Source: Aliihoeflea sp. 40Bstr573 (lineage in GTDB: Bacteria > Pseudomonadota > Alphaproteobacteria > Rhizobiales > Rhizobiaceae). From it: a stretch of DNA of 54,647 nt. The notes beneath the pieces are model-generated. The model had not been told where the DNA came from, searched no databases, and was given only the letters and a program-made list of their open reading frames with translations. The DNA is taken from assembly GCF_024105655.1 (NCBI RefSeq), contig NZ_JAAAMH010000018.1, forward strand, positions 1 through 54,647. The letters are read 5' to 3'. Of the stretch, positions 1 to 54,647 are shown in pieces; positions within the stretch are counted from its first letter, which is position 1; the number at the start of each line of letters is the position of its first letter. Both the position numbers and the translations under genes were made by a program.

Positions 1-113
1 GAGGTCTTCATCCCAGCCTTCGCCGCGCGGACGGCCCTGCAAACCCAACCAGCGATGCCGCCCGCGCTGGCAACAAGACCGTCAATGCACTAACATTCCA
101 GCCGGACCCGTCA
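1..113. other. Unassigned left edge, does not continue trbB
   Basis: None of the six frames gives the expected TrbB N-terminal region (the stretch before the second half of the N-terminal domain). The trbB frame is open back to the window edge but the translation is unrelated in character to the family. Another plus-strand frame is open from the edge to a stop at about 91-93 (ending RPSMH) and could be the tail of an unknown gene. I cannot identify the source. Confidence 0.4.
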
Positions 114-965
114 GTGGGGGCTGATCAACTGGCCGATACGGGCGAGATACTGTCGGCTGCCGATGGTGAGCGCATCGTGCGGCTGGTCGCCCACCATGTC
201 GGTGTGGAAGTGCATGCCCGCAGCCCCCGCGTCTCGGCCGAACTGCCGGAGACCGGCGAGCGCTTCGAGGGCCTGCTGCCGCCGGTCGTCGCCGCACCCG
301 CCTTCGCCATCCGCAAGCCCGCCGTCACGGTCTTCACACTCGACGACTACGTGGCGGCCGGCATCATGTCCGCCGGTCAAGCGGAAACGCTCCGCGCCGC
401 CGTCCAGTCGCGTGCGAACATCCTCGTCGCCGGTGGCACGTCCACCGGCAAGACCACGCTGACCAATGCGCTGCTGGCCGAGGTGGCCAAGACGCAGGAT
501 CGCGTCGTCATCATCGAGGACACCCGCGAGCTGCAATGCGCGGCACCCAACCTTGTCGCCATGCGGACCAAGGATGGCGTTGCCACTCTGTCCGATCTGG
601 TCCGTTCCTCGCTGCGGCTGCGTCCCGACCGTATTCCGATCGGTGAGGTGCGTGGCGCCGAGGCGCTCGATCTCCTCAAAGCCTGGGGCACCGGGCACCC
701 CGGGGGGATCGGCACCATCCATGCCGGTTCCGGCATCGGCGCGCTTCGCCGCCTCGAACAATTGATCCAGGAAGCCGTCGTCACCGTCCCGCGCGCCATG
801 ATCGCCGAAACCATCGACCTCGTGGCCGTCCTTGCCGGTCGCGGTTCCGCACGGCGGCTTGTCGAACTCGCCCGCGTCGATGGTCTCGGTCCCGACGGCG
901 ACTACCGGATTTTCCCCGCCTTTTCAGAACCCGGCACCACTCGCAACACTGGAGAACCTGCATGA
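114..965 (+). CDS. trbB: TrbB, conjugal transfer secretion ATPase (VirB11-like), 5' end apparently missing
   Basis: TrbB is the hexameric VirB11-type ATPase on the cytoplasmic face of the mating-pair-formation type IV secretion system. The product is 283 residues from a GTG at 114. It has a Walker A (GGTSTGKTT, about residues 107-115), an Asp box (IIEDTRELQ) and a Walker B/His region ([20 protein letters not shown]). Family members I know are about 320 residues and begin with an N-terminal segment containing MLNPDGRLW. Here similarity starts only at about [15 protein letters not shown] (about residues 7-21), so roughly 40 residues are missing and the GTG start is doubtful. It overlaps trbC by ATGA. 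The family call is secure; function is uncertain because the VirB11 N-terminal domain is cut. Confidence 0.9.
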
Positions 966-1291
966 TCCGTCGCGCCTTCCGCATCCGTCACCATATCGCA
1001 ACCGCCGCCGCCTTCGCCTGGGTGAGCCTGATGACATCCCCGGCCTTTGCCTCCGGCTCTTCGATGCCCTGGGAAGCGCCGTTGCAATCCATCCTCGAAT
1101 CCGTCGAAGGGCCGGTGGCGAAAATCGTGGCGGTGATTATCATCATCGTCACAGGCCTGACGTTGGCTTTCGGCGACACCGGCGGCGGCTTCAGGCGACT
1201 GATCCAGATCGTCTTCGGCATCTCCATCGCCTTCGCCGCCAGCTCCTTCTTCCTCTCGTTCTTCAGCTTCGGCGGCGGAGCGCTGGTCTGA
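962..1291 (+). CDS. trbC: TrbC, conjugative pilin subunit (VirB2-like)
   Basis: TrbC is the major pilin precursor of P-type conjugative pili. The 109-residue product has a basic N-terminus and a long signal-like hydrophobic stretch ending near SPAFA (about residues 22-29). Two further hydrophobic helices follow, one with VAVIIIIVTGLTLAFG and one near IAFAASSFFLSFFS, which is the usual pilin topology. Its ATG overlaps the trbB stop (ATGA), and its TGA shares one base with the trbD ATG at 1291, indicating translational coupling. Confidence 0.9.
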   Translation: MIRRAFRIRHHIATAAAFAWVSLMTSPAFASGSSMPWEAPLQSILESVEGPVAKIVAVIIIIVTGLTLAFGDTGGGFRRLIQIVFGISIAFAASSFFLSFFSFGGGALV

Positions 1292-1572
1292 TGGCCGTGA
1301 GTTTCGAGGCGCTCGACGCGGTGCCGGGCTTCGCTGTCCCGGTCCACCGCGCCCTGACCGAGCCGATCCTGCTCGGTGGGGCGCCGCGATCCGTCGCGAT
1401 CCTGAACGGCACGCTGGCCGGGGCAGTCGGCCTCGGCCTCCAGCTCTGGCTCGCCGGCATCCTGATCTGGGCGGTCGGTCACATCGCCGCCGTCTGGGCC
1501 GCCAAGCGCGATCCGCTCTTCGTCGAGGTCGCGCGCCGCCATCTGCGCATCCCCGGCCATCTCTCGGTGTGA
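1291..1572 (+). CDS. trbD: TrbD, conjugal transfer inner-membrane protein (VirB3-like)
   Basis: TrbD is a small membrane component partnering with the TrbE ATPase. I chose the ATG at 1291 (93 residues, MAVSFEALDAVPGFAVPVHRA) because it overlaps the trbC stop in a TGATG junction; the same frame is open much further upstream but that part lies inside trbB and trbC. The sequence has the family opening (PGFxVPVHRALTEPILLGGAPR) and hydrophobic helices at about residues 36-70. Its end has the typical DPLFVEVARRHLR. It lies ten bases before trbE. Confidence 0.9.
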   Translation: MAVSFEALDAVPGFAVPVHRALTEPILLGGAPRSVAILNGTLAGAVGLGLQLWLAGILIWAVGHIAAVWAAKRDPLFVEVARRHLRIPGHLSV

Positions 1573-1582
1573 GGTTTGATCC

Positions 1583-4090
1583 ATGATGAATCTCGCAGAA
1601 TACCGCCGCACCGCTTCCCGCCTGGCCGATTATCTGCCCTGGGTGGCGCTGGTCGGGGAGGGAGTTGTCCTCAACAAGGATGGCTCGTTTCAGCGGACGG
1701 CGAAGTTTCGTGGCCCCGATCTGGATTCCGCCGTCGCGGCCGAACTGGTTGCGGTCGCGGGACGGCTGAACAACGCCTTCCGCCGTCTCGGCTCTGGCTG
1801 GGCCATTTTCGTGGAAGCACAGCGTTCGGAGGCCGCAACCTATCCTGCGGACCGCTTCCCCGATCCCGCCTCGGCATTGGTCGATGCCGAGCGCAAGGCC
1901 GATTTCGAGGAAGAGGGCAGCCATTTCGTCTCCGGTTACTTCCTGACCTTCCTCTGGCTCCCGCCCGCCGAAGATGCCGCACGATCGGAGTCCTGGCTTT
2001 ACGAGGGCCGCGAGACCTCGGGCGTGAACCCGTGGGAGCTGGTGCGCGGCTTCATCGACCGCACCGACCGCGTGCTGGCGCTGCTCGACGGCTTCATGCC
2101 GGAATGTAGCTGGCTCGATGACGCCGGCACGCTGACCTACCTCCATTCCACCATCTCGACCAATCGGCATCGCGTCCGCGTGCCGGAAGTGCCGATGTAT
2201 CTCGACGCTCTGCTGGCCGATCAGCCGCTGACCGGCGGGCTGGAGCCGCGCCTGGGCTTGTCGCATCTCCGGGTGCTGACGATCACCGGCTTTCCCGGCA
2301 CGACCACCCCCGGCCTCCTCGACGAGATGAACCGGCTGGCCTTTCCCTACCGATGGTCCACCCGCGCCATCCTCATGGACAAGACCGACGCGACCCGGCT
2401 GCTGACCAAAATCCGCCGGCAATGGTTCGCCAAGCGCAAGAGCATCGCGGCGATCATCAAGGAGGTGATGACCAACGAGCAATCCGCGCTCGTGGACACC
2501 GATGCCGCGAACAAGGCCGCCGACGCGGATATGGCGTTGCAGGAACTCGGCGCCGACATGGCCGGCATGACCTATGTCACGGCGACCGTCACCGTCTGGG
2601 ACGAGGACGCCCGCCGCGCCGACGAAAAGCTGCGGCTGGTCGAGAAAATCATCCAGTCCCGCGATTTCAGCGTCATGGTCGAGACGGTCAATGCCGTCGA
2701 CGCCTGGCTCGGCAGCCTGCCCGGACATGCCTATGCCAATGTCCGCCAGCCGCCGGTCTCGACGCTCAACCTTGCCCACATGGTCCCTTCGTCCGCTGTG
2801 TGGGCGGGGCCGGAACGGGACGATCACTTCGGCGCACCCCCGCTGCTTTACGGCAGAACCGAAGGATCGACCCCGTTCCGGCTGTCCCTTCATGTCGGCG
2901 ACGTAGGCCATACCCTTGTCGTCGGACCGACCGGCGCCGGCAAGTCGGTGCTGCTGGCGCTGATGGCCTTGCAGTTCCGTCGGTACGCGCGCTCACAGGT
3001 CTTCGCCTTCGATTTCGGCGGCTCCATCCGCGCCTCCGCACTCGCGATGCAGGGTGACTGGCATGATCTCGGCGGTGAACTGACCGACGCTTCCGAGACG
3101 TCGGTTTCGTTGCAACCGCTGGCCCGCATCCACGAGACATCCGAACGTGCCTGGGCCGCCGACTGGATCGTGGCGATCCTGATGCGCGAGAACATCCAGA
3201 TCACGCCCGAGGTGAAGGAACATCTCTGGACCGCGCTGACCTCACTTGCCTCGGCTCCGGTCGGGGAACGCACCATCACCGGCCTCGCCGTGCTGCTTCA
3301 GTCCAATGACCTGAAACAGGCGCTGCGCTCCTATTGCGTCGGCGGTCCCTATGGTCGGCTGCTCGATGCGGAGGCCGAGCATCTCGGCTCGTCGGATGTG
3401 CAGGCATATGAGATCGAAGGCTTGGTCGGCACCGGCGCGGCGCCCGCCGTCCTCTCTTACCTGTTCCACCGTATCGGCGACCGGCTCGATGGCCGGCCGA
3501 CGATGCTGATTATCGACGAGGGCTGGCTGGCGCTCGATGACGAAGGGTTCGCGGACCAGCTCAGAGAATGGCTCAAGACCCTGCGCAAAAAGAACGCCAG
3601 CGTCATCTTCGCCACGCAGTCGCTGTCGGACATCGACAATTCGGCCATTGCACCCGCGATCATCGAAAGCTGCCCGACACGGCTTCTGCTGCCAAATGAG
3701 CGCGCCATCGAGCCGCAGATCACCGCGATCTATCGCCGCTTCGGCCTCAACGATCGCCAGATCGAGATCCTCGCACGGGCCACGCCCAAGCGGGACTACT
3801 ACTGCCAGTCGCGGCGCGGCAACCGCCTGTTCGACCTCGGATTGTCAGAAGTCGGGCTGGCGCTTTGCGCGGCATCGGCCAAGTCCGATCAGGCCCTGAT
3901 CAGCGACATCCTCGCCGAGTATGGCAGCAACGGGTTTCTCGCCGCCTGGCTACGTGTACGCGGCGTCGATTGGGCGGCCGATCTCATCCCGGACCTCACC
4001 AATCTCGCGACCGAAAGCGAACACCTGCCGCCAGTCGTCGATGAAAACGAATTCGGCATCATCCTGGAAGAAGAGGAGATTACCCCATGA
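1583..4090 (+). CDS. trbE: TrbE, conjugal transfer ATPase (VirB4-like)
   Basis: TrbE is the large VirB4-type ATPase that energises pilus assembly and substrate transfer. The product is 835 residues, normal for the family. The N-terminal half is the CagE/TrbE/VirB domain (MMNLAEYRRTASRLADYLPWVALV onward). Walker A is VGPTGAGKSV at about residues 447-456 and Walker B is MLIIDEGWLAL at about 640-650, followed by the FATQSLSDI sensor-like segment. It starts ten bases after trbD and its stop overlaps trbJ in ATGA. No frameshift or missing motif is visible, so this gene looks intact. Confidence 0.95.
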   Translation: MMNLAEYRRTASRLADYLPWVALVGEGVVLNKDGSFQRTAKFRGPDLDSAVAAELVAVAGRLNNAFRRLGSGWAIFVEAQRSEAATYPADRFPDPASALVDAERKADFEEEGSHFVSGYFLTFLWLPPAEDAARSESWLYEGRETSGVNPWELVRGFIDRTDRVLALLDGFMPECSWLDDAGTLTYLHSTISTNRHRVRVPEVPMYLDALLADQPLTGGLEPRLGLSHLRVLTITGFPGTTTPGLLDEMNRLAFPYRWSTRAILMDKTDATRLLTKIRRQWFAKRKSIAAIIKEVMTNEQSALVDTDAANKAADADMALQELGADMAGMTYVTATVTVWDEDARRADEKLRLVEKIIQSRDFSVMVETVNAVDAWLGSLPGHAYANVRQPPVSTLNLAHMVPSSAVWAGPERDDHFGAPPLLYGRTEGSTPFRLSLHVGDVGHTLVVGPTGAGKSVLLALMALQFRRYARSQVFAFDFGGSIRASALAMQGDWHDLGGELTDASETSVSLQPLARIHETSERAWAADWIVAILMRENIQITPEVKEHLWTALTSLASAPVGERTITGLAVLLQSNDLKQALRSYCVGGPYGRLLDAEAEHLGSSDVQAYEIEGLVGTGAAPAVLSYLFHRIGDRLDGRPTMLIIDEGWLALDDEGFADQLREWLKTLRKKNASVIFATQSLSDIDNSAIAPAIIESCPTRLLLPNERAIEPQITAIYRRFGLNDRQIEILARATPKRDYYCQSRRGNRLFDLGLSEVGLALCAASAKSDQALISDILAEYGSNGFLAAWLRVRGVDWAADLIPDLTNLATESEHLPPVVDENEFGIILEEEEITP

Positions 4091-4869
4091 AGCGCGCAAT
4101 TCCCCGGTTCATCCGCATGGCCAGCGCCTCGACGCTCTTGCTTGCGCTCTCCGTGCCGCTGGCTCTGGCGCCGGTGTTCACGACACCGGCCCATGCCTTC
4201 TTCGGCGGGTTCGGCCGGATCGTCTATGACCCGACCAACCATGCCGAGAACCTGCTGACCGCCGCGCGCACGCTGGAACAGATCAACAATCAGATCACCT
4301 CGCTCCAGAACGAGGCACAGATGCTGATCAACCAGGCCCGCAATCTCGCGAGCCTGCCGTATTCGTCGCTCCAGCAGCTTCAGCAGAACGTCCAGCGCAC
4401 TCAGCAGCTTCTCGGTCAGGCCCAGAACATCGCCTTCGATGTGCAGAACATCGACCAGATGTTCCAGCAGGACTACGGCAATCTGTCCCTGACCGCGACC
4501 GACCAGCAGCTCATTGCCGATGCCCGGTCCCGCTGGGAGAATACCGTCGGGGGCCTCCAGGATGCCATGCGGGTGCAGGCCGGCGTTGTCGGCAACATCG
4601 ACAGCAACCGGGCCGAGATGTCCGCGCTCGTCGGCGAAAGCCAGGGCGCGACCGGCGCGCTTCAGGCCACTCAGGCCGGCAACCAGCTTCTCGCCCTCCA
4701 GTCGCAGCAGCTTTCCGACCTGATCGCGGTCATCTCGGCCAATGGCCGGGCCGAGGCCCTCATGGAGGCCGAACGCGCGACCGCCGCCGAGCAGGGCCGC
4801 ATCCAGCGCGAGCGGTTCCTCAACCCGGGTTCGGGCTACCAGCCCGGCAACGCGCAGATGTTCAACTGA
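4087..4869 (+). CDS. trbJ: TrbJ, conjugal transfer mating-pair protein (VirB5-like)
   Basis: TrbJ is a periplasmic or surface VirB5-type protein of the mating apparatus. The product is 260 residues with a signal peptide (hydrophobic core about residues 14-32, cleavage near AHAFFGGFGRIVYDP). The mature part is a long, Gln-rich, largely helical region (QINNQITSLQNEAQMLINQ onward), as in known TrbJ. It overlaps trbE by four bases and precedes trbK by 17 bases. Confidence 0.92.
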   Translation: MKRAIPRFIRMASASTLLLALSVPLALAPVFTTPAHAFFGGFGRIVYDPTNHAENLLTAARTLEQINNQITSLQNEAQMLINQARNLASLPYSSLQQLQQNVQRTQQLLGQAQNIAFDVQNIDQMFQQDYGNLSLTATDQQLIADARSRWENTVGGLQDAMRVQAGVVGNIDSNRAEMSALVGESQGATGALQATQAGNQLLALQSQQLSDLIAVISANGRAEALMEAERATAAEQGRIQRERFLNPGSGYQPGNAQMFN

Positions 4870-4886
4870 GCCGGGGAGGGCAGATC

Positions 4887-5174
4887 ATGGAAGGGAAGGT
4901 GCTGGTCCGGATTGCCGCCATCGTGTTCGTCGCCGTCGCGATCACCGCGGCGATCATCGAGATGACCCGCGAGGAAGCCCCCGCGCCAGCACCTTCCGCT
5001 CCTGCGCTTTCGCGTCAGGTCGATCCCCTGCGCGAAGGGCAGCGCCGCTGTCAGGAGATGGGAGAGGCGGCAGCCAATGATGCCGCCTGCCTGGGCATCT
5101 GGGCCGAGACCCGCGACCGGTTTCTCGGCCGGACACCCGCGCCGTCGACGCCTGGCCCGGATGAGGGGCGATAA
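4887..5174 (+). CDS. trbK: TrbK-like entry-exclusion protein (alternative TrbK)
   Basis: This 95-residue protein sits exactly where trbK lies between trbJ and trbL. It has one N-terminal membrane helix (about residues 6-25, LVRIAAIVFVAVAITAAII). A Pro/Ala-rich linker and a soluble tail with two cysteines (RRCQEMGEAAANDAACLGIW) follow. This matches the TrbK-alt group, which lacks the lipobox of RP4 TrbK. Entry exclusion is inferred from family and position only. The gap to trbL is two bases. Confidence 0.8.
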   Translation: MEGKVLVRIAAIVFVAVAITAAIIEMTREEAPAPAPSAPALSRQVDPLREGQRRCQEMGEAAANDAACLGIWAETRDRFLGRTPAPSTPGPDEGR

Positions 5175-5176
5175 TC

Positions 5177-6535
5177 ATGGGCGGGACGGGGGTCATCGAC
5201 AATTTTCTCGGCATCTTCACCGGCTACATCGACTCGGGCTTTGGCCTGCTCGGCGGTGAGGTTGCCTTTATTGCCACGACGCTCATCGTCATCGACGTGA
5301 CGCTCGCCGCCCTGTTCTGGGCCTGGGGCGCCGACGACGACATCATCGCGCGCCTGGTGAAGAAGACGATCTTCGTCGGCGTCTTCGCCTATATCATCGC
5401 CAACTGGAACAATCTCGCCCGCATCGTCTTCGAGAGCTTCGCCGGCCTCGGCCTCATGGCCTCGGGCACGGGGTTTTCTGCCGCCGATCTCCTGCGCCCT
5501 GGCCGCGTCGCCCAGATCGGCCTCGATGCCGGGCGCCCGCTGCTCGAATCCATTTCCGATCTCATGGGCTGGATCGCGGTCTTTGAAAACCTCGTGCAGA
5601 TCCTCTGCCTGTTCTTCGCCTGGGCACTGGTGATCCTCGCCTTCTTCATCCTGGCGATCCAGCTCTTCGTCACCCTGATCGAGTTCAAGCTGACGACGCT
5701 TGCAGGCTTCGTGCTGATCCCCTTCGGTCTCTTCGGCAAGACCGCCTTCATGGCTGAAAGGGTCCTGGGCAATGTCGTCTCATCCGGCATCAAGGTGCTG
5801 GTGTTGACCGTCATCATCGGCATCGGCTCGACGCTCTTCGGCCAATTCACTGCAGGCTTCGGCGGTGCGACCCCGACCATTGACGACGCCATGGCCATCG
5901 TGCTGGCCGCCCTTTCTCTTCTCGGCCTCGGTATCTTCGGTCCCGGTATCGCCACCGGCCTCGTCTCGGGCGGCCCGCAACTCAGCGCAGGGGCGGCGGT
6001 TGGAACCGGCCTCGCGGTCGGCGGTGCTGCTGTCGCGGGCGGTGGCGTGACCATGCTTGCGGCGCGTGGTGGCGGTGCCGCACTTTCGGGCGGTGCTGCA
6101 CTTGCCCGCGGCGGGGCCTCGGCCGCCGGTGCGGCCTCGTCGGCCTATACGCTCAGTTCCATGGGCGGGTCCGGTGCAGCCGGTGTCGCGTCCGGCCTTG
6201 GTGGCGTGGCGCGCACCGGAGCATCCGCAGCCATCTCGCCCCTCAAGCGTGCCGCGTCTCGCTCCGCCGACAGTATGAAATCCAGCTATTCCGACGGCGC
6301 AAAAGCGGGGTTCGCGGCGTCCGGCGGCAGCTCCTCAATGGGCACGATCGGCGGCGCCCCATCGCCTGATCCGTCAACGCCCTCAGCCGCAGATAGCCCG
6401 CCGGCCTGGGCGCAGAACATGCGCCGCAGCCGGGCGATGAGCCATGGCGTCACCGCTGCCGCCCATGCCGTCCGGTCCGGCGACAGCCATGGTGGCGGCT
6501 CCTCCGTCAGCCTTTCCGAAAGTAACCGCACATGA
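5177..6535 (+). CDS. trbL: TrbL, conjugal transfer membrane protein (VirB6-like)
   Basis: TrbL is the polytopic VirB6-type inner-membrane channel component. The product is 452 residues. About six hydrophobic helices lie in residues 20-275 (for example FIATTLIVIDVTLAALFWAW and LVILAFFILAIQLFVTLI). Then comes a long Gly/Ala/Ser-rich cytoplasmic tail (about 275-452), which is the normal TrbL composition and not a compositional artefact. Its stop overlaps trbF by four bases. Confidence 0.93.
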   Translation: MGGTGVIDNFLGIFTGYIDSGFGLLGGEVAFIATTLIVIDVTLAALFWAWGADDDIIARLVKKTIFVGVFAYIIANWNNLARIVFESFAGLGLMASGTGFSAADLLRPGRVAQIGLDAGRPLLESISDLMGWIAVFENLVQILCLFFAWALVILAFFILAIQLFVTLIEFKLTTLAGFVLIPFGLFGKTAFMAERVLGNVVSSGIKVLVLTVIIGIGSTLFGQFTAGFGGATPTIDDAMAIVLAALSLLGLGIFGPGIATGLVSGGPQLSAGAAVGTGLAVGGAAVAGGGVTMLAARGGGAALSGGAALARGGASAAGAASSAYTLSSMGGSGAAGVASGLGGVARTGASAAISPLKRAASRSADSMKSSYSDGAKAGFAASGGSSSMGTIGGAPSPDPSTPSAADSPPAWAQNMRRSRAMSHGVTAAAHAVRSGDSHGGGSSVSLSESNRT

Positions 6536-7221
6536 ACATCTTCAAACGACCGACGACCCATTACGGCAAGATGCCGGAACCCGAAACGCCCTATCAGCGC
6601 GCCGCGCAGGTCTGGGACGACCGCATCGGCTCGGCCCGGGTCCAGGCAAGGAACTGGCGCTACATGGCGTTCGGCTCCTTGATCCTCTCGGCAGGTTTCG
6701 CCGGCGCTCTTGTCTGGCAATCGGCGCGTGGGAGCATCGTGCCATGGGTCGTTCAGGTGGACAATCTCGGCCAGGCGCAAGCCGTCGCGCCGGCAGCAGC
6801 CGATTATCGGCCGACCGACCCGCAGATCGCCTTTCACCTCGGCCGTTTCATCGAACAGGTGCGCGCGCTCCCGGCCGACGCCATCGTCGTCCGCCAGAAC
6901 TGGCTCAGGGCTTACGAGTTCACCACCGACCGGGGCGCGGCCGCATTGAACGACTATGCCCGCTCCAACGATCCCTTCACGCGCGTCGGCCGCCAGCAGG
7001 TAGCCGTCGAAGTATCGAGCATCATCCGGGCGTCGCCGGACAGTTTCCGTGTGGCCTGGTCTGAGCGGCACTACGAGAACGGCCAACTCTCCACCACCGA
7101 GCGATGGACCGCGATCCTGACGGTCGTGATCCAGACCCCGCGCAATGCCGAGCGGCTGCGCTCCAATCCCCTCGGAATCTATGTCAACGCGATCAACTGG
7201 TCGCGGGAGATGAGCCAATGA
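6532..7221 (+). CDS. trbF: TrbF, conjugal transfer protein (VirB8-like)
   Basis: TrbF is a bitopic inner-membrane VirB8-type scaffold. The product is 229 residues with a short cytoplasmic N-terminus (MNIFKRPTTHYGKMPEPETPYQRAAQVWDDRIG) and one transmembrane helix at about residues 44-62. A periplasmic VirB8-fold domain follows, ending LGIYVNAINWSREMSQ. The gene overlaps trbL upstream and trbG downstream by ATGA. Confidence 0.93.
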   Translation: MNIFKRPTTHYGKMPEPETPYQRAAQVWDDRIGSARVQARNWRYMAFGSLILSAGFAGALVWQSARGSIVPWVVQVDNLGQAQAVAPAAADYRPTDPQIAFHLGRFIEQVRALPADAIVVRQNWLRAYEFTTDRGAAALNDYARSNDPFTRVGRQQVAVEVSSIIRASPDSFRVAWSERHYENGQLSTTERWTAILTVVIQTPRNAERLRSNPLGIYVNAINWSREMSQ

Positions 7222-8246
7222 CCGCCACGACTTTCCGCAAAGCCGGGCTTCCGGTTTTCCGCAAACCCGCCTTCGCGGCTTTGCTGCTTTCCGCCACCAT
7301 GCTGGCCGGCTGCGCCACCAACCGGACGCCGCAGTTCAGCTACGACGCCGATGTGCCGCCGGTGCCGACCGTGCAGGCCGCCGCAGCCGACACAACGCCC
7401 CGGCCGCTGCACGTCCCGCCCGCCTGGACTGTGGCGCGGGGCGGCGAGGCTGCCGGCACGGCGACGGCCCGCGTCGAGAACGCCAATGCCGCCGCCCGCG
7501 TCGAGCCGCGCCGGGAAGGCTACTATAATGCCATCCAGATTTATCCCTGGTCGGAAGGCGCGCTCTATCAGGTCTATGCCGCAGTCGGGCAAATCACCAC
7601 CATCGCGCTGGAGCCGGGCGAAAGCCTGACCGGCGCGGGGCCGATTGCCGCCGGAGACACCACCCGCTGGATCATCGGTGACACGGAGAGCGGCAGCGGC
7701 CCGACCCGCCGGGTGCATGTGCTGGTGAAGCCGACCCGACCGGACATTTCGACCAACCTCGTCATCACCACCGACCGGCGCATCTACATGATCGAACTCC
7801 GCGCCCGCGAAGCTCTCTATATGCCTGCCGTGGCATGGGCGTATCCGACACCACCGCCGGGAAGCCGCGTGACCACGCCCTCAGCCCCCGTCATCCCGGC
7901 CGAGACCGCGCGCAACTATCGTTACGGCTTGCAGGTGCAGGGCAGCAGCCCGCCATGGCGGCCGGTTTCCGTCTTCGACGACGGCAGGCGCGTCTATGTC
8001 GTCTTCCCGCGTGGCATCGTGCAGGGAGAGATGCCGCCTCTGTTCGTCCTTGGATCGGACGGCGAACCGCAGATCGTCAATTCCCGCATCCATCGGAACG
8101 TCCTGATCGTGGACCGCCTGTTCGGCGCAGCGGAACTTCGCCTCGGCAGCGGCGACCGCCAGCAGGTCGTCAGGATCGTCCGCGTCGAGCAGACGCGGGC
8201 CGCAGCCCAGCCAGCCGGTGCGACCACGGGAGGATCACCCTCATGA
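7218..8246 (+). CDS. trbG: TrbG, outer-membrane lipoprotein of the mating channel (VirB9-like)
   Basis: TrbG is the VirB9-type outer-membrane core component. I chose the ATG at 7218 because it overlaps the trbF stop (ATGA) and starts a lipoprotein signal peptide ending in LAGC with Cys32; the same frame is open further upstream but inside trbF. The product is 342 residues with the VirB9/TrbG/CagX domain in the second half (RIYMIELRA, RNYRYGLQVQG). Its stop overlaps trbI. Confidence 0.93.
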   Translation: MTATTFRKAGLPVFRKPAFAALLLSATMLAGCATNRTPQFSYDADVPPVPTVQAAAADTTPRPLHVPPAWTVARGGEAAGTATARVENANAAARVEPRREGYYNAIQIYPWSEGALYQVYAAVGQITTIALEPGESLTGAGPIAAGDTTRWIIGDTESGSGPTRRVHVLVKPTRPDISTNLVITTDRRIYMIELRAREALYMPAVAWAYPTPPPGSRVTTPSAPVIPAETARNYRYGLQVQGSSPPWRPVSVFDDGRRVYVVFPRGIVQGEMPPLFVLGSDGEPQIVNSRIHRNVLIVDRLFGAAELRLGSGDRQQVVRIVRVEQTRAAAQPAGATTGGSPS

Positions 8247-9370
8247 GCGATACCGACACCGCAGCCCCCATGCGGTTGCGCGCCGAGCCGCCCCGCGTCA
8301 CCCGCCTGTCCCGCAAGGTGCTGGCAGGCGCCGGAGCCGTTGCCCTTCTCGGCATTGGCGGGGCACTGATCTACGCTCTCCAGACCCGCGATGCCGGGCC
8401 GGGCGGCGGCGAACTCTATTCGACCGAGAACCGCCCCACAGCAGATGGGCTTGCCGGCCTGCCGCGCGACTATACCGGCCCGGTCCTGGGACCGGCGTTG
8501 CCGGGCGATCTCGGTCGCCCGATACTTGAGGCGCAGAATCGGGGGCAGCCGGTCGCGCCACCGACCATCACGGCGCCCGCCGTTGATCCAGATGAGCAGC
8601 GTCGTCTCGCCGAGGAAGAAGCCGCTCGTCTGAGCGGCGTGTTCTTCCAGTCTGGCCCGCGGGCTGGAGCGACGCCGGGAACGACCATGCCCGGCCTCGC
8701 GGGTCTCGATCTCGGTGGTCAGGCTCCAGCGCAGGATCGCCATACCGCTTTTCTCAACGGGCCTGTGGACCGGCAAACCGTCGCCCCGGATCGCGTCGCA
8801 CCACCGGCATCGCCCTATATCCTTCAGGCCGGGGCGGTGATCCCGGCGGCGCTTATCACCGGCATCCGTTCCGATCTGCCCGGCCAGATCACGGCCCAAG
8901 TGACCGAGAACGTCTATGACAGCCCGACCGGCAGCTTGTTGCTGATCCCGCAGGGAACGCGCATCATCGGCCAATATGATGACGGTGTGACCTTCGGCCA
9001 GCGCCGCGTCCTGTTGGTCTGGAATCGCCTGATCCTGCCCGGCGGCCGCTCCATCGTCCTGGAGCGCCTGCCGGGTGCGGACGCTTCCGGTTACGCCGGG
9101 CTTGAGGATGGCGTGGATTACCACTGGTGGGATCTGATGCGGGCCGCTGGCCTCTCGACCTTGCTTGCGGTCGGTGCGGAATTGGCCAGCAGCGACGAGG
9201 ATCGACTGATCCGCGCCATACGCGACGGGGCGCAGGATACCATCAACCAGGCGGGTCAGCAGATCGTCCAGCGCCAGTTGCAGGTCGTACCGACACTGAC
9301 GATCCGTCCTGGCTACCCGGTCAGGATCATCGTCACCCGCGATCTGGTATTCGAGCCGGCAGGAGGTTGA
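8243..9370 (+). CDS. trbI: TrbI, mating-channel scaffold protein (VirB10-like)
   Basis: TrbI is the VirB10-type protein spanning inner and outer membranes. The ATG at 8243 overlaps the trbG stop (ATGA) and gives 375 residues. A single membrane helix lies near residues 26-44, then a Pro-rich periplasmic region. The C-terminal VirB10 barrel domain includes LIPQGTRIIGQYDDGV and LVWNRLILPGGRSI. The open frame extends upstream into trbG, but those codons overlap trbG and lack a suitable start context. An AGGAGGT sequence at its 3' end (9361-9367) serves the next gene. Confidence 0.93.
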   Translation: MSDTDTAAPMRLRAEPPRVTRLSRKVLAGAGAVALLGIGGALIYALQTRDAGPGGGELYSTENRPTADGLAGLPRDYTGPVLGPALPGDLGRPILEAQNRGQPVAPPTITAPAVDPDEQRRLAEEEAARLSGVFFQSGPRAGATPGTTMPGLAGLDLGGQAPAQDRHTAFLNGPVDRQTVAPDRVAPPASPYILQAGAVIPAALITGIRSDLPGQITAQVTENVYDSPTGSLLLIPQGTRIIGQYDDGVTFGQRRVLLVWNRLILPGGRSIVLERLPGADASGYAGLEDGVDYHWWDLMRAAGLSTLLAVGAELASSDEDRLIRAIRDGAQDTINQAGQQIVQRQLQVVPTLTIRPGYPVRIIVTRDLVFEPAGG

Positions 9371-9372
9371 CC

Positions 9373-9594
9373 ATGACAAAGCTGAAACTCGGCCCGCTCC
9401 CCGACGACAAGCCCGTGAAGGTGACGGTGGAACTGCCCGCGTCGCTTCACCGCGATCTGGTCGCCTATGCCGAGGTACTGGCCCGCGAGACCGGCCAGCC
9501 CACCGCCGATCCCGTCAGGCTGATCGTACCGATGTTGGAGCGGTTCATCGCCACGGATCGTGGCTTTGCAAAGGCGCGAAAGATCCGCTCATGA
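9373..9594 (+). CDS. DUF2274 family protein at the end of the trb operon
   Basis: This 73-residue protein (MTKLKLGPLPDDKPVKVTVELP) matches the DUF2274 family, which habitually follows trbI in alphaproteobacterial ICEs. The central part resembles a short ribbon-helix-helix protein, so a regulatory role is possible but unproven. A perfect Shine-Dalgarno AGGAGGT lies 5 bases before the ATG. Its stop overlaps the stop of the convergent TetR gene in TCATGA (9589-9594). Confidence 0.85.
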   Translation: MTKLKLGPLPDDKPVKVTVELPASLHRDLVAYAEVLARETGQPTADPVRLIVPMLERFIATDRGFAKARKIRS

Positions 9595-10221
9595 CGTGAT
9601 CGGGTGTTTGGCCGGGCCGGTTGCCGCGATCATCTCCATGAGCGCGTCTATCACGCTCTGCGTCGAGTCCCACTTCGCCGCGTGGTCCAGCAGGCGGTTC
9701 TGAATGTTCAGACTGACCGCTCCATGGATCGTTGACCAGAACATGAAGCCGTAGCGTTGCAGGTCAGCACCCGGCAAGTAACCATGCTCCTGAGATGAGC
9801 GCAGGCCTGTCAGCAGCAGACTCAGGACCTGACGACCCGCTTCGCTTGACCACGGATCATCGCTCACCCCAAGCTTCGGGGGCGGTGAGAACATCAGCCG
9901 GTACAGAGTGGGGTTCTCCAGGGCGAAGCGCGCATAGGCATAGCTGCCATCGCGCAAATAGCCGAACGGATCGCCTCGCATCTGTTCGAAAACCGCGAAC
10001 TTCTCGTTGTAGAGGCGTCCAAATCCTTCGTCGCGCGCCGCGCGCAGTAAAGCATTCTTGTTGCGGAAATGGCCGTAAAGGGCCGGCGCCGTGCAGCCCA
10101 CGGCCTGTGCCACCGAGGTCAGTGGAACATCGAAGTCGCCTTGCTGTGCCAGCAGACGGATCGTTTCCTCGACCGCACGGCGAGCAATATCAAGTTCCTG
10201 CTCTTTTCGGGGGCGAGCCAT
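9589..10221 (-). CDS. TetR/AcrR family regulator beside the trb operon
   Basis: This is a one-component repressor, 210 residues from the ATG at 10221 (MARPRKEQELDIARRAVEETI). The N-terminal helix-turn-helix is visible (LTSVAQAVGCTAPALYGHFRNKNALLRAA, about residues 33-60) and a ligand-binding C-terminal domain follows (PTLYRLMFSPPP). A longer frame opens at a TTG at 10293, but that TTG is the -35 box of a plausible promoter, so the shorter start is preferred. It is convergent with the trb operon and divergent from the LysR gene. A role in controlling transfer is inferred from position. Confidence 0.88.
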   Translation of the reverse strand: MARPRKEQELDIARRAVEETIRLLAQQGDFDVPLTSVAQAVGCTAPALYGHFRNKNALLRAARDEGFGRLYNEKFAVFEQMRGDPFGYLRDGSYAYARFALENPTLYRLMFSPPPKLGVSDDPWSSEAGRQVLSLLLTGLRSSQEHGYLPGADLQRYGFMFWSTIHGAVSLNIQNRLLDHAAKWDSTQSVIDALMEMIAATGPAKHPITS

Positions 10222-10264
10222 CGAGATCCCTGTTGCGACTGTCCGCTGAAACTGAATACGATTT

Positions 10265-10293
10265 ATTTTTTTCGTTGACGGAGCCGATGTCAA
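10265..10293 (-). promoter_or_regulatory. Candidate sigma-70 promoter of the TetR gene
   Basis: On the minus strand a consensus TTGACA (10293-10288) is followed, 17 bases later, by AAAAAT (10270-10265). The spacing is ideal but the -10 box is weak. It lies 44 bases upstream of the chosen ATG at 10221. Confidence 0.4.
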
Positions 10294-10452
10294 GCAGCAC
10301 CATCTGGGAACTGAATGGTATTAAGTTTGAGGTGTGGAGGACGGGAGATGGTCGCGTATGAACCTGGCCATCACGGCACGCACCATCGCCTTCGCTGGCA
10401 GGCCGCGACCGAGCGCTGGCCAGAAGACGACTGCGGTTCGGGATGATGTGCC

Positions 10453-11439
10453 ATGCCTATGCACCGAAACAGGGACGCCCCATCTGGTAGCTCCGTCCTC
10501 GCGCGTATTGTCGAGGGCAGCGCTGGTAAGAGCACAATCCGGTTGCGCCAGTTGCGGCATTTCCTTGCTGCGGCCGACCACGGGAGCTTCCGCAAGGCTG
10601 CAATCGCCTTGGACATCAATGAATCATCGGTCAGCCGCCAGATCCGCGACCTTGAGGATGAATTGGGTGCCTCACTATTCATACGACATTCGGGCGGGGT
10701 GCGGCTGACGGTCGCCGGGCAGGAGTTTCTGCGCAGCGCCCGGCATGCTCTTCGGCAGATCGACATCGGCGTGACCAAGGTTGCCGCGGTCGGTCGGGCT
10801 GACCAGGGACTGCTCAAGGTCGGGATATTTTCTTCGCTGGCGTCGGGATTTCTGTTTAACCTCCTGCGACGGTTCGGGACGCGCCATCCGACCGTTCAGG
10901 TCGATCTTATAGATGGAAATCCGTCCGAGCACGTCGCTGCCGTCCGGCAGTTGGATCTGGACATCGCTTTCATAACCGGAACGGCACCCTGGGATGGCTG
11001 CGAAACGGAGCATCTCTGGTGCGAACGGGTCTTCGTGGTGCTGCCTGCTGGCCATCCCTTGGCCGCCAAAGCCGAACTCGAATGGCCTGATCTGACAGGT
11101 GAACGCTTCATCGTGAGCGATGTCGCACCGGGCCAGGAGATCCACGACTATCTGGTTGCTCACCTTGCCGGTCTCGGTCATCACCCTGACATTCAATCCC
11201 AGCATGTGGGCCGCGACAATATCCTGTCGCTGGTAGCTGTCGGTCGGGGGCTAACGCTGACAAGCGAAGCCACCACCGTTGGGCAGTTTCCGGGGATCGC
11301 ATTCCGGCAACTGGCGGATGAAGTGCTGCCCTTCAGCATGGTCTGGTCGGATAGAAACGATAATCCGGCCTGCAGGCGCCTGTTGAGCATGGCTCGAGCG
11401 ATGGGGAAAACCTCGTCAGCATTACAACCGAACGCCTGA
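10453..11439 (+). CDS. LysR-type transcriptional regulator
   Basis: This 328-residue LysR regulator has its winged helix at about residues 29-88 (IRLRQLRHFLAAADHGSFRK, then ESSVSRQIRDLEDELGASLF). A periplasmic-binding-protein-like effector domain follows (GLLKVGIFSSLASG, DLDIAFITG). The first ~28 residues are an extra tail, so a later start is possible. LysR genes commonly lie just downstream of trbI/DUF2274 in these ICEs. Its target is not evident; divergence from the TetR gene suggests a shared control region at 10222-10452. Confidence 0.88.
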   Translation: MPMHRNRDAPSGSSVLARIVEGSAGKSTIRLRQLRHFLAAADHGSFRKAAIALDINESSVSRQIRDLEDELGASLFIRHSGGVRLTVAGQEFLRSARHALRQIDIGVTKVAAVGRADQGLLKVGIFSSLASGFLFNLLRRFGTRHPTVQVDLIDGNPSEHVAAVRQLDLDIAFITGTAPWDGCETEHLWCERVFVVLPAGHPLAAKAELEWPDLTGERFIVSDVAPGQEIHDYLVAHLAGLGHHPDIQSQHVGRDNILSLVAVGRGLTLTSEATTVGQFPGIAFRQLADEVLPFSMVWSDRNDNPACRRLLSMARAMGKTSSALQPNA

Positions 11440-11596
11440 GGGGACATCGTCGCGTTCCAAATGTGTGCCTCTGTTGCGATTCCTCTCATACAGCACCACT
11501 TTCAGCGCCGACGGGAAGCCTCAGTTCCGCAGGATGCGTGGCACAAGAACTCCTGCGTTCCCCCCACCGAACGAAATTCGGCGGAAGTCGCGGGCT

Positions 11597-13717
11597 TCAG
11601 GAACCGCAGTTTCGATTATGGCGCGCGGCTATCCACTGGCTGAGCGCCTTCACCTCGGCAGCGCTGAAGCCCGTGGCCATCGCATCGGCAACGCGCTGCA
11701 TCATCGCCCGATCATCCGGGCCGGTCGACTTTGCGGGCCAGGATGATCGGAAATGCCCACAGGCATAACTGAACCCGGCCGCCCAGTCCCGCATGGCCAT
11801 CTGGCTTCGCGCGGACATCGCCGCTGAAAACTCCGCAGCCTCTTTCGCTTGGTCCAAGCAGGCGTTCGCGCGCATCAGGATCAGATCGGCGAAGCGCTGG
11901 ATACTATCCGACGTGAGGTTGCCAATGGCGCTGCCGAGGATCTCGGGTAGCCACCTGTTCGGCGCGATCACCTTCGGCGCGATGGTGGCCGACATCAGGA
12001 ACCCGTCTATCCAGTCCGCCGTGATCGCCGAGCCTTTCACGAGGCGCGCCAGTTCGCCCTTCCGCTCCGGCTTTGGCGCATCTGCCTCCGCCTCTTCCAC
12101 CCATTCCTCAAGCGTGGCGTCCTGATCCACGTCAGGATCGTCGAACACCCACGCCTCGATTGTCTGGTCGTGGACATCGGCCATGACCGGGATCTTCTTC
12201 AGATCGCGTCCTTCGAGGAGCGCCATTGCCGTGGCCGTGAAGCTGGCGGCGTCCGGGTGGTCGCTTGCGGCCAGCACATCTGCCGCCCGCGCGACAAGCC
12301 GCGCCCAGAAGTCGCGCCGGGTCTCGAGCCATCGCCAGAGCGCCGCGTCCAGCGCGCGCGGGTTGTGGCGGCCCTCGAGCACCTCATGCGCATGATCACT
12401 TTCCTCGAACCAACTCTGGACGATCTCATGGCGATCCCACCAGCCCTCGCTGGCATTGATCAGCTTGCCTTGCGCCGGAGCCGAGAGACCGCGTATGCGT
12501 TCCGCGACGGGCAGCGCCGCGATCAGGGCCTCGGTCGTGACCGCTTCCGGCCGCAGCTTATCGAGGCCGCAAAGTTCCGCCACCTCGATGAGGCCCGCGG
12601 CCGGGGGCAACCCTGCTGCAAGGCCATCGGCCAGCGCCATGGCGAGGCTGCCTTCGAGCCAGGAGAGGGGCACCTTGACCGCGCCGGTCTCCTGGCTGAT
12701 GCGGCTTAACAGCGCCTTCTGTTCGTTCGCCGATTTGCAGGGCACGGTGTAGGCGTCCTTGACCCCGTGGCCCTGCTTGAAGAGCAGCATCGCGGTCTTG
12801 CGGCTGCCGCCCGACTGCAGCGCGATCATGAGGCTTTGCGCGCCGCCGCCATCGGGCAGTGTGGCCATGACCGAATGGATAGTCCACGGCTTGGCTGACG
12901 CGCCGGTCGCCAGACCCGACCGCATGGCGAGTTTCAATGCCTTGTCCACCGAGGCGCGGGCCTCGTCCTGAGGCATCCAGCTGCGCAGGATCACCATCTT
13001 GCCCGCTATCTCCTGCGAGAGCGTGCCTGTCGCGGCGCGTTCGCCCAAGGCGTGCGCCGCCGCAGCGCGGATCTGCGCTGACGGATCGAGCAGCCAGAAA
13101 CATGCCAGCTTCGCGTGGATCGGCTCCGATCGTCCAACCGACCATGCAATGACATGCTGACGCATTGCCGACGGCATTGCTGGGAACGTCTCGGTCAGCG
13201 CTGCATGCAGCGCGAGCGCATCGCCTTCGGTCTGCTCGATCAGACTGCGGAACAGATCTTCCAGCGCCGCCTCCGCCGCGACACGATCCTGCGGGGCAGG
13301 ACTGGGCGCTGCGAGCATCATATCGGCGGCAGAAACCTCCAGAGATGTGGGTGCGGGCAGTCCGTTCGTGGTCCATGCGCTTGCAAGGAGCAGGCGGTGG
13401 AAGGGGCTCAGGCGCCCCTGGCCAGAAGCCAGTTCGACCGCATCTGCCACGGCCTCTAGAAAGGTATCACCTCGCTTCTTTCGGTTCTCCCTAGCGATAC
13501 GTGCGGCATCCAGTGCCGATGCCAGCAATTCGGTGAGTGGCTCCAGCTCCGGGGCACTCTCCTTCGTGGCGCAGAGCTTCGCGACCAGACGGCCACCCAA
13601 TGCTGGCCGATGCAGCATCGAAAAACTTGCGCGGTCGAGAACCTCGCCGCGCGCACTATCATCGTCCTGCAGCCGCGACAGTTCCGCCAATGCTGTCTCG
13701 ATCGGTCCTTCCGACAC
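11597..13717 (-). CDS. Large HEAT-like protein with C-terminal UPF0149/YecA-type domain
   Basis: This 706-residue protein is mostly alpha-helical, with HEAT-like segments (for example AKLACFWLLDPSAQIRAAAA and AAHALGERAATGTL near residues 205-235). The C-terminal part (about 560-700) resembles the UPF0149/YecA family: WIDGFLMSATIAP, a PNRWLPEILG segment and a helical tail. No catalytic motif is apparent, and the usual YecA zinc-binding tail is not visible. It is divergent from sbcB, 190 bases away. The function is unknown; its place at the start of the cargo region makes a defence or genome-maintenance role possible. Confidence 0.65.
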   Translation of the reverse strand: MSEGPIETALAELSRLQDDDSARGEVLDRASFSMLHRPALGGRLVAKLCATKESAPELEPLTELLASALDAARIARENRKKRGDTFLEAVADAVELASGQGRLSPFHRLLLASAWTTNGLPAPTSLEVSAADMMLAAPSPAPQDRVAAEAALEDLFRSLIEQTEGDALALHAALTETFPAMPSAMRQHVIAWSVGRSEPIHAKLACFWLLDPSAQIRAAAAHALGERAATGTLSQEIAGKMVILRSWMPQDEARASVDKALKLAMRSGLATGASAKPWTIHSVMATLPDGGGAQSLMIALQSGGSRKTAMLLFKQGHGVKDAYTVPCKSANEQKALLSRISQETGAVKVPLSWLEGSLAMALADGLAAGLPPAAGLIEVAELCGLDKLRPEAVTTEALIAALPVAERIRGLSAPAQGKLINASEGWWDRHEIVQSWFEESDHAHEVLEGRHNPRALDAALWRWLETRRDFWARLVARAADVLAASDHPDAASFTATAMALLEGRDLKKIPVMADVHDQTIEAWVFDDPDVDQDATLEEWVEEAEADAPKPERKGELARLVKGSAITADWIDGFLMSATIAPKVIAPNRWLPEILGSAIGNLTSDSIQRFADLILMRANACLDQAKEAAEFSAAMSARSQMAMRDWAAGFSYACGHFRSSWPAKSTGPDDRAMMQRVADAMATGFSAAEVKALSQWIAARHNRNCGS

Positions 13718-13907
13718 GTATCCCCACTTTCTGAATCGCGCCCTTATATTTTTCGCAGCCTATTCGCCGGCCGTGGGATTGTCACCGACGCGAGCACTGA
13801 GAGCGGCACTTATTGGCCCAGAACAGGTCCGACCCGTCGTCGTTGGCCACAGGTCCAGACCGGAACATCGATGCTGACGCGACGGTGACCACAAGTTATG
13901 GTGCCCC

Positions 13908-15287
13908 ATGACCTTTGCCTTCTACGATCTGGAGACGACCGGCACTTCCCCTGCATTCGATCAGCCCCTGCAATTCGCTGCCATTTTGACGGATGATGCG
14001 CTCGCGGAGATCGAGCGCGTCAATTTGCGTTGCCGCATCGCGCCGCATGTCATTCCGTCGCCTTGGGCGCTTGCAGTTACCGGGGTGCGCCCGGCGCAGC
14101 TCCTAGACCCGGCTTTGCCGACGTTCTTCGAGCTTGCGCAGCAAATCGGCGCGCTGATCAAGCGCTGGTCTCCCGCGATCTGGACCGGTTTCAACAGCGT
14201 CCGCTTCGATGAGGAAATGCTGCGCCAGGCCTTTTATCAGAACCTGCAGCCCGACATCTTCGCCACCCAGTTCAACGGCAACACGCGCTTCGATGTGCTG
14301 ACCGCGCTCTATGCCGTCTGGTATCGTCAGCCTGACCTGTTTGAGTGGCCGGTCGAGGTGGATGGCAGGTTACGCTTCAATTTGGACCGCATAGCGCCGC
14401 TGAACGGCTTTGCTGCACACGATGCGCATGATGCGCTCGGCGATGTCGAGGCGACCATACACATCGCCCGCCGCATCGCCGACCGTGCCCCGGCGCTCTG
14501 GGCAGAATTGCTGGCCAACCGGGACAAGGCGCATGTTCAAGCCAGCCTTGAAACCTACCAGCCCATGGCGCTGGTGGAGCGTTTTGGCGGCGGCCCGCCG
14601 CACGCGACCGTCGGCTGCTTCTGTGGCATGTCGGCCAGCAACGCCAATCAGGCGGCCTTCTTCGATCTTGATGCCACTGATCCGGCAGATCTCCTTGCGG
14701 TCGATGACGCAACGCTCTTTGCTGCCGTCGATGCCACACCCAAGGTCATCCGGGCCTTCTCGATCAATAAGTCACCCGCTTTACTTTCGGTCTCGACGCC
14801 CAGCGCTATCCAGGTGCAGCGGGCACATGTGATCGCTACTGCTCCTGACTTCCGGGCGCGGGTCGCGCAGGCGCTGGCCGCCCGCTTCCCCAAAGATCCT
14901 GCGGCACCGCTGCCTCCGGTAGAAAAGCAGATCTATGACGGCTTCTACGGCCATGCGGACAAGACTCTCCTTGCCAAGTTCCAGCCTGCGGACTGGCGTC
15001 GACGGCAGGAGATCGTGTCCAGTCTTGCAGACCCCCGCCTGCGCCAGCTCGGCCGCCGCCTCGTTGCGTTTCACGCGCCCGATCTGCTCTCGACCGAAGA
15101 GCGCGGGCAATACGAGGCATGGTTGCGGGGGCGCTGGTCTGCACCGGAGGACCGGGAGACTGAATGTATGACCACGGTTCGCGCACACGCTGCTCTGGAC
15201 GAGATGCGGGCCGATGAAGGGCTCGATCTGGGACTTGTCGCCGAGATCGAGATATTCCTGCAACAGTTTGGTCTGCCGGAAAGCTAA
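13908..15287 (+). CDS. sbcB: Exonuclease I, 3'-5' single-strand DNA exonuclease
   Basis: Exonuclease I degrades single-stranded DNA 3' to 5' and acts with RecJ and RecBCD-type repair. The 459-residue product is close to the E. coli length (475). DEDDh catalytic motifs are visible: FYDLETTGTSP with Asp7 and Glu9, a middle NSVRFDEEML motif, and a HDAHDALGDVEAT motif carrying the His and last Asp. The C-terminal SH3-like and helical regions are present (QIYDGFYGHADK). It is rare for an ICE to carry sbcB, so it may be cargo that works with the nearby nucleases. A 52-base gap separates it from the WYL regulator. Confidence 0.93.
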   Translation: MTFAFYDLETTGTSPAFDQPLQFAAILTDDALAEIERVNLRCRIAPHVIPSPWALAVTGVRPAQLLDPALPTFFELAQQIGALIKRWSPAIWTGFNSVRFDEEMLRQAFYQNLQPDIFATQFNGNTRFDVLTALYAVWYRQPDLFEWPVEVDGRLRFNLDRIAPLNGFAAHDAHDALGDVEATIHIARRIADRAPALWAELLANRDKAHVQASLETYQPMALVERFGGGPPHATVGCFCGMSASNANQAAFFDLDATDPADLLAVDDATLFAAVDATPKVIRAFSINKSPALLSVSTPSAIQVQRAHVIATAPDFRARVAQALAARFPKDPAAPLPPVEKQIYDGFYGHADKTLLAKFQPADWRRRQEIVSSLADPRLRQLGRRLVAFHAPDLLSTEERGQYEAWLRGRWSAPEDRETECMTTVRAHAALDEMRADEGLDLGLVAEIEIFLQQFGLPES

Positions 15288-15339
15288 CGATCAGAGGCTG
15301 TTCAGCTACCAGAATCATTTTATTGCGAGGGACTAATTT

Positions 15340-16242
15340 ATGGTTCTATACTCGCAACAGGTGAAGGAAAGGCTCGGTGTGCCCCGCAGACAGATCAAAC
15401 AGCTGAACTGGGGTGCGGAGCGGCGTAACGAGTTCATCGAATTCCGGGTGTTCTGGCATGGCCGGATCAATCGCTCGGACCTGATGGAAACTTTCGGCAT
15501 CTCACTCCAGCAGGCATCCCTCGACCTGACGGGCTATGCAGAGCGGTGGAAGCGAAACCTCGTCTATGACAAGAGCCAGCGTGCCTATGTCCGGGGTCGG
15601 AGCTTCAAGCCGCATTTCATAAAGCCTTCCGCCGAGGACTATCTCGCTCAGCTGCGTGCCCTCGATCAGGGCCTGGTCTCGCGCGAGCAGAGCTGGATCT
15701 GTCTGTTTCCAGGCTATGGAACCACGCCGACACCCGCGCGGGGGATTGCGTCCGAAACCCTGCGCGAGGTGTTGACCGCCATTCATGAGCCATCGGCTCT
15801 TGAGGTAACCTACCAGTCGATGTCGCGCCCCGAGCCAAGCGCGCGCTGGATCGAGCCGCACTCACTGGCCTTCGACGGGTTTCGCTGGCACGCCCGTGCG
15901 TTCTGTCAGAATGACCAGGTGTTCAAGGATTTCCTGCTCTCCCGGATTGTCGAAACAGGCAAGCACGGGCCGGTCACGGCCGACCCTCAGAGTGATGTCG
16001 ATTGGCACACGGAGGTCATCCTGGAAATCGGGCCGCATCCTGATCTTTCTCCAACGCAACGTCGTGCGATCGAGATGGATTATGGGATGGAGAACGAGCG
16101 CGCGCAGATTCCTGTGCGCAAGGCGCTGCTGTTCTATGCGCTCAAGCGTCTCGGCCTCGACACGGACCCGGCGGCGCGGCGGCCGCAGGACCAGCAAATT
16201 GTACTGATCAGCCAGAATTCCCTGCCAAAGGTCTACGCATGA
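15340..16242 (+). CDS. WYL-domain transcriptional regulator of the BrxR/CapW type
   Basis: The 300-residue product has an N-terminal winged helix with the BrxR/CapW-like signature RRNEFIEFRVFWHGRINRSD and FGISLQQASLDL (about residues 27-65). The middle WYL domain follows (about 130-205, EVTYQSMSRP, then WIEPHSLAFDGFRWHARAFC). A WCX-like C-terminal domain ends the protein. BrxR/CapW homodimers repress phage-defence operons and are thought to respond to ligands through the WYL domain. Its TGA overlaps the methyltransferase ATG, so it is co-translated with the system it probably controls. The family match is strong; the ligand is unknown. Confidence 0.88.
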   Translation: MVLYSQQVKERLGVPRRQIKQLNWGAERRNEFIEFRVFWHGRINRSDLMETFGISLQQASLDLTGYAERWKRNLVYDKSQRAYVRGRSFKPHFIKPSAEDYLAQLRALDQGLVSREQSWICLFPGYGTTPTPARGIASETLREVLTAIHEPSALEVTYQSMSRPEPSARWIEPHSLAFDGFRWHARAFCQNDQVFKDFLLSRIVETGKHGPVTADPQSDVDWHTEVILEIGPHPDLSPTQRRAIEMDYGMENERAQIPVRKALLFYALKRLGLDTDPAARRPQDQQIVLISQNSLPKVYA

Positions 16243-18920
16243 ACCCCACTGAAATTTACGAGGCCTTGGCCAATCTTGCGAGCAAGCCCTTCGATGCTGC
16301 GGAATTTCCCTTCGAGTTCGCCTTGGCGACCGACAACGCACCCGCGACGATCGCGAAGCTCAAGGGCGGCACCTACAACAAGTCCGACATTCCCGATGGG
16401 GTGCTTCTGAACCAGAAGTTCCATTTTTCCCCGGCACTGCCCGGCATGAGCGCGGCGTGTCTGGATGCCTTGCGGGCCAGCAAGCGAAACGCGAAGCACC
16501 GGCCCGCTATTCTGATCGCCACAGACGGACAAGAAATCGCCGCCGAGCATCCAAAGTCCGGCGACACCCTTTATTGCGCCTTTTCGGAACTTGGCGACCG
16601 CTTCGGCTTTTTCCTGCCCGCCGCCGGGAAGGAACGCTACCGCGCGGCCGAGGAGAACCCGGTTGACGTCAAGGTCGCGGGCAAGCTGGCCAAGCTTTAC
16701 GACGCGCTGATCCGCAAGAACCCGGACTGGGCAGAAAAGGCGCGTCAGCATGACATGAACCAGCTGATGACCCGGCTGATCTTTTGCATGTTTGCCGAAG
16801 ATGTCGGTATCTTCCCCGAAAATCAGTTCAGCCGCCTGATCTTCACCCATGCCGGCGACCGGGGTGAAGGGATGCGTGAGGTGTTGATCAACGCTTTCAC
16901 CGCGATGAACACGCCCAAGCCGGACAGAGGCGGGCTGCCCGCCTCGACGCGCGAGTTCGAATACGTCAACGGCGGCCTCTTTGCCGGCCGCATCGACGCG
17001 CCGGTGTTCGACGTGACCGCCACCCGGTATCTCAAGGATGTCTGTGGCGAGACCTGGACCGGGATCAACCCGGACATCTTCGGCTCGATGATCCAGTCGG
17101 TGGCGAACGCCAAATTGCGGTCGGAACTGGGGATGCACTATACCAGTGTCCCGAACATCATGAAGGTGCTGGGGCCGCTGTTCCTTGATGATCTTGATGC
17201 CGAAATCGAAAAGGCTTGGGGGCGCGAGCGGGCCTTGCGGCAGGTGCTGGAGCGGATCGGGAAAATCCGGGTGTTCGACCCGGCCTGTGGCTCGGGGAAT
17301 TTTCTTGTCGTCGCCTATCGGTCCCTGCGCGAGCGCGAGATCAGGATTCTGACGCGGCTTGCCGAACTGACCGGCGGCGCCCAGACCGAAATGTGGTCGG
17401 CGGTGCCGATCCGGAACTTCTATGGGATCGAACTGACCGATTTTGCCGTGGAAACGGCAAAGCTGGCGCTGTTCATCGCCGAGTATCAGGCCAACGCCCT
17501 CTTCAAGGAGGCCTTCGGCCGCAAGCCCGCCGACCTGCCGCTGAGGGACGCGGCGAATATCGTCTGCGACAACGCGCTGCGGGTTGACTGGGAACGGGTC
17601 TGCCCGCCGCCGGAGGATGGCGGCGAGGTGTTCATCGCGGGGAACCCGCCGTTTGTCGGAACAACCTACCGGACAGCCGAACAGAAAGCGGACTTCAATC
17701 ATGTTTTCAGCGGTCGCGTAGATTCGAGCGGGCGTCTTGATTTCGTATCGGCATGGCTGCTTAAGGCTGCCGACTATGTTCGCGATCATGCCGGTGTCGC
17801 AGCTCTACTTGCAACAAGTTCCACAGTTCAGGGGGCATCTGTTGAACCGCTTTGGACCGAGATTTTGAGTGGCGGAAACCAGATTTTCTTTGCCCACCGA
17901 TCGTTTAAATGGCGAAACAACGCGGCGAGAAACGCGGCAGTTGAGTGCGTGATCGTAGGGCTTCGGCAGCACAAGCAGGGATCTGTTCGCCTATTTGATG
18001 AAAGCACAGCCCATACTGTCGAAGCAATCAATGCCTACCTGATTGCGGGCCAACAGATATTTGTCGCCGCTACGCGGAATAGTCTTTTTGGTATGCCGCA
18101 GATGGGGCCGGGGAATTTTCCATACGACTTCGGGCACCTCATCCTGTCGCCGGAGGAAAGGGATGCCATGCTGGATGTTTCCCCGGAAGCTGCGCCCTTC
18201 ATCAGAAAATTCGGTGGTTCACGCGAGGTGATCCACGGCCTCCAGCGGTTCTGCCTCTGGATAGACGATCATGAGGTCGAGGTTGCGAGAAAAATTCCGG
18301 AAATTAGCCGTCGGATCGACGCTGTAAAGACCGACCGTCTTGCGAGCAAGGATTCTGGGACACGTCGAATGGCGCAGCGACCACACCAATTCCGCGAACA
18401 TGTTGCGCCGAAGAGCCACGCTATTCTTGTCCCCCGAACGAGTTCTGAAAATCGACCATATCTTCCCTTTGATCGTGTGGGCGCTGATTTTGTGTCGTCA
18501 GACAATAACCATGTCATACTGGACGCCCCCGACTGGTGCATGGCGCTGATCGCCTCGCGCCTGCATCTGGTCTGGATCGGGACGGTCTGCGGGCGGCTGG
18601 AATCCCGTTTCCGCTATTCCAACACCCTCGGCTGGAACACCTTCCCGGTCCCGAAATTCACCGGCGATCAACTGGCTGCCCTGACCGCCTCGGCCATGGC
18701 CATCCTGCGCTGTCGCTATGGCCATTACCCGGCGACCATTGCCCAGCTTTACGATCCCGACAAGATGCCCGACGATCTGCGCGCCGCCCACAAGGCAAAC
18801 GATGACCTGCTGGAAAGCATGTATATCGGCCGCCCGTTCCGCAATGACACCGAACGGCTGGAGCACCTGTTCAAGCTCTATGCCGCGCGGGCGAAAAAGC
18901 TGAAGAAGGGGGCCGCCTGA
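16239..18920 (+). CDS. MmeI-like class I DNA (adenine) methyltransferase without N-terminal nuclease
   Basis: This 893-residue enzyme should transfer methyl groups from S-adenosylmethionine to DNA adenine. Motif I is FDPACGSGNFLV (about residues 346-357) and motif IV is the NPPF form (AGNPPFVGT, about 467). An MmeI-type helicase-spacer-like segment (MTRLIFCMFAEDVGIFP) lies before the catalytic domain. A long target-recognition and C-terminal region follows (RFRYSNTLGWNTFPVP). The MmeI PD-ExK nuclease domain is not seen at the N-terminus; a different ~180-residue domain stands there, as in a known branch of these enzymes. Cleavage would therefore have to come from a partner, most simply the GIY-YIG protein encoded two genes downstream. 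It is coupled at both ends (ATGA and TGATG). Confidence 0.88.
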   Translation: MNPTEIYEALANLASKPFDAAEFPFEFALATDNAPATIAKLKGGTYNKSDIPDGVLLNQKFHFSPALPGMSAACLDALRASKRNAKHRPAILIATDGQEIAAEHPKSGDTLYCAFSELGDRFGFFLPAAGKERYRAAEENPVDVKVAGKLAKLYDALIRKNPDWAEKARQHDMNQLMTRLIFCMFAEDVGIFPENQFSRLIFTHAGDRGEGMREVLINAFTAMNTPKPDRGGLPASTREFEYVNGGLFAGRIDAPVFDVTATRYLKDVCGETWTGINPDIFGSMIQSVANAKLRSELGMHYTSVPNIMKVLGPLFLDDLDAEIEKAWGRERALRQVLERIGKIRVFDPACGSGNFLVVAYRSLREREIRILTRLAELTGGAQTEMWSAVPIRNFYGIELTDFAVETAKLALFIAEYQANALFKEAFGRKPADLPLRDAANIVCDNALRVDWERVCPPPEDGGEVFIAGNPPFVGTTYRTAEQKADFNHVFSGRVDSSGRLDFVSAWLLKAADYVRDHAGVAALLATSSTVQGASVEPLWTEILSGGNQIFFAHRSFKWRNNAARNAAVECVIVGLRQHKQGSVRLFDESTAHTVEAINAYLIAGQQIFVAATRNSLFGMPQMGPGNFPYDFGHLILSPEERDAMLDVSPEAAPFIRKFGGSREVIHGLQRFCLWIDDHEVEVARKIPEISRRIDAVKTDRLASKDSGTRRMAQRPHQFREHVAPKSHAILVPRTSSENRPYLPFDRVGADFVSSDNNHVILDAPDWCMALIASRLHLVWIGTVCGRLESRFRYSNTLGWNTFPVPKFTGDQLAALTASAMAILRCRYGHYPATIAQLYDPDKMPDDLRAAHKANDDLLESMYIGRPFRNDTERLEHLFKLYAARAKKLKKGAA

Positions 18921-20995
18921 TGTCCGATTTCGTTCGCGTCACCTATGGCCAGACCGGCAAGACGCAGGAACCGAACCCGATGGGCATGCGCCCCATGCAG
19001 GCCCGAGTCTATGACGCCCGCGCGGCCCAGTTCATCCTGCTGAAGGCGCCGCCCGCCGCCGGGAAATCCCGCGCGCTGATGTTCGTGGCGCTGGACAAGC
19101 TGGAAAATCAGGGGGTGGGCAAGGCCATCGTCTGCGTCCCCGAAACTTCGATCGGCGCCTCGTTCCGGTCAACCGACCTTACCTCACACGGGTTCTTTGC
19201 GGATTGGCAGGTGGACCCGCGCTGGAACCTTTGCCTGAGCGGCGCAGAGGATGGGGTGACCAGCGGCAAGGTGCGCGCGGTGCGCGACTTCATGGCATCC
19301 GGGGATCGGGTGCTGGTCTGCACCCATGCCACCTTTCGCTTTGCCTTCGATGAGATCGCCGAGGACGAGGGGACAGCGGCCTTCGACGATTGCCTGATCG
19401 CCATCGACGAGTTCCACCATGTCAGCGCCGGGGATGACAACCGGCTGGGTGAAATCCTGCGCCGCATCCTGAACCGGGGTCAGGCGCATGTGATGGCGAT
19501 GACCGGCTCCTATTTCCGGGGCGACAGCATCCCGGTCCTGCGGCCCGAGGATGAAGCGCGGTTCCGGTCGATCACCTACAGCTATTACGAGCAGTTGGAC
19601 GGGTATCGGTTCCTGAAAAGCCTTGGAATTTCCTACAGTTTCTACCGGGACCAGTATATCAGCGCGATCCCCGAGGTGCTGAACCCGGACCTGAAGACCA
19701 TCATCCATATCCCGCATCGCGGCTCGGCCGAGGCCTATGACGTCAAGCAGTCCGAGGTGGGGGCAATCCTGAGCTGCATCGGCGAGGTGATCGGCCGGGA
19801 AGAGCAGACCGGATTCGATCTGGTCCGGCTCCCCGATGGGCGCGTTCTGAAGGTGGCGGACCTGGTGGACGACGGGCCGGAGCGCGATCTGGTGAAGGCC
19901 TCGCTGATCCGCGAGATCGTCGGGCCGGACGGCAAGCGCGACGATGATGCGGACCGGGCCAAGGTGGACCTGATCATCGCCCTCGGGATGGCGAAAGAGG
20001 GGTTCGATTGGGTCTGGTGCGAGCATGCGCTGACCATCGGCTATCGTTCCTCGCTGACAGAGATTATCCAGATCATCGGGCGCGCGACCCGCGATGCCCC
20101 CGGCAAGCGCCATGCCCAGTTCACCAATCTGGTGGCGGAACCCGGTGTCGAGACCGGGGTGGTCACGGATGCGGTCAATGACATGCTGAAGGCGATCTCG
20201 GGGGCTCTCCTGATGGAGCAGGTCCTGCAACCGAACTTCCGGTTCTACAGGCGCGAGGATGGCGATACCCGACCTCCTGTCGAGGTGGACGGCGAGGGTC
20301 GGGTTCATATCGGGATCGGTGGCTTGATGGCCCCTCCGACAGACCGCGCGCGGGCGATCGTCGAGAATGACATGCACGAGCTGGTGGCGCAGGCATGCCA
20401 GCAGATGGACCGGCGCACCGTCGCGGATGACGTGGCCCCAGAGGTCGCGACCCAGCTGGTGCTGACCAATATCATTGAGAAGACGTATGAAGACTTGACC
20501 CCCGACGAAACCGAAGCCATCCGGCAAGACTTGGCGGCCCGGATGAACATCGCCGCAATCGCGCGCCGAATGGCTCAGGAAGAGATGGAAAGCGGCGAGA
20601 AGGAGCCCGTCGAGGATACTGACGCGGACGAAGAGCGGTCGCCGGATGCGCTGAACCTGATCCGGATGGTAAAGAAGTTCATCAACGTGCGCGAACTGGA
20701 CATCGACCTTATCGACTCCATCAATCCGTTCCGGGAAGGGTTCGATATCGCATCCAAAGCGCTGGACACCCCTCTGCTCCAGCAGATCCAGAGCGCCATG
20801 GTCGCTCAGCGGGTCCAGATGACCGAAGAGGAGGCACTGGTCCTCTGGCCCCGGATCAAGCGGTTCACTGCCCAGGAAGGGCGTCCCCCGAACCCCAACT
20901 CGCCCGAGGATCTGGAACGTCGCCTTGCAGAGGCCCATGCCTACATCCGCACGAAAAAGGCGGAGCGGATGCGCGCAGCTCAAGGGGGTTCGTGA
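18920..20995 (+). CDS. DEAD/DEAH-type SF2 helicase of the methyltransferase cluster
   Basis: This 691-residue ATPase has Walker A APPAAGKS at residues 43-50, a DEFH box (AIDEFHHVSAG, about 162), a MTGSYFRGD motif III-like segment, and motif VI QIIGRATRD at about 383. Such enzymes translocate on or unwind DNA in restriction and defence systems. The C-terminal ~250 residues are acidic and helical, without a recognised domain. Its first base is the last base of the methyltransferase stop, and the GIY-YIG gene starts three bases after its own stop. A cleavage-coupled translocase role is inferred from context. Confidence 0.85.
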   Translation: MSDFVRVTYGQTGKTQEPNPMGMRPMQARVYDARAAQFILLKAPPAAGKSRALMFVALDKLENQGVGKAIVCVPETSIGASFRSTDLTSHGFFADWQVDPRWNLCLSGAEDGVTSGKVRAVRDFMASGDRVLVCTHATFRFAFDEIAEDEGTAAFDDCLIAIDEFHHVSAGDDNRLGEILRRILNRGQAHVMAMTGSYFRGDSIPVLRPEDEARFRSITYSYYEQLDGYRFLKSLGISYSFYRDQYISAIPEVLNPDLKTIIHIPHRGSAEAYDVKQSEVGAILSCIGEVIGREEQTGFDLVRLPDGRVLKVADLVDDGPERDLVKASLIREIVGPDGKRDDDADRAKVDLIIALGMAKEGFDWVWCEHALTIGYRSSLTEIIQIIGRATRDAPGKRHAQFTNLVAEPGVETGVVTDAVNDMLKAISGALLMEQVLQPNFRFYRREDGDTRPPVEVDGEGRVHIGIGGLMAPPTDRARAIVENDMHELVAQACQQMDRRTVADDVAPEVATQLVLTNIIEKTYEDLTPDETEAIRQDLAARMNIAAIARRMAQEEMESGEKEPVEDTDADEERSPDALNLIRMVKKFINVRELDIDLIDSINPFREGFDIASKALDTPLLQQIQSAMVAQRVQMTEEEALVLWPRIKRFTAQEGRPPNPNSPEDLERRLAEAHAYIRTKKAERMRAAQGGS

Positions 20996-20998
20996 CGG

Positions 20999-22237
20999 AT
21001 GCGGCGATACAGGTCGATCGAAGAAGTCCTTGAGGAAGAGGACGAACTGGGGCTTCTGAACGTAACCCTGCGGCCCCGCGCCACCCGATCGCCTGAACGG
21101 GAGCGGGATGCCCAATTGGTCACCGAGGTGAACGCATTCTTTGAACGGCATGGCCGTGTCCCGGATGCGGCGGCGGCAGATCATGATGAGATGCGTCTTG
21201 GCATGATCTGGAGCCGGCTGGTTGCCAAAGGGGATGCACCAGATCTGCTGGATGTCGATCGCAATGGCCTCTTGTCTGGCGGACGATTTGAGCTGACGCC
21301 CGAACCATTGGCTGCAGAACCCGATTGGCGCGACGATGTGGAAAACGACGAAGTACCTGCTTCTCTTGATGACATTTTTGACGATGAGGAGCTCGAGGTT
21401 TCAGAGGCGTTGACCGTGATCCGAAACGTGACCCCGGCGGAGGAACGGCTGGTTCCAGATCACCGGGCCGAGTTCTACCCCTGTCACGATTTCGATCGCT
21501 TCCGCGCGATGTTCGAGGGAACCCAGGCCGCGCTGGAGACCGGCGAGCGTGAGGTGCGCCCGATCAATCCAAATGAGGAGGTCAGAGTCGACGAAGGTTC
21601 CCTCTTCATTCGAAAGGGCTTGCTGACCTATGTCGCCGAGAAGGCGGAAATGACCGCTCGCGCAGGAAAACGCGATCACAGGCTCCGCATCATCTTCTCA
21701 AACGGCACGGAAAGCGATCCGCTCTTGTCGTCCTTCCGGAAGGCGCTCGCAGACGATCCTACCTCCCGCGCAATCCACAGGCACGGTCTGGGGGCGCTGG
21801 ATCCCGATTGGGAGGCGGACCGGATCGATCTGACGGGGACCGTATACGTGCTCCGGAGCAAGTCGAACGAACCTCAAATCGTTGAAGTGCGTAACATACT
21901 CCTGAAGATTGGAGTGACGACACAAGAGGTGCGCCGCCGGATTGCTGATGCGCGCAATGATCCGACCTTCTTGCTGGCTCCGGTCGAGGTCGTCGCCACC
22001 TATGATCTGGTCAACCTGTCCTGGCGAAAAGTGGAGGGGCTCCTGCACCGATTCTTTGATGCTGCCCGACCGCGTGACCTGTGGATCACGGACCGTTTCG
22101 GCCGAAAGGTCTACCCGCGGGAGTGGTTCTACGTTTTGCCGGAGCACGTGAGCAGGGCGGTCCAGGCAATCAAGGACGGCACCCTTCACCAGATTGAATA
22201 CGACCCGGAAACGCAAACAATCCGGAAGAAATCCTGA
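20999..22237 (+). CDS. GIY-YIG (T5orf172-like) nuclease of the cluster
   Basis: The product is 412 residues. The N-terminal ~270 residues are acidic and unassigned (EEVLEEEDELGLL; YPCHDFDRFRAMF). The C-terminal ~120 residues carry a GIY-YIG fold of the T5orf172 type: GTVYVLRS (about 279), LLKIGVTTQEVRRRI, and VEGLLHRFF with a Glu in the expected catalytic position. These nucleases nick or cut DNA. Tight linkage to a nuclease-less methyltransferase and a helicase suggests it supplies restriction activity. I infer this; no experiment on this set is known to me. Confidence 0.8.
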   Translation: MRRYRSIEEVLEEEDELGLLNVTLRPRATRSPERERDAQLVTEVNAFFERHGRVPDAAAADHDEMRLGMIWSRLVAKGDAPDLLDVDRNGLLSGGRFELTPEPLAAEPDWRDDVENDEVPASLDDIFDDEELEVSEALTVIRNVTPAEERLVPDHRAEFYPCHDFDRFRAMFEGTQAALETGEREVRPINPNEEVRVDEGSLFIRKGLLTYVAEKAEMTARAGKRDHRLRIIFSNGTESDPLLSSFRKALADDPTSRAIHRHGLGALDPDWEADRIDLTGTVYVLRSKSNEPQIVEVRNILLKIGVTTQEVRRRIADARNDPTFLLAPVEVVATYDLVNLSWRKVEGLLHRFFDAARPRDLWITDRFGRKVYPREWFYVLPEHVSRAVQAIKDGTLHQIEYDPETQTIRKKS

Positions 22238-22275
22238 GAGACCTGACAAATTCTCTAGACTGACAAGGTGCCCCA

Positions 22276-24534
22276 ATGACGATCTTCACTACAACCAGTT
22301 ATCCCGTGGGCGCCTTGATCGCCGATATTGATCTAGGCAAGGTCGGGCTACCCGACCTGCAGCGCCCCTTCGTCTGGGCGAATGTGAAGGTTCGCAACCT
22401 GTTTGACTCGCTCTACAAGGGGTATCCGGCGGGGTTCCTGCTGTTCTGGGACACTGGGGCAGAGGGAGGCCTGAAAGGCATTGGCGCTAAGAACAGCAAG
22501 GCCGTCCCCAAACTAGCCATCGTCGATGGGCAGCAACGACTGACCTCGCTTTATGCTGTTGTAAAGGGCGAGGAGGTGATCCGGGGAAACTTCAAGAAGG
22601 AGCGTATTCGTATCGCCTTCAATCCATTGACTGAGCGCTTCGCGGTTTGGGATGCTGCTATTGTGAAGGACAAGTCATTCATTCCTGATATCTCGGAACT
22701 CTGGCGACCTGAGGCCAACGTCTTTTCGATCGCCGGCGATTTTCTCGATCAACTGTCGTCGGTGCGCGAGTTATCGGATGCGGACAAGAAAAGGATCCAG
22801 AACGCCATTGGCAAGCTGCACGGGTTGACGAACCAGTACTCTTTTACCGCCCTTACTCTGTCTGCCATGGTCGACGGTGCGACCGTGGCAGATGTATTCG
22901 TGCGGATCAACGGAGAGGGTAAACAACTCAACCAGTCCGATTTCATCATGACGCTAATGTCGGTATACTGGGATGAGGGGCGCACCGAACTGGAGGCGTT
23001 TGCCCGTGCCGCCACGAAGCCTCACGACGGTCATGCCTCACCGTTCAACCATTTCATCAAGCCCGCTCCCGACCAGATGCTCAGAGCGACGATTGGGTTG
23101 GCCCTTAAGCGCGCAAGGCTTGAAAACGTCTACAATGCCCTCCGTGGCCGCGATGCCAAGACCGGCATCGACAACCCCGAAAGGCGCGATGAGCAGTTTC
23201 AAAAGATGCAGGCTGGACAGGCGGAGGCACTGAATCTGGCAAACTGGCACCATTTCCTTAGCGCGCTGACTTTGGCTGGGTATCGCGGGGAGAAGATGAT
23301 CAGCTCCGAGACGGCGATTATCTACAGCTATGTGCTCTACTTGGTCGGCATCGTGGACTATGGCATTGACAAGCAGTCAATGCGCCAGGCCATCGCCGAG
23401 TTCTTCTTCATGGCGGCCTTGACCGGCCGCTATACGAACTCCCCAGAAACCCGGTTTGAGGCGGATCTGGCTCTCGTTCGGGATCTGTCAGGCGGTACAG
23501 AGTACCTTGCGATGCTGCGCAAGATCTGCGCAACGACGTTGACGCCCGATTACTGGAGCATCACGCTGCCCAGTCAGCTGGCGACCTCTGCCTCCCAAAG
23601 CCCGTCGCTTTTTGCCTACAACGCATCGCTGATCAAGCTTGATGCCTGCGCCCTCTATAGCCCGGTGAAAATCGCAAGCCTTGTCGACCCTGCCGTGAAG
23701 GGGACCAAGGTTGCCCTCGAACGGCATCATCTTTTTCCACGCGCCCATCTTGAGGAAACTGGCATCCGGGAACTGAAGAAGATCAATCAGATCGCAAATT
23801 TCGCGCCGGTAGAATGGCCCGAAAACATCCGCATCGGTAAGAAGCCGCCGTCAGCCTATGTGCCACCGTTGGACGCTGCGCTTTCCGCGGAGAAGCGAAC
23901 GGAGCTCTATTTCTGGCATGCGCTTCCGCACCTGTGGTGGGAGATGCCTTACGAAGCTTTCTTGGTCGAGCGGCGGGAACGCATGGCGCGTGTCATCGAG
24001 GCAGCTTGGAAGCTTCTCAATGGTAATGGGCCGAGCGTAGCGAAGGCGGAGATCAGCGTCGCAGAGCTGATAGAGACCGGTGAAACCGATGCCGTCGAGT
24101 TCAAGTCTACACTGCGCGTCAATCTCCACACCGGCCAGCAGGACGACAAGATTCATGTGTCAGCGTTGAAAACCATTGCCGGCTTTCTGAACGCCAAGGG
24201 TGGGACGCTACTTCTCGGGGTCGCCGATAATGGCGAAGTGCTCGGGCTCGAAGCCGATGGCTTTCCGGATGAAGACAAGATGGCCCTTCATCTCGCGAAC
24301 CTGATCACGTCACGATTGGGGGATATCTTCCGTCCCTACGTTCACCCGAGGTTCGAAGAACAAGATGGTGTTCGTGTTCTAATGGTTCGCGTTGAACCTG
24401 GCCCGCGCGAGGCCTTCTTGAAGGATGGCAACCTCCAGCGCTTCTTCGTCCGTGGTGGTAATGCTACCGCAGAACTACAGGGGAACGCTATCACCGAGTA
24501 TGTCAAGCAGCGTTTCGGAAAAAGCGCCGGTTAG
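22276..24534 (+). CDS. DUF262-HNH-AlbA_2 fusion protein
   Basis: This 752-residue protein combines three modules. Residues about 10-290 form a DUF262 domain (LPDLQRPFVWANVKVRNLFD and the conserved DGQQRLTS at about 84-91), the NTP-binding ParB-like module of GmrSD-type enzymes. Near residue 480 lies an HNH-like motif, LERHHLFPRAHL, as in DUF1524-type nucleases. Residues about 600-745 are an AlbA_2/divergent AAA-4-like domain (ETDAVEFKSTLR, GFLNAKGGTLLLGVADNG). GmrSD enzymes attack modified DNA, so this could target modified phage DNA. It follows the GIY-YIG gene by 38 bases and may share its operon or be an independent unit. Confidence 0.82.
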   Translation: MTIFTTTSYPVGALIADIDLGKVGLPDLQRPFVWANVKVRNLFDSLYKGYPAGFLLFWDTGAEGGLKGIGAKNSKAVPKLAIVDGQQRLTSLYAVVKGEEVIRGNFKKERIRIAFNPLTERFAVWDAAIVKDKSFIPDISELWRPEANVFSIAGDFLDQLSSVRELSDADKKRIQNAIGKLHGLTNQYSFTALTLSAMVDGATVADVFVRINGEGKQLNQSDFIMTLMSVYWDEGRTELEAFARAATKPHDGHASPFNHFIKPAPDQMLRATIGLALKRARLENVYNALRGRDAKTGIDNPERRDEQFQKMQAGQAEALNLANWHHFLSALTLAGYRGEKMISSETAIIYSYVLYLVGIVDYGIDKQSMRQAIAEFFFMAALTGRYTNSPETRFEADLALVRDLSGGTEYLAMLRKICATTLTPDYWSITLPSQLATSASQSPSLFAYNASLIKLDACALYSPVKIASLVDPAVKGTKVALERHHLFPRAHLEETGIRELKKINQIANFAPVEWPENIRIGKKPPSAYVPPLDAALSAEKRTELYFWHALPHLWWEMPYEAFLVERRERMARVIEAAWKLLNGNGPSVAKAEISVAELIETGETDAVEFKSTLRVNLHTGQQDDKIHVSALKTIAGFLNAKGGTLLLGVADNGEVLGLEADGFPDEDKMALHLANLITSRLGDIFRPYVHPRFEEQDGVRVLMVRVEPGPREAFLKDGNLQRFFVRGGNATAELQGNAITEYVKQRFGKSAG

Positions 24535-24875
24535 CCGCCGCACCGCATCGCATGAAGGCTGATGCGCCCTGAGATCTCGGGCCCGTACGGGCTGGTCCGG
24601 ACATAGGCGTCAGGCGCTCACCTCGTAGGGCAAGCATCTACCTGACCACGTTCCGACAACAGTGCCAGAAGGGCGGGATTGATGCAGAGGTTCTCGTGCC
24701 CGACCTTCCCCATCGAGTGTCGGGCACACATCTGGGCGGAGGAGGCCCTCTGGGCTTCTGTCGGCTTCAGTGAGCGCTCCGGCCATTCTGACTCGCCAGT
24801 AGCGATTGAAAACTTCCCAAATCGGTGTGACTAGACTACGATTCTAGGAAAACCATGGTCGGATGAGGCAGCGCG
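24535..24875. other. 341-base gap before the ietA-like gene
   Basis: I see no convincing gene. The DNA is likely to hold the promoter of the downstream ATPase/protease pair; an AT-richer stretch near 24810-24850 is the best place. A weak Shine-Dalgarno (GATGAGG, 24862-24868) precedes the GTG start. The low-complexity coding scraps in the middle are not recognisable. Confidence 0.4.
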
Positions 24876-25883
24876 GTGTCAAATGCGAAGCAGATACTGG
24901 CGATGCTGAGAAGCCAGGCAGAGGGCGATGAGGAGCAATTTTACTCCATCGCGCTGCAGGTTGCAGCCGGGGAAGCACGTCAGGGCCACCGGGCGACCGC
25001 CGAAGAAATCCGTTCGGCGGTAGATGCCGTACGCGCGCAGCGTGGCGTCAGAGCTTCGGTCCCGATTTCTTTCTCGCGTCCGCGTGGCGATCTCGACAAC
25101 TTGCTGGACCTGCGGGAAGCGAGAATCCGTCTCGCCGACGTCGTCCTGAACATGGACATCAAGGGGCATCTCGAAGCTGTGGTGCTTCAACAGCGACGCC
25201 GGGACTGGTTGCGGGAACATGGCAAGACCCCCAGCCGCCGCATCCTTTTCGCTGGCCCGCCGGGGTCGGGCAAGACCATAACTGCGGAGGCGCTGGCTGG
25301 GGAACTGCGACTGCCGCTCTTCGTGATCCGACTCGAAAGCCTGATCACACGCTTCATGGGGGAAACGGCGAGCAAGTTACGACTTGTCTTTGATGAGGCA
25401 CAGCGGCGCAGGGGCGTCTATCTGTTCGACGAGTTTGATGCTGTTGGTAGCAACCGGCTTGCAACCAACGATGTGGCCGAGATGCGTCGCGTACTGAACA
25501 GCTTCCTTCAGTTCATGGAAGAGCCATCCGCGACCGATAGCGTTCTGGTGGCGGCGACCAATCACCCATCCCTGCTGGATCGCGCTCTGCTTCGGCGTTT
25601 CGATGAGGTTTTGCAGTTCGAAATGCCGACTCCTGACGAGGTGCGGGCAATCATCAAGGCACATCTAGCGCCGATGAAGTATCCTAAACTCGTCTGGAAA
25701 ACAATCGAGACAGCGGCGGAAGGGTTGAGTCAGGCAGAAATTGTTCATGCTGCGGAAGAAGTTGTCAAGGAAGCCATTCTCGCGGAAAGGGGGCAGGTTT
25801 CTACAGCTGACTTGATCCGCCAACTTAACAAGCGGCAAAGCATGAAAACTGTGTTCGCCGAGGAAAAAGAACGTCTTGGCTGA
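24876..25883 (+). CDS. ietA: AAA+ ATPase, IetA-like
   Basis: The 335-residue product starts at GTG and has an AAA+ domain: Walker A AGPPGSGKT at about residues 126-134, Walker B with GVYLFDEFDAVG at about 180-191, sensor-1 VAATNHPSLL, and an arginine-finger segment LLRRFDEVLQF. It pairs with the overlapping downstream subtilase as in IetA/IetS. That pair was first described as a stabilising/toxin-type module on an Agrobacterium Ti plasmid and later listed among antiviral systems. The ATPase probably controls the protease. The eight-base overlap supports coupled expression. The symbol is by family resemblance. Confidence 0.85.
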   Translation: MSNAKQILAMLRSQAEGDEEQFYSIALQVAAGEARQGHRATAEEIRSAVDAVRAQRGVRASVPISFSRPRGDLDNLLDLREARIRLADVVLNMDIKGHLEAVVLQQRRRDWLREHGKTPSRRILFAGPPGSGKTITAEALAGELRLPLFVIRLESLITRFMGETASKLRLVFDEAQRRRGVYLFDEFDAVGSNRLATNDVAEMRRVLNSFLQFMEEPSATDSVLVAATNHPSLLDRALLRRFDEVLQFEMPTPDEVRAIIKAHLAPMKYPKLVWKTIETAAEGLSQAEIVHAAEEVVKEAILAERGQVSTADLIRQLNKRQSMKTVFAEEKERLG

Positions 25884-28377
25884 ATACGAGCATCGTCACA
25901 TTGATCTCAGCGGATTGGGAGTGGTCCGCGACTATAAATCCCCTGGCAGCAACGCGCGCCAAAGGACATTGCAGAGAATTCGCGAAGAGCATGGTCGTCG
26001 GCTGGTTGGGGAACTCAATGCCGCCCTTCAGTTTACGGACCAGAGGCGAGAAGTCCTCGATCTTCCCGATGGAGCACCGCCCCCCGATGGGGTTTACCTT
26101 GAGGTTGAACTCGCGCCGGGTGTGGGACCTACGACCCTCGAGCGGAAGCGTGAGAGAACGCGACAGGGGGCCGTAACAGTCACCGCGAATGGCGCCCGGC
26201 GCATTGCGCTCTTTGTGCCGGACGATACGCGCGACGTGTTCGACGCTGTCTTTCGTGACTATGCGTTCACCGAGGTGGAAGACGGGGAGAAGATTCCGAA
26301 GAAATCCCGTGTCGAGCCGGTCGAGCATGTCCGTACTGCCCGCCTTCAGACCTTTTGGCGTGACGACCCGGATGCATTGCCTGACGATCCGCAGGCGGAA
26401 ATGTGGTGGGCACTATGGTGCTTTCGAGATCGGGTCGAGCGCGTTGACGACCTTGCGCAGCGCCTGGGGCTGACCGTCGGAGATGACGATACGCGATTGC
26501 GGTTTCCGGAAGTGATCGTTCTCCCCGTCCATGGCCGCCGGGCTGTGATCGAGTTGTTGCTGTTTTCGACCGGGGGAATCGCTGAGATCCGCCGGGCGAC
26601 CGACACGCCTGCGGTATTCACTGACGAGCTCCACGGTATGGTAAGCGATTTCGTTGAAAATCTCGCCGAGCGTGTCACTTGGCCGGGCAGGGACGTGCCT
26701 GCCGTCTGCCTGCTCGATACCGGCATCAATCGCGGGCATGCCCTGATCGAGCCGGCGCTCGACCGTGGTGATCTACATACGGTGGTTGCTGACTGGGGCG
26801 TTGATGACCATAGCAACATCGGTCATGGTTCAGGAATGGCTGGTCTCGCTTTGCACGGCGACTTGACCACGCAACTAGGGGACGCATCACGGCCAGTCCT
26901 ATCGCACCGCTTGGAATCGGTAAAAATCCTTCCGCCGGATAGTTTTGAGCCGAATGATCCGTTTTCCTACGGTGCAATCACAACCTCGGCGGCGGCATTG
27001 CCGGAGATCGCGGCTTCTGAGCGTCCCAGAGTTTTCTGCATGGCTGTCACCAACGAGAATCGTTCCGGAGCGGAGCCGACGGGATGGAGCGCGGCACTCG
27101 ACCAGATATCCTCCGGCGCCGATGCGGTCGAGGAGGGGCCTGATCATATCCGTCGACTGTTCGTGCAGGCACTCGGCAACATTGGAGACAGTTCCCACGC
27201 TGACGAGATAGCCGATGCCGACGCTTTCCCGGGCGAGGATCCGGCACAGGCGTGGAATGTGCTTACCGTGGGCGGCACCACGCTGAAATCCGATATTGCC
27301 GAGTACGCCTACCGGGACTGGTCCGGTTGGTCGCGTCCGGGGGATCGGAGTCCATACAGTCGGACGACGACGCTCTGGCGGTCGAGCCAGTCCCCCATAA
27401 AACCTGAGGTCGTGTTTGAAGCTGGCAACCGCGCGGTCAGCAGGTCAGGAATTGAGGCCGTGTCCGGGCTGCCGTCTCTTTCTCTGCTGACGACTTCCAA
27501 AACTGCTGTTCCCGAGCCGATTGTGTCCTTCTGGGCGACGAGCGCGGCAACCGCCCAGGCGGGACGGATGGCCGCGCGCATGATGGCCGAACGTCCCGAC
27601 TACTGGCCGGAAGCCGTCAGGGCCCTGATGGTGCACAGCGCGCGGTGGACGCCGCATATGCTCGCGGAGTTTGCCGGAGCAGCGGGCAAGGCCGAACGAA
27701 AGGCTCTGACCAGAAAGTATGGATATGGGGTGCCCAATCTGCGTCGCGGCATAGCTTCGGCGCGCGACGACCTTGCCCTGGTCGCACAGCGGAACATCCA
27801 GCCCTTCCGTATGGACGGCGGAAACGTGCGGTTTGGTGATGCCCATGTCTACCGCTTGCCCTGGCCGCGAGACGTCCTGGAAAGCCTCGGTAACGAGCGC
27901 ATCAGGTTGAAGGTGACATTGTCGTATTTCGTGGAGCCGAATCCGAGCTTCGCAAGCGCGATCGATCCTGCACGATACCAGTCGTTCGGTCTGCGTTTCG
28001 ACTTGAAGCGAGCGCGTGAGACAGAACGCAATTTCATGCGTCGGGTCAATAAGGACGACCGGGATGAGGGCGATCTTCGGCCGGTGAATGAAGACAACGA
28101 TGGTTGGTTCTTTGGGCCGAAGTCGGTGTCGGCCGGTTCAGTCCACATGGATATTTGGGAGGGCAGTGCCGTTGAGCTTGCAGCGCGGGACCTTCTCTAT
28201 GTGTTTCCGATTTCAGGTTGGTGGCGCGAGCGCAAGGCGCTTGGAAGAGCCGAGAGCAAGAGTCGATATGCGCTCGTTGTCGGTATCGAGGCACCGGATG
28301 TCGACGTTGACCTGATCACACCAATCGCAACAGAGCTTGCGAACCTGATAGCAGCGGGCGTAGCAATCGAGACATAG
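25876..28377 (+). CDS. ietS: Subtilisin-like (S8) serine protease, IetS-like
   Basis: This 833-residue protein starts at TTG inside the ATPase gene. The catalytic triad can be placed: Asp281 in VCLLDTGINRGHA, His317 in GHGSGMAGLALHG, and Ser556 in FWATSAATAQAGRMAARM. No signal peptide is seen, so it should act in the cytoplasm. N-terminal and C-terminal regions (about 1-270 and 640-833) are unassigned, as in IetS-type proteins. With its AAA+ partner it fits the IetAS defence/addiction module. All catalytic residues are present, so it looks active. It is the last gene before the element boundary at 28542-28574. Confidence 0.85.
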   Translation: MAEYEHRHIDLSGLGVVRDYKSPGSNARQRTLQRIREEHGRRLVGELNAALQFTDQRREVLDLPDGAPPPDGVYLEVELAPGVGPTTLERKRERTRQGAVTVTANGARRIALFVPDDTRDVFDAVFRDYAFTEVEDGEKIPKKSRVEPVEHVRTARLQTFWRDDPDALPDDPQAEMWWALWCFRDRVERVDDLAQRLGLTVGDDDTRLRFPEVIVLPVHGRRAVIELLLFSTGGIAEIRRATDTPAVFTDELHGMVSDFVENLAERVTWPGRDVPAVCLLDTGINRGHALIEPALDRGDLHTVVADWGVDDHSNIGHGSGMAGLALHGDLTTQLGDASRPVLSHRLESVKILPPDSFEPNDPFSYGAITTSAAALPEIAASERPRVFCMAVTNENRSGAEPTGWSAALDQISSGADAVEEGPDHIRRLFVQALGNIGDSSHADEIADADAFPGEDPAQAWNVLTVGGTTLKSDIAEYAYRDWSGWSRPGDRSPYSRTTTLWRSSQSPIKPEVVFEAGNRAVSRSGIEAVSGLPSLSLLTTSKTAVPEPIVSFWATSAATAQAGRMAARMMAERPDYWPEAVRALMVHSARWTPHMLAEFAGAAGKAERKALTRKYGYGVPNLRRGIASARDDLALVAQRNIQPFRMDGGNVRFGDAHVYRLPWPRDVLESLGNERIRLKVTLSYFVEPNPSFASAIDPARYQSFGLRFDLKRARETERNFMRRVNKDDRDEGDLRPVNEDNDGWFFGPKSVSAGSVHMDIWEGSAVELAARDLLYVFPISGWWRERKALGRAESKSRYALVVGIEAPDVDVDLITPIATELANLIAAGVAIET

Positions 28378-28541
28378 CAAGAATGCTCTGCCTTGTGCCG
28401 ATTGGAGGCTGCCTAGCTGCGGCTACCTTGTTTTGCCCCGAAGGACGCGCGCAGGTTCGACGTACGGAACTGGATATTTTCTTATGAGTCTTAATAGGTT
28501 AGGCTAAGCGGCAAGTCTTGGGATATTCCGTTCGACCAATC

Positions 28542-28574
28542 GCAAGTATCGTTGGTTGCCTGCCCCCGCAACCA
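28542..28574 (+). repeat. att-like repeat unit D, ending in an initiator-tRNA 3' end sequence
   Basis: The unit is GCAAGT, 17 bases, then CCCGCAACCA. The last part reads GCCCCCGCAACCA (28562-28574), identical to the 3' end of bacterial initiator tRNA including CCA. No T-arm or tRNA body precedes it, so it is a tRNA-end scar rather than a tRNA. The same unit occurs three times near 51.43-51.56 kb. The nearby TTGGTTGC and GCAACCAA are also an inverted repeat. I infer a chromosome-ICE junction (att site). Confidence 0.6.
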
Positions 28575-28604
28575 AATAAACCCAAAGAATACAGATACTT
28601 AAAC

Positions 28605-28627
28605 GCCGCCCCATCGGGCGGCTTTTT
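28605..28627 (+). terminator. Strong rho-independent terminator after the att-like site
   Basis: A perfect 7-bp stem, GCCGCCC (28605-28611) and GGGCGGC (28616-28622), with loop CATC is followed by TTTTT. It lies 31 bases after the tRNA-like 3' end, as expected for the native terminator of a tRNA gene, and also ends transcription from the protease gene. Confidence 0.8.
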
Positions 28628-28650
28628 GCGTTCCAAAATCAGGGTCAGCA

Positions 28651-28917
28651 CTAGGTCAGCAAAACGCACGGCGACGGGTGTGCGAGCCGGCCCAGCGTGA
28701 TAGTCCGCAGGAAACAATCGTCGAAGCCCAGCCCGCCATATTCCTCCGGCACGCCGAAGCCGAAGGCGCCGAGCGCGCCGACCTTGGCGTGGAGTTCCCA
28801 CGGCACCTCGCCGGCCTCGTCCCAGGCGTCGGCATGCGGCATGATCTCGGTGGCGACGAAGCGCGCCATGGTATCGCGAAAGGCGCTGCGAGCCTCGGTC
28901 TCGAACGGGTTCTTCAT
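28651..28917 (-). pseudogene. Truncated acyl-CoA dehydrogenase (N-terminal part)
   Basis: The 88-residue reading frame starts with the acyl-CoA dehydrogenase N-terminal domain (FRDTMARFVATEIMPHADAWDEA, then AFGFGVPEEYGGLGFDDCFLR) and stops after about 85 residues. Full enzymes are about 380-400. The FAD and substrate domains are absent. The break is close to the att-like site at 28574, consistent with loss by integration or excision. It overlaps the upstream GST gene by four bases, so it was the last member of the catabolic operon. Confidence 0.85.
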
Positions 28918-29594
28918 TGCTTGCCCTCCGCTTCCAGCGGGCGACCGAAGCCGTCGAGAGTGCCGATGGCGGCGGCCGCTTCCTCCTGCGCCCTGACCGC
29001 GCGGCGAAAGCCGTCGCGGGCCTCCAGCCGCGCCCGATAGGCCGACACATTCGGCCCGAACTCCTCCGACAGCCCGATCATGCCGGCCAGCACCAGCGCA
29101 TAGCCGACCGAGATGTCGGCCACGGTGAACCGCCCGGCGCAGAGATAGTCGCGCCCGTCGAGGCGGGCCTCAACCGCGCGCAGCCGCGCCAGGAACCACT
29201 TCGCGTAGTCCTGTGCCACCGCCGGCTGCCGCCGTTCGGCGGGCTCGAAGATACCGTAGCGCAGCACCAGCGTCTGCGGAAAGGTCAGCGTCGCCTCGCC
29301 GAAATGCGTCCAGTTGAGGAACGCGCCATACTCCTCTTCAGCCGGATCGACGCTGAGCGGCGACGGCCCGTAGCGGACGGCGAGATAATGGCTGATCGCG
29401 CTCGATTCCGTCATCCGCACCGCGCCGTCGATGAACAGCGGGATCGTGCCGAGCGGAGTGATCTCCTTGTATTGCGGCGCGAATACGCGCGGCGGGAACG
29501 GCAACACCTTCAGCGAATAGGGCAGGCCCATCTCCTCCAGCGTCCATAGCGGACGGAAGGAGCGGGCGTTGACGCAGTGATAGAGCTCGATCAT
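28914..29594 (-). CDS. Glutathione S-transferase family protein
   Basis: This GST-family protein has an N-terminal thioredoxin fold (MIELYHCVNARSFRPLWTLEEMG, VPLF-type motif as GTIPLFIDGAVRMTESSAI) and an all-helical C-terminal domain (YLCAGRFTVADISVGYALVL). I chose the ATG at 29594 (226 residues) because GGAAAG lies just upstream; a GTG at 29606 adds four residues. It may conjugate or remove a reactive intermediate of the operon, or act as an isomerase, but its substrate cannot be read from sequence. Confidence 0.85.
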   Translation of the reverse strand: MIELYHCVNARSFRPLWTLEEMGLPYSLKVLPFPPRVFAPQYKEITPLGTIPLFIDGAVRMTESSAISHYLAVRYGPSPLSVDPAEEEYGAFLNWTHFGEATLTFPQTLVLRYGIFEPAERRQPAVAQDYAKWFLARLRAVEARLDGRDYLCAGRFTVADISVGYALVLAGMIGLSEEFGPNVSAYRARLEARDGFRRAVRAQEEAAAAIGTLDGFGRPLEAEGKQ

Positions 29595-29619
29595 GTGGCT
29601 TTCCACCTACCGAAACCTG

Positions 29620-30426
29620 TCATCGACCATGGAAGACCGCCGGGCGCTTCTCGAGGAAGCTGCGGGGACCTTCACGGGCGTCCTCGCTGGCGAAGACGGG
29701 AGCGGCAAATTCGAGCTCCATGGCAAGCGCCTCGTTTTCGGAAAAGCCGACGCAGGCGCGCGCCGAGCGGCGAATTGCGCGGACGGCGATCGGCCCGTTG
29801 CGCGCAATGCGGCCGGCAAGCTCGAACGCGGCGTCGAGCACGTCGTCGGCCGCCACGACGCGGTTCAGGAAGCCCCATTCGAGCGCCGTGCGGGCGTCGA
29901 TCAGATCGCCGGTCAGAAGCAGTTCCATGGCGCGCGGCATCGTCATCTGCTGCGGCAGCCGCACCGTCGAGCCACCGGCGGGGAATATCGCCCACTTGAC
30001 CTCCTGAACGCCGAACCTGGCCGCTTCCGAAGCGATCCGCAGGTCGGTTCCCTGGACGAGCTCCATCCCGCCGGCGATCGCCGCGCCGTTGATCGCCGCG
30101 ATCACCGGCTTGCCGATGTCGTAGCCGCGCAGGATGCTGCGGTTGAACAGATTGGGCTCGTCCCTGAAGCGCCGGTCCCACTCGTCCTCGGGCTCACGCG
30201 CGCCGCTCATTAGCGGAATCAGGCGGCCGAGGTCGGCGCCGGCGCAGAATGCCTGCGATCCCGTCCCCGTGACGATGACGACACGGATGCCGTCGTCGTC
30301 ACGCAACTCGGTAAAGATATCGGCCAGGAGGCAGATGCTCTCGGGATCGAGCGCGTTGCGCACTTCCGGCCGGTTGAGAGTGACCAGCGCGAGGTGTTCA
30401 CTTCTTTCGACGAGGATTTTCGACAC
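29620..30426 (-). CDS. Enoyl-CoA hydratase/isomerase family protein
   Basis: The 268-residue crotonase-fold protein has the oxyanion-hole segments GTGSQAFCAGADLG and NGAAIAGGMELVQGTDL, and the later WAIFPAGGSTVRLP. It should add water to, or isomerise, an enoyl-CoA. Only one of the two usual glutamates is obvious (MELVQG), so hydratase versus isomerase is unsettled. It lies between a CoA ligase gene upstream and the GST downstream in the minus-strand operon. Confidence 0.88.
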   Translation of the reverse strand: MSKILVERSEHLALVTLNRPEVRNALDPESICLLADIFTELRDDDGIRVVIVTGTGSQAFCAGADLGRLIPLMSGAREPEDEWDRRFRDEPNLFNRSILRGYDIGKPVIAAINGAAIAGGMELVQGTDLRIASEAARFGVQEVKWAIFPAGGSTVRLPQQMTMPRAMELLLTGDLIDARTALEWGFLNRVVAADDVLDAAFELAGRIARNGPIAVRAIRRSARACVGFSENEALAMELEFAAPVFASEDAREGPRSFLEKRPAVFHGR

Positions 30427-30482
30427 TGGGTTCTCCTGTTGAACGGATTTCGAGCCGCGAACGACAGATCGGAGCGGAATTT

Positions 30483-32030
30483 TCAGGCGATGCGCTTTTC
30501 GAGGTCGTGACGCTTGATCTTGCCGGTGGTGCTTCGGGGCAGCTCGGCATCCTCAACGAAACGTATGTCCTTCGGGATCTTGTAGCCGGCGATGTGCCGA
30601 CGGCAGAGCGTCAGCAGCGCCTCGGCGTCGAGCGTTTCGTCGCGCCGCACCACGAAGGCGACCGGAACCTCGCCCCATTTCGGATCGGACTTGCGCACGA
30701 CGACCGCGTCGGCCACGCGCGGCTCGGACAGAAGGACGCGCTCGATCTCGGCGGGATAGATGTTCTCGCCGCCCGACTTGATCAGGTATTTCCGCCGATC
30801 GACGAAGGAGAGGGTCCCGTCCGGATTGCGCACGAACACGTCGCCCATGTGGAACCAGCCGCCGCGGAGGTCCTCGCGATTGGCCTCGGGATTGTTCCAG
30901 TAACCGGAAAACAGGCTGGGGCCGCGGATCGCAAGCTCGCCCGGCTCGCCGTCCGCGACCTCCCGGCCATCGGGATCGACCAGCTTGATGCGGCAGAACG
31001 AGTTCTGGATCTTGTCGAGGCCGGCCGGCACGACGCCGACGGCGATGGTGGCGAGCGACGCCGGAGGCAGCCCCGTTTCGGTCGATCCGAAACTGTTGAG
31101 ATAGGGCGCATCGAGCAACTGCGTGACCTCGGCGATCTGTTCGCGGGGCACAAGGTCCGCCATCACGCCGGCCCACCGGACGCCGGCGGGCGACGCGCCC
31201 GCGCGCTTCATGGCCGCAAGAAACGGCGTGATCATGCCCGGCATCAGCGTCAGCCGCCCGAGCCGCTCGCGCGTCACGATCCCGGCGAGCTCGTCGGCGT
31301 CGAAGCCGTCGGTGACGATCACCTTGCCGCCCTGCATCAGGGTCATGAAGACCGTGTCGGTCGAGACCATATGGAAAAGCGGCGCCCAGGCCACGAAATG
31401 CTCGTCGGCCGTGTTCGGAAGGTCGATCATCTGGATCATCGCCCGGGCGATCTCGGCCCGCTGGCTGATCAGCGCGCCCTTGGGCAACCCGGTGGTGCCG
31501 CTGGTATAGAGGATGACGACGCCGTCCTCGGGATCGCATTCGTCCTCGATCCTTTCTGCCGAAGCGGCGTCGAGCGCCTGCTCGTAGTCCGGGCCGAAAA
31601 CCAGCACGGGCGCAACCTCGCCGTGGCGGCGCGCGACATCGGCGTGGCGCGGCGAGGCGAGGATGAGCTTCGGCGTCACGAGTCCCAGGCAATGGCGCAG
31701 CTCCTCGTCGGCGAGGCGCCAGTTCTGGCAGGCGGCGATGATGCCGAGCTTGGCGGCGGCGATCAGCAACTCGATATATTCGATGCGATTCTCGGAGAGG
31801 ATGGCGACGCGGTCACCGCGCATGATGCCGAGGGAGACCAGGTGATTGCAAAGGCGGTCGGCGCGCCGGTCGAGTTCGGCATAGGTCATCCGCCGGTCTC
31901 CCTGCTCGAGGGCGACCCGTTCGGGCCCGCAGCGCACCCGCAGGGCGAACAGGGAGCCGATCGTCAGGCCGGACGCGCGACGCGCGAGATCGATGTCGAC
32001 CGGATGATCGTTGCTCGGTTTCATGATCAT
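30483..32030 (-). CDS. AMP-forming acyl-CoA ligase 1
   Basis: This enzyme should activate a carboxylic acid to its CoA thioester through an acyl-adenylate. From the ATG at 32030, which has AAGGA just upstream, it is 515 residues. The P-loop is VILYTSGTTGLPKGAL, the middle motif is FGSTETGLPPAS, and the C-terminal lysine motif is STTGKIKRHDL. A longer frame upstream starts inside the TRAP gene and is rejected. It is one of two ligases in the operon; they may activate different substrates or successive intermediates. Confidence 0.92.
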   Translation of the reverse strand: MIMKPSNDHPVDIDLARRASGLTIGSLFALRVRCGPERVALEQGDRRMTYAELDRRADRLCNHLVSLGIMRGDRVAILSENRIEYIELLIAAAKLGIIAACQNWRLADEELRHCLGLVTPKLILASPRHADVARRHGEVAPVLVFGPDYEQALDAASAERIEDECDPEDGVVILYTSGTTGLPKGALISQRAEIARAMIQMIDLPNTADEHFVAWAPLFHMVSTDTVFMTLMQGGKVIVTDGFDADELAGIVTRERLGRLTLMPGMITPFLAAMKRAGASPAGVRWAGVMADLVPREQIAEVTQLLDAPYLNSFGSTETGLPPASLATIAVGVVPAGLDKIQNSFCRIKLVDPDGREVADGEPGELAIRGPSLFSGYWNNPEANREDLRGGWFHMGDVFVRNPDGTLSFVDRRKYLIKSGGENIYPAEIERVLLSEPRVADAVVVRKSDPKWGEVPVAFVVRRDETLDAEALLTLCRRHIAGYKIPKDIRFVEDAELPRSTTGKIKRHDLEKRIA

Positions 32031-32083
32031 CGTCCTTGCATCGTTCGAGGGGAGCGGGACGGCCGGAGCCGTCCCGCAAGGTG

Positions 32084-33196
32084 CTATTCGGCGCAGCCGC
32101 GCACGGCCTCGATGTCCGGGAACTCGGACAGGTTGCGGCCGAGCGAGAACTCGCCCTGCATGTCGCGCCACTGCGAGTAGTCGTCCAGATATTCGAGCTG
32201 CGAAAGCGCCACCTTGGCGAACAGCGGGTTGGCGCAGGCTTCATCGACTAGCAGCTTGTTCGACAGGCTCTGGAGCTTGGCCATGTCCTCGTCGCTCAGC
32301 TTGTGGACAGTGGTGCCCGCCTCGGCGAACTTCTTGACCGCCTCGACGGAAGCCTTCTCGTAGTGGGCCAGCGACCAGGTCATCGTCGCCGCGGCGGCGG
32401 TCTCGAGAATCTTCTTCTGTTTGTCGGAGAGACCGTCCCAGACCGCCTGGTTGATCATGACGCCGCTCATCGAGCCAGGCTGGTGCCAGCCCGGGGACAT
32501 CTGGTGCTTCGTCACTTCCTGGAAGCCCATGCCGAGATCGGTGCTGGGCATTGAGAACTCGGCCGCGTCGACCACACCGCGCTCGAGCGACTGATAGACC
32601 TCCGAGCCCGGCAGCATGATCTGCGACGCCCCGAACTCGGCCAGGATCGCGCCTTGCGGACGGCCGGACATGCGCACGCGCTTGCCGGCGAGGTCTTCGA
32701 GCGAGGCGATCGGCGTGTTGCCGCGCAGGCCGGATTCGGTGGAGATCAGCGAGTACGGCAGGTACTTCATGTCGTATTTCCCGTAGACCTCGTCGAACAG
32801 GGCCGCCCCACCCCAGCTCTGGATCCACAATATGTAGTCGGCCACGCCGAAGAACATCGGGAACGAGCCGATCAGCGAGAATGCCGTGTCGGTTCCCGCC
32901 CAATAGCCGGGCCAGTCGGCCGAAGCCTGGATGCTGCCCGAGCGCACGGCGTCGAAGACCTGGGTAGACGGGATAAGGCTTTCGCCCGGGAAGAACTGGA
33001 TCTGGATCGAGCCCTCGCCGAGCGAATTGACGATCTCGACGAAATGCTGGTCGGCCTGGATCAGGTCGATCCCGGGCGGCCAGGTGGAGGTCATCTGGAT
33101 GGTGACCTCCTGCTCCTGCGCCGGCGCGATGGCCGTGAAGGCAAGCAGCCCCGCGGCTACGAGCAGGCCGTTTCTGACGGTTTTTGAAATTGTCAT
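32084..33196 (-). CDS. dctP: TRAP transporter substrate-binding protein DctP
   Basis: The 370-residue product starts at 33196 with a signal peptide (MTISKTVRNGLLVAAGLLAF to about residue 26). The mature part is a TRAP-type binding protein (TIQMTSTWPPGIDLIQADQHF, GVVDAAEFSMPSTDLGMGF). TRAP systems bind carboxylates, often branched or aromatic acids, and pass them to DctQM using a sodium gradient. It follows DctM by 104 bases. The frame is open much further upstream, but the signal peptide fixes the start. Confidence 0.93.
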   Translation of the reverse strand: MTISKTVRNGLLVAAGLLAFTAIAPAQEQEVTIQMTSTWPPGIDLIQADQHFVEIVNSLGEGSIQIQFFPGESLIPSTQVFDAVRSGSIQASADWPGYWAGTDTAFSLIGSFPMFFGVADYILWIQSWGGAALFDEVYGKYDMKYLPYSLISTESGLRGNTPIASLEDLAGKRVRMSGRPQGAILAEFGASQIMLPGSEVYQSLERGVVDAAEFSMPSTDLGMGFQEVTKHQMSPGWHQPGSMSGVMINQAVWDGLSDKQKKILETAAAATMTWSLAHYEKASVEAVKKFAEAGTTVHKLSDEDMAKLQSLSNKLLVDEACANPLFAKVALSQLEYLDDYSQWRDMQGEFSLGRNLSEFPDIEAVRGCAE

Positions 33197-33300
33197 GCGT
33201 CTTCTCCCTTGGTTGTGTGGTTTCAGGTGCCGGCGGGGCTGCGCTGGGTCATCATGCTTGCTCCCCTCCTTTCCATCCGGTGTCCCGGCCGGAGCGTCTC

Positions 33301-34626
33301 TCAGCGTGCGAAGATCAGGTTCGGCAACCAGGTGATGATCTGCGGGAAGATCGCACAGAGTGCGGACCCAATGATGATGAGGATGACGAACGGTATGATG
33401 CCCCGGTAGATGTGGCCGAGCGTGATCTCCTTCGGCGCCACTCCCTCCAGATAGAACAGCGCGTAGCCGAAGGGCGGCGTCAGGAACGACGTTTGCAGGA
33501 CCACCGCGATCATGGTGACGAACCACAGCGGCTCGAAACCGGCGGCTGTGGCGATCGGCAGGAAGATCGGCAGGCAGATCAGCACGATGCCGAGCCAGTC
33601 GAGGAACATGCCGAGCACGAAGACGATCAGCATCATCACGATGAAGATGCCCCACGGCCCGAGGCCCATTCCGTCGAGGAAGCCCGACACGACCTGCTGA
33701 CCGCCTATGGCGATGAAGACGCCGGTGAAGGCGGTCGCGCCGACCACCACGAACAGGACCATGCTGGTCGTGCGGGCCGTCGCCATGACGGCATCCTGAA
33801 GCAGGGAAAGCGAGAACTTGCCATAGACGATCACCATGACCAGGGTAAGGAACGCGCCGATCGAGGCGGCCTCCGTGGTCGTGGCCCAGCCGCTGAAGAT
33901 CGAGCCGAGCACGCCGAGGATCAGCATGATCGGCGGCACCGCCATCTTCAGAAGCGAAAGCATGATCTCGCGCCGGTCGGTCTGCGCGAGCTCCTCCTCC
34001 GAGACCGGCGGGCCGTATTCCGGCTTGAAGAACGTCACCACCCCGACATAGAGGGCATAGAGCGCGGCCAGCAACAGCCCCGGCATGAGCGCGGCGGCGA
34101 AAAGCTGGCCCACCGAAATCTGCGAATAGCTGCCGAGAATGACCAGCATGATGCTGGGCGGGATCAGGATGCCGAGGCTGCCGCCGGCTGCGATGGCGCC
34201 CGTGGCCAGTTCCTTCTGGTAGCCGTAGCGCATCATCGACGGCAGGGCGAGCATGCCGATGACGGTGACCGACGCACCGATGATGCCGGTCGTCGCGGCG
34301 AGGATCACCGAGATGGCGATGACGGCCAGCAGCAGGCCGCCCCGCACGCGGCCGAGCACCAGCCGCAGCGCATGGAACATGTTCTCCGTCACGCCGGAAT
34401 CGCTCAACAGCCGCGCCATCAGGATGAACATCGGAACGGCCAGCAGGATGTAGTTGTCCATCTGGCTGTAGATGCGGTTGATGATGATGCCGAATATCTG
34501 CGGGCCGGGCCCGAGATAGGCGAAGATGATCGCCAGCCCGCCGAGCACGAAGGCCAGGGGATGCCCCATGAACAGCCCGGCCAGCAGGCCGAGGAACATC
34601 AGGGTGGTAAGGAGTTCGCTGCTCAC
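33301..34626 (-). CDS. dctM: TRAP transporter large membrane subunit DctM
   Basis: DctM is the ion-coupled translocating subunit. The GTG at 34626 overlaps the dctQ stop in GTGA and gives 441 residues, the normal size, starting VSSELLTTLMFLGLLAGLFMG. About twelve hydrophobic helices are visible (for example LAFVLGGLAIIFAYLGPGPQ and FVVVGATAFTGVFIAIGGQ). The open frame upstream belongs to the dctQ region and is not used. It forms the membrane complex with DctQ. Confidence 0.93.
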   Translation of the reverse strand: MSSELLTTLMFLGLLAGLFMGHPLAFVLGGLAIIFAYLGPGPQIFGIIINRIYSQMDNYILLAVPMFILMARLLSDSGVTENMFHALRLVLGRVRGGLLLAVIAISVILAATTGIIGASVTVIGMLALPSMMRYGYQKELATGAIAAGGSLGILIPPSIMLVILGSYSQISVGQLFAAALMPGLLLAALYALYVGVVTFFKPEYGPPVSEEELAQTDRREIMLSLLKMAVPPIMLILGVLGSIFSGWATTTEAASIGAFLTLVMVIVYGKFSLSLLQDAVMATARTTSMVLFVVVGATAFTGVFIAIGGQQVVSGFLDGMGLGPWGIFIVMMLIVFVLGMFLDWLGIVLICLPIFLPIATAAGFEPLWFVTMIAVVLQTSFLTPPFGYALFYLEGVAPKEITLGHIYRGIIPFVILIIIGSALCAIFPQIITWLPNLIFAR

Positions 34627-35126
34627 TTGGCTTCTCCCGTGCGGACGGTGTCGACCAGGCGGATCATCGTGCAGATTCCCTGGAGGATCAGCAGCGCCGC
34701 GGTGACGGGGATGACCGTCTTGATGTAGTAGACAGGCAGGGCGACCGCCCCCCAGCTCGTCTCGCGCGAGGCCCATGACCGGGCCGCGAACTCCCATCCA
34801 TAGACCAGCAACGCGATCACGAACGGGAAGAAGAAGATCAGGAAGGAGAGGATGTCGAGAAGCGCCTGATTGCGCACCGACAGCCGCTCCTTGAAGATGT
34901 AGATCGAGACGTGTTCCTTGTGGAGGAGCGTGTAGGCCGCCACGATCATGAAGTGCAGCGCAAAGAGCTGCACGGAGACGTCGAAGGCCCACAGGACGGG
35001 CGCGTTGAACAGACGGCGGGCAACGACGTCGTAGACGGTGACCAGCATGATGAAGATCATCACCCAACCGACCGTGCGGCCGATCCATGTGTTGAGGCCG
35101 TCCACCAGCCTGAGAAAGTGGTTCAT
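34623..35126 (-). CDS. dctQ: TRAP transporter small membrane subunit DctQ
   Basis: DctQ is the four-helix scaffold subunit of TRAP carriers. The ATG at 35126 overlaps the stop of the upstream CoA ligase (ATGA) and gives 167 residues (MNHFLRLVDGLNTWIGRTVG). Four hydrophobic helices are seen (VMIFIMLVTVYDVVARR and ILSFLIFFFPFVIALLVYGW are two). Its stop overlaps dctM. Confidence 0.92.
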   Translation of the reverse strand: MNHFLRLVDGLNTWIGRTVGWVMIFIMLVTVYDVVARRLFNAPVLWAFDVSVQLFALHFMIVAAYTLLHKEHVSIYIFKERLSVRNQALLDILSFLIFFFPFVIALLVYGWEFAARSWASRETSWGAVALPVYYIKTVIPVTAALLILQGICTMIRLVDTVRTGEAK

Positions 35127-36799
35127 CGCATGTGCTCCGTGCCGGATGCGGCGGTGTCGGACCCCGTCCGGGTCCGCCGCTTGAGTTCGCGAAGATCGAA
35201 GGTCGTGGGCAGGGCGAGCGGGTCCTCGCCGTCGCCGAAGATCAGCCCCTTCTGGATTTTCTGCGTCCCAGTGGTGGGCAGGGCGTGACGGAAGCTGACA
35301 TATCCCGGTGCCTTGAAGTAGACGAGATGGTCGAACACCCAGTCGAACAGCCGGCGCGCGGTGGCGAGATCCTGCGCGACGCCATCGCGCAGGACGACGC
35401 AGGCGAAGACCTCTTCCTCGCGCAACGCGTCGGGCATGGCGATGACGGCGGCCTGAACGACCTCCGGGTGCGCCTGAAGGCAAGCCTCCACCTCGGCCGC
35501 GGCAATGTTCTCGCCGGAGCGGCGAACGATGTTCTTTCTGCGATCGACGAAATAGAGCATGCCCGTCTCGTCCTGGCGCACCACGTCGCCGGTGCGGAAC
35601 CAGTCCTCATGCCAGGCCGCTTCCGTCGCCTTCCCGTCCTTGAGATAGCCGCTGAAGAATCCGCGCCGCGGGTTGGGATCGCCTGACTGGACGAGAAGCT
35701 CGCCCGGCGTTCCGGGCTGGACGTCGTTCATGTTCTCGTCGACGATCCGCGCCTTGAGCAGGCTGTCCGGGCGTCCGAAAGCACGCGTGCCCATCTGGCG
35801 CGGCTCGTGGTTGTCGATGAAGCCCGCCCCCACCTCGGTCATGCCCCACAGCTCGAGAAGCGGGAAGCCGAAGCGCGCTTCGAAGGCAGAATGGTGCTTG
35901 GGGTCGACGCCCGCGCCGATGCCGGCGCGCACTGTGTGCTGCCGCTCGACCTCCTCCACCGGGCGCGCCAGAAGCAAGGCCGGCATGACGCCCAGATAAT
36001 GGACCAGCGTCGCCTTCGAATCCCGGCAATCCGCCCACCAGCTCGACGGCGAGAAACGTTCGACCATGACGTTACAACCGCCCTTGGCGATCATCGCCGT
36101 CGTGGTGACCGCGAGATTGTTCATGTGGAAGAGCGGCAGCGGGTTGAGCAGGCGCTCGGTCTCCTCGCGCAGGGAGAGGCCGCCGCCCCAGGAGGCGTAG
36201 AGCCCCGCCGCTTCGAGGAAGTAGCGATTGGAGAGCACGCATCCCTTCGGCCGGCCAGTGGTGCCAGACGTATAGAGGATGGCGGCTTCGTCGTCGCGGC
36301 CGGCCTGCTGACGTCCCGCCGCCCGCGATGCCGGCGGCAGCTGCGCCGGCAGATCGTCGGCATCGAACACCGGGATGGAAAGGGACGTCCCCGCCAGGAC
36401 CTCGTCGAGGATCGGACGGCAGCGCCGCGAGCTGGTGACGAATGTCGCCTCGGAGTGTTCGATCAGGTAAAGCATCTCGGACGGGCGCGCGTCCGCGTTG
36501 AGCGGGACGATTGATACACCGAGGCCGTTCAGCGCCAGATAGTGGAGATGGAAGGCCGGCTCGTTGCCGATCAGGATCGCGGCCCGTGTGCCGACCCCGT
36601 AGCCGGCGGCGCGATAGGCCTGGCGCGCGGCCAGGACGTCCGACAGAAAATCCCGGTACGTGACTTCGGTGAACTCACCGACCCCGCCGCGGCGGACGGC
36701 GACGAAGGGGTGATCCGGCAACCGTGCTGCCGTACGCTCGAACAGCGCGGCGACGCTGGTATCAGGATAGTCGATTGGGTCGTTCTGCCTGTGCACCAT
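35123..36799 (-). CDS. AMP-forming acyl-CoA ligase 2, CaiC-like
   Basis: The 558-residue enzyme has the P-loop AILYTSGTTGRPKGCV, a WGMTEVGAGF adenylation motif and a C-terminal catalytic-lysine region of the CaiC kind (TTGTQKIQKG). CaiC-like ligases act on small charged or branched acids such as carnitine; the family link here is by eye. It sits at the head of the transport part of the operon and is coupled to dctQ by overlap, so it likely activates the acid imported by the TRAP system. Confidence 0.9.
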   Translation of the reverse strand: MVHRQNDPIDYPDTSVAALFERTAARLPDHPFVAVRRGGVGEFTEVTYRDFLSDVLAARQAYRAAGYGVGTRAAILIGNEPAFHLHYLALNGLGVSIVPLNADARPSEMLYLIEHSEATFVTSSRRCRPILDEVLAGTSLSIPVFDADDLPAQLPPASRAAGRQQAGRDDEAAILYTSGTTGRPKGCVLSNRYFLEAAGLYASWGGGLSLREETERLLNPLPLFHMNNLAVTTTAMIAKGGCNVMVERFSPSSWWADCRDSKATLVHYLGVMPALLLARPVEEVERQHTVRAGIGAGVDPKHHSAFEARFGFPLLELWGMTEVGAGFIDNHEPRQMGTRAFGRPDSLLKARIVDENMNDVQPGTPGELLVQSGDPNPRRGFFSGYLKDGKATEAAWHEDWFRTGDVVRQDETGMLYFVDRRKNIVRRSGENIAAAEVEACLQAHPEVVQAAVIAMPDALREEEVFACVVLRDGVAQDLATARRLFDWVFDHLVYFKAPGYVSFRHALPTTGTQKIQKGLIFGDGEDPLALPTTFDLRELKRRTRTGSDTAASGTEHMR

Positions 36800-36871
36800 G
36801 CGGGCAATCTCCTCCTGTCATTCAAATGAACCGGCGCATCTCCTCGTCAGCCGCGCCGACCGGAGGTCCGT

Positions 36872-38662
36872 TCAGGTGTCGGGCCTCTCCAATTCGCGCG
36901 CCAATGCCGCCGGCACCGGCACCGGAAGGTCGAGCAGGATCTGCGCATAGGCCTTGCCCTGCGGGTCGTTGCGCAGCGAGGCGATGCCGCCGCCGCCCAA
37001 CACGTCTTCCAGCAGGAAGTTGAGGGCGTGGATGCCCGGCAATTCGTAGCGGCGGACCTTGCCGACGCCGAAATGGGCAAAATAGCCTGCGACCACATCG
37101 GGCATCAGCGCCGCGCGGATATAGGGCAGGAATCGCGCCTCCCGCGCCTTGACGCCGATATTGGCGTGGTTGCCCTTGTCGCCGCTGCGCCCATAGGCGA
37201 GCGCGACCAACGGCACCGCTACCGGATCGTCCATGGCCGGGGCCTCCTCCGGCGAGGCATCGTCCCGTTCATAGGCACCGTCATGCCCGCCCGCTGGGGC
37301 CGGCGCGTCGAAGGCGCGGCCCTCCATCTCGACCGTCGCCGGCACGGCGGACTTCGCCACCAGACAAGAGAACAGGCGCACCACGGGCGAGACCTTGGGC
37401 CGGTTGCCGCCCATGCCGGCGGTGCCCGGCGCCATCGACGTGCCCGACGAGGTCAGCTCGCGCACGAGAAGGTTGAGCGGCGCCTCGGCCGCATGCTTGG
37501 CGGCGAGCTTCAGCACCACCTCGCGCGCGCCCATGGCGCGCGAGCGTTCGGCATAGGCGGATTCGGAACCGAGGATTTCCACGCTGGTCTCGCTGTAGGG
37601 CGCGACGCCCTGATCCTCCAGCAGCCGGGCGCAGCGGCGCAGCACCGCGTCCGCCGTCTTCTCGGCCTTGGCCACGGCGTCGATGCCGCCGATGGTCACG
37701 TACATGCCCACGCGAAAACCGTCCTGAAAGGTGGCGCTCGCCTTGTAGGTATCGGTCGGCCGCCTGCCGCGCGCGCCCGTCACACGCACCCGGTCGGGGC
37801 CGAGCTCCGCGATCTCGACGCGGGTGAAGTCGCAGGTGACGTCTGGCAGGAGATAGGCGGCCGGGTCGCCGATCTCGTAAAGCAGCTGCTCGCTCACCGT
37901 ACCGACCGAGACCAGCCCGCCGGTGCCCGCCGGCTTGGTGACGACGAAGCTGCCGTCCGGCTCGATCTCGGCGATCGGGTGGCCGATATTGGCCCAGTCG
38001 CCGGTCTTGTCCCAATCGGTATGGATGCCGCCCGACGCCTGCGCGCCGCATTCGAGGATGTGGCCGGCGAGCGAGCCGGCGGCGAGCTTGTCGAACTCGT
38101 CCGCGCCCCAGCCGAAGGCGTGGATGCAGGTGCCCAGCGTCACCGCGCTGTCGACGCAGCGCCCGGTTATCACGATGTCGGCGCCAGCATCGAGCGCGGC
38201 GGCGATGGGACCGGCGCCGAGATAGGCGTTGAAGCTCCACAGCTTTTCCGGGAAGGGCTCGCCGGTGAACATCTCGCGCGTGCCGGCACGGCGGAATTCC
38301 TCCTGCCGCGCGATCAGGTCGTCGCCGGTGACGACCGCGACCTTGAGGTCGAGCCCGGCCTTCCCGATCGCCCGTTCGAGGAGCTTTCCGCAGGCGCGCG
38401 GATTGACGCCGCCGGCATTGCTGATCACCTTGATACGCTGGCGCGCGATCTCGGGCAGATGCGCGGCCACCAGCGAGACGAAATCGGCGGCGAAGCCGGC
38501 ATTCTCGTCCTTGGCCCGCGCTCGCGCCATGATCGACATGGTGATCTCGGCCAGATAGTCGAACACCAGATAGTCGAGCCCGCCGCCCTTGACGAGCTGC
38601 GGCACGCTGGTGGTGGTGTCGCCCCAGAAGCCGGTCGCCCCGCCGATACGAATCGCTTTCAT
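36872..38662 (-). CDS. atuA: AtuA-like protein (DUF1446 plus C-terminal ferredoxin-fold domain)
   Basis: AtuA is an essential but biochemically undefined protein of acyclic terpene utilisation. The ATG at 38662 overlaps the biotin-carboxylase stop and gives 596 residues. The N-terminal ~450 residues are the AtuA/DUF1446 family (IRIGGATGFWGDTTTSVPQL, VITGRCVDSAVTLG). The C-terminal ~110 residues carry the usual AtuA tail with YGRSGDKGNHANIGVKAR. A longer upstream frame is discarded because it is antisense-like to real coding sequence. It always accompanies branched acyl-CoA carboxylases in my knowledge of these clusters. Confidence 0.88.
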   Translation of the reverse strand: MKAIRIGGATGFWGDTTTSVPQLVKGGGLDYLVFDYLAEITMSIMARARAKDENAGFAADFVSLVAAHLPEIARQRIKVISNAGGVNPRACGKLLERAIGKAGLDLKVAVVTGDDLIARQEEFRRAGTREMFTGEPFPEKLWSFNAYLGAGPIAAALDAGADIVITGRCVDSAVTLGTCIHAFGWGADEFDKLAAGSLAGHILECGAQASGGIHTDWDKTGDWANIGHPIAEIEPDGSFVVTKPAGTGGLVSVGTVSEQLLYEIGDPAAYLLPDVTCDFTRVEIAELGPDRVRVTGARGRRPTDTYKASATFQDGFRVGMYVTIGGIDAVAKAEKTADAVLRRCARLLEDQGVAPYSETSVEILGSESAYAERSRAMGAREVVLKLAAKHAAEAPLNLLVRELTSSGTSMAPGTAGMGGNRPKVSPVVRLFSCLVAKSAVPATVEMEGRAFDAPAPAGGHDGAYERDDASPEEAPAMDDPVAVPLVALAYGRSGDKGNHANIGVKAREARFLPYIRAALMPDVVAGYFAHFGVGKVRRYELPGIHALNFLLEDVLGGGGIASLRNDPQGKAYAQILLDLPVPVPAALARELERPDT

Positions 38663-40611
38663 GCCCCTTCCTCCACGATCTCGACGATGAGGTCTCGCGC
38701 GGAAATCTGCGCCCCCGTCGCCACGGCCAGCGTCCCGACCAGCCCCGTGACCGGGGCCAGCACCATGTGCTGCATCTTCATCGCCTCCAGCGTGGCCAGC
38801 ACCTGCCCGCGCTCGACGCGCTCGCCCTCGGCGACCTCGACGGAAATCACCATGCCGGTGATCGGCGCGCGCACCAGCCCGTCGGCGGCCGCGCCGTCCG
38901 CCGCCTCCGGCGGCGCCATGGTCAGGTCGCGCACGGCATACTGGCTGGCATCGACCTCGAAGACGATCTCCTCGTCGCCGGCATGAAAGGGCACGGAGCG
39001 CAGGACCCCGTCGGCCCGGTAGCGCAGCACGCCGCCCTCGGCCGAGACGATCTCGATCGCATGGCGCGCGCCTTCCGCGTCCGTCACAGTGAGAGCGCCC
39101 TCGTCGCCCTCGACCGTGAACCAAGCGGGCTGTGCCTCACCCACCGCGAGCCTGACGCGGCTCTCCGTCCAGCGGCTGCTGCTCCATCTGCCACCGCGGC
39201 ACAGCCACGCTGCCGCCAGCGCGCCGGGCGGCAGCGCGGGCTCGGCCGGCGGCGCATATCCGTCCCCGAATGTCTCCTCGACGAAGGCGGTGGTCGCCTC
39301 GCCGGCCGCGAAGGCCGGCGCTTCCAGCGCCTGCAACAGAAAGGCCCGGTTGGTGCGGACGCCGAAGATGCGCGTGTCCGCCACCGCCTTCACCAGACGC
39401 CGGCGCGCCTGCTCGCGGGTGTCGCCCCAAGAGATGATCTTGGCCAGCATCGGGTCGTAGAAGGCGCTGACCTCGCCGCCCTCGATGATGCCGTGATCGG
39501 CCCTGATGCCCGGCCCCTCGGGCACCTGCCAGCCCTCGATGCGGCCGGTCTGCGGCATGAAATTCTGCGCCGGGTCCTCGGCATAGAGCCGCACCTCGAT
39601 GGCGTGGCCGCGAATGGCGACATCTGCCTGCGAGAGCGGCAGCGGCGCGCCTTCGGCGACGTCGATCTGCATGGCGACGAGATCGGTCCCGGTCACCAAC
39701 TCGGTCACGGGATGCTCAACCTGAAGCCGCGTGTTCATCTCGAGGAAGTAGAAGCGGCCATCGCCGTCGAGCAGGAACTCGACCGTGCCGGCACCGACAT
39801 AGGAAAGCGCCTTCGCCGCCGTCACCGCCGCATCGCCCATCGCCGCGCGGATGGCGGGCGTGACCGCCGGCGACGGGGCCTCTTCCACCACCTTCTGGTG
39901 GCGGCGCTGGATCGAGCAGTCGCGCTCGGCCAGATGGATGACGTTGCCGTGGCGGTCGCCGAACACCTGGATCTCGACATGGCGCGGGCGCATCACCGCC
40001 TTCTCGATCAGCATGCGGTCGTCGCCGAAGGCGTTCAGCGCCTCCGACTTCGCCGTGCGCAGCATGCGCGTGAATGCCGCTTCGTCATGGACGAGCCGCA
40101 TGCCGCGCCCGCCGCCGCCGGCCGATGCCTTGATCATCACCGGAAAGCCGATCGCGCGCGCCTCGTCGAGAAGGCGCTCCTCGCTCTGGTCCTCGCCCTG
40201 ATAGCCGGGCACACAGGGCACGCCGGCCGCGATCATCCGCCGCTTCGATTCCGCCTTGTCACCCATGGCGCTGATGGCTTCCGGCGACGGGCCGATGAAG
40301 ATCAGCCCCACCTCCGCCACCGCCCGCGCGAAGCCAGCATTCTCGGACAGGAAGCCATAGCCGGGGTGGATGGCATCCGCACCCGTCCGCCGCGCCGCGT
40401 CGATGATGGCGTCCGCCCTGAGATAGCTTTCGCCGACCGGCGCAGCGCCGATCTCCACCGCCTCGTCGGCGAGTGCGACGTGGAGCGCGCCTTCATCCGC
40501 CTGCGAATAGACCGCGACCGTGGCGATGCCCTTCTCCCGCGCGCTGCGGATCACGCGGCATGCGATCTCGCCGCGATTGGCGATCAAGATCTTCTCGATG
40601 CGCCCGCTCAT
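38659..40611 (-). CDS. atuF: Acyl-CoA carboxylase alpha subunit (biotin carboxylase and carrier), AtuF-like
   Basis: The 650-residue protein combines a biotin carboxylase (IEKILIANRGEIACRVIRSA at the start, ATP grasp around ASAGGGGRGMRLV, FYFLEMNTRLQVEHPVTE) and a C-terminal biotinyl domain with the attachment motif EAMKMQH near residue 610. The ATG at 40611 overlaps the hydratase stop. Such alpha subunits load CO2 onto biotin for a paired carboxyltransferase. Geranyl-CoA carboxylase is the best guess from context; 3-methylcrotonyl-CoA carboxylase has nearly the same architecture. Confidence 0.9.
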   Translation of the reverse strand: MSGRIEKILIANRGEIACRVIRSAREKGIATVAVYSQADEGALHVALADEAVEIGAAPVGESYLRADAIIDAARRTGADAIHPGYGFLSENAGFARAVAEVGLIFIGPSPEAISAMGDKAESKRRMIAAGVPCVPGYQGEDQSEERLLDEARAIGFPVMIKASAGGGGRGMRLVHDEAAFTRMLRTAKSEALNAFGDDRMLIEKAVMRPRHVEIQVFGDRHGNVIHLAERDCSIQRRHQKVVEEAPSPAVTPAIRAAMGDAAVTAAKALSYVGAGTVEFLLDGDGRFYFLEMNTRLQVEHPVTELVTGTDLVAMQIDVAEGAPLPLSQADVAIRGHAIEVRLYAEDPAQNFMPQTGRIEGWQVPEGPGIRADHGIIEGGEVSAFYDPMLAKIISWGDTREQARRRLVKAVADTRIFGVRTNRAFLLQALEAPAFAAGEATTAFVEETFGDGYAPPAEPALPPGALAAAWLCRGGRWSSSRWTESRVRLAVGEAQPAWFTVEGDEGALTVTDAEGARHAIEIVSAEGGVLRYRADGVLRSVPFHAGDEEIVFEVDASQYAVRDLTMAPPEAADGAAADGLVRAPITGMVISVEVAEGERVERGQVLATLEAMKMQHMVLAPVTGLVGTLAVATGAQISARDLIVEIVEEGA

Positions 40612-41423
40612 GCGATCTTCTCCACCCATGCTGCCGGCCGCTTCTCGTTGAACGCCGCAATGCCTTCGCTGCCTTCCTCGCTGCGGATACAGCCGGTGAA
40701 GGCCGCCGCCGCCCGGTCCAGCATGTCGGGCGACACGCTGCCGCCGCTCGCCATGATCAGCTCCTTCGTCACCACCAGCGCCTTCGGGGCGCAGCGGCCG
40801 ATGTCGTTGAGGATGCCGCGCAGCGCAGCCTCCAGTTCCGCCGCATCCTCGAAGACGAAATCGGCAAGGCCGATTCTGGCCGCCTCGCTTCCGTCGATGC
40901 GCGAGCCGGTCAGCGCCAGCCGCCGCGCCCGCGCCAGCCCGAGGCGGGCGACGACATAGGGCGCGATCTGCGCCGGCGGGATGCCGAGGCTGGTCTCCGA
41001 CAGCGCGAAGCGGGCGGCGGGCGTGGCCAGCACCACGTCCGCGCAGCAGACCATGCCGAAGCCGCCGCCGAAGGCCGGACCCTCGATTACGGCGATTACA
41101 GTCTGCGGCTGGCTGTTCAGCGCCGAAAACAGCGCCCCGCCGGCGCGGTTGGCGCGGTAGACCGGATCGGCCTCGCCCTTGGCGGCGGGCGCGGCCAGGT
41201 CGGCCAGCGCGCCCTTGAGGTCTGCTCCGGCGCAGAAGGCGCCATTGGCGCCGCGCAGCACGATGGCGCGGATGGAGCGGTCCTCGCGCGCCGCCTCAAG
41301 CCGCGCCCGAAGCTCGGCCGCCAGTCCGGCGGTGAGCGCGTTCTTCGTCGCCGGATCGTCGAGCACCAGCGTCAGCACATGCTTGTCCCGGCTCGCCCGA
41401 ACGCAAGGGGTATCGGTCGTCAT
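40608..41423 (-). CDS. atuE: Enoyl-CoA hydratase, AtuE-like (isohexenylglutaconyl-CoA hydratase)
   Basis: This 271-residue crotonase-fold enzyme has the oxyanion motifs GANGAFCAGADLKG and EGPAFGGGFGMVCCADVVLA, and ETSLGIPPAQIAPYVV. In the Atu pathway the hydratase acts on the carboxylated enoyl-CoA to make a 3-hydroxy-3-carboxymethyl intermediate. The call rests on its place between the two carboxylase subunits. It is four bases from the carboxyltransferase stop region and overlaps the biotin carboxylase. Confidence 0.88.
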   Translation of the reverse strand: MTTDTPCVRASRDKHVLTLVLDDPATKNALTAGLAAELRARLEAAREDRSIRAIVLRGANGAFCAGADLKGALADLAAPAAKGEADPVYRANRAGGALFSALNSQPQTVIAVIEGPAFGGGFGMVCCADVVLATPAARFALSETSLGIPPAQIAPYVVARLGLARARRLALTGSRIDGSEAARIGLADFVFEDAAELEAALRGILNDIGRCAPKALVVTKELIMASGGSVSPDMLDRAAAAFTGCIRSEEGSEGIAAFNEKRPAAWVEKIA

Positions 41424-41427
41424 AGGC

Positions 41428-43047
41428 TCACATCCTCGCCACGCCGAAACTGTTGGGATAGGTGATGCGCCGCCGCCCCTCGACCGCCGTCTTCAGGCAG
41501 AAGGCGAGCACGCGGCGGGTGTCGCGCGGGTCGATCAGTCCGTCGTCCCACAGGCGCGCGGTGGCGAACAGCGCCGTCGATTCGCGGGCATAGCCGTCGG
41601 AAATCTTCTTCGCGAAGGCCGCCAGCTTCTCATGATCCGGCTCGCGCCCCTGCGCGCGGGCGGCATCCTCGCCGACGATCGTCATCACCTTCGCCGCCTG
41701 CTCGCCGCCCATGACCGACAGGCGATTGTTGGGCCAGGAGAACAGGAATTGCGGGTCGAAGGAGCGGCCGCACATGCCGTAGTGCCCGGCGCCGAAGGAC
41801 GCGCCGATCTGGATCGTGATCTTGGGCACGCTGGCATTGGTGACGGCCTGGATCATCTTGGCGCCGTGCTTGACGATGCCGGCACGCTCGGCCTCGATGC
41901 CGACGAGATAGCCGGTCGTGTTCTGCAAAAACACCAGCGGGCGGTTGGTCTGACAGGAAAGCTGAATGAACTGCGCTGCCTTGACCGAGCCGTTGGCGTC
42001 GATCGGGCCGTTATTGCCGATGATCGACACCTGCTGCCCCTCGATGGCCGCATGGCCGGTCACGGTCATCGCACCGTAGTCCGGCTTGAACTCGAGGAAT
42101 CGCGAATCGTCGACGATGCGCGCGATCACCTCGCGCACGTCATAGGGCGTGCGGTAGTCCACCGGCACGATGCCGAGCAGATCCGCGGCATCGTATCGCG
42201 GCGGCTTGAACGCGCGCTCGACCGCCGGCGGCAGATTGTCGTTCCAGGCAAGGCTCGCCATGATCTCGCGGGCGATGCGGCAGCCGTCGGCGTCGTCCTC
42301 GGCCATGTATTCGCCCAGCCCCGAAACCTCGCAGTGCATCTGCGCGCCGCCCAGCGCCTCGGCCTCGGCGATCTCGCCGGTCGCGGCCTTGAGCAGCGGC
42401 GGGCCGGCGAGAAACACGCGCGAGCGCCCGCGCACCATCACCACATAATCCGACAGGCCAGGCTGATAGGCACCGCCCGCGGTGGACGAGCCGTTGACGA
42501 CGGCGACGACCGGGATACCCGCGGCCGAGAGCTTCGCCAGATTGGCGAACATCCTGCCGCCGCGCACGAAAATCTCGGACTGGCGCGCTAGATTGGCGCC
42601 GGCGCTCTCGACCAGCTGGATGAAGGGCAGCCTGTTCTCCAGCGCGATCTCCTGCGCCCGGATCAGCTTCTCGACGCCGAGCGGATGCATGGCGCCGCCC
42701 TTGATGCCGGAATCGCTGGCCAGCACCATCGCGCGCACGCCGGAGACGAAGCCGACGCCGGCGATGGCGCCGCCGCCATAGACCTCGTCCTTGCCGTCAT
42801 CGTCATGCATGCCGAGGCCGCAGAGCGTCGACAGTTCGAGAAAGGGCGAATCGCGGTCGAGCAGAAGGTTGACGCGCTCGCGCGGCAAGAGCTGGCCGCG
42901 CGCGGCGAAGCGGCCGGCCGACTGCTGCGACCGCTCCCTGACCTTCGCCTCCAGCGCCCGGAACTCGGCGATCAGGCCGAGATGGGCCTCGCGGTTCGCC
43001 TTGAACTGGGCGCTCTCCGCGATGACCTTGGATTGGATAACCGACAA
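41428..43047 (-). CDS. atuC: Acyl-CoA carboxylase beta subunit (carboxyltransferase), AtuC-like
   Basis: The 539-residue carboxyltransferase belongs to the MCC/GCC beta family (GQLLPRERVNLLLDRDSPFL, ESAGANLARQSEIFVRGGRM, and the C-terminal IGASFGAGHYGMCGRSFDP). It moves CO2 from biotin to the acyl-CoA. The family spans 3-methylcrotonyl-CoA and geranyl-CoA enzymes, and the residue that separates them by substrate size is not assigned here. Neighbouring AtuA- and AtuE-like genes favour the geranyl-type role. It is the first structural gene after the regulator. Confidence 0.9.
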   Translation of the reverse strand: MSVIQSKVIAESAQFKANREAHLGLIAEFRALEAKVRERSQQSAGRFAARGQLLPRERVNLLLDRDSPFLELSTLCGLGMHDDDGKDEVYGGGAIAGVGFVSGVRAMVLASDSGIKGGAMHPLGVEKLIRAQEIALENRLPFIQLVESAGANLARQSEIFVRGGRMFANLAKLSAAGIPVVAVVNGSSTAGGAYQPGLSDYVVMVRGRSRVFLAGPPLLKAATGEIAEAEALGGAQMHCEVSGLGEYMAEDDADGCRIAREIMASLAWNDNLPPAVERAFKPPRYDAADLLGIVPVDYRTPYDVREVIARIVDDSRFLEFKPDYGAMTVTGHAAIEGQQVSIIGNNGPIDANGSVKAAQFIQLSCQTNRPLVFLQNTTGYLVGIEAERAGIVKHGAKMIQAVTNASVPKITIQIGASFGAGHYGMCGRSFDPQFLFSWPNNRLSVMGGEQAAKVMTIVGEDAARAQGREPDHEKLAAFAKKISDGYARESTALFATARLWDDGLIDPRDTRRVLAFCLKTAVEGRRRITYPNSFGVARM

Positions 43048-43089
43048 ACCTGCCTCCCCCTCAAGGGCCAGTGGATATTCAAGCGACAG

Positions 43090-43794
43090 TCATGGGCGGG
43101 ACTGGCGGGCGATCAGCCTTTCGAGCGCGGCGAGCGCGTTTTCCAGGCGCTCGGCATGGTCCGGCTGCGCCGGCTCGCGCCGCGCCGCCCAGCCGCGCAG
43201 CAGCGTCGCGACATAGGCCCGCGCCGTCTCGTCGAGGTCGATCTCGCGCCCCGCCAGCACCGTGCGCGTTCCCAGATGCTCGAGGCCGCCATAGAAGATG
43301 TCCCGGCACATCGGGATATCGAGGCCCGGTTCCAGCGCGCCCTGCCGGTCAGCCTCCTCCAGCGCCGAGCGGAAAAGCCCGGCATAGGCCTGGTTGTGGC
43401 GATGGAACGCCGAGCCGCGATAGTTCGTCCAGCGCCATTGGCGGTAGACCAGCTCGTGAAGGCGCGGCTTGCGCCGCATCTCGGCCAGATGCCGCCGCGC
43501 CAGGATGAAGAGCCGCGCCTCCAGCGTGACCGTCGCCTCCAGCTCGACCTTCAATTCGGTGGTGACCGGCCCCATCCAGGCCTCGACCACCGCCGCCATC
43601 AGCTCGTCCTTCGAGCCGAAATATTTGTAGACCGTGCCCTCCGAGACGCCGGCGCGCCGGCCGATCGCCGCGACGGAGGCATCCTCGCCGCCGCCGGCCT
43701 CCAGGCACTCGAGGGCGGCGGCCAGTATCTCGGCGTGGCGATGATCCTTGCGCCGCTGCCAGCTCGATGTCCTCCCTGCCACGTCGCCGCTCAA
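43090..43794 (-). CDS. atuR: TetR/AcrR regulator of the catabolic operon, AtuR-like
   Basis: The 234-residue TetR protein has the helix-turn-helix AGVSEGTVYKYFGSKDELMA (about residues 48-67) and an effector domain (HELVYRQWRWTNYRG). The longest start is TTG at 43794; a GTG at 43782 is also possible. Position first in the operon, 42 bases before the carboxyltransferase, matches AtuR, which represses the Atu genes. A 10-bp palindrome overlaps its start. Confidence 0.8.
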   Translation of the reverse strand: MSGDVAGRTSSWQRRKDHRHAEILAAALECLEAGGGEDASVAAIGRRAGVSEGTVYKYFGSKDELMAAVVEAWMGPVTTELKVELEATVTLEARLFILARRHLAEMRRKPRLHELVYRQWRWTNYRGSAFHRHNQAYAGLFRSALEEADRQGALEPGLDIPMCRDIFYGGLEHLGTRTVLAGREIDLDETARAYVATLLRGWAARREPAQPDHAERLENALAALERLIARQSRP

Positions 43795-43799
43795 TTGAG
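43790..43799. promoter_or_regulatory. Candidate TetR operator palindrome
   Basis: CTCAATTGAG is a perfect 10-bp palindrome that overlaps the first codons of the regulator. It could be an autoregulatory operator. No second copy was noted, so the evidence is weak. Confidence 0.3.
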
Positions 43800-43958
43800 T
43801 GCACCTTATTAATGATTGCCCGCGCTATCGGGTGGCGATATAGTCATGCGCCTAGAAAGCATGAAATTTCGGCCTTCGCAACTCCCTGCCGGGAGAATTA
43901 GTGAGACCGCCTCATTTTATCCGGCAAGCGTCCGGCGCGCCATGCAAGGAGGAACGCG

Positions 43959-44166
43959 ATGAAGCTGACGCCGGACCATGAGCGGATCACGGACACGGTT
44001 CGCCGCTGGGCGGCGCTCGCCCGCCACGGCAGCGCCGAGTTGAGGGCGGAGTTCTTGGCGCCGGCGATAAGCGGCGCCTTCGTCGGCTGCCTCGGCGTGT
44101 CCGAGGTCGGCGCGGGGTCCGACGTCGCCTCCATCAGGACCACGGCGGTGACGGACGGCGACGACT
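43959..44166 (+). pseudogene. Acyl-CoA dehydrogenase remnant with internal deletion
   Basis: The frame begins with a normal acyl-CoA dehydrogenase start (MKLTPDHERITDTVRRWA, Shine-Dalgarno GGAGG upstream). At about residue 18 it jumps to a mid-protein segment (FLAPAISGAFVGCLGVSEVG then [19 protein letters not shown]). About 80-100 residues are missing between these parts and everything beyond the FAD-binding region is lost after 44166. It was probably the divergent AtuD-type dehydrogenase of the cluster. Confidence 0.8.
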
Positions 44167-44350
44167 ACGACGGCCACGTCGATCGGCGGGCCGCGACTTT
44201 GTCGCGCAACTCCCTGCGCTTTATCTTTCCGGTCAATGTCTTTGGAAGCGCTTCGATAAAGGCGATCTCGCGCGGATATTTGTAGGGAGCGGTGAGCGCC
44301 TTGCAGTGCTCCTGCAACGCCTTCGCCAGCGCGTCCGTGCCCTCGGGCCG
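44165..44350 (-). pseudogene. C-terminal fragment of an AMP-forming acyl-CoA ligase
   Basis: On the minus strand this frame reads [20 protein letters not shown], then [20 protein letters not shown] and a RRELRD tail, ending at a TAG at 44165-44167. This is the C-terminal domain of a benzoate/fatty-acid-type CoA ligase, including the catalytic lysine motif TGKIKR. The rest of the gene is absent, and the fragment abuts the opposite-strand dehydrogenase remnant at about 44166, marking a recombination join. Confidence 0.8.
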
Positions 44351-44765
44351 GCAGCGCGCAGTTGGGAAGGACTAGCGGCCGCCTACGGCCTGAGCGAGGC
44401 GCACATGCCGGAGATGCTCGCATCCGCCGTCCTTGCGGTGCTGTTTAGAGTTGGTTTCCCCCGGCCAGAAACACCGGTCCGGTTGAGACCGACACGGAGG
44501 AAAGGCTGGCGTGGCAGAGCATCTGCGGCGGGTGTCCGGCACCTGTCAGATGCCATGAACCACCCCCGCTTCCATTCGCAAACCTTGGTCCGATCCGTCT
44601 CTTCGTCAATCAACCCCAGAGGGGTCGGCTTACGCGAGCGTGCCGCCCTCGCGGATTCGGGACATGCCCGAACGCCCTCGGGTGATTGCAGATCCGGTCA
44701 GACACTTCGGGCGCCTGTCGCGCGGGGGATGGTCCCCCGCCTCCCAAAGACAGGAGCCGGAACCC
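44351..44765. other. Gene-poor stretch in the remnant zone
   Basis: No intact gene is recognised. One plus-strand frame around 44365-44450 reads [20 protein letters not shown] and may be a scrap of an unknown gene. A short ACCCC-AGA-GGGGT inverted repeat near 44610-44622 could be a terminator or recombination scar. A sequence with AGGAGC before the next ATG (44752-44757) belongs to the following small gene. Confidence 0.35.
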
Positions 44766-44930
44766 ATGTCCTATGCAGATGCCACCGCCTTCGCCGCCAG
44801 CCTCGCCACCACGCTGATGGTCCCGATTGTCGTGTTCCAGGCCGGAGATGGAACCCACGGCGCCATGCCCGCCAACGAATTCGACGGCGACGACGAGATG
44901 GTGGAACTGGAACTCGACCCATGGAGCTGA
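44766..44930 (+). CDS. Small ICE-type hypothetical protein
   Basis: The 54-residue product starts MSYADATAFAASLATTLMVP and ends with an acidic tail (DGDDEMVELELDPWS). It has an AGGAGC Shine-Dalgarno. I do not recognise a domain. I believe similar short acidic proteins occur in the variable cores of alphaproteobacterial ICEs, and it sits beside two other ICE-like genes. Confidence 0.5.
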   Translation: MSYADATAFAASLATTLMVPIVVFQAGDGTHGAMPANEFDGDDEMVELELDPWS

Positions 44931-45119
44931 GGCGCGAAAGCGCCTCATTCCCGCCGGCCCGGAACGCGCAGGATGCATCCGGGTCTTCCGCCATGCGACG
45001 GTTGGCCCATCGCCAGAAACGGACGCCTTCGGCAGATGAGAGGAAGAGGTCGGGCCTTTGGCCGTGACGGGTTGGATGTTGAGAGAAAGGCTCTCGGCGC
45101 CCGTCGCGGAGCGATCCAG

Positions 45120-45677
45120 ATGATCCATAGCAGCCAATCCACCTTGGCCCCGATCGGGCGGATTCTCGCCAGCCGGGTACTACCCGAATATCAGCGGGCG
45201 CAGAAGTTGCCATTGCGCATTTCCTGCCTTGGCGCCGTCAGCTATGCCGGAGCCACGGATGCCGATTATCGCGACCGCAGCGTCTTGCTCGGCGAGGCTG
45301 CATCGCCGGAAGGTGCCATCGCTCTTGCCGGGCTCTGCGTTTCGCGCGGTGATATCGGCCGTGGCGACGACACCGGGTTGTGCTTCGAGCCGCGCCTTAT
45401 TGTCATTCAGGACCGCGCGCTCGGCCTGGTCCTCGCCGGTGAAATCCGTGCCGGGATCATCCTCTGGCAGCAGCCGGTTGCCAGCGACAGCGAGGCCCGC
45501 CGCATCGTTATCGAAGCCAGCCGGCAGCGCGGCCTGGCATTCGCTGCCTCCGGGCGGGGCGATCATGCGTCGGCCAGCGCCCTGCGGTTCCGGGCGGCAC
45601 TGCTGGAAGCCCGGCTGGTCGATCCGCTTTGGCGCGAGACCGCCGCCGAGCTGTTCCATCTGCCGCAAGCAGCCTGA
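45120..45677 (+). CDS. Conserved hypothetical protein of ICE type
   Basis: From the ATG at 45120 the product is 185 residues (MIHSSQSTLAPIGRILASRV). A longer frame extends upstream but its leader looks like translated intergenic DNA. Visible features are a soluble, Ala-rich fold with ALAGLCVSRGDIGRGDDTGL and a cysteine; no signal peptide or membrane helix. I think related proteins sit near ArdC/ParB-type genes in alphaproteobacterial ICEs, but I cannot give a function. Confidence 0.55.
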   Translation: MIHSSQSTLAPIGRILASRVLPEYQRAQKLPLRISCLGAVSYAGATDADYRDRSVLLGEAASPEGAIALAGLCVSRGDIGRGDDTGLCFEPRLIVIQDRALGLVLAGEIRAGIILWQQPVASDSEARRIVIEASRQRGLAFAASGRGDHASASALRFRAALLEARLVDPLWRETAAELFHLPQAA

Positions 45678-45740
45678 TCCCTTTTTCTTTCTTCAATCAG
45701 CCCGGCCTCGCGCCGGACTTTGTCGTTTCAGGAGCCTGTC

Positions 45741-45848
45741 ATGGCCGACTATTTCACCCATTTCTCCTGTCTGCTCGATGTCGGCACACCCGACAACGCC
45801 GCTCATGCACTCGATCTTTACAATCAGCTTCGGGCTGCACCACACTGA
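45741..45848 (+). pseudogene. 5' fragment of an ICE-type hypothetical gene
   Basis: The frame starts MADYFTHFSCLLDVGTPDNA and continues AAHALDLYNQLR, with GGAG upstream. It then runs only four more codons to a stop. The conserved ICE gene with this start is much longer as I know it, so it is cut at about 45825, where minus-strand DNA of an RND-type adaptor begins. A clear mobile-element join. Confidence 0.65.
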
Positions 45849-45936
45849 CCGTGAGTGGCCGCTCGGTGAGGAACAGTACGCCTGCGCCCAGCACCAGAAC
45901 CACCGCCACCGCACCGTATATCCACCGCCGCCGCAT
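45825..45936 (-). pseudogene. N-terminal fragment of an RND efflux adaptor
   Basis: The minus-strand frame starts MRRRWIYGAVAVVLVLGAGV and continues LFLTERPLTVSVVQPEA. That is the membrane anchor and first strand of HlyD/MacA-type periplasmic adaptors. It breaks after about 37 residues at the join with the preceding ICE-type fragment. The remaining adaptor and its pump gene are absent. Confidence 0.65.
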
Positions 45937-45939
45937 GAC

Positions 45940-46353
45940 TTAGTCCTCCTTCGCGGCCAGAAGCCGCAGCTGCACGTCGAGGAGCCGCTTTCCTTCCCCG
46001 ATCAGCGAGAAGTTGCGCGCCCCAAGGGACCAGCGGATCGCCATGCCCTGCACCAGCGACGTCAGCAGAACGGCGGCATCTTCCGGGACAACTTCGCGGC
46101 GAAGAGAGCCGGCGTCCTGGCCACGCGCCAGTTCGGCGACGATCAGCGCCTGAAACTTCATCAACAGGCCGCGAAAGGCGGCGCGCAGATCCTCGTTACC
46201 GACATTCAGCTCGCGCGAGAACAGCAGCATCGGCAGCGCCGGTGTGGCCACGATCTGCCCCAGTTGCGCGCCCATCAACGCCTTGACGCGATCGATAGGG
46301 TCGTCGGTCTCATTGAGAGCCTGCTCCCATTTCATAGCCAGTTCCCCGGCCAC
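45940..46353 (-). pseudogene. TetR regulator lacking its DNA-binding domain
   Basis: The 137-residue frame corresponds to the ligand-binding C-terminal domain of a TetR protein (DPIDRVKALMGAQLGQIVA, LVQGMAIRWSLGARNFSLIG). The helix-turn-helix is missing because the gene is cut near 46353-46383, where copper-ATPase DNA on the other strand begins. It lies three bases from the RND-adaptor head, so regulator and adaptor formed a former tetR-efflux operon. Confidence 0.7.
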
Positions 46354-46382
46354 GTGGTCCGCTACGGCAAGCCACAGCAGCG

Positions 46383-46907
46383 CTGAACGCGCTGCATGGC
46401 GAGGGCATCCGCATCGTCATGCTGACCGGCGACAATAAAACAACGGCCGAAGCCGTCGCCCGCCAGCTGGGCATCGACGAGGTCGAGGCCGACGTTCTGC
46501 CGGATGCAAAGAGCGCCGTGGTGAGCCGCCTCAAGGCGGAAGGCCGGGTGGTGGCGATGGCGGGCGACGGCGTCAATGACGCGCCGGCGCTGGCGGCTGC
46601 CGATGTCGGCATCGCCATGGGATCGGGCACCGATGTTGCGATTGAAAGCGCCGGAGTCACCCTGCTCAAGGGCGATCTCATGGGGATCGTCAAGGCGCGG
46701 CGGCTATCTGAGGCGACCATGGCGAACATCCGCCAGAACCTGTTCTTCGCCTTCATCTACAATGCCGCCGGCATCCCGGTTGCCGCAGGCGTGCTTTACC
46801 CCTCTTTCGGTCTCCTCCTGTCACCGATCATCGCGGCGGCCGCCATGTCGCTGTCGTCAGTCAGCGTCATCGCCAACGCGCTGCGGTTGCGGGGGCTGAA
46901 ACTTTGA
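46383..46907 (+). pseudogene. copA: C-terminal fragment of a copper-type P1B ATPase
   Basis: This frame contains the ATP-hinge and last membrane helices of a Cu+ ATPase: [60 protein letters not shown], and the ending [18 protein letters not shown]. The phosphorylation DKTGT and the transmembrane CPC segment are missing. An in-frame ATG at 46419 gives 162 residues but the domain begins before it. It is a remnant, not a functional pump. Confidence 0.85.
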
Positions 46908-46921
46908 CTAACGCCGTGGCG

Positions 46922-47243
46922 TCAATCGCGCCAGTAATTGTTGGCGGCCGCGACCGTCTGGAAATGGATGGCGATCACCTGCGAGGAGGCGATCAGTTGG
47001 GTGGTATCCTGATCGTAGGCCGCGCGCAGCTTGTCGCGAATTTCGGCGGAAGGCTGGGTGACCTTGACGCCGACGCGCGCCATTTTGGTGGCAAGGTCGA
47101 ACCCCTCCTGCGGGGTCACTGTCTTGAGTGAGGGAAGCCAAGGGTCAGCTATGATGTTTCCTTCCAGGAATATGAATGCGCAACAACCGTAGTCTACGTG
47201 AACCGCCGGCGAAAGCATCCCCTGTGGCCAGGCCCGCCGGGCG
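46922..47243 (-). other. Unrecognised minus-strand fragment
   Basis: A minus-strand frame ending at 46922 contains a plausible protein tail (PQEGFDLATKMARVGVKVTQ, then LIASSQVIAIHFQTVAAANN) and extends into the DUF924 gene, so its natural start is lost. I do not recognise the family. It could be the 3' end of a gene cut by the same rearrangements as the neighbouring copper-ATPase tail. Confidence 0.35.
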
Positions 47244-47888
47244 TCAGGCCCGAAACGCCCTCTCGTGCGGAAAATCTCCTCCGGCGATGTAAGCTTCTTC
47301 CGCCGGCGTCGATGCTCGGCCGAGGACCTGATTGCGGTGCGGGTGGCGGCCGAAAGCGGCAATGACCTTGCGTACGTCGCCGGCCTGCTTCACCAGTGAC
47401 TGGTAGGTTGGCTGAAGGGAAGCGGGCGCTTGCGCTGCGATCTCCTCGCGAAGCCTGATGAGCAGGTCGATGCGCGCGAGATGGTCCGGGCCTTCGCAAT
47501 GGCCAAGCGGCTGGCTGTAGACGATTTTGAACCATGGCACGTGCAGCGATGCGTAATGGCCGTTCGAGAACCCCTCCATCGCCAGCGACAGCGCGGCAGG
47601 GTCCTGCGCGAAAGCGCGCGGCGTGCCGCGCCACAGCGAGCGCGAGAACTGGTCGAGCACGATAATGAGCGCCAGCCTGCCTGCGGGGTCGCTGGCCCAG
47701 TCGTCGAGATCGCCTGAGGCTGCGCGGCTTGTGAGGTCGGCGAAGCGCGCGACGATCGCGTCATCCGCTCCGCCATGCAGCCGCCACGACCAGTGATTGC
47801 GATGAGTTTCGGCCTTTATCTGTGAGGAGCGGCCTTCAGGAAACCAGAAGTCGAGAACGTTGGCCCATGGGGCGGTGCTGGTATCCAT
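47244..47888 (-). CDS. DUF924 family protein
   Basis: The 214-residue protein shows the DUF924 features: VLDFWFPEG near the start, ADLTSRAASGDLDDWASDP, ALIIVLDQFSRSLWRGTPRA and RHPHRNQVLGRASTPAEEAY. The family is mostly helical (TPR-like) and has no assigned enzyme activity. It is flanked by the remnant zone downstream and by the metal-ATPase terminator upstream, so it is transcribed on its own. Confidence 0.9.
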   Translation of the reverse strand: MDTSTAPWANVLDFWFPEGRSSQIKAETHRNHWSWRLHGGADDAIVARFADLTSRAASGDLDDWASDPAGRLALIIVLDQFSRSLWRGTPRAFAQDPAALSLAMEGFSNGHYASLHVPWFKIVYSQPLGHCEGPDHLARIDLLIRLREEIAAQAPASLQPTYQSLVKQAGDVRKVIAAFGRHPHRNQVLGRASTPAEEAYIAGGDFPHERAFRA

Positions 47889-47945
47889 GTCGATCCTTTC
47901 CGGCAGTTGCCAGCGATGAGACAGGGTTGGCGCGGCAAGAACAAC

Positions 47946-47969
47946 AGACCCCGCATCGGAGCGGGGTCT
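47946..47969 (-). terminator. Rho-independent terminator of the metal ATPase gene
   Basis: A perfect 9-bp stem AGACCCCGC / GCGGGGTCT with loop ATCGGA sits 12 bases past the minus-strand ATPase stop. The T-rich TGTTGTTCTTG follows on the minus strand. Confidence 0.75.
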
Positions 47970-47980
47970 GCGAGGAGGCT

Positions 47981-49927
47981 TCAGCCGCGCGCGGCCTCGG
48001 TCGCGGGAAGGGCGGCGGCTTTTGCAGCCCTCCCGCCGGGCGCGGTGGCCTTCGGTACGCGCAGCAGGCGCATGCCGTTGGCGATGACGATCAGCACCGA
48101 AAGCTGGTGGACCAGCATGCCGCCGGCCATGTGGACATTGCCGGAGAACACGCCCGCCAGCAATCCCGCCACCGTCACCAGCGCGATAACGAGGTTCTGG
48201 CGCATATTGCCGAGCGTGGCGCGCGAGATTGCCATCGCCTCCGGGATCTTGCCGAGATCGTCCTTCAGCAGCGCGATGTCGGCGGTCTCGATGGCGACGT
48301 CGCTGCCGGCCGCGCCCATGGCGATCGAGGTGTCGGCGGCGGCGAGAGCGGGGGCATCGTTGATGCCGTCGCCGACCATGGCGACATGCGCGCCGTCCGC
48401 CTTCATCTTCCGGATCAGTTCCAGCTTGTCCTCGGGCATCAGCCCGGCATGGACCTCGTCGATGCCGACCTCGCGGGCGATGGCCTCGGCCGCGCCATGC
48501 TGGTCGCCGGTCAGCATGACCACGCGGCCTATGCCGATCTCGCGCAGCTGGGCGATGGCTTCCGCCGCGCCTTCGCGGGCCATGTCGGACATGCCCAGCA
48601 GTCCGATCAACTGCCCGTCACGCGCCACGAGGATCGGCGTCTGGCCGTTGGAGAGCAGACGCTCCAGTGCAGCTTCGCCCTCCTGGCCCAGCGGGATGCC
48701 GAGCGTATCCATCAAGCGGCGGTTGCCAGCGGCAATCGTCCGACCGTCGATGCGGGCGGTGAGGCCCATGCCGGCATGTTCCTCCAGCGCCTCGGGCGTG
48801 GAAAGCGGGCCCTGCTTGCGGCCGGCCTCGACAATCGGGCGGCCGAGCGGGTGGGTCGATCCGGCCTCGGCGGTTGCGGCCAGATGCAGCAACTCGGCCT
48901 CGGCAACGCCACCCAGCGCGACGATAGAGGCAAGCTGCGGCTTGCCTTCCGTCAACGTGCCGGTCTTGTCGAGCGCCAGCGTGTCGATCCGGCCAGCACT
49001 TTCCAGATGCTGGCCGCCCTTGATGAGAATGCCGCTGCGCGCCGCCCGGCCGATGCCGGCGACGATGGAAACCGGCGTCGAGATCACCAGCGCGCCGGGG
49101 CAGCCGACGACCAGCAGCGTCAACGCCAGGCGGATATCCTGCGTCATGGCGAAAGCGGCGATCGCGAGCCCGATGATCGACGGCGTATACCATTGCGCGA
49201 AGCGCTCGATCATGCGCTGGCTCGGGGCCTTTTCCTCCTGCGCTTCCTCGACGCGCTGGATGATGCGGGCAAGGGTGGTGTCGGCGCCGACATTGGTGGC
49301 GCGGATGCGCAGCAACCCGTTCTCGGCGATCGTTCCTGCATGAACGTGGCTGCCCGGCGCTTTTTCGGCGGGCATTGGCTCACCGGTAATCGCCGCCTCG
49401 CTGACGGCGGCGGTGCCTTCGGTCACCTCGCCGTCCACCGGGATGCGCTGACCGGCTCTGACCAGAACGGTCTCGCCGATTTCGACCATATGTGCTGGTA
49501 TTTCGACGGGATCGCCGTCGCGCAGTACAGTTGCCGTGGCGGGTGCGGCATCGAGCAGCGCCTTCAGCGCGCCACGGGTCTGGCCCATGGTGCGCGCCTC
49601 GAGCCACCCGCCGAACATGAAGAGGAATGTGACAGCCGCCGACTCCCAGACCTCGCCGATAATGAGCGCACCGACCGCCGCGACGGTGACGAGCAGCTCG
49701 ATGCTGAAATGCTTTACACGCAGCGAGCGCCAGGCGCGGATGGCGATGTCGGAGCCGGCAAGAAAAGCCGCCGCGACCATCAGAGCCGTCCATGCCTCGA
49801 TCATGCCGAAGCCGTAGCGCGCCAGAAGGCCGGCCGCGATCAACCCGCCGCTGCCGACCGTCAGCCAGAAGCGCCGCCGTGCCGGATGCACGAAGGCGCT
49901 CCTGATACTGGTGACGAGACTGGTCAT
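47981..49927 (-). CDS. P1B-type heavy-metal-transporting ATPase
   Basis: This 648-residue pump exports a transition metal. It has membrane helices at the N-terminus, an actuator (ITGEPMPAEK), a transmembrane motif GCPGALVIS (Cys-Pro-Gly in place of CPC, about residue 277), phosphorylation site DKTGTLTEG (about 320), the HP motif THPLGRP, and GDGINDAP (about 519). The CPG form occurs in a subgroup of Zn/Cd-like pumps. No N-terminal metal-binding domain is present; a separate HMA protein is encoded just upstream. Metal choice is not settled. Confidence 0.92.
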   Translation of the reverse strand: MTSLVTSIRSAFVHPARRRFWLTVGSGGLIAAGLLARYGFGMIEAWTALMVAAAFLAGSDIAIRAWRSLRVKHFSIELLVTVAAVGALIIGEVWESAAVTFLFMFGGWLEARTMGQTRGALKALLDAAPATATVLRDGDPVEIPAHMVEIGETVLVRAGQRIPVDGEVTEGTAAVSEAAITGEPMPAEKAPGSHVHAGTIAENGLLRIRATNVGADTTLARIIQRVEEAQEEKAPSQRMIERFAQWYTPSIIGLAIAAFAMTQDIRLALTLLVVGCPGALVISTPVSIVAGIGRAARSGILIKGGQHLESAGRIDTLALDKTGTLTEGKPQLASIVALGGVAEAELLHLAATAEAGSTHPLGRPIVEAGRKQGPLSTPEALEEHAGMGLTARIDGRTIAAGNRRLMDTLGIPLGQEGEAALERLLSNGQTPILVARDGQLIGLLGMSDMAREGAAEAIAQLREIGIGRVVMLTGDQHGAAEAIAREVGIDEVHAGLMPEDKLELIRKMKADGAHVAMVGDGINDAPALAAADTSIAMGAAGSDVAIETADIALLKDDLGKIPEAMAISRATLGNMRQNLVIALVTVAGLLAGVFSGNVHMAGGMLVHQLSVLIVIANGMRLLRVPKATAPGGRAAKAAALPATEAARG

Positions 49928-50005
49928 CTCATCCTCCTTTCATTCAGATCTCTGGAAACGGCCGCCGCGCCGGCTCGCGGCGCGGCGAAACAAGCGGAGT
50001 GCCGA

Positions 50006-50227
50006 TCAGAAGGCGGCAGGCTGCGCCTCGTAGCCGGTTCCGCGCACCGCCTCGACCAGGGCCTCGACACTCGATTGCGCGGGGTCGTGCTCGACCTCGA
50101 TCTTGCCGGTGTTGAAACGCACCTCGGCCTTTGCAACACCCGGAAGGGCGTTGAGCGCCTTTTCGATCTTCGGCACGCAGGATGGGCAGGAAAGCTCATC
50201 GCTGCGCAGTATGGTTTTCTGGGTCAT
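50006..50227 (-). CDS. HMA-domain metallochaperone
   Basis: This 73-residue protein is a single heavy-metal-associated domain. The metal site is CPSC (Cys14 and Cys17; LSCPSCVPKIEKALNALPGV). It precedes the P1B ATPase by 78 bases and is in the same direction, so it likely delivers metal to the pump that lacks its own such domain. It resembles CopZ but metal specificity is unknown. Confidence 0.88.
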   Translation of the reverse strand: MTQKTILRSDELSCPSCVPKIEKALNALPGVAKAEVRFNTGKIEVEHDPAQSSVEALVEAVRGTGYEAQPAAF

Positions 50228-50324
50228 GATCGGGCTCCTTTCGATAATGGGGAGGGGTGTCCCTGCATCATTGATCTAAGGGTTCGACTCCGCCTTGCGA
50301 TTGGCGAAACCGGCAAGCCAAACT

Positions 50325-50340
50325 TGCATGAATGCACAGG
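50325..50340 (+). repeat. 16-base repeat, copy 1
   Basis: TGCATGAATGCACAGG contains the inverted repeat TGCAT-GA-ATGCA. An identical copy lies 95 bases further on. It could be an operator pair or the ends of a decayed small element. Confidence 0.6.
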
Positions 50341-50419
50341 AAGCTACCTTGGTTCTGGTGCATCGGGCGACCACATTGGGAGTTGTGGTGAAATTGTTGT
50401 CCAACGAAAGGAACTTCCG

Positions 50420-50435
50420 TGCATGAATGCACAGG
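50420..50435 (+). repeat. 16-base repeat, copy 2
   Basis: Identical to the 50325 copy: TGCATGAATGCACAGG. Bases following it diverge from those after copy 1 apart from a shared AGC (GTAGCGAT versus AAGCTACC). Confidence 0.6.
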
Positions 50436-50623
50436 TAGCGATTTTCGACTTCTTGGCGGATGCATTGATGGTGAGATGCGCCGCTGCTGGAGGGGAGGCC
50501 TGCGTATTCACGCCGAATTCGTATCGGCGACATGGCCACATGCGAAGATCTCATGGGTCGGCTTTGAGTGAGATGACGAAACGAGCCGACATTTATGCAA
50601 TGAACTAAATAAAGGAGTATATC

Positions 50624-51019
50624 ATGCGTGGATTTGTTGATGACATCGAGGAACTGACCGAAGGGAACACGGATTTTCGCCGTGTTCTTTATACGGCAAA
50701 GAATATGCAGCTCGTCCTGATGGCGCTTCAGCCCGGCGAGGAGATCGGCGAAGAGGTTCATGACGACGGCGACCAGTTCTTCCGCGTCGAGGATGGCGAA
50801 GGCGAAATCCTGATCGAGGGCAACGTGAGCAGGATCAAGGCCGATATGGCCATGATCGTTCCCGCCGGGGCGCGGCATAACGTCAAGAATACCGGCAATG
50901 AGCCGCTGAAGCTTTATACGATCTACAGCCCGCCCGAGCATGTCGACGGCGTCGTTCATCCAACCAGGACTGAAGCCGACGCGGCTCATGAACATTTCGA
51001 CGGAAAGACCAGCGAATAA
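50624..51019 (+). CDS. Cupin-domain protein
   Basis: The 131-residue protein is a single small cupin (LQPGEEIGEEVHDDGDQFF, then IVPAGARHNVKNTGNEPLKL). Such barrels bind metal and small molecules; a single His in EVHDDGD and His in ARHNV are candidate ligands. A good Shine-Dalgarno (AAGGAGT) lies 7 bases before the ATG. The function is unknown. It is next to the att-like repeat cluster and has no operon partner. Confidence 0.88.
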   Translation: MRGFVDDIEELTEGNTDFRRVLYTAKNMQLVLMALQPGEEIGEEVHDDGDQFFRVEDGEGEILIEGNVSRIKADMAMIVPAGARHNVKNTGNEPLKLYTIYSPPEHVDGVVHPTRTEADAAHEHFDGKTSE

Positions 51020-51425
51020 CGCCGTTAGGCAAACGGTGATTTGCGGTGACAACACCCATGAATGGTGTTCCTGCTTGCTCTCCCGCACCGAACCGCGAGA
51101 GGGCAAGATGACAATTCTTTACCCGGAGATGATTTGAAGACCTCGATGCCCGCCGGACTTCCTACCGCGCGGCTGCGATTATCCGTCAGACCTGACATTC
51201 GCCATCGGTGCCATGGTGGTGCCGGTCATCGACGGTCTGCTCTTCGAACTGCCGTTGCCCCTGCTTACCGTTCGCGACGGAGAGCGCCGGTGCATGCCGA
51301 ACGGCATCTATTGGATCGTGTAAATGGGGCGGCGCAGTGTTCCGATGCAACTTGGTGAACGGTATTGGAACCCTCGCCCTCCAACCTTGGCAAGGGGATC
51401 GGCTCTTATGCCGCTGTCTGGAAAA
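51020..51425. other. Intergenic scrap region before the tandem repeats
   Basis: No intact gene. One plus-strand frame ending at 51330 reads DYPSDLTFAIGAMVVPVIDG and LLFELPLPLLTVRDGE, which looks like the remnant of a membrane-associated or structured protein but has no start and is not recognised. The 3' part leads into the 51-base repeats. Confidence 0.35.
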
Positions 51426-51465
51426 GCAAGTAGAGATGGGTGCGTACTCCCGCAACCATCTTTAC
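51426..51465 (+). repeat. att-like repeat unit A
   Basis: GCAAGT (51426), 17 bases, then CCCGCAACCATCTTTAC (51449-51465). It begins the three-copy array with a 51-base period. The CCGCAACCA end resembles the initiator-tRNA 3' end. Confidence 0.6.
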
Positions 51466-51476
51466 CGGCGCTGATT

Positions 51477-51516
51477 GCAAGTTGTGATCGATGCCGGTCC
51501 CCGCAACCATCTTTAC
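51477..51516 (+). repeat. att-like repeat unit B
   Basis: GCAAGT (51477), 17 bases, then CCCGCAACCATCTTTAC (51500-51516). Offset from unit A is exactly 51 bases; GAT at the same internal position is also shared. Confidence 0.6.
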
Positions 51517-51527
51517 TTGTTCGGGCA

Positions 51528-51560
51528 GCAAGTGAAGATTAGATCCAGCCCCCGCAACCA
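51528..51560 (+). repeat. att-like repeat unit C, most like the tRNA end
   Basis: GCAAGT (51528), 17 bases, then CCCGCAACCA (51551-51560), again 51 bases after unit B. It reads GATCCAGCCCCCGCAACCA, close to the T-stem/acceptor end of initiator tRNA. The downstream bases (AACAAAACC) resemble those after unit D (AATAAACCC), suggesting the same original flank. Confidence 0.6.
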
Positions 51561-51882
51561 AACAAAACCACCCAAATCCCACAACTTGCGCCGCGCCGAG
51601 CCAGCCTCTCGATCCGGCATCCGGCAGTTCTTGGTCCGCGATCCATGAGACGCACGGACGCAATGGCAGATCCTGCCCCCACAATCCATTCAGCAAATCC
51701 GTGAGCACACCCGCACAAGCCGCCATAAGGGCAGCTGGCGTGGGGGGCTGCAAAGGTTTGCTCCAATCGCCTTACGCCGGGGGGGTGTGCTTCCGGGCGC
51801 GGGCGGTATATTGCGCTTGTGTACCTTCTTTCGGGAAGGGCGGAATGTTTGGCGCAATTGACAAGCGGGAGAGACGGGCCAG

Positions 51883-52662
51883 ATGGATTTGGGAATCAGG
51901 GGCCGCACGGCCATTGTTTGCGGCGGGTCGAAAGGGCTTGGGCGCGGGTCGGCGGAAAAGCTGGCGGAAGCCGGCGTCGACATCGTGCTCAATGCGCGCT
52001 CGGCCGAGCCGCTGGAGAAAACGGCGGGCGAGATTGCCGAGCGCTACGGCGTCAAGGTGACGACTGTTGCGGCCGACGTAACGACGCCGGAGGGCCGCGC
52101 CAAGCTGCTCGAGGTCGCGCCTGCGCCGGACATCCTCGTCACCAATGCGGGCGGGCCCCCGCCCGGGCTGTGGAACGAGTGGGGCGAGGAGGAGTGGCAA
52201 GGCGCGATCCGCGCCAACATGCTGACGCCGATCCACCTCATCACCGCTGTGCTGCCGGGCATGATCGAGCGCAAATGGGGCCGGATTGTCAACATCACCT
52301 CCGGCTCCGTCAAGGCGCCGATCCCGGCGCTCGGCCTTTCGGGCGCGGCGCGCAGCGGACTGACCGGATTCGTCGCGGGCACCTCGCGCCAGGTTGCGCG
52401 GCACGGCGTGACGATCAACAACCTGCTGCCCGGCCAGCACGAGACGGCGCGCATCGAATCGCTGATGAACAACACTGCGAAGCAGAAGGGCATCACGGTC
52501 GACGAGGCCCGCGAGGCGGCCTATGCGGCCAATCCGGCCGGCCGCTTCGGCACGACCGAAGAGTTCGGCGCGGCCTGCGCGTTCCTTTGCAGCGCGTATG
52601 CGGGCTACATCGTCGGCCAGAACATCCTGCTCGACGGCGGCGCCATCAACGCGACGCTGTGA
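51883..52662 (+). CDS. Atypical short-chain dehydrogenase/reductase
   Basis: The 259-residue Rossmann-fold protein has an SDR cofactor motif (CGGSKGLGRGSAEKLAEAG, about residues 13-31), NAGG (about 89-92) and the strand-5 Ser motif ITSGSVKAP. The expected Tyr-xxx-Lys is replaced by LGLSGAARSGL: no Tyr or Lys at the catalytic positions. The C-terminal GYIVGQNILLDGGA is standard. A subgroup of 3-oxoacyl-ACP-reductase-like SDRs shows the same replacement, so it is either a non-classical reductase or a binding protein. GGGAGAG precedes the start. Confidence 0.85.
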   Translation: MDLGIRGRTAIVCGGSKGLGRGSAEKLAEAGVDIVLNARSAEPLEKTAGEIAERYGVKVTTVAADVTTPEGRAKLLEVAPAPDILVTNAGGPPPGLWNEWGEEEWQGAIRANMLTPIHLITAVLPGMIERKWGRIVNITSGSVKAPIPALGLSGAARSGLTGFVAGTSRQVARHGVTINNLLPGQHETARIESLMNNTAKQKGITVDEAREAAYAANPAGRFGTTEEFGAACAFLCSAYAGYIVGQNILLDGGAINATL

Positions 52663-52670
52663 CGCCGCCC

Positions 52671-52702
52671 GGATGCGGCCCACGGCGGCCGCATCCCTTT
52701 TC
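52671..52702 (+). terminator. Rho-independent terminator of the SDR gene
   Basis: A perfect 10-bp stem GGATGCGGCC / GGCCGCATCC with loop CACGGC is followed by CTTTTCC, nine bases after the SDR stop. Confidence 0.75.
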
Positions 52703-52771
52703 CTTCGTCTTGCCGCGCGGGGGGCGAACTGATCTAGTCCAACGTCCACCCAGCGCCCGCGAGGAGACTTC

Positions 52772-53020
52772 ATGCTGCGTTCCAAGCCCGTCCCCATCGA
52801 CGCGGTCTACGTGCCGACGGCGCGCAAGAAGACGCTTCATCCCGAAACGGCGCGCGTGCTCGCCGAGGACATTCTGGAAAACGGGCTGAAAACGCCGATC
52901 CAGGTGCGCGAGGACGGTGCGCGCTACGTTCTGGTCGAGGGGCTGCACCGGCTCGAGGCGATGAGGTTTCTCGGCGAGACGACGATCGACGCCTATCTCG
53001 TGCAGGCGCGCAGGCATTAG
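52772..53020 (+). CDS. Stand-alone ParB-like N-terminal domain protein
   Basis: The 82-residue protein is a minimal ParB/Srx-like domain (VPIDAVYVPTARKKTLHPET, VREDGARYVLVEGLHRLEAM). The GLHRLEA box is the nucleotide-binding motif of the fold. No helix-turn-helix or dimerisation part follows, so it is not a partitioning protein. GAGGAGA lies seven bases before the ATG. Its role is unknown. Confidence 0.85.
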   Translation: MLRSKPVPIDAVYVPTARKKTLHPETARVLAEDILENGLKTPIQVREDGARYVLVEGLHRLEAMRFLGETTIDAYLVQARRH

Positions 53021-53467
53021 CTCGCGCTCACCGCGCCTGCCTTCTCGGCATCCGGCCATTGTCGAAGAACGGGAAGCGGGGCGCGCGGGCCGTGCCTTCC
53101 GATATGTAGGAGAGTGGCGCGAACCCGCGCACCCCGCCGATGGCTGTCTGGCTTTCGGCCGGTCACAGCAGAGACGATCAGAAGATTGTCGCCGCCGCGG
53201 CTTTTCCCGCACGGTCATACGACCGCGCCGGCCTGTTCCCAGCCCTCACGTGCCCAGCGGGGTCCGACGCCCATCGGGGGGAGGTCATCGCCGCCCTCCC
53301 GACACCCGGTGCGCACCGGTTCCCACGAGGGCGATGCGGGGGAGTATGGGGGAGGTTAGGGCGAGGGGGATAAGTTTTTCGGGTCGCCGGTGCTAGCGTG
53401 GCCGTCATGACAGGCTACGTCTACATGCTTGGGCATAGCAACTTCGGAACTCGCCAGGTTGGTTCAG
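53021..53467. other. Intergenic region with a possible GIY-YIG 5' scrap
   Basis: No full gene. At 53407 a plus-strand ATG opens MTGYVYMLGHSNFGTRQVG, resembling the first strand of a GIY-YIG protein, but no similarity continues past about 53445. The run of G-rich sequence at 53330-53375 is likely intergenic. The kinase gene on the other strand ends at 53468. Confidence 0.35.
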
Positions 53468-54508
53468 TCACGCCAACGTTGACCGTGCCACCAACTCTCC
53501 CAAACGCGTCCGCGCTTCTAACTCAGTTCTGTAGCTCTTGCAGTCCGGGCGACGTCGACGTCCTCCAATAATGTATTCTACTGACGGTTTGATGCGTGGC
53601 TGGAAGAAGGCGCGTTCCTCCCTTCCTTCAAACGCGCAGATCCATTCATTATCGTTCAAGCGGATCCAGCGCCGGGCCGGCCGAAGCCGCTCCAACTCTT
53701 GCCGAAGGGCGGCAGCCGTCGGATACCTTCTGGCAACGACAGGATTGATCGCCTTCCTGATAATGCGCTTCAGTTTAGGTGGCATGTGATCGGCGTAGCC
53801 TATCAGGTTTGCGAGCTTGCCTTCTATAACGAGGGTGGGCCAAGTGGCGTTGTTCAGCACTGCGTCCCACCCGGTCATGTCGTTCACGGCACGGAGCAGG
53901 GTCATTCCCGCGGCGAACACGTCACTGGCTGCCGAGAACTCCTCGTTGTTGATGGCCTCGGGCGAGGCATGCGGACGATAGAAGTAGTCAGTTACCCTAA
54001 CCCCACTCTCCGGATGGATGACGGTGCCAAAATCCGACAGCTTGGCGATCCCGCCCGTCAGCATAATGTTGCCCGGCTTGACGTCGCGGTGCACTATCCC
54101 GCGGTTGTGAGCGTGTTCCAGGGCAAACAGGATCTGTTTCAGGTAGCCAATAACTTCGATTACTGGAACGAACTCCCGTTGCAGCCGATCGGCCAGCGAA
54201 CCGCCTTCCAGGTACTCCATCTCGATGAGTACAGCGCCGTCGAAGACGTCGGCTGTGAGTACCTTCACGACGTGATCATGACCGCAAAGGCTTTGTGCCT
54301 GCGCCTCAACTACGGCGCGATGGCCGACGGGATTAGCGACGCGGATTAGCTTCAGGGCGGACTCGCGATTCAGGTTTCGGTTTACGACGTGGAAGACTTC
54401 GCCGAACTGACCGCTGCCTAGCGGCCGGATAATTTCATACTTATTGAGCAGGATTTCACCAGGCTGGAACGTAAGGGAAGCAAAAGCAGACATCAGAGGC
54501 TCATCCAT
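53468..54508 (-). CDS. Serine/threonine protein kinase with unusual C-terminal tail
   Basis: This Hanks-type kinase has a glycine loop (IRPLGSGQFGEVFHV), catalytic lysine (ESALKLIRVAN), HRDVKPGNIML and DFGTVIHP with an activation segment (YFYRPHASPEAI). From the ATG at 54508 the product is 346 residues; the next ATG at 54493 (MSAFASLTF) has the better ribosome-site spacing and may be used. After the kinase domain (to about 275), a ~70-residue basic tail (WIRLNDNEWICAFEGREERA) has no known family. No membrane helix or PASTA domain is seen. An insertion sequence ends about 20 bases upstream, so its promoter is probably displaced. Confidence 0.88.
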   Translation of the reverse strand: MDEPLMSAFASLTFQPGEILLNKYEIIRPLGSGQFGEVFHVVNRNLNRESALKLIRVANPVGHRAVVEAQAQSLCGHDHVVKVLTADVFDGAVLIEMEYLEGGSLADRLQREFVPVIEVIGYLKQILFALEHAHNRGIVHRDVKPGNIMLTGGIAKLSDFGTVIHPESGVRVTDYFYRPHASPEAINNEEFSAASDVFAAGMTLLRAVNDMTGWDAVLNNATWPTLVIEGKLANLIGYADHMPPKLKRIIRKAINPVVARRYPTAAALRQELERLRPARRWIRLNDNEWICAFEGREERAFFQPRIKPSVEYIIGGRRRRPDCKSYRTELEARTRLGELVARSTLA

Positions 54509-54525
54509 GCGGCGAGGGCGGCTAG

Positions 54526-54647
54526 GGTCAGGACCCATTAATTTGTTGAGTTGATGGCTGTTGGGTGATTCAAGGTGGCAGGAGGTGCTGCCTTGAGTGA
54601 TTTGCTGATGCTGACGGCGGCGCAGATGCGCCGGATTGAGCCGTACT
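54526..54647 (+). mobile_element. Left end of an IS5-family insertion sequence (partial)
   Basis: Bases 54526-54540 (GGTCAGGACCCATTA) look like a terminal inverted repeat, preceded by CTAG (54522-54525), a plausible target duplication of the YTAR type used by IS427-group elements. The transposase start lies 53 bases further in. The element continues past the window, so the right end cannot be checked. Confidence 0.65.
54593..54647 (+). CDS. IS5-family transposase, 5' end only
   Basis: A TTG start at 54593 (AGGAGGT at 54580-54586) opens LSDLLMLTAAQMRRIEPY, read as MSDLLMLTAAQMRRIEPY, the standard IS5 (IS427-like) transposase N-terminus. The rest is outside the window. Confidence 0.8.
   Translation, partial: MSDLLMLTAAQMRRIEPY

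What the first reader, a model, noticed from the sequence alone, without database searches (positions are those of the whole stretch)
15340..24534. Five-gene WYL, methyltransferase, helicase, GIY-YIG, DUF262-AlbA_2 run: candidate novel restriction-like defence system
Genes are coupled: ATGA between WYL and methyltransferase, TGATG between methyltransferase and helicase, three bases between helicase and GIY-YIG. The methyltransferase is MmeI-like in its catalytic part but has a different N-terminal domain in place of the PD-ExK nuclease. The GIY-YIG and helicase proteins would then supply cutting and translocation. The regulator is of the BrxR/CapW type that controls defence operons. Known BREX, DISARM and type I sets do not have this composition to my knowledge. 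The DUF262 fusion (38 bases downstream) may be a fifth component or a separate GmrSD-like unit.
Basis: partly seen in the sequence, partly recalled or inferred. Interest (0 to 1): 0.9.

Follow-up and report, generated by a model that had tools for sequence, protein, structure and literature searches.

The report
Split restriction system with separate nuclease
The genes are real and form a DNA-methylation-based anti-virus operon, but the three-gene core matches the already described DnmA-YeeB-YeeC set of Bacillus; new here are that its methylase has lost the cutter motif its stand-alone cousins keep, and that other defence-type genes often sit at one spot inside the operon.

Summary
All five genes, coordinates and couplings are confirmed. 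The core methyltransferase-helicase-GIY-YIG is not a new system: it matches dnmA-yeeB-yeeC, in print as a possible Type I-like restriction system (passages of PMC7261158 and PMC9973331). PMC9973331 reports no effect on three phages in B. subtilis but protection in Vibrio crassostreae. With the helicase as bait, 131 of 151 loci hold both partners; 17 of the 20 misses lie at contig ends. The regulator is CapW/BrxR-type but not conserved (one clear relative, L114). DUF262-AlbA_2 is an accessory (near the core in 2 of 151 other loci). Two points go beyond what I read. (1) MmeI-family methylases either keep a PD-ExK nuclease motif (17 of 18 stand-alone N-domains; the 18th is a fragment) with no helicase or GIY-YIG gene found beside them, or sit beside those genes and lack the motif at its aligned place (0 of 120 readable); on a tree this is one split. 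(2) Varied defence-type genes lie between methylase and helicase (gap of 450 bp or more in 46 of 136 loci; 42 of 131 after dropping doubtful ones) but hardly ever between helicase and nuclease (2 of 145). Most likely a split Type ISP/Type I-like restriction system.

The parts
15340..16242 (+). CapW/BrxR-type WYL transcriptional regulator (300 aa), probably repressor of the operon (inferred); local, not a conserved component
   Evidence: PDB phmmer: CapW 9.2e-64, BrxR 1e-49 over about 240-270 residues; Pfam WYL; only L114 has a relative beside the core among the loci held
16239..18920 (+). DnmA-type MmeI-family methyltransferase (N6-adenine inferred) with target recognition domain; N-terminal nuclease motif lost
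   Evidence: MmeI (5hr4) 2.4e-141; PDLC03598 5e-265; DPACGSGNF at residue 347 and NPPF at 469; no D-x9-E-x-K
16239..16715 (+). degenerate MmeI_N domain (residues 1-159), place of the missing PD-ExK motif
   Evidence: MmeI_N 4.3e-24; motif column comparison
18920..20995 (+). YeeB-type superfamily 2 helicase (691 aa), proposed DNA translocase
   Evidence: Walker A (residue 44 on), DEFH (163), QIIGRATRD (384), mostly invariant in 16 sequences; model with SF2 matches but low overall confidence
20999..22237 (+). YeeC-type protein with C-terminal GIY-YIG nuclease domain (about residues 280-391), proposed cutter
   Evidence: MUG113 4.7e-10 and T5orf172 2e-9; Y283, K303, G305, R314, E346, H350 invariant in 16 sequences; that these are catalytic positions is recalled from the GIY-YIG family
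22276..24534 (+). DUF262 (GmrSD-like) protein fused to Schlafen AlbA_2; HHLFP and NFAP letters read by eye as an HNH-like motif; accessory gene
   Evidence: GmrSD_N 3.8e-28, SLFN_AlbA_2 6.2e-16; PDB chain 7p9k 'DUF262 domain-containing protein' 6e-10; same fusion near the core in L154 and L223
24876..28377 (+). divergent IetA-IetS pair (AAA ATPase and subtilisin-like protease), a neighbouring separate defence system
   Evidence: PADLOC IetA 1.4e-68, IetS 6.4e-28; far below the NCBIfam equivalog cut-offs

Best explanation
The window holds a DnmA-YeeB-YeeC restriction-modification system under a CapW/BrxR-type regulator, beside two accessory defence units. The methylase recognises a short, probably asymmetric site and methylates adenine in it (inferred from MmeI and DnmA). 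On unmethylated foreign DNA the same methylase, its own nuclease motif gone, acts as the recognition module that loads the SF2 helicase; the helicase translocates; the GIY-YIG protein cuts, probably when complexes from head-to-head sites meet, as in Type ISP enzymes. Shown here: gene order, conserved motifs, lack of the PD-ExK motif, fixed co-occurrence, and the guest-gene slot between methylase and helicase. Inferred: complex formation, translocation, collision and cutting. The DUF262-AlbA_2 gene most likely covers phages with modified DNA, as the GmrSD homologue BrxU does beside BREX (PMC12707154, passage).
For: Both partners lie beside the helicase in 131 of 151 loci. Nuclease motif in cis or partner genes in trans: 0 of 121 coupled MTases (120 readable at the place) have the aligned D..E.K, while 17 of 18 stand-alone MmeI-type N-domains do, and none of 19 stand-alone loci has a helicase or GIY-YIG hit (14 of the 19 with at least 5 kb downstream to look at). 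The six stand-alone genomes of the order have no helicase match at all. Those residues are the nuclease site of MmeI by mutation (PMC4833311 passage). Guest genes sit between MTase and helicase in 46 of 136 loci (42 of 131 cleaned) against 2 of 145 (2 of 143) at the next junction, as prrC lies inside a Type I operon and RloF between HsdS and HsdR genes (PMC3874165, PMC4619093 passages). Deletion of dnmA or yeeB in V. crassostreae raises sensitivity to some phages, as PMC9973331 reports. Carriage on chromosomes, plasmids and virus contigs and an island-like GC dip.
Against: B. subtilis dnmA-yeeB-yeeC did not restrict plasmid uptake or three phages (PMC7261158, PMC9973331). No cleavage by any member is shown in what I read. 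The motif split is a single event on the tree, so it is one observation, not 121. A looser pattern (D-x8-12-E-x-K in the first 130 residues) hits 5 of 121 coupled MTases; in one (L107) it lies in the right hairpin, with E and K two residues further on. Five of the 19 stand-alone loci end within 1.1 kb downstream or inside the gene. No direct alignment with B. subtilis YeeB or YeeC was made. The helicase fold search is generic and the GIY-YIG model had no match under E 0.001.
Confidence: 0.67

Rival explanations
1. BREX-like action: the three proteins mark self by methylation and block replication of unmethylated DNA without cutting; the GIY-YIG domain nicks or only binds.
For: PglX is structurally closest to MmeI and lacks the nuclease domain (PMC11341690 passage); the regulator is BrxR-like; deletion of dnmA does not slow growth in B. 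subtilis (PMC7261158).
Against: No PglZ or BrxC match among the nine window proteins tested; GIY-YIG catalytic-type residues are invariant in 16 sequences.
Confidence: 0.17
2. A relic: only the methylase still works, as an orphan regulator, as proposed for B. subtilis.
For: B. subtilis single deletions had no phage phenotype (PMC9973331).
Against: All frames intact in the window, motifs kept and tight coupling; wide spread; V. crassostreae phenotype as reported in PMC9973331.
Confidence: 0.08
3. A five-gene (WYL to DUF262-AlbA_2) new system.
For: Short spacings in the window; DUF262-AlbA_2 also lies just upstream of the core in L154 and two genes downstream in L223; AlbA_2 occurs in 5 of 54 guest ORFs scanned.
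Against: DNA homology to the two nearest relatives stops near the GIY-YIG end; the fusion is near the core in only 2 of 151 other loci, within the flanks held; a full-length relative in G247 stands alone; WYL relative only in L114.
Confidence: 0.08

Closest known systems
DnmA-YeeB-YeeC (B. subtilis; homologues in Vibrio crassostreae)
   Same: MmeI-type N6A methylase without nuclease motif, SF2 helicase and T5orf172/GIY-YIG protein in this order; wide distribution
   Different: Window adds a CapW/BrxR-type regulator and a DUF262-AlbA_2 gene; the B. subtilis copy is reported without phage phenotype and lacks stretches of the YeeB and YeeC C-termini (PMC9973331)
MmeI (Type IIL)
   Same: Methylase, helical spacer, recognition and C-terminal domains; 2.4e-141 match
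   Different: MmeI cuts with its own PD-ExK site (D70, E80, K82); here the motif is gone and two further proteins are present
Type ISP (LlaGI) and Type I enzymes
   Same: Nuclease, translocase, gamma-methylase and recognition activities together; guest genes inside the operon as in Type I (prrC)
   Different: Separate polypeptides, GIY-YIG instead of Mrr-like/PD-ExK nuclease, no HsdS match
BREX / DISARM
   Same: MmeI-like methylase (DrmMI model 1e-31), a helicase, BrxR-type regulator
   Different: No PglZ, BrxC, DrmA or DrmB match in the nine proteins tested; dedicated GIY-YIG protein
GmrSD / BrxU / RloF (DUF262)
   Same: The fifth gene has the DUF262 domain and an HNH-like motif read by eye
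   Different: C-terminal AlbA_2 fusion; the words AlbA and Schlafen do not occur in the GmrSD family paper

Membership tests
DnmA-YeeB-YeeC system | MmeI-family methylase without nuclease motif | tested here: met
DnmA-YeeB-YeeC system | SF2 helicase first and T5orf172/GIY-YIG gene second downstream | tested here: met
   order as given in PMC9973331
DnmA-YeeB-YeeC system | Sequence homology to the B. subtilis proteins themselves | tested here: inconclusive
   Methylase families PDLC03598 (6 of 14 controls) and PF20473 (1 of 14) ring in the B. subtilis control genome; YeeB and YeeC not aligned directly; Bacillus mediterraneensis L061 has relatives of all three beside each other
DnmA-YeeB-YeeC system | Site-specific adenine methylation | not testable with these tools
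   needs long-read methylation mapping
Type IIL/IIG single-chain enzyme (MmeI) | PD-ExK nuclease in the same chain | tested here: not met
Type I RM | HsdS specificity subunit and HsdR with its own nuclease domain | tested here: not met
   No such match among the five proteins in the lists returned
Type ISP RM | All activities in one polypeptide | tested here: not met
   Three separate genes
BREX | PglZ and BrxC present | tested here: not met
   No PADLOC or NCBIfam match in the nine window proteins tested; rest of genome not tested
DISARM | DrmA and DrmB present | tested here: not met
   Only a DrmMI cross-match of the methylase among nine proteins
CapW/BrxR regulators | Homology over nearly the whole protein (wHTH, WYL and C-terminal parts; domain names recalled) | tested here: met
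   CapW residues 21-290, BrxR 31-271 of 300
GmrSD | DUF262 plus DUF1524 | tested here: inconclusive
   GmrSD_N over cut-off; no DUF1524 match up to 0.1, only an HHLFP/NFAP motif seen by eye
IetAS | IetA ATPase plus IetS protease adjacent | tested here: met
   PADLOC matches, but far under the NCBIfam equivalog cut-offs

The most novel reading that the evidence does not exclude
DnmA-YeeB-YeeC is a broad, unnamed class of multi-protein restriction: a Type IIL enzyme that swapped its built-in nuclease for a motor plus a GIY-YIG cutter in trans, and opened a slot between methylase and motor genes where interchangeable guard genes (AlbA_2/RecG-like, RhuM, DUF1016 nuclease, Abi, Fic, Mrr) plug in, parallel to the R-linked ORFs of Type I systems, to sense inhibition of the restriction complex.
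Probability: 0.5. Interest if true: 0.68.

Novelty: new member of a known kind. Interest (0 to 1): 0.42.

Why it matters
The system is common (helicase in 30 of 297 genomes of the order; in 262 of 72,556 plasmid records at E 1e-20, 152 of them over at least 80% of the query), yet PADLOC has a strong model only for its methylase, as a 'Type IIG' enzyme, although the nuclease motif is gone. If cutting moved to two other genes, experimenters must clone all three. The guest slot turns an open question, whether restriction systems carry guards against anti-restriction, into a comparison across many swappable genes in one fixed place. L034 (occupied) and L114 (empty) are close relatives ready for that test.

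Tried and rejected
Five-gene new system: rejected as a unit, because WYL and DUF262-AlbA_2 are not conserved and DNA homology to the two nearest loci stops near the GIY-YIG end. BREX, DISARM, MADS: only cross-matches of the methylase and of the neighbouring ATPase. YprA-type systems (ARMADA): PMC12458937 passages describe a YeeA-related methylase with three other helicases; not this set. Operator: a 7-nt inverted repeat around the WYL start is about what chance gives by my rough estimate and is absent in L114; dropped. GIY-YIG protein fold: no PDB match under E 0.001, only weak SH3/KOW-like hits. Helicase fold: generic SF2 matches from a model of mean pLDDT 66.

Corrections and weak points. 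A note of mine gave 18 of 18 stand-alone N-domains with the motif; one search shows 17 of 18. One search's count of DUF262 relatives is a lower bound: it missed the one in G080 (L223) that one search found. The guest count needs care: L071's 'guest' is the end of a split methylase, L151 duplicates L128, and L149, L155 and L156 have broken or partial helicases; without these five the gap counts are 42 of 131 and 2 of 143. The ORF picker missed L034's own guest. The tree leaves out virus loci L115-L156 and L199; its occupied/empty label uses a 300 bp gap, not 450. The 80 named loci are the best of 558 and many are metagenome bins, so phylum labels can be wrong. One search listed about as many low-scoring PF20473 matches (91-122 bits, other Type IIG-like proteins) as high-scoring ones; apart from the one in the own genome (L199) and the one in G248 (fetched through as L253) I did not follow them. 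The query bore the motif, so only one search's six stand-alone MTases are unbiased for it (six of six have it). Family scans were given 74 of 88 upstream ORFs, 54 of 55 guest ORFs and 50 of 51 downstream ORFs, plus the window's WYL and DUF262 genes; they list only 25 families, so rare families are not visible.
Full report
What is there. The regulator is a CapW/BrxR-type WYL protein (CapW 9.2e-64, BrxR 1e-49). The methylase matches MmeI over residues 123-883 (2.4e-141) and all five Pfam MmeI domains. The helicase carries conserved SF2 motifs and the third protein a conserved GIY-YIG set in alignments of 16 sequences. The DUF262 protein ends in an AlbA_2 domain and is followed by a divergent IetA-IetS pair.

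Is the set conserved? The helicase occurs in 30 of 297 genomes of the order, with a single match in its own genome. With it as bait, 80 named genome loci (the best of 558) and 43 virus-contig loci were fetched, plus 28 extended loci from the order. Same-strand methylase and GIY-YIG relatives lie beside it in 73 of 80, 30 of 43 and 28 of 28. Of the 20 misses, 17 have the contig end within 2.5 kb on the side of the missing gene; the other three (L149, L155, L156) have partial helicases. The 80 named loci carry 14 phylum names, one archaeal, and one has none. The helicase is in 262 plasmid records but nearly absent from the phage collection: two records with a fragment, none for the GIY-YIG protein.

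Is it known? Yes. Passages in PMC9973331 describe dnmA-yeeB-yeeC: an MmeI homologue without nuclease motif, with helicase and T5orf172/GIY-YIG genes at the first and second downstream positions in many genomes. They report no effect of single deletions on three Bacillus phages, and cite Piel et al. for increased sensitivity to some phages on deletion of dnmA or yeeB in V. crassostreae. PMC7261158 cites Morgan 2009 for the missing nuclease motif and the Type I-like proposal. I did not see Morgan 2009, Makarova 2011 (not held) or Piel et al. Ten literature searches showed no name for the system in the listings and passages I read; most subscription papers are outside that library.

What is added here, first: nuclease motif in cis or partner genes in trans. 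Stand-alone MmeI-type methylases carry D-x9-E-x-K where MmeI has D70, E80 and K82, residues needed for its cutting (PMC4833311 passage). Of 18 stand-alone N-domains found, 17 have it and the last is a fragment that ends before the place. None of 19 stand-alone loci has a helicase or GIY-YIG hit, though five of them end within 1.1 kb downstream or inside the gene; the six stand-alone genomes of the order have no helicase match anywhere. Of 121 coupled methylases of 780 residues or more, window included, none has the three residues at the aligned place; one (L069) has no letters there. Against this: a looser pattern anywhere in the first 130 residues hits five coupled ones, and in L107 it lies in the right hairpin with E and K two residues further on, so a nuclease there is not excluded. 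The domain thus looks eroded, not replaced. On a tree built without this domain, coupled (94) and stand-alone (13) methylases fall on two sides of one branch (SH-like support 91): one evolutionary switch, not many.

Second: a guest slot. The gap between methylase and helicase is 450 bp or more in 46 of 136 loci, that between helicase and GIY-YIG in 2 of 145 (Fisher p 2e-14, which ignores relatedness; 22 of 74 against 1 of 78 in the named genomes). Without five doubtful loci the counts are 42 of 131 and 2 of 143. Of the 55 guest ORFs of 150 or more residues, one is a methylase fragment (L071); all are on the operon strand; they fall into 28 clusters, that fragment included. Of 31 loci with a single ORF in the gap, 22 have at most 30 bases on both sides and nine have 4-base overlaps at both ends. 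On the methylase tree, occupied (gap of 300 bp or more, 34 rows) against empty (60 rows) needs at least 26 changes. Families among 54 of the 55: HATPase_c_4 6, AlbA_2 5, RhuM 3, DUF1016/YhcG 3, PDDEXK_4 3, Abi_2 3, Fic 2 and singles such as Mrr and PIN; several guests have no Pfam match. The close relative L034 has a weakly Abi_2-like gene (under Pfam's cut-off) exactly at this junction, where the window and L114 are empty. A Type I operon holds prrC, and RloF elements lie between HsdS and HsdR genes (PMC3874165, PMC4619093 passages).

Third: what does not belong to the core. A relative of the window's WYL gene was found beside the core only in L114; the commonest upstream family is an HTH_3 regulator, 6 of 75 proteins scanned. 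DUF262-AlbA_2 lies near the core in L154 (directly upstream) and L223 (two genes downstream), 2 of 151 other loci within the flanks held, and a full-length relative in G247 stands without it. IetA relatives at 2e-32 or better lie near the core in L051, L061 and L113.

How it probably works. Type ISP enzymes join nuclease, translocase, gamma-methylase and recognition domain in one chain, read asymmetric sites and cut when two head-to-head complexes meet (PMC3874165 passage). The window's three proteins appear to hold the same activities in separate chains, with GIY-YIG in place of an Mrr-like nuclease. A head-to-head rule would also solve the problem of one-strand methylation after replication that PMC3874165 discusses for MmeI. 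These steps are inference; no cutting has been shown in anything I read.

Verdict. A real, probably working restriction system; core already described, hence a new member of a known kind. The cis/trans nuclease split across many genomes and the guest slot are the parts I did not see in the papers read.

Noticed in passing
24876-28377: Divergent IetA-IetS pair after the DUF262 gene; IetA relatives (2e-32 or better) also lie near the core in L051, L061 and L113, one gene before the methylase in L051.
   Followed up: partly
L034:2568-3383: Weakly Abi_2-like gene exactly at the methylase/helicase junction of a close relative; the window and L114 are empty there.
   Followed up: yes
L107 methylase, N-terminal hairpin: The one helicase-coupled methylase whose N-terminal hairpin shows D, then E and K shifted by two residues; may be a remnant or a still active nuclease.
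   Followed up: partly
13908-15287: SbcB-type exonuclease I gene just upstream; it matches PADLOC's DRT-associated SbcB model; a reverse transcriptase was not looked for; probably ordinary exonuclease I.
   Followed up: no
10000-29000: GC falls from about 0.63-0.69 on either side to 0.55-0.64 for most of this stretch, as expected for an acquired island; the flanks were not annotated by tool.
   Followed up: partly
L199 (own genome, contig C14:2160-4784): A second, distant methylase of the same broad family in the own genome, without a recognisable MmeI-type N-domain and without helicase or GIY-YIG neighbours.
   Followed up: partly
L224:3970-6716: A coupled methylase whose frame is broken by one TGA in a genome that keeps helicase and GIY-YIG; described only.
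   Followed up: no
20999-22237 (residues about 184-261): Predicted small beta-strand region before the GIY-YIG domain with weak, non-significant likeness to SH3/KOW domains.
   Followed up: partly
11597-13717, - strand: 706-aa ORF with a UPF0149 (YgfB/YecA) match at residues 561-683 only.
   Followed up: no
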